Below, one piece after another: positions 1 through 42,219 of a stretch of DNA of 42,219 nt; position 1 is the first letter of the stretch, and every line of letters starts with the position of its first letter. The position numbers and the translations under genes are program-made. Where the stretch lies: positions 1-42,219 of IMG/VR virus record IMGVR_UViG_3300031706_000008, one strand, 5' to 3'. Under the pieces are notes generated by a model. The model was given only the letters and a program-made list of their open reading frames with translations. It was not told the DNA's origin and did not search any database. The stretch comes from a virus.

Positions 1-2
1 GT

Positions 3-698
3 GGATCAAAAGTTGAAACATTACCAGGCGGTACTAACCTTGGAGAAATTGATGACCTTAGATATTTTACTAATAAGCTCGTACGTGGTTTACGAATCCC
101 TAGCAGCTATCTACCAACCGGGGCTGAGGACAGTGGTGCTCAGTACAATGATGGACGAGTTGGCACAGCCTACATACAAGAGTTAAGATTTAACACTTAC
201 TGTGAAAGACTACAAAACTTAATTGTCGAAGAGTTTGACACAGAGTTTAAACGTTACTTGTTAGAAAAAGGCGTAAACATTGATACTGCAATGTTTGATC
301 TTAAATTCCAACCACCACAGAACTTTGCAAGTTACAGACAAGCTGAAATTGATAATGCACGTATTCCAACATTTACACAAATGAGTGCAATACCTTATCT
401 TTCAAATCGCTTTGCTATGAAACGCTTCTTAGGTATGAACGATGAAGAGATTGCAGAGAACGAACGTATGTGGCGCGAAGAGAATGAAGAGAATCTAGAG
501 CCGTTGCCAGGTGATCCAAGTGCAGAAATGCGCGATGCAGGAATTAGTAGTGCAGGTATTGGCGCAGACTTAGGTGGATTAGAAGACGAAGCTCCTGATG
601 ACGTTGACGGAGTTGAAGGCGGCGATGGTACGGGACCAGAAACTGTTACAGGGCAAGAACTTGGTGCTCCGGCAGCAGGAACTGAGCAAACGATATAA
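3..698 (+). CDS. 20: Portal vertex protein gp20, C-terminal part (5' end outside window)
   Basis: The reading frame is open from the window edge and ends at TAA 696-698, giving 231 residues. The visible start of the fragment reads GSKVETLPGGTNLGEIDDL followed by RYF and KLVRGLRIPSSYL, the conserved C-terminal block of T4-type portal proteins (gp20). In that family twelve copies form the ring through which DNA is packaged and to which the neck attaches. The block AYIQELRF...LQNLIVEEFDTEFKRYL is also typical. The last ~70 residues are acidic and Gly/Ala-rich, an expected low-complexity tail. The neighbours (core protein, gp21, gp22, gp23) follow the T4 head-gene order. The start codon lies outside the window, so this entry is partial. 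Family assignment is from motif recognition and gene order. Confidence 0.95.
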   Translation, partial: GSKVETLPGGTNLGEIDDLRYFTNKLVRGLRIPSSYLPTGAEDSGAQYNDGRVGTAYIQELRFNTYCERLQNLIVEEFDTEFKRYLLEKGVNIDTAMFDLKFQPPQNFASYRQAEIDNARIPTFTQMSAIPYLSNRFAMKRFLGMNDEEIAENERMWREENEENLEPLPGDPSAEMRDAGISSAGIGADLGGLEDEAPDDVDGVEGGDGTGPETVTGQELGAPAAGTEQTI

Positions 699-701
699 AT
701 A
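694..701 (+). promoter_or_regulatory. Possible T4-type late promoter octamer (weak)
   Basis: TATAAATA followed by C matches the T4 late consensus exactly. It overlaps the portal stop codon and lies only 4 bases before the next ATG (706). A transcript from here would be essentially leaderless for the 82-residue gene, so it may be chance in AT-rich DNA or may serve the downstream genes. Confidence 0.3.
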
Positions 702-705
702 CAAT

Positions 706-954
706 ATGATACTAAGAGAATTATTTTATCACGACCGTGAAACTGTTGAATTTGTAGACGATAAACGCTACGAAGCAGACTATGACGATTCGCCAATGCA
801 AAAAGACGATACTCGTAAAACAAGATTGACTCTTAGTCAAATCAATCGTATCCGCAAAGCATCTGAGCTACATACAGAAGAAAAGCGTGAAGAACAAGAG
901 TTCGTCAAGCAAATGTATGGTATAGCAGCAAACGCAGAGGCAGGCGGAGTTTAA
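706..954 (+). CDS. Small conserved protein between portal and prohead core genes
   Basis: This encodes 82 residues beginning MILRELFYHDRETVEF and ending in a charged stretch with the block DTRKTRLTLSQINRIRKASE, predicted helical. I chose ATG 706 because upstream in-frame codons (back to 598) overlap the portal gene by 100 bases and encode non-typical sequence, while the protein from 706 has a coherent composition. There is no clear ribosome-binding site; it begins 7 bases after the portal stop, so translational coupling is plausible. The position corresponds to the place of the small prohead core genes 67 and 68 in T4, and similar short proteins follow gp20 in cyanophages. I cannot assign it to gp68 by sequence. 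A role in the prohead core is an inference from position. Confidence 0.75.
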   Translation: MILRELFYHDRETVEFVDDKRYEADYDDSPMQKDDTRKTRLTLSQINRIRKASELHTEEKREEQEFVKQMYGIAANAEAGGV

Positions 955-957
955 TAA

Positions 958-1542
958 TTGATAAAAACAGCATTTGTGCTAGGTAATGGCACTAGCCGAA
1001 AGTCAATCGATCTAAATCAACTAAACGACAAAGGAACTGTATACGGCTGTAATGCATTATACAGAGAATTTGACCCAGACTTTTTAGTTGCAGTCGATAC
1101 CAAAATGATTTTGGAAATTAATAAAGCAGCTTATCAGCATAGTCATTCAGTATGGACTAATCCTAATCGTTCTTTTAATGGTATGAATGGGTTTAACTTC
1201 TTTAACCCTAGTAAAGGGTGGAGTAGTGGCCCTACTGCGCTATGGCTTGCTAGTACACACGATACACAAGACATTTATATATTTGGTTTTGACTATCAAG
1301 GCATTGATGATAAAATTAATAACATATATGCTGATACACCTAACTATAAAAAAAGTCACGAACGTGCAACATATCACGGTAATTGGACAAAGCAAACTAT
1401 GATTACTTGCCAAAAATATTCTCAAAAGAGATATATACGTGTGTTAGGAGACAATGGCTTTATTCCAAAAGAGTTTAAAAAAATACCCAATTTAGAACAT
1501 ATTAATGTTGAAGAATTTAAAAAAATCTTTAAGTTTTCATAA
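958..1542 (+). CDS. Glycosyltransferase/DUF115-like protein inserted in head gene cluster
   Basis: This encodes 194 residues from a TTG start. GGAG at 946-949 sits 8 bases upstream and supports this start; no ATG fits the N-terminal motif. The N-terminus, IKTAFVLGNGTSRKSIDLNQ then VYGCNALYREFDPDFLVAVD, follows the pattern 'GNGxS-x4-ID-xL ... CN' of the nucleotide-sugar-binding half of GT42-type sialyltransferases and of DUF115/MptE-like proteins, which share a Rossmann-like fold. The rest is short, rich in aromatic and Lys/Asn residues, with an IYIFGFDYQG block that looks like a second beta-strand/loop motif. It lies between the portal and core genes, where T4 has no such gene, so it is probably an acquired accessory gene. 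The catalytic activity is unproven and the sugar donor unknown. Confidence 0.6.
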   Translation: MIKTAFVLGNGTSRKSIDLNQLNDKGTVYGCNALYREFDPDFLVAVDTKMILEINKAAYQHSHSVWTNPNRSFNGMNGFNFFNPSKGWSSGPTALWLASTHDTQDIYIFGFDYQGIDDKINNIYADTPNYKKSHERATYHGNWTKQTMITCQKYSQKRYIRVLGDNGFIPKEFKKIPNLEHINVEEFKKIFKFS

Positions 1543-1564
1543 ATTTATGAAAACGAGTCGTTTT
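1533..1564 (+). terminator. Perfect 22-bp palindrome overlapping a second hairpin after the GT-like gene
   Basis: Bases 1533-1554 form a perfect inverted repeat with 11-base arms (left arm GTTTTCATAAA, no spacer). It spans the stop codon of the preceding gene. Bases 1550-1555 (AAAACG) also pair with 1559-1564 (CGTTTT). The two hairpins share bases 1550-1554 and cannot form together. A terminator or mRNA-end structure is the simplest reading, since a late promoter follows at 1590, but there is no long T-run after either stem. Confidence 0.45.
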
Positions 1565-1589
1565 GGGCCTATTTCTACATACATTTCTG

Positions 1590-1597
1590 TATAAATA
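1590..1597 (+). promoter_or_regulatory. T4-type late promoter octamer upstream of prohead core gene
   Basis: TATAAATA is an exact match to the T4 late promoter consensus. It lies 70 bases before the ATG of the gp67-like gene, after the palindrome that ends the previous gene. It would drive the core, gp21, gp22 and gp23 genes up to the terminator at 5614. Confidence 0.7.
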
Positions 1598-1618
1598 GTA
1601 AATACAATATGACAGCCC

Positions 1619-1642
1619 CGCACATGTATCTTTGCCTGTGCG
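1619..1642 (+). promoter_or_regulatory. Hairpin in the 5' leader of the prohead core gene
   Basis: CGCACA (1619-1624) pairs with TGTGCG (1637-1642) around a 12-base loop, in the untranslated leader that follows the late promoter at 1590. The ribosome-binding site (TAGGAG, 1657-1662 region) lies downstream and is free. Its function is unknown; it might stabilise the mRNA or modulate translation of an abundant head transcript. Confidence 0.35.
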
Positions 1643-1667
1643 AACTAAACATTTATAGGAGTTAAAA

Positions 1668-2645
1668 ATGTCAGATCAAAATAAATTTGAGAAGATGCTA
1701 GAGCTACTTGTTAACGAAGACAAGGCAGCAGCAGAAGAATTATTTCACGAGATCGTAGTTGAGAAATCACGCGATATCTATGAGTCACTACTAGAAGACG
1801 AAGCTGAAGTTGATGAAGCTGATGATGAAGAAGTAGATGAGTCAGACGAAGACCTAGACGAAGCTGATGATGAAGAAGTAGATGAGTCAGACGAAGACCT
1901 AGACGAAAACTTTAGCTTAGATACATTTGAAGTTGAAGCAGACGACGAGCCGTTTGGTGGCGACAAAACAGACGATTTAGCTAATGACTTAGGCATGGAG
2001 ATGCCAGGTGAAGAAGGCGACGACGATATGGGCGATGCAGAAGATGATGCAGACGTTGAAGATCGTGTAGAAGACTTAGAAGATGCATTAGATGATCTAA
2101 AAGCTGAATTTGAAAAAATGATGGCTGGTGACGACGAAGGCGAAGACGATGGCGAAGAAGCTGACGACGATGCAGAAGACGACATGGACATGGATGCTGA
2201 AGAGCCAGAAGAAGAAGCAATGGCTTTTGAAGCAGCAGACGAAGACGCAACTGACGAAGAAGTTGAAGAAGGCGAAAAGTCAGCATCAGAAACAATGCGT
2301 GAGTACGTAGAAAAAGTAAGTGCTACAATGGGCGACAACGGTGCAAACAATGCATCAGCAGTTGCAAAGCCAAACAACATGGGCGGCACATCAGGTAACT
2401 TGAATCAAGCTGGCACAGATGCTGGTGTAGAAACAGGCGCAGGCAAGAAGATTGCAGGCAATGCTTTAAACGATCAAAACGCAAAAGACATTGGTACTGG
2501 TAACGTTAACGTTCCTGGTGGCAAGGCTGCAAAAGCAGGTAAAACTGTTCCTGCAGGGCATGGCGCAGAGAAAAAAGGCGCTGGCGAAACTGCTGACAAA
2601 GCAGCTGGTTCAACTCTAAACAAGTTAAGCAAGCGAGCTAAGTAA
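1668..2645 (+). CDS. 67: gp67-like prohead core protein, long acidic form
   Basis: This encodes 325 residues. TATAGGAG lies 6-8 bases before the ATG. The N-terminus (FEKMLELLVNEDKAAAEELF, then a short helix IYESLLEDE) resembles the N-terminus of T4 gp67, a prohead core (internal scaffold) protein that is cut to small peptides by gp21 during maturation. T4 gp67 is about 80 residues with an acidic tail. Here the acidic part is much longer (Asp/Glu-dominated, about residues 45-205), contains a perfect 15-residue tandem repeat, and includes a probable coiled coil near residues 125-150. The last ~115 residues change to a Gly/Ala/Asn/Lys-rich neutral-to-basic tail. It lies directly before gp21, matching the T4 order. 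The assignment rests on N-terminal resemblance, composition and position; the very long form could be a fusion with another core protein. Confidence 0.75.
   Translation: MSDQNKFEKMLELLVNEDKAAAEELFHEIVVEKSRDIYESLLEDEAEVDEADDEEVDESDEDLDEADDEEVDESDEDLDENFSLDTFEVEADDEPFGGDKTDDLANDLGMEMPGEEGDDDMGDAEDDADVEDRVEDLEDALDDLKAEFEKMMAGDDEGEDDGEEADDDAEDDMDMDAEEPEEEAMAFEAADEDATDEEVEEGEKSASETMREYVEKVSATMGDNGANNASAVAKPNNMGGTSGNLNQAGTDAGVETGAGKKIAGNALNDQNAKDIGTGNVNVPGGKAAKAGKTVPAGHGAEKKGAGETADKAAGSTLNKLSKRAK
1815..1904 (+). repeat. Perfect 45-bp tandem duplication inside the core-protein gene
   Basis: Two identical 45-base units (1815-1859 and 1860-1904) encode DEADDEEVDESDEDL-type acidic peptides twice in a row, in frame. 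Identity at every base, including third codon positions, points to a recent duplication by slippage. Confidence 0.95.
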
Positions 2646-2665
2646 GCAAGGTTAAGGAAAACTAG

Positions 2666-3289
2666 ATGATAAACCTACGAGAGCATTTGACATTCGACCA
2701 AGCTAATATAGTACTTGAGGGTGCCAACGAGGGGAAAGACCTTTATTTAAAAGGTATTATGATCCAAGGTGGCGTTCGCAATGCTAATCAGCGAGTGTAT
2801 CCTGTAAGTGAAATAGGCAGGGCTGTCAAAACTCTCAATGATCAAATTACTGGAGGATACAGTGTTCTCGGAGAAGTAGATCATCCAGAAGGACTTAACA
2901 TTAATATTGATCGTGTAAGCCATATGATCACGGAAACGTGGATGGAAGGTGATAACGGTTACGGCAAGTTGAAAATTTTACCAACACCGATGGGAAACCT
3001 AGTTAAAACGATGCTTGAAGCAGGCGTTAAACTAGGTGTCTCGTCACGTGGTAGCGGTAATGTAGCAGAAGACGGTAGCAATACCGTCTCTGACTTTGAA
3101 ATAATCACTGTGGACGTTGTGGCTCAGCCTAGCGCCCCTGGTGCATATCCTACTCCAATTTATGAGACACTTATGAATGCACGAGGTGGAATGAAGGCAT
3201 GGGAACTAGCACAGGCAACAAAGCACGACATAAAGGCACAAAAGTATCTTAAGGAATCACTAATCAGTATGATTAGTAAACTCCAATGA
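2666..3289 (+). CDS. 21: Prohead maturation protease gp21
   Basis: This encodes 207 residues. It is a serine protease of the herpesvirus-assemblin/T4 gp21 fold that cleaves scaffold, core and capsid proteins inside the prohead. The motif GEVDHPE places the catalytic His at residue 73, and KLGVSSRGSG places the nucleophile at Ser126 or Ser127. The segment DFEIITVDVVAQPSAPGA after it is the usual third conserved block. T4 gp21 is of similar length. The ATG at 2666 is preceded by TTAAGGAAAAC. The gene is followed immediately by the scaffold gene, and the stop overlaps an upstream in-frame ATG (3286) of that gene, giving tight coupling. The C-terminal ~35 residues are Lys/Ala-rich and may be an autoprocessed tail (inference). 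Confidence 0.95.
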   Translation: MINLREHLTFDQANIVLEGANEGKDLYLKGIMIQGGVRNANQRVYPVSEIGRAVKTLNDQITGGYSVLGEVDHPEGLNINIDRVSHMITETWMEGDNGYGKLKILPTPMGNLVKTMLEAGVKLGVSSRGSGNVAEDGSNTVSDFEIITVDVVAQPSAPGAYPTPIYETLMNARGGMKAWELAQATKHDIKAQKYLKESLISMISKLQ

Positions 3290-3303
3290 AACAGGAGAAA
3301 GAA

Positions 3304-4401
3304 ATGATAGATGCACTAAAAACTCTATTTGAAAATGACGTTGTTTCAACTGAAATTAGAGATCAAATAGAAGAAGCTTGGGAATCAAAGATTCAGGAAA
3401 ACAAAATGCAGGCAACTGCTGAGTTACGTGAAGAATTTGCTTCAAAGTATGAGCACGATAAGTCAACTATGGTTGAAGCTATCGACTCAATGCTATCTGA
3501 GCGTCTTGCTGAAGAGATCGCAGAGTTTGCAGACGACCGCAAGCAGCTCGCAGAAGCAAAAGCAAAATATGCTATTGCAATGCGTGAAAATGCAGATCTA
3601 CTGAAGGGTTTCGTTGCTGAGAACTTAGCAACTGAAATTAAAGAATTAAGAGCAGACAAGAAAGTAATGGCTGAATCATATGCCAAGCTTGAAGAGTTTG
3701 TTGTTGAGTCTCTAGCAGGTGAAATTGCAGAATTCAATGAAGACAAGAAAGACTTAGCTGAAACCAAGGTACGCCTTGTACGTGAAGCTAAAACACACTT
3801 CGCAAAAGTTAAAACTAACTTTATCGAAAGAAGTGCTACAGCAGTATCTGAAATGGTTGGCAAATCACTTAAAGGTGAAATCCACGCATTGAAAGAAGAT
3901 ATTGACGCAGCACGAAGCAACGACTTTGGTCGTAAGATATTTGAAGCATTTGCTAATGAGTATACAACTTCGCACTTGAATGAAAATTCAGAAGTTAATA
4001 AACTTATGGACGTATTAAATGTTAAAGATAGGCAATTAGTAGAAGCGAAAGCATTTGCTACTAAAGCTAAAACACTTGCAGAATCAGCAAACAAAGAGAA
4101 ATCTCGTTTAGTTGAGTCAGCAAAGAGAGAAAAGATTATGACTTCGTTGATTTCGCCACTAGGCAAAACACAGCGTGAGATTATGACAGACTTACTGGAA
4201 TCAGTACAAACCGATAGACTTCAAAAATCTTTTGACAAGTACTTACCATCAGTTATTGACGGAAATACTCCAGCAAAGCGTAAGGCACCCCTTACAGAAG
4301 GCAAAGAAATCACAGGCAACCGTACGGAACAACCAAAAATGACAACTAAAGCAGACGAATCTAATGTATTAGACATACGTCGTCTTGCTGGATTAAATTA
4401 A
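3304..4401 (+). CDS. 22: Major prohead scaffold protein gp22
   Basis: This encodes 365 residues from ATG 3304. I prefer this start to the in-frame ATG at 3286, because AGGAG (3293-3297) sits exactly 6 bases before 3304, while 3286 overlaps the gp21 stop and has no ribosome-binding site. The protein is almost wholly helical and coiled-coil in character (heptad-like runs of Leu, Glu, Lys and Ala over about residues 15-285), as expected for the T4 gp22 scaffold that fills the prohead and is then degraded by gp21. The C-terminus ends in LDIRRLAGLN, resembling the short terminal helix of this family that contacts the shell. It sits between gp21 and gp23 as in T4. Confidence 0.92.
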   Translation: MIDALKTLFENDVVSTEIRDQIEEAWESKIQENKMQATAELREEFASKYEHDKSTMVEAIDSMLSERLAEEIAEFADDRKQLAEAKAKYAIAMRENADLLKGFVAENLATEIKELRADKKVMAESYAKLEEFVVESLAGEIAEFNEDKKDLAETKVRLVREAKTHFAKVKTNFIERSATAVSEMVGKSLKGEIHALKEDIDAARSNDFGRKIFEAFANEYTTSHLNENSEVNKLMDVLNVKDRQLVEAKAFATKAKTLAESANKEKSRLVESAKREKIMTSLISPLGKTQREIMTDLLESVQTDRLQKSFDKYLPSVIDGNTPAKRKAPLTEGKEITGNRTEQPKMTTKADESNVLDIRRLAGLN

Positions 4402-4411
4402 GGAGATAATG

Positions 4412-5590
4412 ATGTCAGAACTATTAGAATCACGCTGGGTAGACACCAAAAACGCACTTCTTGAAGGCCTGCAAGGCAACAAGAAAAGCGTAATGGCTGC
4501 TACACTAGAAAATACTCGCAGATATTTGTCTGAGAGTGCAACAGCTGGCGCAACATCTGCAGGTAACGTAGCTACACTTAACCGTGTAATCCTACCAGTT
4601 ATCCGTCGTGTAATGCCTACTGTTATTGCTAACGAATTAGTTGGTGTACAACCAATGACTGGACCAGTCGGTCAAATTCACACACTACGTGTGCGTTATA
4701 GCGACACTAACGATGCTACCAACACATTGAATGATGTAACAGCAGGCGAAGAGGCTCTAAGCCCATTCAAAATTGCTGAAGCATATTCCGGTGACGGAAC
4801 TGCTGGTAAAGCAGCATCAACAGCAGCACTAGAAGGTGCAGCTGGACGTAAAATGTCAATTCAAATCTTGAAGCAGACAGTAGAAGCTAAGACACGTAAA
4901 TTGTCAGCTCGCTGGACGTTTGAAGCTGCACAAGACGCACAGTCTATGCATGGTATTGATGTTGAAGCAGAAATCATGGCAGCTCTTGCACAAGAGATTA
5001 CTGCTGAGATCGACCAAGAAGTAATTGGTTCACTAGTATCTTTGAGTGGCGCTGCTGCACAAACTTATGACCAAACTGCTGTAAGTGGTACAGCTACTTT
5101 CGTAGGTGATGAGCATGCTGCATTAGCAGTACAAATCAACCGCGTAAGTAACTTGATTGCACAGCGTACACGTAGAGGCGCAGGTAACTGGGCAGTGGTA
5201 TCACCATTTGCACTAACTATCCTACAGTCTGCTACAACTTCAGCGTTCGCAAGAACAACTGAAGGTACATTTGAAGCTCCAACTAACACTAAGATGGTTG
5301 GTACTTTGAACAATGCAATGAAAGTATATGTTAACACATATGCATCAGATGCAGCTCCAGTTCTTATTGGATACAAAGGCGCAAGTGAGTCGGACGCAGC
5401 AGCGTTCTATTGCCCATATATCCCACTAATGAGCTCAGGCGTTGTACTTGATCCAGGTACGTTCGAACCAACAGTATCATTCATGACACGTTATGGATAT
5501 GTTGAGTTGAACAACACTGCTTCATCGCTTGGTAATGCAGCTGATTACTTAGGTAACGTTGCTATTGCTAATGGTGTAACTTTCCAGTAA
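4412..5590 (+). CDS. 23: Major capsid protein gp23
   Basis: This encodes 392 residues (393 if the adjacent ATG at 4409 is used). AGGAG at 4401-4405 is 6 bases from 4412 but only 3 from 4409. The block VILPVIRRVMPTVIANELVG followed by VQPMTGPVGQIHTLRVRY is the classic gp23 signature, which primers for marine T4-like phages target. The N-terminal propeptide contains RRYLSE before SATAGA, fitting the gp21 cleavage rule (Leu/Ile-x-Glu), so the mature shell protein probably begins at Ser42. T4 gp23 is 521 residues and many cyanophage versions are about 470, so this one is short and probably lacks peripheral insertions. A strong terminator follows the stop. Confidence 0.96.
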   Translation: MSELLESRWVDTKNALLEGLQGNKKSVMAATLENTRRYLSESATAGATSAGNVATLNRVILPVIRRVMPTVIANELVGVQPMTGPVGQIHTLRVRYSDTNDATNTLNDVTAGEEALSPFKIAEAYSGDGTAGKAASTAALEGAAGRKMSIQILKQTVEAKTRKLSARWTFEAAQDAQSMHGIDVEAEIMAALAQEITAEIDQEVIGSLVSLSGAAAQTYDQTAVSGTATFVGDEHAALAVQINRVSNLIAQRTRRGAGNWAVVSPFALTILQSATTSAFARTTEGTFEAPTNTKMVGTLNNAMKVYVNTYASDAAPVLIGYKGASESDAAAFYCPYIPLMSSGVVLDPGTFEPTVSFMTRYGYVELNNTASSLGNAADYLGNVAIANGVTFQ

Positions 5591-5613
5591 AGTTTTACTA
5601 ACACAGTGAAATT

Positions 5614-5641
5614 AAAAGGGCTCCCACGGGGGCCCTTTTTT
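5614..5641 (+). terminator. Strong intrinsic terminator after gp23
   Basis: AAAAGGGC (5614-5621) pairs with GCCCTTTT (5632-5639), with additional C-G pairs inside and a T-run at the 3' side. It ends the head operon directly after the capsid gene. Confidence 0.9.
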
Positions 5642-5644
5642 ATG

Positions 5645-5652
5645 GATAAATA
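5645..5652 (+). promoter_or_regulatory. T4-type late promoter octamer almost touching the endopeptidase start
   Basis: GATAAATA followed by C lies just after the gp23 terminator and only 6 bases before the ATG at 5659. In T4, late transcription starts a few bases after this octamer, so the mRNA would have little or no leader. Confidence 0.65.
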
Positions 5653-5658
5653 CAGGGT

Positions 5659-6153
5659 ATGAAAAATATCCTACTATTCTTATCTTTAATATTCCTAATA
5701 TCTGCATGCGACTATAGTGTTGAGTCAGCTAACGCACATAGCAATCCTGCACTAACTGCATCACAATACATTAACTATTCAGAAAATACACACAGATCTG
5801 AACTTGCAGCGTATATAGGAGTTGATCCTAAACGTACAGAATGGTGCGCTGCTTTTGTTAATGCTGTATTAACTGAAAGCGGAATACCTAACAACACATT
5901 GCACAAGTATCCTTATACAGCAAGAAGTTTTCTAGATTGGGGTACAGTAGTTGAAACTCCTATACCAGGCGACCTTATAATATTTCCAAGAGGAAATGAA
6001 GGATGGCAAGGTCATGTAGGATTTTATTTAAGTACTACTATAATAAACAATACAGAATACTATTACATTTTAGGCGGAAATCAAAGTAATAAAGTTTCCA
6101 TAGACTTATATCGAGCAACCCGCACTCTAGGTATACGCCGCTACTTAATGTAA
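5659..6153 (+). CDS. Lipoprotein NlpC/P60-like cell-wall endopeptidase (TIGR02594-type)
   Basis: This encodes 164 residues. The N-terminus is a lipoprotein signal peptide: a Lys, a hydrophobic stretch and a lipobox LISAC with the lipid-acceptor Cys17. The mature domain has EWCAAFVNAVL (nucleophile Cys63), PGDLIIFPRG, GHVGFY (His119) and ILGGNQSNKVSI (Asn141), the ordered motifs of the TIGR02594 family, Cys/His/Asn papain-like peptidoglycan peptidases. Export plus lipid anchoring would place it at the host inner or outer membrane facing peptidoglycan, so lysis is a reasonable role. A virion role in entry is less likely given the signal peptide. The start is fixed by the signal peptide. There is only a weak purine run (CAGGG) one base before the ATG. 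It lies between two late promoters, so it is probably its own transcription unit. Confidence 0.85.
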   Translation: MKNILLFLSLIFLISACDYSVESANAHSNPALTASQYINYSENTHRSELAAYIGVDPKRTEWCAAFVNAVLTESGIPNNTLHKYPYTARSFLDWGTVVETPIPGDLIIFPRGNEGWQGHVGFYLSTTIINNTEYYYILGGNQSNKVSIDLYRATRTLGIRRYLM

Positions 6154-6155
6154 TT

Positions 6156-6163
6156 GATAAATA
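6156..6163 (+). promoter_or_regulatory. T4-type late promoter octamer
   Basis: GATAAATA followed by C lies two bases after the endopeptidase stop and 87 bases before the ATG at 6251. Confidence 0.7.
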
Positions 6164-6181
6164 CTAATGTCATTAATCGTG

Positions 6182-6218
6182 CCGCACTTCGCGGACTTAT
6201 GCAGAACTGACCCACTGC
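6182..6218 (+). promoter_or_regulatory. Two small hairpins in the leader of the 212-residue structural gene
   Basis: CCGC (6182-6185) pairs with GCGG (6191-6194), and GCAG (6201-6204) pairs with CTGC (6215-6218). Both lie between the late promoter at 6156 and the ribosome-binding site AAAGGAG before 6251. The stems are short, so this is tentative. Confidence 0.25.
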
Positions 6219-6250
6219 GTAAACCTAGAACGTTTTAAAGGAGAAAACAA

Positions 6251-6889
6251 ATGGGAAGACCACTAAATAAAAGATTTTTCGGAGCACCTACAGAAGGCGG
6301 CAACGAAATTAAAGTACAGTTTCATAACGGAACTGCATCAGTAAACGGTTATATTGTTAAGCAACTTGGATCAAAGAAATTCCGTTGCACAGATGGTGTA
6401 ATCAACAAAGATTGCGTTTTAACGGATGCGGCGGCAGCAGCACTAACAGCAGGTCAGATGAGTATTGTAATTAGAGACAATGGCGATCCGCCAGCAGTTC
6501 GCCAAGTTACTAAAATTACAGGTCGTCAACTTGTTACAGACGCAGGCACAAAAATAGGCTGGGGCTTCGGCGCAGCGACAGCTACTAGAGTTGAAATGGA
6601 AGAAGCTGGTGATGCATCAGAAGTTGCAGCAGCAACAATGAACGCATGTACACAAGCAAGTCCAGGTGCAATTACATGTACAGCAAACCATCTACTAGAA
6701 ACCGGCGACAGAGTAAGAATTACTGGCGTAGTTGGCATGGTTGAGCTTAACGGCAAGGTATTCACAATTGCTAAGACTAGTGCAACAGCATTTACAATTG
6801 GTGTTAACACAACTGGTTTCACTACTTATGGTAGTGCAGGTACAGTAACACAAGTTGAAGCTGGCGCAGACGTGTTTGAAGCTAACTAA
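6251..6889 (+). CDS. Small virion structural protein with FCCH-like beta domain
   Basis: This encodes 212 residues; TAAAGGAG precedes the ATG. The N-terminal ~100 residues start MGRPLNKRFFGAPTEGG and contain short strands (IKVQFHNGTASVNGYIVKQL), a pattern I associate with small virion proteins of marine T4-like phages. About residues 135-200 (ITCTANHLLETGDRVRI, then GMVELNGKVFTIAKTSATAF) match the 'FCCH' beta-barrel module first named in ubiquitin-activating enzymes and common as a repeat in phage structural proteins. It sits just after gp23 and the lysis-type gene and has its own promoter and terminator, suggesting independent and high expression. It could be a capsid decoration or tail accessory protein; the sequence does not decide. 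Confidence 0.7.
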   Translation: MGRPLNKRFFGAPTEGGNEIKVQFHNGTASVNGYIVKQLGSKKFRCTDGVINKDCVLTDAAAAALTAGQMSIVIRDNGDPPAVRQVTKITGRQLVTDAGTKIGWGFGAATATRVEMEEAGDASEVAAATMNACTQASPGAITCTANHLLETGDRVRITGVVGMVELNGKVFTIAKTSATAFTIGVNTTGFTTYGSAGTVTQVEAGADVFEAN

Positions 6890-6897
6890 GATTAGTT

Positions 6898-6926
6898 TGG
6901 GGGATTAAGTTCCCCCATACTTTTTT
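6898..6926 (+). terminator. Intrinsic terminator after the 212-residue structural gene
   Basis: TGGGGGA (6898-6904) pairs perfectly with TCCCCCA (6911-6917) around the loop TTAAGT, followed by a run of six Ts (6921-6926). Confidence 0.85.
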
Positions 6927-6941
6927 ATATAGGAAATAAGA

Positions 6942-7916
6942 ATGTCAAAGTATTTAAATGTACCAGATGGTAACTACAAAGTAGCTGTTCAAACCGGCGG
7001 CACTATCTATTTGGATACAGGATTTGAAACAGGCTATGTTGAAATTTCTGGAAACTTATTAGTTAAAGGCGATCAAACAACTGTTAACACTGCCCAATTA
7101 GATATTGAAGATAATATTATTACACTTAATAGCGGTGAAACAGGTGCAGGTATTACACTTAATAGCGCCGGTATAAAAATTGAGCGAGGTTCACTACCAG
7201 ATACATTTTTTAAGTACGACGAAGATGTAAACGGCTTTATAGCAATTGATAGTGCTAGTGCATTAATGCCATTAGCAACAGGTAAAATTGACTCAAGAAG
7301 CCAAAATTTATTGTTAGACGCTGGAACTAGCACTATTGGTGTAAATCCTACAGTAGACTACGAACAAAAAGTATTTACATATGCTGGTGCAACATTAACT
7401 GGCTATGATGCTGCGAAAGCAGACGTAATACCAAACACACAAGCAGTAGTTGATTATGTTGCATATAACTTTGCAAACGTTTTCCTAAGCCAAATTGGTG
7501 ATGGCGATGTTACTAAATCAAGTATTGTAATTGCTGACTTTGAGAACTCAGGAGCTGATAGTGTAATTACATTTGCTATTGATGGAAACACAGTAAGTCA
7601 GTTATATGCAGATCGTTGGGAATTTGATGATCTACGTTTTACAGGATCTGTTATTGATACACTATCTAGTAACGAAGATTTAGTTTTAAAATCTTCAGGG
7701 ACAGGTAGTATTAGAATCGATGACACTCTACATTTAAATAGAGTCCCAAGTGACGATGATGCAAGTATGACCCCAACTGCTCCATCAGACGGCACAAAGA
7801 TCTATGTAGCAAATGAGTACACAGGAAAATCAGGAATATTTTTTGCTAACGACCAAGGTAGCAGAGACGAATTAGTAAGTAAGAACAGAGCACTCCTATT
7901 CGGAATGTTATTTTAA
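6942..7916 (+). CDS. Fibre-type virion structural protein (324 aa)
   Basis: This encodes 324 residues; TATAGGAAATAAGA precedes the ATG. The sequence is beta-rich and has phrases shared by many marine phage fibres: VEISGNLLVKGDQTTVNTAQ, LDIEDNIITLNSGE, VIPNTQAVVDYVAYNF (compare IVPTQAAIITYL in the 1567-residue fibre here) and NEDLVLKSSGTGSIRIDDTL. Such blocks occur in trimeric fibre shafts and in collar or tail fibres. The gene follows a terminator with no promoter octamer of its own, so it may be read by limited read-through. Next comes a 110-residue accessory protein only 10 bases away. A fibre role is inferred from composition and motifs; the attachment site on the virion is unknown. Confidence 0.75.
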   Translation: MSKYLNVPDGNYKVAVQTGGTIYLDTGFETGYVEISGNLLVKGDQTTVNTAQLDIEDNIITLNSGETGAGITLNSAGIKIERGSLPDTFFKYDEDVNGFIAIDSASALMPLATGKIDSRSQNLLLDAGTSTIGVNPTVDYEQKVFTYAGATLTGYDAAKADVIPNTQAVVDYVAYNFANVFLSQIGDGDVTKSSIVIADFENSGADSVITFAIDGNTVSQLYADRWEFDDLRFTGSVIDTLSSNEDLVLKSSGTGSIRIDDTLHLNRVPSDDDASMTPTAPSDGTKIYVANEYTGKSGIFFANDQGSRDELVSKNRALLFGMLF

Positions 7917-7925
7917 GGAATAAAA

Positions 7926-8258
7926 ATGGCAATAGTAAACGCACAATTAACAACAACGCAATTAGACATAATAACTGTTCCAGCAAGTAAATCTTATGCA
8001 ATTACAAATATTATGGTTTGTAATAATGGCAGCGGTACAGCAACATTTGACATGCACTTTGTCCCACAGAGTTCAAGTTTAAGTAACGCAGTTACACGAG
8101 TTATTAATAGTTTAGAATTACCAGTAGGTGAAACATTTACATTTGATAGCGAAAGAATTGTATTAGAAGTTGGTGATAAATTATCATTTGTTACTGAACC
8201 AGACATAGGAGCCGGACTTACAAGCCTTGCGGCGACTGTGAGCTATTTGGAAGTATAA
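7926..8258 (+). CDS. Small beta-rich virion accessory protein (110 aa)
   Basis: This encodes 110 residues; TTAAGGAATAAAA lies before the ATG. The alternating hydrophobic strands (SYAITNIMVCNNGSGTATFD, then LELPVGETFTF, LEVGDKLSFV) suggest a beta-sandwich. It resembles in size and layout the 109-residue protein at 15128 and the 105-residue protein at 25863: a strand pair, an 'Asn-x-Gly/Thr' turn, a segment about an extended strand carrying F/L-E, then 'LxxGEKL-xxx' or equivalent near the C-terminus. All three sit beside fibre genes. A capping or linker role in fibre assembly is inferred; I do not recognise a named family. Confidence 0.7.
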   Translation: MAIVNAQLTTTQLDIITVPASKSYAITNIMVCNNGSGTATFDMHFVPQSSSLSNAVTRVINSLELPVGETFTFDSERIVLEVGDKLSFVTEPDIGAGLTSLAATVSYLEV

Positions 8259-8259
8259 T

Positions 8260-8844
8260 ATGAGATTGATCAAACAGCAGACAACTAACCTAAGACGTAT
8301 ACAACCTTCATCCAAAGGTGTTAAACAAGACATGGATGACCAAATAGTTATGGTCAGCGAACGTGCATTACGTGTTCCAGTTGGTACATTACCACAGCGT
8401 CCTGGCTCCGCTGGAATTGCTACTAGTTCTGCTATTGGTCAAGTTAGATATAACTCTACTGATCAACAACTAGAAGCATATCAAAATGGCGCATGGAGAG
8501 AAGTGCGCTTTAAAGAACCAAATCAAGATCCAGGTATTGTTTGGCAGAATTTAGGTGTAGGTAACGTAGCAGCAGACGAAACAGTATTTGGCGAATTACA
8601 AAGCGGTGACACAGATTATCCTGTTCCTGCAAATGCAAATAATATACTAGTGCTTGTTGAAAACGTGTTACAAATACCAACAACAAACTACACAATACAC
8701 CAAACTGCTGATATTTCGTCAGGAGGCGCAAACGAAGGCCCTAATCACCCTTACACTGCATCAGGCACAGGTTGGTGGATCAAGTTTACAAGTCCTGTTC
8801 CAACAGGCAAACCTGTTACTGTAGTTCATAACCTAGACAAATAA
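8260..8844 (+). CDS. Virion structural protein with 'RYN...W' fibre module (194 aa)
   Basis: This encodes 194 residues, starting one base after the previous stop, with only a weak purine run (GGAAG) upstream, so translation is probably coupled. Residues ~40-82 read VPVGTLPQRPGSAG, then GQVRYNSTDQQLEAYQNGAW. This is the 'VPxGTxxxRP ... IRYNxxxxxxExY..W' module that recurs near the C-termini of the fibres at 8871 and 11797. It is widespread in marine phage fibres. The C-terminal half (DYPVPANANNILVLVENVLQ, NYTIHQT, GKPVTVVHNL) looks like another small beta domain. The adjacent fibre gene has its own late promoter overlapping this stop. The exact location in the virion is unknown. Confidence 0.75.
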   Translation: MRLIKQQTTNLRRIQPSSKGVKQDMDDQIVMVSERALRVPVGTLPQRPGSAGIATSSAIGQVRYNSTDQQLEAYQNGAWREVRFKEPNQDPGIVWQNLGVGNVAADETVFGELQSGDTDYPVPANANNILVLVENVLQIPTTNYTIHQTADISSGGANEGPNHPYTASGTGWWIKFTSPVPTGKPVTVVHNLDK

Positions 8845-8847
8845 ATA
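8840..8847 (+). promoter_or_regulatory. Late-promoter-like octamer
   Basis: AATAAATA followed by C lies 23 bases before the 928-residue fibre gene and overlaps the stop region of the previous gene. It has one mismatch to the T4 octamer at the first base. The spacing matches those at 20573 and 26176. Confidence 0.55.
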
Positions 8848-8870
8848 CATTGTCAAAGGAGAAGTAGGGC

Positions 8871-11657
8871 ATGCCAGAAGCACAAACAGGACGCATAGGC
8901 GGAGGCGTATTAAAAGATAATCTTTTACGTCAGGGTGTAGACCTTAACTTTAAAAATACTAACAGTAGTATTGCACTCTTACATTTAGATGTAAATAACT
9001 CTAAAATTGGTATTAATACAGAATCCCCAACAGATGTGCTTACTATACCGACAACACTAGCATCGGCAAATTTAATATCGACGTATAATAACATTGCAAA
9101 CTTCACAATAGATACAAGTCGAATTGAAGCGTTAGGTGGCGACGGCAATATTAACTTTAATGCAGCAAACAATATCTTTGCTACATCAATCGCAACAGAT
9201 AATTTAAAAATAGACTTTAATACTATTAGTACCACTACAACTGATACTAATATTGAATTACGCCCAAACGGTAACGGCACAGTAAACATACAAAGTAATT
9301 GGAACGTTACTGGCAACTTACACGCTACCGGTAATATTGAAACAACAGGTGACTTTACTTTTGGTAATGATGACGAAGATAATGTAAGTTTTGCAGCTGA
9401 TGTTGCTAGTGATATTATTCCTGATCAAACATACACTAGTGATTTAGGCTCAGTATCTAAACAATGGTTAAACATGTATAGTACACTTCTTAATGGAGAA
9501 GCTGTTACAATTGACGAAGTTATTGTCGGCTCAGGCGATTCAAGTCTAGCACGTAGACAAGGTAACATGTTTTATGTTAGTACCCTAGGTAGTGACACGA
9601 ATGTAGGAGATCATCAACACGGAGCATTCCGCACACTAAAACATGCACTTGCACAAAATGATGGAAGTTCATCAGGCCCAACATCTATTCATATATTTCC
9701 AGGCGTGTACGAAGAAGAATTTCCACTAACGGTCCCGTCACATGTAAACATTAAAGGCGAAGACATAAGAAATACAATTATTAGACCAACAGTTGCTACG
9801 CAAAGTAATAATGCATTTTTATTAGAAGATGACGTAGTTATTGAAGATATTACTATTAAAGATTTCTTTAGTCCAGGACATGCATTTAGTTTTACAGCCG
9901 GCGGCTTAGTAAACACACGGTCTCCATATATTAGAAACGTAACAGTTATTACAAAAGGTAGTGCCGCAGCACAATTTACTCCTACAGGCGCTACATACGC
10001 ACCCACTACTGGGGTATTAGAAGTAACAATAGGCACACACAATTTTAATGTTGGTGATGCACTACTGATAGCAGCAAGCGGTATTACGTTTAGGTGTGCA
10101 TTAGATGACAACGCAACCTTACATCCGTATCCAAGAGTAACAGATCCTGCATACCGGAAATCACTTGTAATTACAGCTACAACTTCAACTACTGTAACAG
10201 TTAATGTAGGCATAAGTTCAGATACTAGTGTGCATACTTTTGAATCAGCAACAGCGAATGCAATTAGTGTATATAGTACAAGCGACCCAAGAGGATTCAA
10301 TCAAGGCGATGCAGGCAAAGGAGCGCTAATTGATGGAGCAGTATTAGATAGTGCAAGTTTAGAAGCCAGTATGTTATTTCACAGTGTGACATTCATTACA
10401 CCTGGAGTTGATTGCATTACAATGACTAATGGCGTAAGAGTAGAATGGCTTAACAGTTTTACATACTTTGCTAATAGAGGATTGTATGCTACACAAGGCA
10501 GCAGTGGTAAACTAATGGCAAACTCATCTATACGCTATGGTGCAGAATTAAGATCAATCGGATCAGCTTGTGTATATGGTAACTTTGGTGCAGTAGCAGA
10601 CGGTGCTAATACATTAATGTATCTAATAGGACAAAACTTTGCGTATATTGGTGTAGGTGGTGATGCAAGTAATGATAACACACTTAGCATACCTAGTCAA
10701 CAGACTATTGAATTAAATTCAGGCAGTGTTGTTCATAATAGTACATCCGAAACTGGAAAGTTTAGTATTGGAGATAACTTCTTTGTAGATTTTGACACAG
10801 GCGAAACAAGTATTGATGCAAACTCAATTGACTTTAGTGGCATTGGTAATATAACTGTAAACAACGGTGTAGAAGTAACTTATATAGACGGCGAAAGAGT
10901 TGATACTGGCAATATAAGAATTACTGGAAATACAATTACTACTCTTGATGGCGACTTAAATTTAAGCCCGCAAACAGAATTATTTAATACTGACAACAAT
11001 GCAGCATTAATTGTTAGTAGAGGCACTACATTACAACAGAACAACGAATCTGCTGATATTAGATTTAACACTGATACAAGTTTATTTGAAGGATACTCGA
11101 CTGGTAATTTAAGTTTTGGTGGCATATATTCTAGTGACAGACAAGAAGGTGTTGACGCACACGATACTAATAACACAATAGTATTAACAGTAGGTGGAGT
11201 TCAAATAGGATCAATTGATAGTAATAGTACTAATTTGCATGGACTTTCAACTGGCGATGTATTATTTGACAATAATCTTGTAACAACAACTCTTTCTAAT
11301 TCAGACTTAGAACTGAAGAGAACAACTGCTGCAAACGTAGTTGATATTTTTGATATTAATATAAAAGAAAATAACTTTTCGAACTCAAGTAATAACTTAT
11401 TAACACTTTCTTCAACTGGCAATGGGTACGTAAAGTTTGATACTACCACTGGATTAGTTATTCCCTTCGGTAACGATGCAGCACGTAGTGTTGCTCCTGT
11501 TCTAGGAGAAATTAGATATAATAACACAGTAGCAGAAGGATTTATGGAAGTGTATAATACAGACAGCGAATGGCAACGTGCAGCTGGTGCTGGCTCAGAA
11601 GTTACTGAAGAAATATTAAAAGATTTAACTGATCTTTACATCCTTGTACTAGGCTAA
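8871..11657 (+). CDS. Large fibre with pectate-lyase-like beta-helix (928 aa)
   Basis: This encodes 928 residues; AAAGGAG precedes the ATG. The N-terminal ~60 residues (TGRIGGGVLKDNLLRQGVDL, LDVNNSKIGINTESP) are shared with the next fibre and are probably the virion-attachment part. A beta-helix region of the DUF1565/pectin-lyase type starts near residue 228: MFYVSTLGSDTNVGD, then IHIFPGVYEEEFPLTVP. It is interrupted at about residues 368-460 by a mobile beta module (nt 9972-10249) absent from the paralogue, and continues through VEWLNSFTYFANRGLY and SACVYGNFGAVADG. The C-terminus has a VIPFGNDAARSV / GEIRYNN module ending in LYILVLG, as in the paralogue. The role is probably receptor binding or glycan contact; I see no proven lyase active site. 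Confidence 0.85.
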   Translation: MPEAQTGRIGGGVLKDNLLRQGVDLNFKNTNSSIALLHLDVNNSKIGINTESPTDVLTIPTTLASANLISTYNNIANFTIDTSRIEALGGDGNINFNAANNIFATSIATDNLKIDFNTISTTTTDTNIELRPNGNGTVNIQSNWNVTGNLHATGNIETTGDFTFGNDDEDNVSFAADVASDIIPDQTYTSDLGSVSKQWLNMYSTLLNGEAVTIDEVIVGSGDSSLARRQGNMFYVSTLGSDTNVGDHQHGAFRTLKHALAQNDGSSSGPTSIHIFPGVYEEEFPLTVPSHVNIKGEDIRNTIIRPTVATQSNNAFLLEDDVVIEDITIKDFFSPGHAFSFTAGGLVNTRSPYIRNVTVITKGSAAAQFTPTGATYAPTTGVLEVTIGTHNFNVGDALLIAASGITFRCALDDNATLHPYPRVTDPAYRKSLVITATTSTTVTVNVGISSDTSVHTFESATANAISVYSTSDPRGFNQGDAGKGALIDGAVLDSASLEASMLFHSVTFITPGVDCITMTNGVRVEWLNSFTYFANRGLYATQGSSGKLMANSSIRYGAELRSIGSACVYGNFGAVADGANTLMYLIGQNFAYIGVGGDASNDNTLSIPSQQTIELNSGSVVHNSTSETGKFSIGDNFFVDFDTGETSIDANSIDFSGIGNITVNNGVEVTYIDGERVDTGNIRITGNTITTLDGDLNLSPQTELFNTDNNAALIVSRGTTLQQNNESADIRFNTDTSLFEGYSTGNLSFGGIYSSDRQEGVDAHDTNNTIVLTVGGVQIGSIDSNSTNLHGLSTGDVLFDNNLVTTTLSNSDLELKRTTAANVVDIFDINIKENNFSNSSNNLLTLSSTGNGYVKFDTTTGLVIPFGNDAARSVAPVLGEIRYNNTVAEGFMEVYNTDSEWQRAAGAGSEVTEEILKDLTDLYILVLG
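9972..10249 (+). repeat. Mobile beta module, copy 1 of 3 ('TPTGATY ... SSDTSxHTF')
   Basis: About 93 residues from FTPTGATYAPTTGVLEVTIG to SSDTSVHTFES, inserted in the beta-helix of the 928-residue fibre. Two related copies occur in the giant fibre at 35772-36049 and 36367-36670. The DNA of copies 1 and 2 is still strongly alike; for example GGCACACACAA and the stretch encoding HPYPRVTDP are nearly the same. Confidence 0.85.
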
Positions 11658-11668
11658 TCCTCAAAAAA

Positions 11669-11676
11669 GATAAATA
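11669..11676 (+). promoter_or_regulatory. T4-type late promoter octamer
   Basis: GATAAATA followed by C lies 11 bases after the 928-residue fibre stop and 120 bases before the next ATG. This is the longest promoter-to-start distance in the window. Confidence 0.7.
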
Positions 11677-11796
11677 CTATTAATGCAAAACAATGACCAT
11701 TGTGATGCAGGGTCAAACTGTGGTTAACCAGCAAAGAGCCCTTAGGGGATGAGAATTTGGGCTAGAGGGACAGGATCCCCGTGTTGAGGAGCAAAG
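11677..11796 (+). promoter_or_regulatory. Long leader with several inverted repeats
   Basis: This non-coding leader contains TGACC (11694-11698) with GGTCA (11711-11715), the palindrome TGGTTAACCA (11721-11730), AGCCC (11737-11741) with GGGCT (11759-11763), and GGGA (11767-11770) with TCCC (11776-11779), followed by GAGGAG before the ATG. Each stem is short, but four in a row within 90 bases, with higher GC than the surroundings, suggests a folded RNA. It does not fit a tRNA. Confidence 0.35.
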
Positions 11797-14700
11797 ATGG
11801 CTATTGGTCGAATTAGTGGTCCGCTCTTAAAAGCAAACTTACTTCGTGAAGGAGTGAATTTAGCCTTTGAGAACGATTTACTATACTTAGATGTAAATAA
11901 TAATCGCATCGGCATTAACAATGCCTCACCCCAATACGACTTAGATGTAATTGGCACAACACGGGCACCAGCACTAGAAATTAGCACACTTGCTAATATT
12001 GGTAGTGTAAATATTACTGGCACAACAATTTCAACAACTCAGCCTACGCTTAATTTAGGTGCCGCTGATAATGTTATCTATCAAAACAAATTAACAATTG
12101 ACAGTTTTGATTTAGAAAATAATGTAATTAGTACAAATGAAACTAATGCAAACATTGAATTTAATCCAAACGGCACTGGCACTGTAGAAATATTTGCAGA
12201 TACAAATGTAACAGGTAATGTATTTGCCACAGGTTCAATTACAGCAGATGGCAATATTACAATTGGCGACGCCGACACTGATAATATTACATTCAACGCA
12301 GAAATTAATTCAGACATTATTCCAGACGCTACTGATACGTACAGTTTAGGTAGTGTTTCAAAACAGTGGGCAGACGTTAGAACACAAAACTTCTTTGCTG
12401 GCACAGTTACTACTGCTAGTATATCAGTTGACGGTGTAGACATTGCTCTACGTCAAGGTAATATATTTTATGTTGCTGAAAATGGCAGTGATAGTTATAC
12501 AGGCGATCATCCAAATGATCCATACGGTTCATTAAAGTTTGCACTAACACAAGCAACTAGTGGTGATACAATTCACATTTATCCAGGAGTATACCAAGAG
12601 ATATTCCCAATGACTGTTCCTGCAGGCGTAACTGTAAAAGGTCACACTATGCGTGGAGTTAACATTACTCCAACTGCCGGAACAAATAGTAATGATGCAT
12701 TTTTAGTTAATGCAGGAGTTACAATTGAAGACTTAACTATTTCAGGATTCTACACAGGCTACGCATTTAAGTTTGCACCAGGCTTTGCAGTATCAGGAAA
12801 TAACCGTTCACCGTACATTAGAAATATAAGTGTAATTACACAAGGCAGTGTTACTCCGCCTGTAACAGATCCAAGAGGATTTGCGCAAGGCGATGCTGGC
12901 AAAGGAGCGTACATAGACGGGTCCGTAGCTGGTCTTACAAGCGTGGAAGCAACAATGCTGTTCCATAGTGCCACATTTATTACACCAGGCGTAGACGCTA
13001 TTACAGTAACTAACGGAGCAAGAGTAGAATGGCTTAACAGCTTTACATACTTTGCTAATCGTGGAATTTACGGTGTAGACGGAGCAACAGGTTTACGCGG
13101 CACAGGCAAGACAGCAGTTAGAGTTGCAGGCTTAACTGGAACTATTGTAGACACAAACACATTTAGTTATTACGATACAGATGGAACTACTGTACTTGCA
13201 ACAGGTACTATTAATGGTGTTGATGCAGATGGTAAGTTTTACGTAAACGGAAACCTAACAGGATTAGAAACTGCCGGCGAACGCGGTGGCAAAATAATAA
13301 CCAAGTACGGAACCCCAACAACTGATACAACTGTTAAAAAGTTTGGAGCAAGTAGTTTAGAACTTAACGGCACTACTGATTATCTAAGTGTAGCAGGCAA
13401 CAACGACTTTGGATTCGGTACTGGCGACTTTACTGTTGAAGGTTGGTTCTACATTACAAATGTAGGAGTAACTAACAACTTATTTGACTTTAGAGCAGGC
13501 GCAGCAACAGATGTTGCACCTGTACTATATATTGACAGCAGCGCACAACTTAAATATTATTCATACAATGCTATCAGAATAGATGGACCAACAATAGTAG
13601 CAAACGCATGGTATCATATAGCAGTTAGTAGGGCTTCAGGAACAACACGATTGTTTGTAAACGGAGCAAGTCAAGGTACACCTTGGGTAGCTGCAACAGA
13701 TTACGATATTGCTAAACCTTTAGTAATTGGCGCAACTTGGAACGGAGCAGACTTTGCAGTTGGACGTTTTGACGAATTTAGAGTAACAAAAGGTTTAGCA
13801 CGTTATGCTACAAACTTTGTTGCACCTACATCAGAATTTGCAAGTGATAGTGATACTAAATTATTATTACATTTTAACAATGCAGTAGACGGTGCAAGTA
13901 CATTTACAGACGATACTACTAACTCACAAGATTTGAGATTTAGTAATGGCGCAACAGCTTCGTTTGTAACATTAGCAGATCAAACAGAATTTGGTGCAGA
14001 AGTACGTGCAATTGCAAGTGCTTGTGTATACGGCAACTACGGTATTGTAGGTGACGGTCCGGGTGTACTAATGTACTTGATTAGTCAAAACTTAGCGTAC
14101 ATTGGTGTAGGCAAAGAAATTGACAACGACGAAACTGATGTAATACAAGCAAATGAAGTAGTTGAAACAAACAATGCACAGATAAGATACAGTAGTGTAG
14201 ATCACAAAGGCGACTTTAGAGTTGGCGATTTGTTTTATGTTAATCAAGCAGACGGAACTGTAGACTTTAGTAGTTCAACATTTAACATTAATACATCAGC
14301 TGGTATTACAATTACAACCGGTAGTAGTCAAACTACTATTACTGGCGAAAAAATTGACACTGGCAATTTACGTCTAAGCGGCAACACCATTGAAAGTTTA
14401 AGCGGCGATATTAACTTAAACGCTGATAGCGGAACTGTTAGAATTAATTCATCAAGTGCGCTACAATTGCCAAAAGGTAACACAGCAGCTAGACCTACAG
14501 CAGCAACTGGCATGATTCGATATAATACTGAAACAGCATTGTATGAAGGTTATGACGGCAACTGGATGGCACTTAACGGTGTTTATGATTTAGATTTAGA
14601 CACACGCATTACAGCAGAACTTACTCCTGGTGCAAACGATGGCGTAATTAGATTTTACATTCAAAACAGTGTAGTTACGACAATTGACGCAGATAAGTTA

Positions 14701-15123
14701 ACTACTCCGAGAATCGAAGTAGATGATATAAGTATTGATGGCAATAGTATTACTACTGAGACAGCTGATACTGATTTAGCACTAAGTGCAAATGGCACTG
14801 GATCAGTAGTAATTGATAAGTTAGCGTTTAAAAATTCGACGATAACTAATACAGAAAACAACGGAGTATTAAACTTCCAACAAGAAGGCAGTGGATACTT
14901 TAAAATTGAAGGAACAAACGGATTTGTTGTTCCTGTAGGCACAAACGTACAACGTCCGGCATCTGCATATCGCGAAACTGGAATGACACGTTATAATACA
15001 GAACAACGATATTTAGAAATATGGGACGGATTTAGTTGGGTATCTGTTGCAGGAGCAACAGGTTCGATTAGTTTTGCAGCAGCAGAAGACTTAGCAATTG
15101 AATACGTATTAACACTAGGATAA
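11797..15123 (+). CDS. Large fibre with beta-helix and inserted LamG/concanavalin-like domain (1108 aa)
   Basis: This encodes 1108 residues, a paralogue of the 928-residue fibre. They share the N-terminal anchor (IGRISGPLLKANLLREGVNL), the beta-helix start near residue 219 (IFYVAENGSDSYTGDHPNDP, IHIYPGVYQEIFPMTVPAG) and the C-terminal RYN modules ending in LAIEYVLTLG. The paralogues diverge after the shared VEWLNSFTYFANRGIY. Here about 300 residues are inserted before AEVRAIASACVYGNYG. The insert contains a LamG-like lectin domain: FGASSLELNGTTDYLSV, FGTGDFTVEGWFYI, AWYHIAVSRASGTTRLFVNG, then GRFDEFRVTKGLARY. The mobile module of the paralogue is absent at its site. GAGGAG precedes the ATG, after a long structured leader. 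It is probably a glycan-binding fibre. Confidence 0.87.
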   Translation: MAIGRISGPLLKANLLREGVNLAFENDLLYLDVNNNRIGINNASPQYDLDVIGTTRAPALEISTLANIGSVNITGTTISTTQPTLNLGAADNVIYQNKLTIDSFDLENNVISTNETNANIEFNPNGTGTVEIFADTNVTGNVFATGSITADGNITIGDADTDNITFNAEINSDIIPDATDTYSLGSVSKQWADVRTQNFFAGTVTTASISVDGVDIALRQGNIFYVAENGSDSYTGDHPNDPYGSLKFALTQATSGDTIHIYPGVYQEIFPMTVPAGVTVKGHTMRGVNITPTAGTNSNDAFLVNAGVTIEDLTISGFYTGYAFKFAPGFAVSGNNRSPYIRNISVITQGSVTPPVTDPRGFAQGDAGKGAYIDGSVAGLTSVEATMLFHSATFITPGVDAITVTNGARVEWLNSFTYFANRGIYGVDGATGLRGTGKTAVRVAGLTGTIVDTNTFSYYDTDGTTVLATGTINGVDADGKFYVNGNLTGLETAGERGGKIITKYGTPTTDTTVKKFGASSLELNGTTDYLSVAGNNDFGFGTGDFTVEGWFYITNVGVTNNLFDFRAGAATDVAPVLYIDSSAQLKYYSYNAIRIDGPTIVANAWYHIAVSRASGTTRLFVNGASQGTPWVAATDYDIAKPLVIGATWNGADFAVGRFDEFRVTKGLARYATNFVAPTSEFASDSDTKLLLHFNNAVDGASTFTDDTTNSQDLRFSNGATASFVTLADQTEFGAEVRAIASACVYGNYGIVGDGPGVLMYLISQNLAYIGVGKEIDNDETDVIQANEVVETNNAQIRYSSVDHKGDFRVGDLFYVNQADGTVDFSSSTFNINTSAGITITTGSSQTTITGEKIDTGNLRLSGNTIESLSGDINLNADSGTVRINSSSALQLPKGNTAARPTAATGMIRYNTETALYEGYDGNWMALNGVYDLDLDTRITAELTPGANDGVIRFYIQNSVVTTIDADKLTTPRIEVDDISIDGNSITTETADTDLALSANGTGSVVIDKLAFKNSTITNTENNGVLNFQQEGSGYFKIEGTNGFVVPVGTNVQRPASAYRETGMTRYNTEQRYLEIWDGFSWVSVAGATGSISFAAAEDLAIEYVLTLG

Positions 15124-15127
15124 AAAG

Positions 15128-15457
15128 ATGGCAACACAGTTTAAAAATAAAGTAATAAGAGAAATAGGACCAGTTCCTATACTTGCACTAGATACTGATG
15201 CAGCTACACGCTCGACAATAATAGGGCTCAACTTAGCTAATTTAACAGATTTTATAGTCTACGCTAGTGTACTAATACATGACGACACTAGTGTTGAAGG
15301 GTATTTTATGAAAGATGTAATGGTACCACCAAACACTAGCTTACATGCACTAGCAGCTGGTGAGAAATTAATACTTGCACCAACAAACGAATTATACTTA
15401 GTAGCTGATCAAAATGAAGCATTAGATGCAGTTATAAGTTACGTAGATATTGTATAA
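15128..15457 (+). CDS. Small beta-rich virion accessory protein (109 aa)
   Basis: This encodes 109 residues starting 4 bases after the previous stop, which suggests coupling. The sequence (STIIGLNLANLTDFIVYASV, VMVPPNTSLHALAAGEKLIL, LYLVADQNEALDAVISYVDI) is a run of beta strands with an 'LxxGEKLxLxxxNxxxLxAD' block that looks like a beta-sandwich. It is similar in length and layout to the 110- and 105-residue proteins at 7926 and 25863. I do not recognise a named family. Its place between large fibres suggests it caps, links or helps assemble them. Confidence 0.72.
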   Translation: MATQFKNKVIREIGPVPILALDTDAATRSTIIGLNLANLTDFIVYASVLIHDDTSVEGYFMKDVMVPPNTSLHALAAGEKLILAPTNELYLVADQNEALDAVISYVDIV

Positions 15458-15468
15458 GGAATAAAATT

Positions 15469-15843
15469 ATGTCAGCAAACTACACAGGATTTTCACCAGA
15501 CACTATGCATGGTGCATTACAAAATAGATTCTTTTACGGCTTACGTAGAACCGATAATGGCGAGCTGTTTGTTGGTAAGTCAGATCAGCTAAAGAATGAA
15601 GATACAATTACAATAAATACTCCTGGAGACCCCACAAAGAATTACCCGAGTTTCGAAGAAGGCCAAGACTTTTACGAAGGCCGAGATGTAAATCATGATA
15701 TAGTTTACGAAAACTTAAACTATGAACAGATGCGCTGGGATGATAGAAATATATCTTACTATGTTAACGCTGAAGGCGAATTGATAGCAAGAGTAAACCA
15801 AAATTATACATATGATGATAATTCATCATCAAACGGATTATAA
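15469..15843 (+). CDS. Conserved small virion-associated protein (124 aa)
   Basis: This encodes 124 residues; ATAAGGAATAAAATT precedes the ATG. It begins MSANYTGFSPDTMHGALQNR, then FFYGLRRTDNGELFVGKSDQ. It is polar, aromatic-rich and acidic, with no membrane segment. The block DNGELFVGKSDQL is the sort of turn-rich sequence seen in phage head-tail or fibre connectors. I recognise the overall look from T4-like marine phages but not a functional family. It lies between a fibre accessory gene and the 1567-residue fibre, only 12 bases before the latter, so it is likely co-expressed with the fibre genes. Function unknown. Confidence 0.7.
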   Translation: MSANYTGFSPDTMHGALQNRFFYGLRRTDNGELFVGKSDQLKNEDTITINTPGDPTKNYPSFEEGQDFYEGRDVNHDIVYENLNYEQMRWDDRNISYYVNAEGELIARVNQNYTYDDNSSSNGL

Positions 15844-15855
15844 GAGAGAAGTAAA

Positions 15856-18800
15856 ATGGCAGAGTTTAATTTAGAACGAATTAGGTTTAGATGGAAAGGT
15901 GATTGGGCAGAATCTACTGCTTATGTTAAGGATGATATTATTCGCTTTAACGGCAAATCGTATGTATGTTTATTAAGCCACCAGTCAGCAGCCGATACAA
16001 TTTATCCAGATTTAACTATTGCTGCACCTTTAACTCGTTGGGAATTAATGTTCGACGGTAATCAATGGCGCGGCGTTTGGTCACAAGGCACAAATTATAG
16101 TAGAGGCGATATTATAAAATATAATGGATACGTTTATCAGTGTGTTACTGAACATCAATCTACAATCATCGTTGCTAACGGACCAGTTGTGTCGGATATT
16201 GCTAATTGGACAATTGTAGCAACTACTTATAACTGGCTTAATACGTGGACAGCGTCGACAACTGATCCAGTAGTTTCTCAATATTATAATCTTGGAGACG
16301 TTGTAATTTATAGTGGAATAACATACATTTGTACCGAGAAACACGTTGCTTCAGTAACATTAGAAAATGATCAATCTTACTGGACAATTGTTACTAGAAG
16401 TGATAATTGGAGAACTGATTGGGCAGTTAGCACTCGATATACTGTAGATGATATTGCAAAATATGGTGCTATTAGTTATCGTTGCCTAACAGGGCATATT
16501 AGTGCAGCAACTTTGGATACTGGATTAGAAAATGATCAAGCTAAATGGGAGATATTTTTAGAAGGCATTGAGTACAAAGGCGACTGGACTACTGCTATTC
16601 GATACAAAAGATTTGATGTTGTTAAATCTGGCGGGTCTCTGTGGAGATCTCTTACTGGACATACTTCTTCTTCTTCGCTACGAGCTGACGGCGCCAACTG
16701 GAGCATTTGGGTGCCAGGTCTTGAGTTTGAAACTATATGGATCAATGACGTCGAATACGATGCTGGCGATATTGTTGTATACGGCGGCTATGCATATACA
16801 GCTCTAACAAACAATACAGGTAGTGTTCCTAGTGTAAATGGATTAGCACAAGATACAGGTGACTGGGAATTACTTAAACAAGGTTACAAACACTTAGGTG
16901 ACTGGACTAGTTCAACTGCTTACAAAACAGGCGAGGTTATTAGAGATCAAGGATATCTTTATATTGCTATTGCAGATAATACTGGAACTAAACCAGATAC
17001 AGATACTGCTAAGTGGCAAATACTAGTAACAGGACGAAAGTGGAAAGCTAGTTGGTTAGACAATGTGGAATATCATCTAGGCGATGTTGTAACTTATGCA
17101 GGCGTTGCTTATATTTGTATTGCACGACATTTAGGAACTGAAAGTGATAACCGTCCTGACTTAGACATTGAAAACGAAAGAGATAATTATTGGATAGTAT
17201 TAATTCAAGGTACTGCAAGCAATGTACTTCAGTACAGAGGCGATTTAAGAACACACGACGGCACAAGTCATCTAAGATATGCAGTTGGTGCGCCAGGTAA
17301 TGTACTAAAAGCTAGTGCAGGAAATATAATTTGGGAAAACTTTGAAGAAGTTCCTAATGTAGTTTATGTTGCTCCATCCGGAGCAGATGTACCAGGAGCA
17401 GGATTAACTGTAAACGCACCATTTAAAACAGTACGTTATGCCTGCGAATATATTGGAATAACTTACGATAACGACACAGTAAATACAACAATATTTGTTA
17501 AGACTGGAATTTACGAAGAAGTATTACCAATAAAACTTCCAAGGAATTGTGCATTGGTTGGTGACGAATTACGTAGTACTGTTATAACACCAGAAGTTGG
17601 GTCTATAACATCTAATATGTTTTATGTTAATAACGGAAGTGGTATTAGAAATATGACACTTCAAGGGTTAACAGGCGCATTAGGAGAGCCTAACATACAC
17701 TTTACTAAACGTCCAAGTGCTGGCGCTTTTGTAAGTTTGGACCCAGGTACCGGCCCAGCTGATTCATCAGTATGGATTACTACAAAGTCATGTTATGTAC
17801 AAAACGTAACTACATTTGGCACAGGCTGTGTTGGACTAAAAGTAGACGGTGCATTGCATAATGGCGGCAACAAGTCAGTTGTTGCTAACGATTTCACGCA
17901 AGTACTAAGCGATGGCATAGGATATTGGGCAGCAAACGGCGGCCGTTCGGAACTGGTATCAGTGTTTACATACTTCTGTCATATTGGTTACTTAGCAGAA
18001 GACGGCGGAACAGTACGTGCAACAAACGGCAATAATTCATACGGTACATACGGATCAGTTTCCGAAGGATTCTCAGCAACTGAAACACCAATAACAGCAA
18101 AAGTAGATAACCGCACACTAGAAGCACAAATAGAAATTGTAGTGACAGACGGTAATCAACTTATAGGACTTGGTTACTCGCATGCTGGACAATCGTATAC
18201 TAATGCAACTGGAGCAATATTAGGCACAGGAAATGGCGCTACAATAACATATGAAGAATTTAGACAAGATGCTGTAAGTCAAATTAGATTAATTGACCCA
18301 GCAGATTCAAGTACACCTGGTGGATTAAACTATCAGTATCTATTAAACAATGCACAATCAGGTAATAGCACATCAGTTACGATAGCTGCATCAGATGAAA
18401 CAGGAACATCAGCAAAATACGTAGGTATGCGTATGTACATCGGCAGCGGCAAAGGTGTTGGACAGTACGGATATATTACTGCGTATGATCCAACAACTAA
18501 AATTGCAATGATTAGCAGAGAATCAGATGGCGCTTTAGGATTTGATCACATATATCCAGGACAGCCAATTGAAGCAGTGCTTGATGGAACTACTAGATAT
18601 AATATAGAGCCAAGTGTTGTTGTAGCTGACCCTACTTTTAATGCAGCAACTAAAGCTACAGGAGTAGCATCAAATGCGTACAAATTTATAGTATCAGATA
18701 AAAATCAAAAAATTCTTGTTGTTCCTGCTATTTTAAATGCAGCACATGCATACAGTACTAATGCTGGCTCAACTTGGGCGAACATTGCAACAGCAATTGA

Positions 18801-20559
18801 AACTAGTGCAAATACAACTACAGGAGTAGTATATACTGGACAAGAATTTATAATTACAGGCAATTCAACATTTTATTATACTTCAGTATCTGGCGCTTTG
18901 GATAGTTTTACAAAGTCATCAGCAGCAGCAACTAACTATACAGGTGCTGCTTCAGACGGCGCAGGCAATGTAGTGCTAGTACTAGACAACGGAAATGTAA
19001 ACTATTCTTCAAATCATGGATCTAGTTATACTAGTGCAACTGGCATTGCAGGTCTTCCTGCTTACGGTAATAGTAAATTTATTATTGTTAATGACAACGG
19101 AAATGTTGCATATTCAGAAGATAGCGGAGCATCGTGGACTACTACTGCATCAGCACTAACATCAAGTACATGGACTTCTGTAGTATACGGCAACGGTAGA
19201 TTTGCTGCGATAGGCACAGCTAATAAGGTTGCATACAGTTTTGATGGTATTACGTGGTACGAAAATATTATAGAAGACGATGATACATTTTATACTGTAT
19301 CCTATGGCGCAGGCATATTTGTTGCATCAGGAAATACTAGTAAGCTTGCAAAATCTGAAGATGGAAAAGTTTGGTTAACATATAATGCAGACAGTACATC
19401 TTATACATTAAATTCCTTATCGTTTGCTAGTGAATTAGAATATATGCCACTTACTAAAAACTGGATTGCTGTATCAGCTGGGTCTACATGGAACACAGTT
19501 GAAATAGGTGCTACTGCATTTGCTAGAGTTAATGTAAGTTCAAGTAGATTGCAAGATTTTATTATTTACAATCCAGGCAGTAATTATACTAGTGACCCTG
19601 CAGTAACAATTTACGATCCCGAATCTACAATAGACGCTCAGTTTGAGATAAGACGAGCTGATGGTGTTTTAGCACAACCTGTATTTACTAACAGAGGTTC
19701 TGGGTATGTTACAGCAACGGCTACTGTAACCGGTGATGGCTTTGCAGACATATACCAAACAGGAAAAACATTAAATCTTAAAAATGTTAGTCGTGTTCCA
19801 GGACCTGGCGCAAACGTTGTTATTAACGGAATTGACGATGTTATATATAGACTAACAAAAGTTGTTTCACAATCAGGATCATCTCCTAACTTTAATTTAG
19901 TAGTTACTATTAGTCCGACAATTAAAAATCAAGCTTCACCTGTTCATGAAGAAACACTAATTATGCGCGAAGAGTATAGTCAGATACGTTTAACAGGACA
20001 TGACTTCTTAGATATCGGCACCGGAAATACTACAAGTACTAGATATCCTAATCTGTATTTAGAAGGTGAGGATCCAGCGAACCCTAGACAACCGTTTAAT
20101 GAAACTGTTGACAATGGCGGCGGTAGAGTATTCTACACAAGTACTGACCAAGACGGCAACTTCCGAGTTGGGGAATTATTTACAGTCGAACAAGCAAGTG
20201 GCACAGTTACCGTTAATGCTGATTTATTTGAATTAGACGGATTATCAGAATTAAGTTTAGGTGGAATTCAAGTTGGCGGTAGTGCTGTTGTTATTAAAGA
20301 GTTTAGTAAAGACGGATCGTTTATTGCAAATAGTAATAATATTGTTCCAACGCAGGCAGCAATTATAACATACTTGCAAAGTAGAATTAGTAGTGGTGGC
20401 GCTGACGCATTAACTAACACATTAATAGCAGGTCAAGTTAAAATATCAAGTACTAACATTACAACAACATCAGGCTTGCAAATAAACATTCCTGTACTTG
20501 TAAACCAAACTGGTGGTATTGATGGTGATTTACTGGCGCACCAATTATTCGTACAGTGA
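15856..20559 (+). CDS. Giant fibre: eight carbohydrate-binding repeats, beta-helix, inserted Asp-box propeller (1567 aa)
   Basis: This encodes 1567 residues. About residues 9-450 form eight repeats of ~45-60 residues with the pattern 'W-x3-W ... Y-x2-GDxVxYxGxxYxCxxxH ... W', resembling chitin-binding type 3 (CBM5/12) modules. A pectin-lyase/DUF1565-like beta-helix begins near residue 501 (VVYVAPSGADVPGAG, FVKTGIYEEVLPIKLP). About residues 935-1215 carry at least five Asp-box motifs (S-x-D/N-x-G-x-S/T-W, e.g. SEDSGASWTT, SFDGITWY), a beta-propeller absent from the paralogue at 20604. The C-terminal part (YSQIRLTGHDFLDIGTGN, GGGRVFYTSTDQDGNFRVGE) is shared with the paralogue. AAGAGAGAAG precedes the ATG. 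It is a probable receptor-binding or enzymatic glycan-recognition fibre. Confidence 0.87.
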   Translation: MAEFNLERIRFRWKGDWAESTAYVKDDIIRFNGKSYVCLLSHQSAADTIYPDLTIAAPLTRWELMFDGNQWRGVWSQGTNYSRGDIIKYNGYVYQCVTEHQSTIIVANGPVVSDIANWTIVATTYNWLNTWTASTTDPVVSQYYNLGDVVIYSGITYICTEKHVASVTLENDQSYWTIVTRSDNWRTDWAVSTRYTVDDIAKYGAISYRCLTGHISAATLDTGLENDQAKWEIFLEGIEYKGDWTTAIRYKRFDVVKSGGSLWRSLTGHTSSSSLRADGANWSIWVPGLEFETIWINDVEYDAGDIVVYGGYAYTALTNNTGSVPSVNGLAQDTGDWELLKQGYKHLGDWTSSTAYKTGEVIRDQGYLYIAIADNTGTKPDTDTAKWQILVTGRKWKASWLDNVEYHLGDVVTYAGVAYICIARHLGTESDNRPDLDIENERDNYWIVLIQGTASNVLQYRGDLRTHDGTSHLRYAVGAPGNVLKASAGNIIWENFEEVPNVVYVAPSGADVPGAGLTVNAPFKTVRYACEYIGITYDNDTVNTTIFVKTGIYEEVLPIKLPRNCALVGDELRSTVITPEVGSITSNMFYVNNGSGIRNMTLQGLTGALGEPNIHFTKRPSAGAFVSLDPGTGPADSSVWITTKSCYVQNVTTFGTGCVGLKVDGALHNGGNKSVVANDFTQVLSDGIGYWAANGGRSELVSVFTYFCHIGYLAEDGGTVRATNGNNSYGTYGSVSEGFSATETPITAKVDNRTLEAQIEIVVTDGNQLIGLGYSHAGQSYTNATGAILGTGNGATITYEEFRQDAVSQIRLIDPADSSTPGGLNYQYLLNNAQSGNSTSVTIAASDETGTSAKYVGMRMYIGSGKGVGQYGYITAYDPTTKIAMISRESDGALGFDHIYPGQPIEAVLDGTTRYNIEPSVVVADPTFNAATKATGVASNAYKFIVSDKNQKILVVPAILNAAHAYSTNAGSTWANIATAIETSANTTTGVVYTGQEFIITGNSTFYYTSVSGALDSFTKSSAAATNYTGAASDGAGNVVLVLDNGNVNYSSNHGSSYTSATGIAGLPAYGNSKFIIVNDNGNVAYSEDSGASWTTTASALTSSTWTSVVYGNGRFAAIGTANKVAYSFDGITWYENIIEDDDTFYTVSYGAGIFVASGNTSKLAKSEDGKVWLTYNADSTSYTLNSLSFASELEYMPLTKNWIAVSAGSTWNTVEIGATAFARVNVSSSRLQDFIIYNPGSNYTSDPAVTIYDPESTIDAQFEIRRADGVLAQPVFTNRGSGYVTATATVTGDGFADIYQTGKTLNLKNVSRVPGPGANVVINGIDDVIYRLTKVVSQSGSSPNFNLVVTISPTIKNQASPVHEETLIMREEYSQIRLTGHDFLDIGTGNTTSTRYPNLYLEGEDPANPRQPFNETVDNGGGRVFYTSTDQDGNFRVGELFTVEQASGTVTVNADLFELDGLSELSLGGIQVGGSAVVIKEFSKDGSFIANSNNIVPTQAAIITYLQSRISSGGADALTNTLIAGQVKISSTNITTTSGLQINIPVLVNQTGGIDGDLLAHQLFVQ
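15890..17215 (+). repeat. Array of eight carbohydrate-binding-like repeats (1567-residue fibre)
   Basis: Successive units open with KGDW, RGVW, LNTW, RTDW, KGDW, ETIW, LGDW and KASW, each followed by Y-x-GD/DD, a Gly/Asn turn and Y-x-C/A-L/I. The repeats are diverged at DNA level, so the array is old. Confidence 0.8.
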
Positions 20560-20572
20560 TAGATACAGTAAT

Positions 20573-20580
20573 GATAAATA
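20573..20580 (+). promoter_or_regulatory. T4-type late promoter octamer
   Basis: GATAAATA lies 23 bases before the ATG of the 1747-residue fibre, in a 44-base gap. Confidence 0.65.
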
Positions 20581-20603
20581 TATTAAATAGAGCGGAGTTT
20601 TAA

Positions 20604-23600
20604 ATGGCAGAGTTTAAATTAGGTAGAATTAGATTTATATGGAAAGGCGACTGGGCCTTATCTACAGTCTACTACAAAGACGATATAGTACGTAACGGCG
20701 GTAATACATATGTTTGTATCGCGGGTCACACTGCTCCGGCATTGTTTACAGACACACAAGTAACATACTGGAATAAAATTTCCGACGGTGTTGAATGGAA
20801 AGCTGATTGGCTAGGTGATACCTACTATAAAGTAAACGACATTGTAAAATATGGCGGATACTTATATATTGCTAATACTGCTCATCGGTCAAATGCAGAC
20901 GTTGGGCTTGGACTAGAAGATGATCAAAGTAAATGGGACTTATACGCAGAAGGTTTTGATTATAAAGCAGACTGGAATATTTCTACTCGTTATAAAATTA
21001 ATGACATCGCAAAGTATAACGGCACAATATTTATTTGTATAACTCCGCATACTAGTGCAGGAACGCCAGCAGCAGGATTAGAAGCTGATCAAGCCAAATG
21101 GAATATTTTCTCAGAAGGATTTTATTGGACTGACGTATGGGCTATTAACACACGCTATAGAGTAAACGACATTGTACGCTACGGCGGTACCCTTTATGTT
21201 GCAAATACCGGACATAGTAGTTCGGCAACTTTAGCATTAGGATTAGAAGCTGATCAATCTAAATGGGATTACTTACACAAAGGTATTGAATACAGAGCTA
21301 CTCATGCAATAAACACACGCTACAGAATTAATGACGTTGTAAAATATGGCGGCGGCACTTGGATCTGTACTACTCAGCACACAAGTAGTGCAACTAATTT
21401 AGCAGCAGACGAATCTAATTGGGCACAGTTTACTGAAGGTTTAGAATTTGAAGACAGTTGGGCAATCGGCACATCTTACCAGCCAGGTGACTTTGTAACA
21501 TACGGCGGATATAGTTATGTTTCGATTACAAACAACATTGGACTAAAGCCAAGTGATAACGCAGCAGCTTGGGACTTGTTCACAACTGGATTTCGTTGGG
21601 TAGGCGACTATGACGTTAATGCAGCTGACTTAGAATATATCGAAGGCGATGTAGCTCGTGTAGGAGGCTACACATACCTATGTATTCTAAAGCATACATC
21701 ACAACATCCGCCAAGTGCAGTATACTGGCAGAGACTTAACGAAGGTATGGAATGGAAAGGTACTTGGGCCGACGCAACAGAATATGATGCAGGAGACTCT
21801 GTACAACATGGCGTGAACAGCTACATCTGTGTACTTAAACATGCTTCAGACGAAGTTACATTACAAAACAGACCAGATCAAGATACTGACGGCAGCGAAT
21901 GGAATTTATTAGTTGCTGGCGCAGAATCAGGAAACTTAACTACAGCAGGCGATATTGTTTACTATGGCGGCGCTGGTGCAACCAGACTTGGTATCGGCAC
22001 AGCTGGGCAAGTTTTGAAAGTTAATGACGCATCAAATGCTCCGGAATGGACAAGCTTTGGCGCAATTAATAATGTGTTCTACGTAGAAACATCGGGCGGT
22101 GTAGATAGTCCTGCTCCAAGTTATGGTGTTACTTTAGATCGTCCTTGGAAATCAATTCGCTATGCAACTGAACAAGTGCAAGACGGTGCAATCCGTTATA
22201 ACGCTAAAAATCTTTTGCAACGTAATAGAAGTTTCATACAAGACGAAGTAATTGAATATATTGAAGCTATTTATTCAGACACTGCTACAGCTACTACAGC
22301 ATCAACAGATGCTATTACTGTAACAAGTACAGCTTGGTTGGTTGCAAACGAAACAGCAATTAAATTCGCAGGCACAACCTTTGGAAATATTGTTGCAGGT
22401 ACAGAATACTTTGTAAAAACAATTCTTAACGCAACTACATTTACTGTATCATTAACTAAAGGCGGAGCAATAGTTGCCCTAGCAGATGGCACAGGAACAT
22501 CAGCAGTAAGTCTTTCTTATGTACAAGCAACATGCCGTAGAGATACTGGGCAAGTGCTTGATGCAGTTATATGGGATTTAACACATGGTGGAAACGAGCG
22601 TTCAGTAAAAGCAGCAAAGGCATATTTTAATGCAGCTGGTGATACTTATATCGGCGGAGCAAATGCTTCACAGACAGTAGCAGGCTTTGGATATATTGTT
22701 ACAGTTGCAGACGCAGTTATGTCTAATCTTGCTCCTGCAACAGTACGCGGCAGTTTAAATCGTTATACTAACGCTGCATTTATAGAAGAAGCAGATGCAC
22801 TAGCAACTGTAACAACACTAGTAAGTATTGTTACTAGTGCAATTACAGCAGGCAACACAACTGCTGTACCGGCACTACTAAAACCACAACATACTATATT
22901 TGTTAAAACAGGAAACTTTAGCGAAGTATTGCCAATTATTGTTCCTGAAAATACAGCTATTGTTGGAGATGAATTGCGTTCAACACGTATTGGCGCAGCA
23001 GGTGTGTTAACAGGAGCTGCTGATACTCCAAAGTCATTAGATACATACGCTAGAATGGCAGTTATTATGAGTGACATTGTTACTAACGCTGCTGTAACTA
23101 AAACAACAGGAAACGCATTAACTCAAGTAACAACTTCTCCAGCAGGCTCAACAGCAGCAGGCACATTTGCAGCGGAACTTTGGACACAAATAAAAGATTA
23201 TGCTGACTTTGGTGTAAACGGTGCGTCAAGTGACTCTACAGTTCCTGTAACTTACGGAACAAACACTCCAAACACTACAACTGATTATACATATGCTGTA
23301 GAAGCAATTGAAGCAAACAGAGCATTCCTACAAGCAGAAGCTAATGCATATATTGCTAATGCATATCCTTCATATGTATATGACTCAGCAGCATGTGCAA
23401 GAGATATTAGTAGATATATCGATGCTATTAAATATGACTTAATTTATACAGGCAATTATAAATCTTTACTATACGCACGTTATTACAGTAATTCAGTAAT
23501 GGGATCAACTACAGAAGACATGTTCTACATGCGTAACGGCACAGGACTACGTAACTGTACTATAAACGGATTAACAGGAACACTCGGCGGCGCAAACGTA

Positions 23601-25847
23601 TACGGAACTAGACGTCCTACAGCAGGCGCATTTGTAAGTCTTGATCCAGGTTGGGGTCCTGCGCATACTGATGCATGGATTATCAATAAATCACCATACG
23701 TACAAAACGTAACTACATTTGGTACTGCTTGTATTGGACTAAAAGTAGACGGCGACTTACACGCAGGCGGTAACGATAGTATTGTTGCAAACGACTTCAC
23801 ACAGATCATATCAGACGGCATCGGCGCTTGGGTTACTAACTTAGGCAGAGCAGAGCTTGTATCTGTTTTCTCATACTACGGTCATATTGGTTACCTAGCA
23901 GAAAACGGCGGCAAGATTCGTGCTACAAACGGCAACAGTTCGTACGGTGCATTTGGTACGGTAGCTGAAGGCGTTGACGTTACTGAAGTACCAATTACTG
24001 GTAAAGTAACTAACCAATCCTTTGATGCAGTTGTTCATAGTGTATTCACAGACGGCAACAATGTACTAGCATTAGAGTATACAAATGCTGGTAATGCTTA
24101 TACAACAGCAACAGATGCTTTGATAACTATATCAAATATCAGTTCAGCAAACGGCTTGAGAACCACTGGTACATACTATAATGTAGCTGGCTCATCTGCA
24201 GCCGCAGGTGTTGGACAATCGTTTGACGTTATTGTTGACGACCAAGGATTAGCAAGTTTAGTTATTAACAAAGGCGGCAGTGGACATGTAATAGCAGATA
24301 CTATTACAATTGCTGACAGTTTGTTAGGTAGCGGCGGCGCACCTGACTTGACATTTGATGTCTTAACTATTGGCGATGCTACTCGATTCTCTGTAACAGG
24401 TGAAGGATTTGGTGCAGCAGTAGATAATGCTGTTATATCAAACGGTGGCGTATTTGAAGTTAGATTAACTGACCCAAGTGATGATAAAGGCGGTCTAGGA
24501 TTCCTTGATGCACAAAACGTTGCACAGACAGGAACTACTACGCAAATTACAATATCCAATACAGACGGCAGATTAAGTGCTCAATATGTTGGAATGGCAA
24601 TTTACATAACAGCAGGAGTTGGTGCAGGTCAATATGGTTATATTGATACTTACAACAACGGTACAAAGATTGCTACAATTAAAAAGTGTAGCGATGATAG
24701 TGCAGGATGGGATCACATTACTGGAGTAGCAATTGTAGCAGCTCTAAATGATACTAGTAATTATAGTATTGAGCCAAGATTAACGTTTACTTCGCCCCCA
24801 GACAATTTATATGCAAGTACTGCTAAAGGTAGAGCATATGTATTAGACGGCAAAGTTAGTGCTATTACACTATGGGATCCGGGTACTGGATATAATAGTG
24901 CACCAACAATGACAGTTACTGATCCAAACAACACTGTGGAAGTACCGCATACTGTTAGATTTGGTAACGGTGTATTAAAACAGCCTACATGGACTAGTAG
25001 AGGTACAGGATTTGTTACAGCTAGTGCAGAACTAGTCGGAGACGGTTATGCTGATTTATATCAGCCAGGCACATTAATTAGAGTTACTGGATTAACTGCT
25101 GCACCGTTACCTGGTTCAAACATTGAACTTGGTGACATTGCTGGAGAATATTATAAATTAGTTAATGTTAGAGATTTAACAGGAACTGGGCCTTTTGATG
25201 CACAGTTACAAATAAGTCCAGCAATTACTACTAGTCAAGCAGTAGAACACGACGATGATATTACAATGCGTATACGTTATTCGCAAGTACGTCTAACAGG
25301 ACACGATTTCCTAGACATTGGTACTGGTAACTTTGCAGACACTAATTACCCAGGAGTTCCAACTAACCCAATTAATGCTGATAAAGAAACTGTTGTGGGC
25401 GGCGGTGGTAGAGTATTCTACACAAGTACTGACCAAGATGGTAACTTTAGAGTTGGACGCTTATTTAACGTTGAGCAGTCGACTGGTGTTGCAACACTAA
25501 ATGCTGATGCGTTTAACATTAGTGGACTACAAGAATTATCACTAGGTGCTGTCGAGCTTGGTGGAACAGGAGCAACTATTACTGAATTTAGTGTAGACGG
25601 TACGTTTACTGCTAATAGTGATAACGTTGTTCCAACACAAAAAGCAATAAAAACTTATATTGCTTCACAAATTGGTGGCGGCGCTGGTGAACTTAATGTT
25701 AACAGCATTACAGCAGGCTCGGTATTAATTAGTGGGCAAGAAATAACAACGACAACAGGCAATCAGATAAATATAATACAGAAAGTTAATTATACAGGCG
25801 GCATTAGCGGTTCGCCAGTAGCAATGAATTACTTTTTACAACAATAA
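20604..25847 (+). CDS. Giant fibre: eight carbohydrate-binding repeats, beta-helix, nested helical/beta modules (1747 aa)
   Basis: This encodes 1747 residues, a paralogue of the 1567-residue fibre. Its N-terminus (MAEFKLGRIRFIWKGDW) and eight carbohydrate-binding-like repeats (residues ~9-445) match in order. The beta-helix starts with VFYVETSGGVDSPAPSYGVT near residue 492. It then holds extra modules: a helical unit (NRSFIQDEVIEYIE ... CRRDTGQVLDAVIWDLTHGGN) split by a beta module, the strand block IFVKTGNFSEVLPIIVPENT, and a second, unsplit helical unit (NRAFLQAEANAYIANAY ... CARDISRYIDAIKYDL). The propeller of the paralogue is absent. The C-terminal parts again agree (RYSQVRLTGHDFLDIGTGN, GGRVFYTSTDQDGNFRVGR). 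GCGGAG precedes the ATG. It probably recognises host glycans. Confidence 0.87.
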   Translation: MAEFKLGRIRFIWKGDWALSTVYYKDDIVRNGGNTYVCIAGHTAPALFTDTQVTYWNKISDGVEWKADWLGDTYYKVNDIVKYGGYLYIANTAHRSNADVGLGLEDDQSKWDLYAEGFDYKADWNISTRYKINDIAKYNGTIFICITPHTSAGTPAAGLEADQAKWNIFSEGFYWTDVWAINTRYRVNDIVRYGGTLYVANTGHSSSATLALGLEADQSKWDYLHKGIEYRATHAINTRYRINDVVKYGGGTWICTTQHTSSATNLAADESNWAQFTEGLEFEDSWAIGTSYQPGDFVTYGGYSYVSITNNIGLKPSDNAAAWDLFTTGFRWVGDYDVNAADLEYIEGDVARVGGYTYLCILKHTSQHPPSAVYWQRLNEGMEWKGTWADATEYDAGDSVQHGVNSYICVLKHASDEVTLQNRPDQDTDGSEWNLLVAGAESGNLTTAGDIVYYGGAGATRLGIGTAGQVLKVNDASNAPEWTSFGAINNVFYVETSGGVDSPAPSYGVTLDRPWKSIRYATEQVQDGAIRYNAKNLLQRNRSFIQDEVIEYIEAIYSDTATATTASTDAITVTSTAWLVANETAIKFAGTTFGNIVAGTEYFVKTILNATTFTVSLTKGGAIVALADGTGTSAVSLSYVQATCRRDTGQVLDAVIWDLTHGGNERSVKAAKAYFNAAGDTYIGGANASQTVAGFGYIVTVADAVMSNLAPATVRGSLNRYTNAAFIEEADALATVTTLVSIVTSAITAGNTTAVPALLKPQHTIFVKTGNFSEVLPIIVPENTAIVGDELRSTRIGAAGVLTGAADTPKSLDTYARMAVIMSDIVTNAAVTKTTGNALTQVTTSPAGSTAAGTFAAELWTQIKDYADFGVNGASSDSTVPVTYGTNTPNTTTDYTYAVEAIEANRAFLQAEANAYIANAYPSYVYDSAACARDISRYIDAIKYDLIYTGNYKSLLYARYYSNSVMGSTTEDMFYMRNGTGLRNCTINGLTGTLGGANVYGTRRPTAGAFVSLDPGWGPAHTDAWIINKSPYVQNVTTFGTACIGLKVDGDLHAGGNDSIVANDFTQIISDGIGAWVTNLGRAELVSVFSYYGHIGYLAENGGKIRATNGNSSYGAFGTVAEGVDVTEVPITGKVTNQSFDAVVHSVFTDGNNVLALEYTNAGNAYTTATDALITISNISSANGLRTTGTYYNVAGSSAAAGVGQSFDVIVDDQGLASLVINKGGSGHVIADTITIADSLLGSGGAPDLTFDVLTIGDATRFSVTGEGFGAAVDNAVISNGGVFEVRLTDPSDDKGGLGFLDAQNVAQTGTTTQITISNTDGRLSAQYVGMAIYITAGVGAGQYGYIDTYNNGTKIATIKKCSDDSAGWDHITGVAIVAALNDTSNYSIEPRLTFTSPPDNLYASTAKGRAYVLDGKVSAITLWDPGTGYNSAPTMTVTDPNNTVEVPHTVRFGNGVLKQPTWTSRGTGFVTASAELVGDGYADLYQPGTLIRVTGLTAAPLPGSNIELGDIAGEYYKLVNVRDLTGTGPFDAQLQISPAITTSQAVEHDDDITMRIRYSQVRLTGHDFLDIGTGNFADTNYPGVPTNPINADKETVVGGGGRVFYTSTDQDGNFRVGRLFNVEQSTGVATLNADAFNISGLQELSLGAVELGGTGATITEFSVDGTFTANSDNVVPTQKAIKTYIASQIGGGAGELNVNSITAGSVLISGQEITTTTGNQINIIQKVNYTGGISGSPVAMNYFLQQ
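20640..21930 (+). repeat. Array of eight carbohydrate-binding-like repeats (1747-residue fibre)
   Basis: Units open with KGDW, KADW, KADW, TDVW, RATH, EDSW, VGDY and KGTW. Two have lost the second Trp (His or Tyr instead). The 'YxxNDIVxYGGxxYxxxxxH' core is regular. The repeat count equals that of the paralogue. Confidence 0.8.
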
Positions 25848-25862
25848 TGGAGAACACACAAA

Positions 25863-26180
25863 ATGGCCACAGGTAGATTAGCAGCGGCGGATCTTGCGTC
25901 AGGCACAAATACAACAGTTTATACAACACCGGCGGCAATATTTTCCGTGGTAAGTGTAAACATTACGAATAGGGGTAATCAACCTACGGTAATAAATGTT
26001 GCAATTGCTGACTCAGATACACCATCATTAGGGGAATATATTGAGTTCGAATCTGAATTAAACCCAAAAGCAATATTAGAGCGCACTGGTATAGTACTAG
26101 CTGCCACACAAAAGATCGTAGTCCGTTCCTCGCAAGCAAACGTAAGTGTTGTAGCCTTTGGAATTGAGACAACGGCATAA
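25863..26180 (+). CDS. Small beta-rich virion accessory protein (105 aa)
   Basis: This encodes 105 residues; AATGGAGAAC precedes the ATG. The sequence (TTVYTTPAAIFSVVSVNITN, RGNQPTVINVAI, YIEFESELNPKAILERTGIV, QKIVVRSSQANVSVVAFGIE) is a series of strands like an immunoglobulin-type beta-sandwich. It is the third protein of about this size next to fibre genes in the window (7926, 15128). The C-terminus 'L-x-ATQKIVVRSSQxNVSVVAFGIE' is a pattern I have seen in phage fibre-associated proteins, but I know no defined function. The late-promoter octamer of the next gene overlaps its stop codon. Confidence 0.72.
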   Translation: MATGRLAAADLASGTNTTVYTTPAAIFSVVSVNITNRGNQPTVINVAIADSDTPSLGEYIEFESELNPKAILERTGIVLAATQKIVVRSSQANVSVVAFGIETTA

Positions 26181-26183
26181 ATA
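26176..26183 (+). promoter_or_regulatory. Late-promoter-like octamer
   Basis: CATAAATA followed by C lies 24 bases before the ATG at 26208 and overlaps the stop codon of the previous gene. It has one mismatch to the T4 octamer at the first base. Confidence 0.55.
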
Positions 26184-26207
26184 CTAGCAACGAAGGAAGA
26201 GACTCTT

Positions 26208-26534
26208 ATGGGAAGATATATTACAAGCACTTTAAGCTATGCAACTACTGTAGTCACAACTGGCACTAGCTATCAAGCTAAAGTTAATGACAGAGTAATG
26301 TGTACAGCAGGAAGTATAACAATTACACTACCGGCAGTATCAGGATTGCTAGTAGGAGATACTGTACAAATTATCGATGTAACCGGCATTGCTGGCACAA
26401 ATAATATTACAGTAGCAAGAAACGGCTCAGAAATACAAAATGTAGCTGAAAACTTAACAATCGACATCAACAACAGTGCACCAGTATTAGTATACACCGG
26501 TGTTACTTATGGTTGGGTACTTACAGGAAGCTAA
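26208..26534 (+). CDS. Small fibre-type beta protein (108 aa)
   Basis: This encodes 108 residues; GAAGGAAGAG precedes the ATG. The segment YQAKVNDRVMCTAGSITITL, then LLVGDTVQIIDVTG, NNITVARNGSEIQ and LVYTGVTYGWVLTG follows a small beta-rich domain common in phage tail fibres, in which an initial 'V-x-N-x-R-x-x-x-x-x-G-x-I-T-I-T-L-P' strand is followed by 'GDxVxIxDxxG' and 'Y-x-x-x-x-YGW'. As a single-domain protein it may form a fibre tip or a small spike. It begins the transcription unit of the glycine/cysteine-rich adhesin cassette and lies 3 bases before it. Its role is inferred. Confidence 0.72.
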   Translation: MGRYITSTLSYATTVVTTGTSYQAKVNDRVMCTAGSITITLPAVSGLLVGDTVQIIDVTGIAGTNNITVARNGSEIQNVAENLTIDINNSAPVLVYTGVTYGWVLTGS

Positions 26535-26537
26535 TAC

Positions 26538-27287
26538 ATGCCAAGTTTACGCACACTATTATCAGATCTAGCACCGGCAGACGTTGGCAATCCGAACCGT
26601 ATGTTTCACGTATACAACCCAAGCCTCGCGGCGACGTCAGGCGGATGCGCATGCACTTGGACAGTGCCAACTGGCATTACCCGTGTATCATTTGAAATGT
26701 GGGGCGCAGGCGGCGATGGAGGCGGAGCAAGATGTTGTGAGTCATCCGGACCTGGACCCACAAACGGATCTTATGCAATCAAGCATGTTGATACTGTAGC
26801 AGGAAACCAATTTAGAATATGCGCCGGCGGTACAGGATGTGAAGGTTGCTGTTGCGGAATTGTTCCAGCAGCATTTCCAAGTTATATAACAGATATTACT
26901 AATGCTGGTGCCACTATTGGATGTGCTCCAGGCGGATTAGGAGGCTGCAACCAAGCAACCCGAAACAATCATGGCGGACATATTTGTTGTTGGGGAAGAG
27001 AATCATCAACTGGCCTCGGCGACATAGTTATGTCCGGTACCGGAAATATTGGAGTCAAAAATTGTTATTGCTACCAGCACACATATATGATTGTTGCAGG
27101 CGGCTACGGAGCAGATAGAATGACTTCAGCAATTTGTGCTGACTCACACACACAACATGGCAGTAGCATAATGACTAGTTGCCAATCAGGATATGGAGGC
27201 ACTGGGACAATGGGCAGAGCATGCGGTGGCGGCTTCTGTTACGGACAAGCCGGCGGCTTCGGAATAGTTAAAGTGTCATACACCTAA
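26538..27287 (+). CDS. Glycine- and cysteine-rich adhesin-like protein A (249 aa)
   Basis: This encodes 249 residues, starting 3 bases after the previous stop; ACAGGAAGC precedes the ATG. It contains 19 cysteines, including CC and CCC runs, and many glycines. After a short N-terminal part (FHVYNPSL) comes CACTWTVPTGITRVSFEMWG, then AGGDGGG, CC, a 'YAIKHV' strand and FRICAGGTGCEGCCC. The 'WTVP-x-G-x ... EMWGxGGxGGG ... YAxK' frame matches the glycine-rich domain of phage fibre tips (Gly_rich_2-type, compare polyglycine sandwiches of T-even gp38-like adhesins). The C-terminus returns to GYGGTGTMGRACGGGF and GFGIVKVSYT. Two paralogues follow (27964, 28744). A role as receptor-binding tip is inferred. 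The Cys density is unusual for a virion protein made in a reducing cytoplasm. Confidence 0.78.
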   Translation: MPSLRTLLSDLAPADVGNPNRMFHVYNPSLAATSGGCACTWTVPTGITRVSFEMWGAGGDGGGARCCESSGPGPTNGSYAIKHVDTVAGNQFRICAGGTGCEGCCCGIVPAAFPSYITDITNAGATIGCAPGGLGGCNQATRNNHGGHICCWGRESSTGLGDIVMSGTGNIGVKNCYCYQHTYMIVAGGYGADRMTSAICADSHTQHGSSIMTSCQSGYGGTGTMGRACGGGFCYGQAGGFGIVKVSYT

Positions 27288-27300
27288 GAGGAATTTAAAA

Positions 27301-27957
27301 ATGCCAACACCAATTACAAACATAACAAAAGCGTTTACATATAAGATCGCAGACGAAATTTATAGTGCCTCTGGTGCAGCTAATAGAACAGCTGACGCTA
27401 GTTACACAGGACCAGACAGAGTTTGGATTTTTGTAGACGAAACAACAGGAAAATTTAGTTTCGTATCACCAGCACTAACAACTTTAGAAGACGGTGGAGA
27501 AGTTCCAGTTCCAGGCGGACATGTACGTGTTCTAGTTACTGCTGAAGACGATATGCTAATGTTAGCATTACTGAAAGAAGATTGTGTTACATATAATGAC
27601 ACAAGTCAAACAACTGAAGCGTTACCAGGAGACTACGGAACTGTCTCGTTCGACACTAAGCCTGATTTATCAGAAACACATGATTTATCAGAAGCAGTAT
27701 ACAACATTGCAGGTTCTGCATGGGAAGAAAATGATTTCATTGAACCTCCGATTACGTGGGATAATATTATTTCTCATAGAAATAATGCGTTAGCAGCAAG
27801 CGATGGTAAAATCTCAACAGATATGCCTACTTCGGTTAAACAGCCGTGGATTGACTACAGAGCAGCATTGCGTGACGCTCCAGCAGTTTACGGATACGGG
27901 ACAGCAGATGAAACAGTCGCATGGAAAGTTAAACTTCCTGCTCAACCAGGAGAGTAA
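27301..27957 (+). CDS. Tail-fibre assembly chaperone-like protein (218 aa)
   Basis: This encodes 218 residues; AAGAGGAATTT precedes the ATG. The N-terminal part begins ITNITKAFTYKIADEIYSAS, then SYTGPDRVWIFVDETTGKFS. The last ~70 residues contain WDNIISHRNNALAASDGKIS, DMPTSVKQPWIDYRAALRDA and PAVYG. This follows the pattern 'W-x2-I-x2-RNxxL-x2-SD ... W-x-x-YR-x-x-LRD-x-P' of phage tail-fibre assembly chaperones (phage tail APC / caudal assembly family), which help fibre tips fold and often sit just after their client. It is paralogous to the 305-residue protein at 29514 and follows adhesin A. Chaperone function is inferred from pattern and gene order. Confidence 0.72.
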   Translation: MPTPITNITKAFTYKIADEIYSASGAANRTADASYTGPDRVWIFVDETTGKFSFVSPALTTLEDGGEVPVPGGHVRVLVTAEDDMLMLALLKEDCVTYNDTSQTTEALPGDYGTVSFDTKPDLSETHDLSEAVYNIAGSAWEENDFIEPPITWDNIISHRNNALAASDGKISTDMPTSVKQPWIDYRAALRDAPAVYGYGTADETVAWKVKLPAQPGE

Positions 27958-27963
27958 TATAAC

Positions 27964-28728
27964 ATGGCAGGCTTAAGAACATTATTACAAATAGGCGGCA
28001 GCGGCAGCACCTCCATTGACTACAATGAACTGTATATATATAATACAAACAAAACCGCAGTTTCAAATGGCGGCTCCGTGTGCGAGTGGACAGTTCCAAC
28101 TGGAGTTTCTTGGTTCGCTGTAGAATTATGGGGCGGAGGAGGCGGAGGCGCTTCTGCATGCTGTTGTAAACAAGGTAGTGCGCCAGGCGGCTCTGCATCA
28201 TATGCTAGAAAATTTGTAACAGGATTATCAGGCACGGGCGGCGAAGTATATACATTATGTGCAGCAGGTTCAACTGGCTGTAGTCAAAACGCAACTACTG
28301 GTTGTATTGGCTTTCCGTCCTTTGTTTCTGTAAGTGGCGGCGCAGTACAAGTGTGTGCTAGTGGCGGCGGTTCAGGACAATCCAAATGCTACTTCGGCTC
28401 CAATTGTTCATATTCAGGTTGTCCGCAATCACAGTGCGGTAGCTGGACGGGCACCTTTGGAATTTGTGGTACAACTGGCAGTGGTAAAGGTAGTTCTTTC
28501 TGCCACAACAGTTCATGGAACTGGATGCCATCAGCTCCGTATACAGCAGGCGGTAACCGCGGAACTAGAAATCATTGTACTCGTTGTCAAGGTTGTGGTA
28601 TGGGAGGCTATGCACATTGGCCAGGCGGCGGCGGAGCAAGTGTATCCGAACATAGTGGCGCAAATGCCTTTTATGGTGCAGCTGGATCAGGCGGACTAAT
28701 AACAATTTACTACCCAGTTGTATCATAG
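27964..28728 (+). CDS. Glycine- and cysteine-rich adhesin-like protein B (254 aa)
   Basis: This encodes 254 residues; CCAGGAGAG lies 13-15 bases before the ATG. It contains 17 cysteines and many glycines. It shares the frame of protein A: VCEWTVPTGVSWFAVELWGG, GGGGGASACCC, YARKFVTGL, then YTLCAAGSTGC. The middle is variable and Cys/Ser-rich (SKCYFGSNCSYSGCPQSQCG), and the end is HWPGGGGASV, AGSGGLITIYYPVVS. It differs from A and C mostly in the middle, where receptor contacts would be expected. It follows the chaperone-like gene by 6 bases and precedes protein C by 15. Its role as an alternative or additional fibre tip is inferred. Confidence 0.78.
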   Translation: MAGLRTLLQIGGSGSTSIDYNELYIYNTNKTAVSNGGSVCEWTVPTGVSWFAVELWGGGGGGASACCCKQGSAPGGSASYARKFVTGLSGTGGEVYTLCAAGSTGCSQNATTGCIGFPSFVSVSGGAVQVCASGGGSGQSKCYFGSNCSYSGCPQSQCGSWTGTFGICGTTGSGKGSSFCHNSSWNWMPSAPYTAGGNRGTRNHCTRCQGCGMGGYAHWPGGGGASVSEHSGANAFYGAAGSGGLITIYYPVVS

Positions 28729-28743
28729 GAGACATAACACACA

Positions 28744-29499
28744 ATGGCTAATTTAAGAGATTTAACATTTGGATACGGCGAAGGGACAGCAATGTCCCCT
28801 GGCGAATTTACAGTATACAATACCAGCACAACAACAGCGGGCAATGGCGGGCAATGCTGTCTATGGACGGTACCGAATGGCGTATCGTATGCAGTTTTTG
28901 AAATGTGGAGCGGCGGTGGCAGCGGAGACGGCGGATGCTGTTGTATGCAGGGCGGTGGCGCAGGAGCAGGCGGATACGCAATTAAAGCTCGCACCGTTAC
29001 ACCAGGTGAAGGAATAAGAGTTTGTGCAGCAGCTAGTAACTGTTGTCGTCCAAGTCAAGGAAATTTCTGCGGTTGCTGCACATTTGTTTGTAGTGAAAGC
29101 GGCGGCGTTAGCGGACGTTGGGAATCAAAGGTTTGTGGCGGCAGAGGAACGATTCAACCAAATGTTTGTCGTGGCTTTATATCCTGCTATAGTTGCTGTT
29201 CAATGTGCTATTGCTGCGGCGGCATGGCAGAAGATGTTGATCTATCTTTCGGAGGTATAACTGGTACATCTCACAGAACACAACATTGCTTCGATGACGG
29301 ATATCAAGTAGCTGCAAATGCACCAATGACAGGTGGCGGCATTAGAATGGGCTTTAACGGATGTTGCGCACGTGGCGGCGGCCAAGAAGAGATGGGACTT
29401 TTCCCAGGAGGCGGCGGCTTTAGTGGACAAGCGTTCGGAGGCGGATGCTGTTGTAGTTCAGCAGGTGCAGGCGGTATGGTTTACGTTGTATACTATTAA
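28744..29499 (+). CDS. Glycine- and cysteine-rich adhesin-like protein C (251 aa)
   Basis: This encodes 251 residues with 26 cysteines, about one residue in ten, including runs CCC and CYSCCSMCYCC. ATAGGAGACAT precedes the ATG. The conserved frame is GQCCLWTVPNGVSYAVFEMW, SGGGSGDGGCCC, YAIKARTVTPGEGIRVCAA. The C-terminal part has GGGGFSGQAFGGGCCCSSAG and GMVYVVYY. The middle is again the most divergent from A and B. It is followed by the second chaperone-like gene (29514), giving the arrangement tip-chaperone-tip-tip-chaperone. A receptor-tip role is inferred; a metal-binding or disulphide-rich fold is another possibility. Confidence 0.78.
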   Translation: MANLRDLTFGYGEGTAMSPGEFTVYNTSTTTAGNGGQCCLWTVPNGVSYAVFEMWSGGGSGDGGCCCMQGGGAGAGGYAIKARTVTPGEGIRVCAAASNCCRPSQGNFCGCCTFVCSESGGVSGRWESKVCGGRGTIQPNVCRGFISCYSCCSMCYCCGGMAEDVDLSFGGITGTSHRTQHCFDDGYQVAANAPMTGGGIRMGFNGCCARGGGQEEMGLFPGGGGFSGQAFGGGCCCSSAGAGGMVYVVYY

Positions 29500-29513
29500 T
29501 AGGAAATAAATTT

Positions 29514-30431
29514 ATGACAAATATTACAAAAGAGTTTACATACGATTTAGCAGATGAACAATATCATCAAACTGCCCATAATCGAGATACTGCAACGTCT
29601 GTATATACCGGCCCAGCATATATGAATTTAGTAGTTGATTCAAATACTAATAAACTAACTGGCGCAACAATTGCAGATACTGAATACGAAGATTACAATA
29701 ACGAAGAAGACGGATACTATGCAGTTAGAGTAAATTGCGATACGGATACATTAATGTGCGCAATTATGCCAGGCGGCACCGATTCTGATGCTACTGCAAG
29801 TATATCAGAAGATGTACCAGGATCTAGTATTCCGTATATTAAAGATGATCCGACGATGCCAGACCACACCTACGAGTTAACAGAAATACAATATGATAGA
29901 CCTAATGGCACTTGGGTAACTCCTATGCCTTGGAAGCAGCCATATATAACGTGGGAAATTGAATTACAATGGCGAAATAATGCGCTAGAATGCGCCGATA
30001 GAACAGCATCAGATGATTTACCGTCATCACTTCTTAATGGAGTAACTGCATATAAACAATATCTTAGAGATTATCCGCAGACATTTGGGGCAACTTTTGG
30101 TATTACTGTTGCAACAGCTGGAACAGGTTATGTAGTAGGTGATCGTATGCTAATAAGTGATCCTGCATATAAAAACGGCCAATCGGCAGCAGATATACTA
30201 GTTACAGTTAGAGCAGTTGCAGATGGCACTGGGGCAATTACCGCAGTTACTAAATCTGACACAAGAGCATATAGCTATCACCCACAAGCTGGCACATATA
30301 ATAATGTATTTTACACTACTAGTTCAGCAGGCACCGGAGCAACATTTAATCTATCAAAAGTAGCAACTGTAGATCCGTGGAAGATTACACCTCTAGAGAA
30401 TCCTTTGGAACCTAGCTACGTAGCACCATAG
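29514..30431 (+). CDS. Tail-fibre assembly chaperone-like protein with inserted beta module (305 aa)
   Basis: This encodes 305 residues; AATAGGAAATAAATTT precedes the ATG. The N-terminus (MTNITKEFTYDLADEQYHQT, VYTGPAYMNLVVDSNTNKLT) and the block WEIELQWRNNALECADRTAS, then YKQYLRDYPQTFG match the 218-residue protein at 27301. After YPQTFG comes an extra ~95 residues, about 200-293, including GTGYVVGDRMLISDPAYKNG and ADILVTVRAVADGTGAITAV. Such 'GTGY-x-VGD' modules are repeated in the giant fibre at 35616. The sequence then resumes with DPWKITPLENPLEPSY, corresponding to WKVKLPAQP in the 218-residue protein. It ends the adhesin cassette, before a terminator. A chaperone role is inferred. Confidence 0.72.
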   Translation: MTNITKEFTYDLADEQYHQTAHNRDTATSVYTGPAYMNLVVDSNTNKLTGATIADTEYEDYNNEEDGYYAVRVNCDTDTLMCAIMPGGTDSDATASISEDVPGSSIPYIKDDPTMPDHTYELTEIQYDRPNGTWVTPMPWKQPYITWEIELQWRNNALECADRTASDDLPSSLLNGVTAYKQYLRDYPQTFGATFGITVATAGTGYVVGDRMLISDPAYKNGQSAADILVTVRAVADGTGAITAVTKSDTRAYSYHPQAGTYNNVFYTTSSAGTGATFNLSKVATVDPWKITPLENPLEPSYVAP

Positions 30432-30451
30432 AGAATACTTAATAATAAATT

Positions 30452-30483
30452 AAAAACACAGTTTCTATACTGTGTTTTTTTTT
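30452..30483 (+). terminator. Intrinsic terminator after the adhesin cassette
   Basis: AAAAACACAG (30452-30461) pairs perfectly with CTGTGTTTTT (30470-30479) around an 8-base loop and runs into a long T-tract. It separates the adhesin cassette from the glycan-modification genes. Confidence 0.92.
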
Positions 30484-30517
30484 GAGTTCAGAACTGTCGT
30501 ATACTATAATATCCCCC

Positions 30518-30525
30518 TATAAATA
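30518..30525 (+). promoter_or_regulatory. T4-type late promoter octamer upstream of the glycan-modification genes
   Basis: TATAAATA followed by C is an exact T4 late octamer. It lies after the terminator and 48 bases before the glycosyltransferase start. Confidence 0.75.
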
Positions 30526-30573
30526 CTTTATAATAACTAATTAACATGTAGTTTAACACTTATAGGAATAATG

Positions 30574-31536
30574 ATGACAAGAAACAAAGCATTTTTTATT
30601 AACGGCGGCGCCGGTCGTGTAGTATGCTCCATCCCTGCATTAGAGAAATTTGCAGAAGAAAATCCTGACAATGATTTTATTATTGTTTGTGAAGGCAGCA
30701 CAGAATTTTATAAGGGACATCCACAGCTTCATGCTAAAGCATATGATCACTGGCATAAAAACTTATTTGAAGATAAGTTAAAAGACATGGATTTAGTAAG
30801 CCCGGAGCCTTATAGAGTTTGGGAATATTATAATCAGAAAGCAAGCTTGTCACAAGCATATGATATTGCTATAAACGATAAAGGAATAAGAGACTTACCT
30901 AGACCTCAAATTAAACTTAGTAAGCAAGAAAGAATTGTAGGGCAGCAGGTAGTTAATGATGTTAAAGAGAAAACTGGCAAAAAGAAAACAATTGTTATGC
31001 AGCCATTTGGTCGTGGAATAGTAGAAGATAAAGGAGTAATAACTGACTTTAGCGGAAGAAGTATTGAGCCTGATTCATTAATTAGCCTATTAAAAGTGTT
31101 ATCTAAAGATTATGCAATTATTTTTATGGGAGAAATTGCATTTGAATTTGCAAAGCACGGTATTTCTGCATCAATTGCTGTGCCTCAAAATATCGATTTA
31201 CGAGCATGGTCAGCTATAATAGCTCAAGCAGATCATTTCTTAGGATGCGACAGTGTTGGACAGCATCTTGCATATGCATTTGACAAAACAGCAACTATCG
31301 TAATTGGAAGTACGTTTAAAGAAAATGTATCATATCCAGACGATGATAAATTTACAATTCTAGATATGGGCGAAGGCGCAAGGGTATATAGTCCTATTAG
31401 GATTACTATAGATGAATATTCAGATCGTGTTAACGAAGGCATAATGTCGATGAATACGGCGATAGAAGAAGTGATTATTAAAGAAGTTAATGCAGCACTA
31501 GCAGATGTTCCTGAACCAATTGCGGATGCAACTTAA
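30574..31536 (+). CDS. GT9/heptosyltransferase-like glycosyltransferase (320 aa)
   Basis: This encodes 320 residues from ATG 30574. AGGA is 6 bases away, against 3 from the adjacent ATG at 30571, the same arrangement as in gp23. The N-terminus (AFFINGGAGRVVCSIPALEK) resembles the GT9 (ADP-heptose:LPS heptosyltransferase) opening 'GxGDxxxxTPAL'. The C-terminal half has IDLRAWSAIIAQADHFLGCD then SVGQHLAYAFDKTATIVIGS, like the GT9 donor-site region 'DTGxxHLAxAxxxPxVxLFG'. The middle is a linker with Lys-rich stretches. Where heptosyltransferases have the catalytic Asp after Gly, this protein has Arg15, so activity or mechanism may differ. It starts the operon with the SGNH-like and carbamoyltransferase genes, consistent with glycan modification of a virion or host surface. 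Confidence 0.7.
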   Translation: MTRNKAFFINGGAGRVVCSIPALEKFAEENPDNDFIIVCEGSTEFYKGHPQLHAKAYDHWHKNLFEDKLKDMDLVSPEPYRVWEYYNQKASLSQAYDIAINDKGIRDLPRPQIKLSKQERIVGQQVVNDVKEKTGKKKTIVMQPFGRGIVEDKGVITDFSGRSIEPDSLISLLKVLSKDYAIIFMGEIAFEFAKHGISASIAVPQNIDLRAWSAIIAQADHFLGCDSVGQHLAYAFDKTATIVIGSTFKENVSYPDDDKFTILDMGEGARVYSPIRITIDEYSDRVNEGIMSMNTAIEEVIIKEVNAALADVPEPIADAT

Positions 31537-31539
31537 TAC

Positions 31540-32433
31540 ATGTCTAGGTTATTTACATTTGGATGTAGCTTTACTAAGTATACGTGGCCAATGTGGAGTG
31601 ATATCTTCGGTTTAGAATTTGACCACTTTGAAAACTGGGGAGTGTCAGGCGGAGGCAACTCCTGTATTGCTAATCGAGTAACAGAATGTCTTGTAAAAAA
31701 TGATATAACTCCTGATGATATTATTGTTGTACAGTGGTCTAGTCACATACGTAATGATTATCATACCTTTAAATACTTAACAGAAGGACCTGATAAAGAA
31801 GCAGGTTGGAAAACTAAAGGTAGTATTTTCAATTATCTAAATGCCGAAAAGTATAACAAAAAATGGTTAGATACGTTTTTTGATGAAAACTCTTATGTAA
31901 TGCTTTCATTAAATGCGATACATTCTACACAACTTTCATTACAAGCTACAGGATGTAAATGGGCAATGACGTCTATTGGCGACTTTAGTAAATTAGGATC
32001 AGACTTTATAGTTGATCCTGCATCATACGCAGAAACCCCAAATTATCCAGTAGACCTATGGAACGACAAGGATCTGTTTCTTCCATATAAAGATAAAATA
32101 TGGAATGATAAATTTATCTGGGTAGACCCAATTGGTCCGTTTGCATGGAGTCGAATGGACGAGATGTATTGGTGGACCGATGCAAAATATCCAGATGATA
32201 AAACTATACCTCTTTGGTGCGACCCGCACCCATCAGTTAATCTAAGTATAGACTGGCTATATAATAAGTTAAAACCTGCACTAGGACTAGATAATACAAA
32301 ACTTACTAGCCAGCAACTAGAATGGGCTAAAGAATGTATTATAATAAAAGAACAAAACTCTGGCTTAGATCCATTCGGCGATCTTGCTAGTAAGACATTA
32401 AAAAACTACACAAAATCTTACAGAGGATATTAA
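31540..32433 (+). CDS. SGNH-hydrolase-like protein (297 aa)
   Basis: This encodes 297 residues, starting 3 bases after the previous stop, without a clear ribosome-binding site, so probably coupled. RLFTFGCSFTKYTWPMW places a 'GCSFT' nucleophile-type motif with Ser10 at the N-terminus, and ENWGVSGGGNSCIANRV looks like the second conserved (Gly) block. IVVQWSSHIRN follows, and DPHPS at residues 228-232 supplies an Asp and His as in the last block of SGNH/GDSL esterases and acyltransferases. The Asp-x-His spacing is shorter than the usual Asp-x-x-His. Similar 'FGCSFT' proteins occur in marine phage genomes near carbohydrate genes. A role in adding or removing an ester or acetyl group on a glycan is inferred. 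Trp and Asp are unusually frequent. Confidence 0.65.
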   Translation: MSRLFTFGCSFTKYTWPMWSDIFGLEFDHFENWGVSGGGNSCIANRVTECLVKNDITPDDIIVVQWSSHIRNDYHTFKYLTEGPDKEAGWKTKGSIFNYLNAEKYNKKWLDTFFDENSYVMLSLNAIHSTQLSLQATGCKWAMTSIGDFSKLGSDFIVDPASYAETPNYPVDLWNDKDLFLPYKDKIWNDKFIWVDPIGPFAWSRMDEMYWWTDAKYPDDKTIPLWCDPHPSVNLSIDWLYNKLKPALGLDNTKLTSQQLEWAKECIIIKEQNSGLDPFGDLASKTLKNYTKSYRGY

Positions 32434-32435
32434 AA

Positions 32436-34235
32436 ATGAGCAATAAGAAACCATTATGGATTGCAGGCATAGCAAGAGGGCATAACGCAGGCGTTTGCTT
32501 GATGAAAGATAATGAAATTATCTTTTCAATGGAAGAAGAACGCTTGACACGAAAAAAATACGACGGCGGTCCTCTTGCTAGTATGTTAAAGATTTTAGAA
32601 TATACTAATACGCTAGATTTTCTAGTAGTGTCTCATACTACTCCGTTAAGTACCGCTGGACAAATAGATTATAGTGGTGAAGATATTTATTCAGGACTAG
32701 CAAGAAAGTTAGGACTAGTTAAAGATTTACCACTTAATGAAAGGAACCAGCATCCTCAAGTTATTGATATGGCAATGTTTCATCATAAGATGCATGCTGG
32801 ATTAGCATTTTATCGTAGCGGCTTTGAAGAAGCAGTTGCATTAATTGTAGACGGAGCTGGAACATTTTTTCCAATACAGATCAACGGCGAAGACATGACA
32901 GTGTGGGAAACTGAAAGTATTTATAAATGCGAATATCCAGCAGAAATTAAAACTTTGCACAAGACAATGGGCACTAAAGACATGCTAGTTGCAACATACA
33001 TTGAAAATTTTAAAGGTGACATGTGGGAAGAAAACTCCGAATTCAATCTAAGTATTGGAGAACGTGCCGGTATTGTTAAAGCGTATGAAGCTGTAACAGA
33101 GTACTGTGGATGGTCAAGTATCGAAGCTGGTAAGACAATGGGTCTATTTCCATACGGCAAACCAGATGATTCTTTCCCGGATATAATGGATAAAAATGAT
33201 CTGCCTGTTCCTATTACTAACAGAAATTTAATTGTTCCTCGTTATCCAAACGGTGCAGTTGTAAACTCTGCAATGTACAATACATTGAATGAGCATACTA
33301 GTCATGATGTAACACTATTGCAAAATAGAAGAGACATGGCGTATGCTGTGCAAACTGAAAGTCAACAAGCAGTTGTTGATTTAATTAGACATTCTGTAAA
33401 ACTTAGCGGATGCAACAATGTTGTAATCAGCGGCGGCTACGGGTTAAATTGTGTTGCTAATTATTTTTATCTCGAAGCACTTAAAGACGAAGGTATTAAC
33501 ATCTATGTAGAACCTATATCAAATGATGGAGGAACAGCAATGGGCGCAGCACTTCTCTGGTATCATACTATAACTGAAGATGCTACCGTTCGGCCTAGAG
33601 AAAATGATGTATACTTAGGACCTAAGTTAAGTTACACGCATAATGAAATTGATAACATTGCTGCAAAATATAATGCCGTAGTTACTGATGCAACACATGC
33701 AGATGTTATCGAATTAATGACTAGTAAAAACATTGTTGCTAACTTCCAAGGACGTTCAGAGAATGGGCCTCGTGCATTAGGCAACAGAAGCTTAATGTTT
33801 GATCCTACATTTAAAGACGGCAAAGACTTTGTTAACGAAATTAAAGATAGAGAATACTTTAGACCGTTTGCAGGATCTATTCTAGCTGAAGATGTACATG
33901 AATGGTTTGATCTACGTGGTATGGAAGATTCACCTACAATGATGTATGCTGTAAATTGTCAGCCAGGTATTGAAGAAAAGATTCCTGCTATTATTCACAT
34001 AGATGGAACCTGCAGAATTCAAACAGTTACCCGTGAACAGAATCCTCATTACTACGATATCATTAAAGCGTTTAAAGAAAAGACAGGATGTCCAATTATC
34101 TTTAATACTAGCTTTAACTTAGGCGGCGAACCTCTAGTTGAGACACTAGATGATGCTATTCGTACACTAGAAGACTGTAAAATTGAATATTTGTATCTTC
34201 CAGAACATGGTAAGTTAATTACTGTGAAAAACTGA
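32436..34235 (+). CDS. Carbamoyltransferase of the NodU/CmcH (TobZ) family (599 aa)
   Basis: This encodes 599 residues; CAGAGGATATT precedes the ATG. This family transfers a carbamoyl group from carbamoyl phosphate (via an adenylate) to a sugar or small-molecule hydroxyl. The N-terminal ASKHA/Kae1-like part has IAGIARGHNAGVCLMKD, FSMEEERLTRKKYDGGP, FHHKMHAGLAFYRSGF (His116, His117, His120, expected metal ligands) and ALIVDGAGTF (Asp139). VVISGGYGLNCVAN is the following nucleotide-binding block. The C-terminal part has FQGRSENGPRALGNRSL at about residue 437, and CPIIFNTSFNLGGEPLV. Length and all main motifs fit a complete, functional enzyme. It ends the glycan-modification operon, suggesting carbamoylation of a sugar attached to fibres or to the host surface. 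The acceptor is not deducible from the sequence. Confidence 0.9.
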   Translation: MSNKKPLWIAGIARGHNAGVCLMKDNEIIFSMEEERLTRKKYDGGPLASMLKILEYTNTLDFLVVSHTTPLSTAGQIDYSGEDIYSGLARKLGLVKDLPLNERNQHPQVIDMAMFHHKMHAGLAFYRSGFEEAVALIVDGAGTFFPIQINGEDMTVWETESIYKCEYPAEIKTLHKTMGTKDMLVATYIENFKGDMWEENSEFNLSIGERAGIVKAYEAVTEYCGWSSIEAGKTMGLFPYGKPDDSFPDIMDKNDLPVPITNRNLIVPRYPNGAVVNSAMYNTLNEHTSHDVTLLQNRRDMAYAVQTESQQAVVDLIRHSVKLSGCNNVVISGGYGLNCVANYFYLEALKDEGINIYVEPISNDGGTAMGAALLWYHTITEDATVRPRENDVYLGPKLSYTHNEIDNIAAKYNAVVTDATHADVIELMTSKNIVANFQGRSENGPRALGNRSLMFDPTFKDGKDFVNEIKDREYFRPFAGSILAEDVHEWFDLRGMEDSPTMMYAVNCQPGIEEKIPAIIHIDGTCRIQTVTREQNPHYYDIIKAFKEKTGCPIIFNTSFNLGGEPLVETLDDAIRTLEDCKIEYLYLPEHGKLITVKN

Positions 34236-34241
34236 TAAATA
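34234..34241 (+). promoter_or_regulatory. T4-type late promoter octamer
   Basis: GATAAATA overlaps the stop codon of the carbamoyltransferase gene and lies 19 bases before the ATG at 34261. Confidence 0.6.
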
Positions 34242-34260
34242 TTACAAACAGGGGCATACA

Positions 34261-34698
34261 ATGCAAAACTTAAAAAAATATTTAACAGACGGATTAAAAA
34301 ATACATTATTGTTTAAAAACAATGCAGGGACCAGCCACAACGGTCCTTGTAAACAAGTATACACTGACACTCAACTAGATAGATTTCACCCTGGTGATTT
34401 TGCTAGTGTAGAATATACAATAAGTGCCGACTTTGATGTGCTTAACAAAGAAATTATCAAAGTGTTAGTTACAGCAACCCGAGACAGAGCAAGTATAGTA
34501 GTGTATGCAAGGAATAGTACACTTCAAGATATATTAACCGTAAGTGCTACGGTTAACGATAGCTATGTAGATATAATACTAAATCCTATAATTATTGCAG
34601 GCGACGAAGAAGCTGGCATTGCTGCGCAAGATTATTCAGGAACAAAGGTTATTTATACTGCACAGTACTTCCATAACCAAAATCCGCTAGTACTCTAA
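34261..34698 (+). CDS. Small virion-associated protein of unknown function (145 aa)
   Basis: This encodes 145 residues; CAGGGGCATACA precedes the ATG. It begins with a basic amphipathic helix (LKKYLTDGLKNTLLF), then NNAGTSHNGPCKQVYTDTQL, and continues as alternating strands (FASVEYTISADFDVLNKEII, KVLVTATRDRASIVVYARNS, VIYTAQYFHNQNPLVL). It is about the size of a baseplate or fibre accessory protein. The promoters on either side (34234 and 34710) make it a nearly monocistronic unit. I do not recognise the family; the position between the carbamoyltransferase and fibre genes suggests a virion protein. No membrane segment or signal peptide is visible. Confidence 0.68.
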   Translation: MQNLKKYLTDGLKNTLLFKNNAGTSHNGPCKQVYTDTQLDRFHPGDFASVEYTISADFDVLNKEIIKVLVTATRDRASIVVYARNSTLQDILTVSATVNDSYVDIILNPIIIAGDEEAGIAAQDYSGTKVIYTAQYFHNQNPLVL

Positions 34699-34709
34699 TT
34701 ATGGTATCA

Positions 34710-34717
34710 GATAAATA
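34710..34717 (+). promoter_or_regulatory. T4-type late promoter octamer
   Basis: GATAAATA lies 22 bases before the ATG at 34740, with the ribosome-binding site TAGGAG between. It probably drives the 290-residue fibre and the giant fibre. Confidence 0.65.
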
Positions 34718-34739
34718 ACATATAGGAGACGATACTACA

Positions 34740-35612
34740 ATGGCAGTTATCAATTCACCGTTAGAATCACAATTTGGCTTCAAAGCTCCGGGTTTCTCAG
34801 TTGATGAGCTTGGCAATATTACTGCTACTTCGCTTATTCAAACAGGCGCAGCAGCAGCCTCAGATGTCACTGATTATACAATACAAGAAGATAACGGTAA
34901 CTACGGATTCGTTGGCTATGCAGGAATTAATCCAACTATAACACTTGCTAGATCATCTTCTTGGACATTTGGATTAACTCTGCCAGTACTAGGATTTTAC
35001 ATTTATAGTGCTCTCCCGGCAACGTTATACAGTACTGGACTAACACATAGTGACGGAGTTGCAGCAGCAGACGCCCAGGGTAAGTTATCAGGAACACTTA
35101 CATTTAATGTGCCTCTTGACGCACCTGATACGTTGTATTATGGCAACGCCAATGGCGAAATATACGGAACATTTAACATAGTTGATCCAGTAGGTCGATT
35201 TAGTACTATCGATGTTAATTCAACTAATAACGCAACTAGTTCAACTACAGGCGCAATTACTATAGCCGGCGGCGCAAGTGTTGAGAAAGACTTTTATATC
35301 GGCGGCTCATTAAATATAGCAGGTGTAGGAATTTCCGAACTAAGTTCTTCATCTAACTTAGAAATAACCGCAACAAATAAAGTTATCCTTCAGATTGATA
35401 ACATAAAATTAGGTGAATTAAATTCCACCGGACTGTCTGTTACTATAAATAACAGTACAATAGATAACACTGTGATTGGCGCAACTGCTCCATCAACCGC
35501 AGCGTTTACTTCAGGAACAGTAGCTAGTTTACCTACAGTAGAGACTAGTATAACTAACAGACAATACGTAGATAGTACATCACTATCACTAGCAATAGCA
35601 TTTGGATTATAA
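34740..35612 (+). CDS. Fibre protein with a ligand-free cupredoxin-like domain (290 aa)
   Basis: This encodes 290 residues; TATAGGAG precedes the ATG. The N-terminal part is typical of fibre shafts (FKAPGFSVDELGNITATSLI). About residues 62-148 (INPTITLARSSSWTFGLTLP, LGFYIYSALP, SGTLTFNVPLDAPDTLYYGN then GEIYGTFNIVD) follow the strand order of the cupredoxin-like domain in the giant fibre at 35616. The places of its His, Cys, His and Met metal ligands hold non-ligand residues here. The rest has SSTTGAITIAGGASVEKDFY and IGGSLNIAGVGISEL, found in many marine phage fibres, and ends TNRQYVDSTSLSLAIAFGL. It overlaps nothing and is followed 3 bases later by the giant fibre. The cupredoxin identity is from motif comparison only. 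Confidence 0.72.
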   Translation: MAVINSPLESQFGFKAPGFSVDELGNITATSLIQTGAAAASDVTDYTIQEDNGNYGFVGYAGINPTITLARSSSWTFGLTLPVLGFYIYSALPATLYSTGLTHSDGVAAADAQGKLSGTLTFNVPLDAPDTLYYGNANGEIYGTFNIVDPVGRFSTIDVNSTNNATSSTTGAITIAGGASVEKDFYIGGSLNIAGVGISELSSSSNLEITATNKVILQIDNIKLGELNSTGLSVTINNSTIDNTVIGATAPSTAAFTSGTVASLPTVETSITNRQYVDSTSLSLAIAFGL

Positions 35613-35615
35613 GAT

Positions 35616-38600
35616 ATGGCAAAGACGCAAATAAAGAATTATATATTTAAACCTGGTATCGGAGCAAACGATAACCTTTTCCCAAACGCATATAGCTTAT
35701 TAAATTCTAATAAAGCATACATACAAAAAGAAGCTGGTGCATACATAACTAATAAGATAGCAAACGCTGCACAATATACTCCTACAGGAGCTGCGTATGC
35801 GCCCGCTACAGGTGTATTGACTATAACGATAGGCACACACAACTTTAATGTTGGAGATGCTCTGTTAATAGCACAAGCAGGCATTACATTTAGATGCGAG
35901 CTTGACGGCAATGCAACAACACATCCTTATCCAAGAGTAACTGATCCAGTCTATCAAAAAGCTATTCCAATTACAGCTATTACATCAACAAGTGTTACTG
36001 TGAATGTTGGCATAAGTTCAGATACTAGTGTACATACATTTGATTCTGCAACTACAAATGCAGTTAGTGATGTATTTTATAACTATACAAATACTAGTGA
36101 AGCAAAATGCGAACGAGATATTGGATATGTAGTCGATTCATACTTAAACGATTTACGCTACGGCGGTAATGAAAAATTATACAATAATATAAAATATTAC
36201 TGGGATCAAACTGTTGCACAAGTTGACGGAGACCGTGGTCCAGAAATTGCTACACATAACTTTATTGGTCGATTAATTAAAGATTATATTTTTGCAAATA
36301 CTGCATACTCGTCATTACAAACATTAGAACTACAAGTAATTGATGCAACTAAGACAGCAGAAACAGCAACGTACACCCCAACGGGCGCAACATATAAACC
36401 TGATACTGGATTGATGACTATTACACTCACTGGGCACGATCTTACAGTAGGAAGTTCAATTGTTATTGCTCCGGGCGGGATAACATTTACATGTGCATTA
36501 GATGCTAATGCAACATTACATCCTTATCCAAGAGGAACAGGTGTTCCTAATGCATCTGGAAGAGACCCGTTTTACAGAACATCTGCTACAATAACAGCAG
36601 TAACAACAAATACTGTTACTATTAAGGTAGGTATAAGTTCAGATACTAGTATACATACATTCGATAGTGCAGTTGCAGGATCAGTTTCAGCAAGTGCAGC
36701 AGTTATTATTGACACATTTGCATATGCTACTACAACAGTTATTGCAAACGGTCTTACTTTCCTACCAACTAAAGTTTATACAGGAGTAGGAACACTTAAA
36801 TGGCAAGGGCGTTATAGCGTAGACGAAATACTACTAATTACAAATGCTTCAAGAAGTGAGGTTATATATAACTTTACTAACGCTGCTACAGGCGGTAGTG
36901 TTACAGTTCAGGACACTGGCACAGATACAGACTTTTTAAAATACCTAGAAACAACTGATGGCGTAACTACATTTACAATAAATTATGACACTAGAACACA
37001 TGCAGCAACTGACGATATACAGTTATTCATAGAAGAAAAAGAAGTTAGAACACGCCCATACGATTTTGGTACAGACGCTATTGAACGTCCTCGTGCTGCA
37101 CTTCCAGTATCGATGCTTGACGCTGACTTTGAGTACGGACTACAGCCTACTAAGTGGAGTGCTATTGGCACAATGCGCGGCTATCCAAGTGTATACGAAA
37201 TTCCAGGAACTGATGCAAGTGTGCAAAAAGTTGTTACAGATGCAAGTTTAAGTGAACCAACACAAATATTTACCGGCGCAGTTACAAATGATGGAACTGA
37301 AAACTGGACGTTTAGTAGTGCTACGCATAGAAATGGCAATTTAACTGGAGCAGATCCAGCAATTAGTATAATTGAGGGCGACACTTTAACTATTACTAAC
37401 AATGCAGGATCAGGACATCCTTTCTACTTTAAGACAGCAGCAGGCGCTGGAACTGGCAACCAAGTTACAAATGTTACTAACAATGGTAGCGTAAATGCAG
37501 CTGATACAATATCTTGGACTACACAACCAGGTGATGCTGGAACATATTATTATGGTTGTAGTAATCATGCTGCTATGGGCGGAACTATTACTGTACTAGC
37601 AAATAATCTCGGCACTGGTATTGGCCAATCATTAATTACTGTTACAACAGTTGGCGCACACGGATTTTCTTCAGGTACTCCTGTAAGTTTAAAAGCACTA
37701 GAAAATAGTATTGCAGGCGCTTCACGAGCAGAAGGCACGTTTATTATCGTAAATGTACCTAGTACAAGTACGTTCCAATACTTTGCTAAAGCAAAAGTTG
37801 GTACAACAGCAGGACAACTACTTTCAACTGGATATACACAGTTAAGGGAAGCAGGATTTTATACAGGAGCATCAATTGGTTCACCAGAATTTGCAATAGC
37901 AAGTAACGGTAGCTCAGGAACAATGTTTACGCAATTAGCTGTATTAGCAGGCGAAAACGTAATTCCATATGATGGACAAGCACCAGAGATTGGGTCTCCA
38001 TTATCGCAAGCAAGTATTCCTTTAGGTTCTCAAGTAACTGGTATTGTTGACCAAAGCGACGGCGGCGGCACATATCTAACACCAGCGACATCTGGTATCA
38101 CTGCTGCCGGCCAAAACCAAATGACATTTAAAAATGTAGCTGGAGTTGTAGACAACTTAGCAGTTGATCGAGGCGATGGTTATGCTATATATATTACGGC
38201 AGTTGCAGGAGAAACTGCAACATTTAACGATAATTTTACAAGTAGTATTGCAGGTAACAGACAAGCATATGGTCAATTATTTCCGACTAATATAAACCCA
38301 ACTGGAACTTTTGCAGAATTTGATATTTCATATGCTGGCGATTCTAGCGGACTTTACGTAATCGATGCTATTGAAAATGATGGAATAAATTACGAAATTG
38401 GCGATAAAATATCAATTCTAGGTACAGCGTTAGGCGGCGCCACACCTGCAAATGACGCAATCATTACAGTTAATTCGCTCGGCAGTGCAAACTCAATTGC
38501 TACTGCATCTATTTCCGGAGTACATTTTAATCAGGATATTTATTTACCAGCACAAACCGCAACATTTACTGGCGGAATTGGCACTGGCGCTACATTTGAT

Positions 38601-41600
38601 GTTACATACTTAGACGGAGTATATACAACAGTTGCAGTTCCTGCAGCATCTTCTGGAACAGGATATAAAATAGGTGACACTGTTAAGATAATCGGCGCAT
38701 TAGTAGTGCCATCTATATCTAATAACATTAGCGACTTAGTTATTTCCGTCGACGCTATAGATGCTACAGGCGGCAAAGTACTATCTACAACCGTACAAGA
38801 CGGCGGTACTGGGTATGTTGATGGTGCTACAGTTGCTACTACAAACGGATCTGGCTCAGGATTACAACTAACACTTGCTGTTACTGCTGGAATAATAACT
38901 GCTGTAACTATTGCAGATATAGGCTCTGGCTATGCGCAGTTTGATGTAGTAAATGTATCAACAGGCGACGGACTTGCTACTGTACGTATTGACCAAGTTA
39001 CTGGCGCTGGCTCAATAGCAACAGCAACATTTGAAGGCCAAGGCCCGCAACGCAATGAAGCGTATACCAATGTTACATACACCAGTACAACTGCATCAGG
39101 CACTGGAGCAATTATAGATATAGAAATCTTTGGTGATGCTTACGTAGCAACGTTCACCGCAGGCGGCACTAATTATCTGTCGACAGAAAACTTTACAATT
39201 CTAGGTACAGCTTTAGGCGGCGCAACACCTGCAAATGACTGTACTATTGTTATTGATAATATCGGCGGCACTGGTGACGTTGTTACAATTACTACATCAG
39301 GAACAACATTAAACGGTGCAACAGTTACGTCTATTGGAGGCGCAAATGTAACTCCAACTGGAGCAACTTTTAATGTTAGTCAAAATGCAGATGACGGCGG
39401 ATCATTTGGTATAAGTGAGATAGCCGGTCCTGGCACGGGTTATAATATAGGACAAACGCATACTATATCAGGCACGTTGTTCGGAGGAACATCACCAACT
39501 AACGACTTAGTTATTACAATAACTGCAATAAATAATTTATCTTCAGGATCAGTTGACACTATAACCTCAGCAGGTACAGCCTTTGCACCAATTGAAACAT
39601 ATTTAGATGTTGCTGGTAATAACAATCCGGCTATTGGATCAGGCTTTGAGATTTCTCTAATTAGAAATGATAGTACATATTCAAATTTTGCTGTACTTGC
39701 TGCTGGAACAGATTATGCTGTAGGCGACAGATCTGAAATCGCAGGTCCTGCATTAGCTGGTATTACGCCACTAAACGATATTACTATTACTGTTAATAGT
39801 GTTGGCGCAGGCGGCGAAGTCTTAACATTTGGAACTTCATACGAAGAAGCATCAGCAGGTCCTGAGATTAACTTAATATCAACAATTACAATGTCAGATG
39901 TTACCTCGGCTGCTATAGCAAAAGACCTACCAATTACATTTAGTGCTATTGCTTCAATACAAGCAACATTTGAAACAGCACACGGACTAGTACCAGGTGA
40001 TACATTTATCACTAGTGTTGAATCCGACGATGGTACAAACAATCATAACTTAGCATCAGGTTCTTATATTGCTACAGAAATACCAAGTGTACTTTCATTA
40101 ACATTCCAAGCTAGAACGGTTGGTTCTATTAATGTTGATGCCGGCGCTGATCCAATATTAGGATCGGTATTTCCAAGACCGGATAGCTTCTTTGTACACA
40201 GACCATTTGACGGTGGCGTACAGTTAGGCACAGGCGGCCCGCAACACGGAGCGCAAGCAATACGTCAAAGTAAAAAGTATATTCGTTACCAATCAGGTAA
40301 GGGTATTATGTATACAACTGGTGCATTGTTTGCTCCAAGTTACGACATACGCAGTGTAGTAGCAGACGGTATTGAAGTTGGGTCAGAAATTACAATTACA
40401 ACAGACGATAATGATCACGGGTGTCAAGTAGGCGGAGTAATTAGATTACTTGGCGTAAAGACTCCTGGCTTTAACAGTGGTAATGAAACTGCTGTTCCTC
40501 CTAAGTTTGATTATACAGTTACAGAAGTTGTAGACGAAAGAACATTTAAAGTACTAGCACTACGTCGATTAGGCGCAACTAATGCTGTACTAGGATTCGG
40601 CGCACAAATGAGTGTTGTAGCTTGGCACGGCGCTACAGTACGATCTGGTATCTTTGATGATCAAAACGGTATCTTCTGGGAGTTCGACGGAACACAAATT
40701 AACGTAGTACAGCGTACTGGCACGTATCAAGTAGCAGGTACTATTGCTATTGACGTTGACGCAAACTCAGTAACAGGAACTAACACTAGATTTAGAGACC
40801 AGCTTAAAGCAGGCGACAGAATTGTTATTAGAGGCATGACGCATGTTGTATCACATGTTGATGACCAAACTAATATGACTGTTACTCCAGACTTTAGAGG
40901 TGTAACAAACGTTACTGGTGCTAAAGCAATGATAGTATTTGACAAGCGTACTAAACAAGCAGACTTTAACTTAGACAAACTAGACGGAACTGGACCAAGT
41001 GGCTACGATATTGATATTGCTAAAATGCAAATGATTGGTATTCAGTACAGTTGGTATGGTGCTGGTTTTATTGACTTCATGCTACGTGGATCAGATGGTA
41101 ACTTTGTATTTGCGCACAGAATGCGTAACTCAAACGTAAACACAGAAGCATTTATGCGTTCAGGTAACTTGCCTGTGCGTTATGAAGTTACTAACGAAGG
41201 TCCAAATGGACGTCTTGCAGCAGACATGACAACCAGCCAAACAACTATATTGCTAGATGACGCAGAAGGTAAGTTTTTCCCACAGTACGGAACAGTTTAT
41301 ATCGATAACGAAATTGTCCAGTTTACAGGAAGAACAGGAAGTACGCTAACTGGATGTACACGAAGTGCAACATTTACAAACTTCCAAGGCGGATCTGTAA
41401 GAAGTTATACAGCAGGTGCAGCGGCAGTACACAGTGAAGGTACAGGAGTAGTATTAATATCACAAACAATTACTCCGTTAATTAGTCACTGGGGTAGTGC
41501 GTTTATTACAGATGGTGGATTTGATGAAGATAGAGGTTATATTTTCTCATATGCTGAAACAAATATTGCAATCAGCACAACAAAATCAACAGCATTTATG

Positions 41601-42219
41601 ATTAGACTAGCACCAAGTGTATCTAACGCTATTGTTGGTGATCTAGGTGAAAGAGAGCTACTAAACAGAGCACAGTTGCTACTACAAGGACTTGAGATTA
41701 CTTCAGAAACTAGTACAGGTGGCATTGTTGTTCAGGGTGTACTTAATCCTCAAAACTATCCACTTGATCCAGCCAGTGTAAGTTGGCAGGAACTAAGTGG
41801 CGTTGCACAAGGTGGACAACCTAGCTTCGCACAAATTGCTCCAGGCGGTGGTACAGAATGGAGCACAGGTGCTGCTGCTACAAGCATAACAGCAGATGCA
41901 AGTGCAAATATTACAACAACTGCTGCTGTTAGATACAATCGATCAAATACTTCATATATGTACCTTCAAAAAGGTGGATGGGAAGCTAGTGGCGCAACCG
42001 TAGGCGACTATATATCAGGAACTACAGGTAATGCTAATTCAAGCTTCTCAACACCAAAACAAATAATTGATGTACGAGGACCATGGGGCAGCGGAAGCGA
42101 CACACAAAGATATTATAGAATAAGAACTGCTGGTAACTGGAGCGGCACAGTCAGCGGCACAGTTACGCTACAGAAACAAACATCATCAGTTAATACTAGT
42201 TTTGCATTCCTTGACTACA
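35616..42219 (+). CDS. Giant tail-fibre/structural protein, 3' end outside window (2201 residues visible)
   Basis: The frame is open from ATG 35616 to the window edge with no stop. There is no clear ribosome-binding site; it starts 3 bases after the previous stop, so coupling is likely. Domains in order: an N-terminal helix unit (NSNKAYIQKEAGAYITNK) split by a beta module and resumed at CERDIGYVVDSYLNDLRYGG; a second copy of that module (residues ~251-351); a cupredoxin-like domain (residues ~550-664; His601, Cys648, His651, Met654); then about five ~100-residue repeats with 'Y-x-IGDxxxIxGxxLGGxTPxND' (nt ~38330-39850). The part from ~40150 has FFVHRPFDGGVQLGTGGPQH, GAQAIRQSKKYIRYQSGKGI, MYTTGALFAPSYD and ITTDDNDHG, a block I associate with very large structural proteins of T4-like marine phages. 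It is probably part of the host-recognition apparatus. Confidence 0.85.
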   Translation, partial: MAKTQIKNYIFKPGIGANDNLFPNAYSLLNSNKAYIQKEAGAYITNKIANAAQYTPTGAAYAPATGVLTITIGTHNFNVGDALLIAQAGITFRCELDGNATTHPYPRVTDPVYQKAIPITAITSTSVTVNVGISSDTSVHTFDSATTNAVSDVFYNYTNTSEAKCERDIGYVVDSYLNDLRYGGNEKLYNNIKYYWDQTVAQVDGDRGPEIATHNFIGRLIKDYIFANTAYSSLQTLELQVIDATKTAETATYTPTGATYKPDTGLMTITLTGHDLTVGSSIVIAPGGITFTCALDANATLHPYPRGTGVPNASGRDPFYRTSATITAVTTNTVTIKVGISSDTSIHTFDSAVAGSVSASAAVIIDTFAYATTTVIANGLTFLPTKVYTGVGTLKWQGRYSVDEILLITNASRSEVIYNFTNAATGGSVTVQDTGTDTDFLKYLETTDGVTTFTINYDTRTHAATDDIQLFIEEKEVRTRPYDFGTDAIERPRAALPVSMLDADFEYGLQPTKWSAIGTMRGYPSVYEIPGTDASVQKVVTDASLSEPTQIFTGAVTNDGTENWTFSSATHRNGNLTGADPAISIIEGDTLTITNNAGSGHPFYFKTAAGAGTGNQVTNVTNNGSVNAADTISWTTQPGDAGTYYYGCSNHAAMGGTITVLANNLGTGIGQSLITVTTVGAHGFSSGTPVSLKALENSIAGASRAEGTFIIVNVPSTSTFQYFAKAKVGTTAGQLLSTGYTQLREAGFYTGASIGSPEFAIASNGSSGTMFTQLAVLAGENVIPYDGQAPEIGSPLSQASIPLGSQVTGIVDQSDGGGTYLTPATSGITAAGQNQMTFKNVAGVVDNLAVDRGDGYAIYITAVAGETATFNDNFTSSIAGNRQAYGQLFPTNINPTGTFAEFDISYAGDSSGLYVIDAIENDGINYEIGDKISILGTALGGATPANDAIITVNSLGSANSIATASISGVHFNQDIYLPAQTATFTGGIGTGATFDVTYLDGVYTTVAVPAASSGTGYKIGDTVKIIGALVVPSISNNISDLVISVDAIDATGGKVLSTTVQDGGTGYVDGATVATTNGSGSGLQLTLAVTAGIITAVTIADIGSGYAQFDVVNVSTGDGLATVRIDQVTGAGSIATATFEGQGPQRNEAYTNVTYTSTTASGTGAIIDIEIFGDAYVATFTAGGTNYLSTENFTILGTALGGATPANDCTIVIDNIGGTGDVVTITTSGTTLNGATVTSIGGANVTPTGATFNVSQNADDGGSFGISEIAGPGTGYNIGQTHTISGTLFGGTSPTNDLVITITAINNLSSGSVDTITSAGTAFAPIETYLDVAGNNNPAIGSGFEISLIRNDSTYSNFAVLAAGTDYAVGDRSEIAGPALAGITPLNDITITVNSVGAGGEVLTFGTSYEEASAGPEINLISTITMSDVTSAAIAKDLPITFSAIASIQATFETAHGLVPGDTFITSVESDDGTNNHNLASGSYIATEIPSVLSLTFQARTVGSINVDAGADPILGSVFPRPDSFFVHRPFDGGVQLGTGGPQHGAQAIRQSKKYIRYQSGKGIMYTTGALFAPSYDIRSVVADGIEVGSEITITTDDNDHGCQVGGVIRLLGVKTPGFNSGNETAVPPKFDYTVTEVVDERTFKVLALRRLGATNAVLGFGAQMSVVAWHGATVRSGIFDDQNGIFWEFDGTQINVVQRTGTYQVAGTIAIDVDANSVTGTNTRFRDQLKAGDRIVIRGMTHVVSHVDDQTNMTVTPDFRGVTNVTGAKAMIVFDKRTKQADFNLDKLDGTGPSGYDIDIAKMQMIGIQYSWYGAGFIDFMLRGSDGNFVFAHRMRNSNVNTEAFMRSGNLPVRYEVTNEGPNGRLAADMTTSQTTILLDDAEGKFFPQYGTVYIDNEIVQFTGRTGSTLTGCTRSATFTNFQGGSVRSYTAGAAAVHSEGTGVVLISQTITPLISHWGSAFITDGGFDEDRGYIFSYAETNIAISTTKSTAFMIRLAPSVSNAIVGDLGERELLNRAQLLLQGLEITSETSTGGIVVQGVLNPQNYPLDPASVSWQELSGVAQGGQPSFAQIAPGGGTEWSTGAAATSITADASANITTTAAVRYNRSNTSYMYLQKGGWEASGATVGDYISGTTGNANSSFSTPKQIIDVRGPWGSGSDTQRYYRIRTAGNWSGTVSGTVTLQKQTSSVNTSFAFLDY
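35772..36049 (+). repeat. Mobile beta module, copy 2 of 3
   Basis: The stretch from QYTPTGAAYAPATGVLTITIG to SSDTSVHTFDS is closely similar to copy 1 (9972-10249). Here it splits a helical module rather than a beta-helix. Confidence 0.85.
36367..36670 (+). repeat. Mobile beta module, copy 3 of 3 (diverged)
   Basis: TYTPTGATYKPDTGLMTITL to SSDTSIHTFDS, with a short extra loop (GTGVPNASGRDP). It is more diverged than copies 1 and 2 except at its 3' end, which is almost identical. Confidence 0.8.
37264..37605 (+). other. Cupredoxin-like domain with complete His-Cys-His-Met set (within giant fibre)
   Basis: About 115 residues: NWTFSSATHRNGNLTGADP, then ISIIEGDTLTITNNAGSGHP, FYFKTA and GDAGTYYYGCSNHAAMGGTI. 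The order (His before an aromatic strand, then C-x2-H-x2-M before a final Gly-Gly strand) parallels plastocyanin-type type-1 copper sites. The ligand codons start at 37416, 37557, 37566 and 37575. The spacing between the second His and Met is two residues, shorter than the four in plastocyanins, so copper binding is not certain. Confidence 0.6.
38330..39850 (+). repeat. Tandem ~100-residue repeats 'GDxxxIxGxxLGGxTPxND' in giant fibre
   Basis: At least five related units. The two most similar stretches encode ILGTALGGATPANDA (from 38415) and ILGTALGGATPANDC (from about 39198) with only a few base differences over about 42 bases. Others read TISGTLFGGTSPTNDLVI and EIAGPALAGITPLNDITI. The pattern also appears in the insert of the chaperone-like protein at 29514. 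Confidence 0.75.

Follow-up and report, generated by a model that had tools for sequence, protein, structure and literature searches.

Cysteine-saturated phage adhesins beside a GT9-like glycosyltransferase: a possible case of sugar-modified attachment tips

Among the described systems closest to the locus reported here is the tail fibre of cyanophage Pam3, whose gp24 and gp25 (PDB 7YPX, 7YFW; PMC9608196) combine a TNF-like fold with glycine-rich loops, and in which a dedicated chaperone gene lies immediately downstream of the fibre gene; both features recur in our locus. The gp38 adhesin of Salmonella phage S16 and the T2-type adhesins share a glycine-rich lattice with variable tip loops (PMC9608196), and Agrobacterium phage Milano resembles our phage in having virion proteins enriched in cysteine. 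In the bacterial autotransporter heptosyltransferase systems, TibC/AAH with AIDA-I/TibA, the gene of a GT9-type enzyme adjoins the adhesin gene, as it does here, and TibC heptosylates serines of adhesins (PMC4358343).

The window, by which we mean the whole stretch of 42,219 nucleotides analysed (IMG/VR virus record IMGVR_UViG_3300031706_000008), contains the following features:

20604..25847, plus strand: long tail fibre with eight CBM_5_12 modules, upstream of the tips (from its domains; phrog_9851)
25863..26534, plus strand: two small fibre-related genes in the interval between fibre and tips (phrog_11338, phrog_31104)
26538..27287, plus strand: adhesin A, a TNF-like/glycine-rich putative tip protein, 249 aa, 19 Cys
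27301..27957, plus strand: fibre assembly chaperone 1, 218 aa (PF16778 Phage_tail_APC, phrog_9740)
27964..28728, plus strand: adhesin B, 254 aa, 17 Cys (PF21722 Gly_rich_2, phrog_4205)
28744..29499, plus strand: adhesin C, 251 aa, 26 Cys (Pam3 fibre fold)
29514..30431, plus strand: fibre assembly chaperone 2, 305 aa, paralogous to chaperone 1 and longer by a C-terminal domain
30571..31536, plus strand: GT9-like (heptosyltransferase-fold) glycosyltransferase (GT), candidate adhesin modifier (AlphaFold, Foldseek)
31540..32433, plus strand: conserved neighbour gene with an FGCSFT start, GDSL/SGNH-like by eye only
32436..34235, plus strand: NodU-type carbamoyltransferase (PF16861, PF02543)

The five genes at 26538-30431 are closely packed on the plus strand. 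A preliminary description saw in them three cysteine-rich adhesins and two assembly-chaperone-like genes in the order tip, chaperone, tip, tip, chaperone, with which the open reading frames and coordinates agree, and its cysteine counts proved exact on recounting. Its figure of one cysteine in ten residues is right for C (10.4%) but too high for A (7.6%) and B (6.7%); in the remaining listed forward genes of the window the share is 0-2.0%. The adhesins are paralogues (38% and 35% identity to C) with a short common start, MxxLRxLL, and alignment reproduces the shared frame with divergent middles that had been proposed, namely WTVPxGV..E.W..GG...CC...YAxK, and yields 43 invariant columns. All three match PHROG 4205, a family without a described function; against PF21722 (cut-off 24.3 bits) B scores 26.7, A 17.5 and C 10.6 bits. 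Of the chaperones, the first passes PF16778 (27.9 bits, cut-off 26.6) and the second falls under it (21.1 bits), but the latter is 34% identical to the former (E 7e-24), so that the chaperone-like assignment stands for both. The long tail fibre is likely the carrier of A, B and C.

The AlphaFold model of C (pLDDT 87.7) matches the Pam3 fibre gp24 in Foldseek with E values of 6.9e-7 and 1.5e-5, probability 1.00 and TM 0.53. It was fold comparison alone that gave Pam3: a sequence search against solved structures returned no match, and hhalign of the A/B/C family against gp24 alone was not significant (4.6% probability). Together with the PF21722 match of B, the fold of C upholds the earlier view of glycine-rich adhesin tips. 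The differences from the described systems are nevertheless considerable. Pam3 gp24 has one cysteine and 63 glycines, against 26 cysteines in C; it carries a long helical shaft in a single gene, whereas the tips here are three genes, and ahead of its first strand C has only a helix at residues 4-7 instead of an N-terminal helical shaft for baseplate docking. Neither a GT nor a carbamoyltransferase is present in the Pam3 genome. S16 gp38, which has a different middle domain and no known cysteine saturation, does not appear in the list of the top 50 fold matches for C. Milano structural proteins contain 2.1% cysteine, compared with 7-10% here, and their bonds are distributed over the tail (PMC10811340).

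Among 144 aligned relatives, 12 columns are cysteine in at least 79%, and Cys94 of C is cysteine in all of them, while the cysteines outside this core turn over fast in number and position. In complete loci of the A/B/C kind that were picked via another gene, every locus again has 19-36 cysteines per protein; the saturation is therefore not due to chance. Since both the columns and the high counts are conserved, the doubt raised in the preliminary description, that the cysteines might vary freely in position or number, is not borne out.

The preliminary description overlooked the gene that best predicts cysteine saturation, which is the GT. Its AlphaFold model (pLDDT 88.8) finds its best solved Foldseek matches in the GT9 structure 3tov (E 1.4e-10, TM 0.64-0.68) and also in WaaC, WaaF and TibC (TibC structures, E about 4e-9). 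By sequence it is a putative distant GT9 member, scoring 11.2 bits against Pfam Glyco_transf_9, below the 22-bit cut-off. The four-cysteine iron finger and the N-terminal beta-barrel of TibC (PMC4358343) are missing: there are three cysteines in the whole GT, and the model opens directly with a Rossmann strand.

Our first relatives had been found with cysteine-containing patterns, which biases the search, and the survey was redone from the GT gene, blind to cysteine; we call an open reading frame cysteine-saturated from 10 Cys per 150 aa upwards. Of 50,697 phage records, 55 contain the GT gene, and two distant GT members used as queries retrieve the same set minus one weak member. A cysteine-saturated tail protein lies beside the GT in all 14 distinct phages inspected, and among GT-fetched loci a cysteine-saturated reading frame adjoins in 42 of 43 informative, 56 of 56, and 9 of 9; one GT locus (L123) is a fragment without a cysteine-saturated gene. 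In control phages without the GT a single reading frame of 254 was saturated, and that one was an edge artefact. The linkage is thus nearly perfect, although an association is no proof of GT action on cysteine.

None of the cysteine-saturated proteins of the 56 loci (0/56) is detectably homologous to A, B or C. The cysteine-rich proteins beside the GT fall into 22 sequence clusters, unrelated N4-like Vibrio phages included, and in every cluster cysteine is enriched (20-fold overall) and lysine, glutamate, aspartate and leucine are depleted. Serine is mildly enriched too, the spacings CC and CxC are a little more frequent than expected, and histidine is in slight excess adjacent to cysteine; the flanks of the cysteines are nearly flat, with no sequon. 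In the N4-like phages the cysteines belong to repeat segments, ACTCGINCGNEAKNQ for example. There the GT stands alone within the tail cluster, about 9 bp ahead of the cysteine-rich tail gene in the Vibrio phages, and since no heptose or carbamoyl genes accompany it, the tail protein is its obvious target. A cysteine-saturated tail beside the GT also occurs in an Aeromonas hydrophila phage, so that the marine setting is nothing special.

Marine versions of these loci add the carbamoyltransferase and often ADP-heptose genes. In the window both carbamoyltransferase domains score above their cut-offs (PF16861 194.7 bits, PF02543 88.7 bits). GT and carbamoyltransferase occur together in 11 of 11 cysteine-rich records versus 0 of 4 cysteine-poor controls, and ADP-heptose genes in 11 of 17 records. 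Both ADP-heptose genes and carbamoyltransferase are missing from four phages, N4-like or of Aeromonas. The gene at 31540..32433 is found in the majority of related loci and gave no match in PHROG and NCBIfam searches. psbA was not present in 16 IMG/VR contigs of such phages. Virion proteomes are published for S-SM1, S-PM2 and Syn9 (PMC3037559), but those of S-SM1 and Syn9 cannot serve as direct virion evidence, because cysteine-rich tips were found neither in the whole S-SM1 genome nor in the first 50 kb of Syn9 (fibre genes included).

The reading we prefer, although we would not give it quite an even chance, is that a GT9-like enzyme dedicated to the task adds sugar to adhesin tips folded by the chaperones, most probably at cysteine, and that a carbamoyl cap follows. 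A, B and C would be three obligate, co-inherited receptor-binding tips of the tail fibre of a T4-superfamily phage, folded by the two Tfa/gp25-like chaperones. Their cysteines would be the substrate, the GT adding a sugar most probably to the cysteine sulphur; fold and context suggest that this sugar may be heptose, from ADP-heptose, and the carbamoyltransferase would cap it to give a sugar-coated tip. Glycocins are small bacteriocins with one or two modified sites and a glycosyltransferase of a different family. Two of them, sublancin and pallidocin, offer a precedent for the linkage, since enzymatic S-linked sugars on cysteine do exist in glycocins (PMC6405829); TibC is a precedent for heptose on adhesins. 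Known GT9 protein heptosyltransferases use serine and not cysteine as acceptor, which counts against S-linkage. The flat cysteine flanks, the mild serine enrichment, the missing TibC finger and barrel, and locus L123 weigh against the reading as well.

The main rival, which we regard as possible but rather unlikely, is that the tips are stapled by disulphides: the cysteines would keep their free thiols inside the cell and, once it lyses, fix the glycine lattice and the loops in place, with GT and carbamoyltransferase otherwise employed or decorating serine or threonine. Indeed, Pam3 fibres of the same fold join the baseplate via disulphides (PMC11821841) and in Milano disulphides form a network throughout the virion (PMC10811340); the nearly invariant core cysteines and the slight excess of CC and CxC fit as well, as do the CCC runs of C, which lie, in the model, at the tips of the first and last glycine loops, within short strands. 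However, cysteine gain and loss on the tree shows little pairing, Cys-Cys covariation gave no convincing pairs, odd counts are as frequent as even ones, and neither parity nor variance of cysteine number carries a signal of pairing or of a fixed total. The repeat-segment cysteines of the N4-like phages are awkward for disulphides, and the GT linkage would be left unexplained.

It is also conceivable, though in our opinion improbable, that GT, carbamoyltransferase and heptose genes serve to remodel the host envelope, for instance as a defence against superinfection, and are only passengers alongside the tail genes. The last two are typical of LPS clusters, and P-SSM2 and S-CAM1 carry them adjoining the tips. 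Yet cyanobacterial LPS generally lacks heptose, that of marine Synechococcus included (PMC4515613), the solitary GT of the N4-like tail clusters does not fit, and cysteine saturation is not accounted for. Binding of metal or an iron-sulphur centre, which the cysteine density and the small surplus of CxC and of neighbouring histidine might suggest, we consider very improbable, given that no fixed four-cysteine motif runs across the families and that non-core cysteines change quickly in number and place. That the tips bind host thiols covalently, or exchange disulphides with a receptor, would suit CCC runs at loop tips, which are the receptor-binding tips in Pam3, but this needs far fewer cysteines and leaves the GT linkage aside, and we give it hardly any credence.

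Equally faint is the chance that A, B and C, being paralogues whose middles diverge, are interchangeable tips, switched or added for host range as the preliminary description proposed: all three are present in each case within the window's lineage, gene order is conserved in every complete relative from it, divergence is correlated (Spearman 0.68-0.78), and the relatives form position-specific clades (clade A set off by a 97% branch) with no sign of swapping between positions, so that they are a fixed set and not a switchable cassette.

Glycosylated tips, if they exist, need not be restricted to this lineage. We offer as a speculative and somewhat doubtful extension that S-glycosylated adhesins occur phage-wide: a GT9-like enzyme would put sugar on many tip cysteines, the sugar being probably heptose, with a carbamoyl group in marine T4-like phages; some 20 tip families that seem unrelated would have become cysteine-saturated independently as its substrate, and phages of heptose-less hosts would carry their own ADP-heptose genes. 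The tip fold was already known, while cysteine saturation and its link to a GT family are not described in the searchable literature, and no virus is known with a sugar on the sulphur of its attachment tips. If the sugar sits on cysteine, both the viral protein modification and the GT9 acceptor would be new. In cyanophages such as P-SSM2, tip glycosylation would lend carbamoyltransferase and heptose genes, long unexplained, a role other than in LPS. If the tips are glycosylated, attachment of abundant marine phages would use a phage-added sugar, which bears on adsorption, resistance and host range.

The window, a virus fragment of 42 kb, encodes a gp23-like capsid protein whose nearest matches are in jumbo phages of the T4 superfamily (68.5% to that of Vibrio phage 2.275.O). 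The five open reading frames of the tip cassette lie in the positions and order originally proposed, with two further genes downstream:

26538-27287, +, Cys-rich tip protein A
27301-27957, +, first assembly chaperone
27964-28728, +, Cys-rich tip protein B
28744-29499, +, Cys-rich tip protein C
29514-30431, +, second assembly chaperone
30571-31536, +, GT9-like glycosyltransferase (GT)
32436-34235, +, NodU-type carbamoyltransferase

The cysteine richness claimed in the preliminary description is confirmed: in about 250 residues each, A has 19 (7.6%), B 17 (6.7%) and C 26 (10.4%), versus 0-2.0% in the window's other listed forward genes. The second chaperone (also in L011, L024 and L113) carries a C-terminal extension of highly variable length, the whole protein having 205-496 residues. 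In 35613-42219 all closed reading frames are of at most 109 codons, because a long one (about 2200 codons) overruns the contig end.

All three tips match PHROG 4205, and B scores above the cut-off of the Pfam glycine-rich model. The AlphaFold model of C, built from 144 aligned relatives, is confident (pLDDT 87.7, pTM 0.86); its best match among solved structures is the Pam3 tail fibre (E 6.9e-7). The tail tip of Bxb1 ranks next, and ALK gives a weaker match through its TNF-like/glycine domain. The Pam3 protein with this fold is a torch-like trimer that binds the receptor, probably through its distal glycine loops, and the chaperone encoded next to it helps it fold (PMC9608196). In C, residues 65-67 and 235-237 are CCC runs; they lie in short strands flanked by GGGG stretches in the first and last loops, and the topology of the model would place them at the equivalent of this distal end. 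Pam3 gp24 has one cysteine and the related glycine-rich Syn9 gp38 two; therefore the fold does not require them.

IMG/VR yielded 306 relatives. In an alignment of 144 relatives, twelve columns hold cysteine in at least 79%, and Cys94 is found in all. Cysteines at many other positions were gained and lost repeatedly along the tree. Among orthologues cysteine ranks with the best conserved residues. Neither gain and loss on the tree nor the parity and variance of cysteine number gave a Cys-Cys pairing signal.

By sequence the GT is a distant GT9 member, and its AlphaFold model (pLDDT 88.8) matches GT9 3tov, WaaC, WaaF and TibC. Phages AG-345-O18 and AG-345-P14 have the same GT, but quite different Cys-saturated proteins in place of the tips (758 residues with 73 cysteines, 290 with 31, 282 with 26); the P14 protein and that of L147, a close homologue of the 290-residue O18 protein, lack profile similarity to the tips. 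We therefore surveyed loci fetched via the GT alone for any reading frame with at least 10 cysteines per 150 residues (see table).

Table. Loci with a Cys-saturated reading frame; many are mutually related, so that counts are not independent events.
Window's GT as query: 42/47; in four of five misses the GT lies no more than 1.6 kb from a contig edge, leaving L123 as the sole informative miss
GT profile search of genome contigs: 9/9 (two near-duplicates)
P14 GT as query: 56/56 new loci, all with carbamoyltransferase, none with detected homology to A, B or C
Isolates inspected: 14/14 distinct phages (GT family in 55 of 50,697 phage records)
GT-less controls (Syn9, S-SM1, Pam3, Vibrio 2.275): 1/254 reading frames, a reverse-frame one at an edge

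Among the fitting isolates are Aeromonas phage HJ05 and N4-like phages of Vibrio, which are unrelated. Both GT and carbamoyltransferase occur in 11/11 Cys-rich records, and neither was found in the searched records of the controls. BLAST groups the Cys-rich proteins into 22 clusters, between which distant homology may stay hidden; all 22 are enriched in cysteine (20-fold overall) and poor in Lys, Glu, Asp and Leu. Besides tips like those of the window, Cys-saturated tail proteins of about 20 sequence clusters, up to 1156 residues with 134 cysteines, adjoin the GT gene in L195-L250, L144, L145, L147 and L191, in L195-L250 with the carbamoyltransferase too. Loci L184-L192 come from metagenome-assembled genomes labelled Neomarinimicrobiota, Euryarchaeota, Actinomycetota and others; these are probably phage contigs binned wrongly, and the labels should not be taken for hosts.

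In N4-like phages the GT lies about 9 bp upstream of a Cys-rich tail gene, and a search of four genomes, from phages of Vibrio and Aeromonas, found neither ADP-heptose genes nor carbamoyltransferase, which makes the tail protein the most direct target. Vibrio, Aeromonas and other Gram-negative hosts supply ADP-heptose. Three N4-like Vibrio phage tail proteins directly 3' of the GT gene have dense cysteines within Ala/Asn-rich repeat stretches (STACTCGINCGNEAKNQ):

L181:7745-10027
L170:8747-14017
L180:7742-10519

We infer that the GT would attach a sugar to the adjoining Cys-rich tail or tip protein. There is a precedent in TibC, an enzyme of GT9 type that adds heptose to the adhesin of a neighbouring gene (PMC4358343), although TibC's iron finger and barrel are missing from the phage GT. 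The link may be S-linked, on tip cysteines, since cysteine is the strongest feature common to otherwise unrelated tips. Ser/Thr glycosylation with structural disulphides may apply instead, because a sequon around cysteine is lacking and serine is mildly enriched in the Cys-rich proteins.

ADP-heptose genes occur in 11/17 records of marine-lineage phages, P-SSM2 included; heptose is absent from marine Synechococcus LPS (PMC4515613). They lie downstream of the tip cassette in P-SSM2 (L143:11915-14513) and in the contigs behind L013, L034, L115, L117 and L127; several other large contigs (L061, L065, L064, L051, L077) show none. A 2OG-Fe(II)/prolyl-hydroxylase-like gene, possibly for further tip modification, lies between chaperone and GT in two loci:

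L091:10204-10836, Sf-FS3
L092:9448-10107, S-SSM7

The suggestion that tips are switched within the cassette found no support and is unlikely, given the fixed gene order, position-specific tree groups and correlated divergence. The five-gene order is intact in all fetched complete cassettes of the window's lineage, where, in a tree of 129 tips from 43 genomes, one branch sets all of A apart, another does so for C, and B requires two changes. A, B and C diverge in a correlated manner (Spearman 0.68-0.78), and the two chaperones follow much the same pattern as the tips. The MxxLRxLL start common to all three suggests, from sequence, one docking site. The three proteins may together make up one tip, conceivably as an A:B:C heterotrimer, since TNF-like domains trimerise. 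Cyanophage triads often stem from separate within-genome triplication: in L128 and L129 the tips are nearer each other inside one genome than to those of other genomes, so either three copies were reached more than once or copies were homogenised. P-SSM2 and AG-345-F15 have two tips, not three.

Glycosylation of the tips may be the mechanism; the cysteine puzzle itself is genuine, extends well beyond the window and is linked to a glycosyltransferase.
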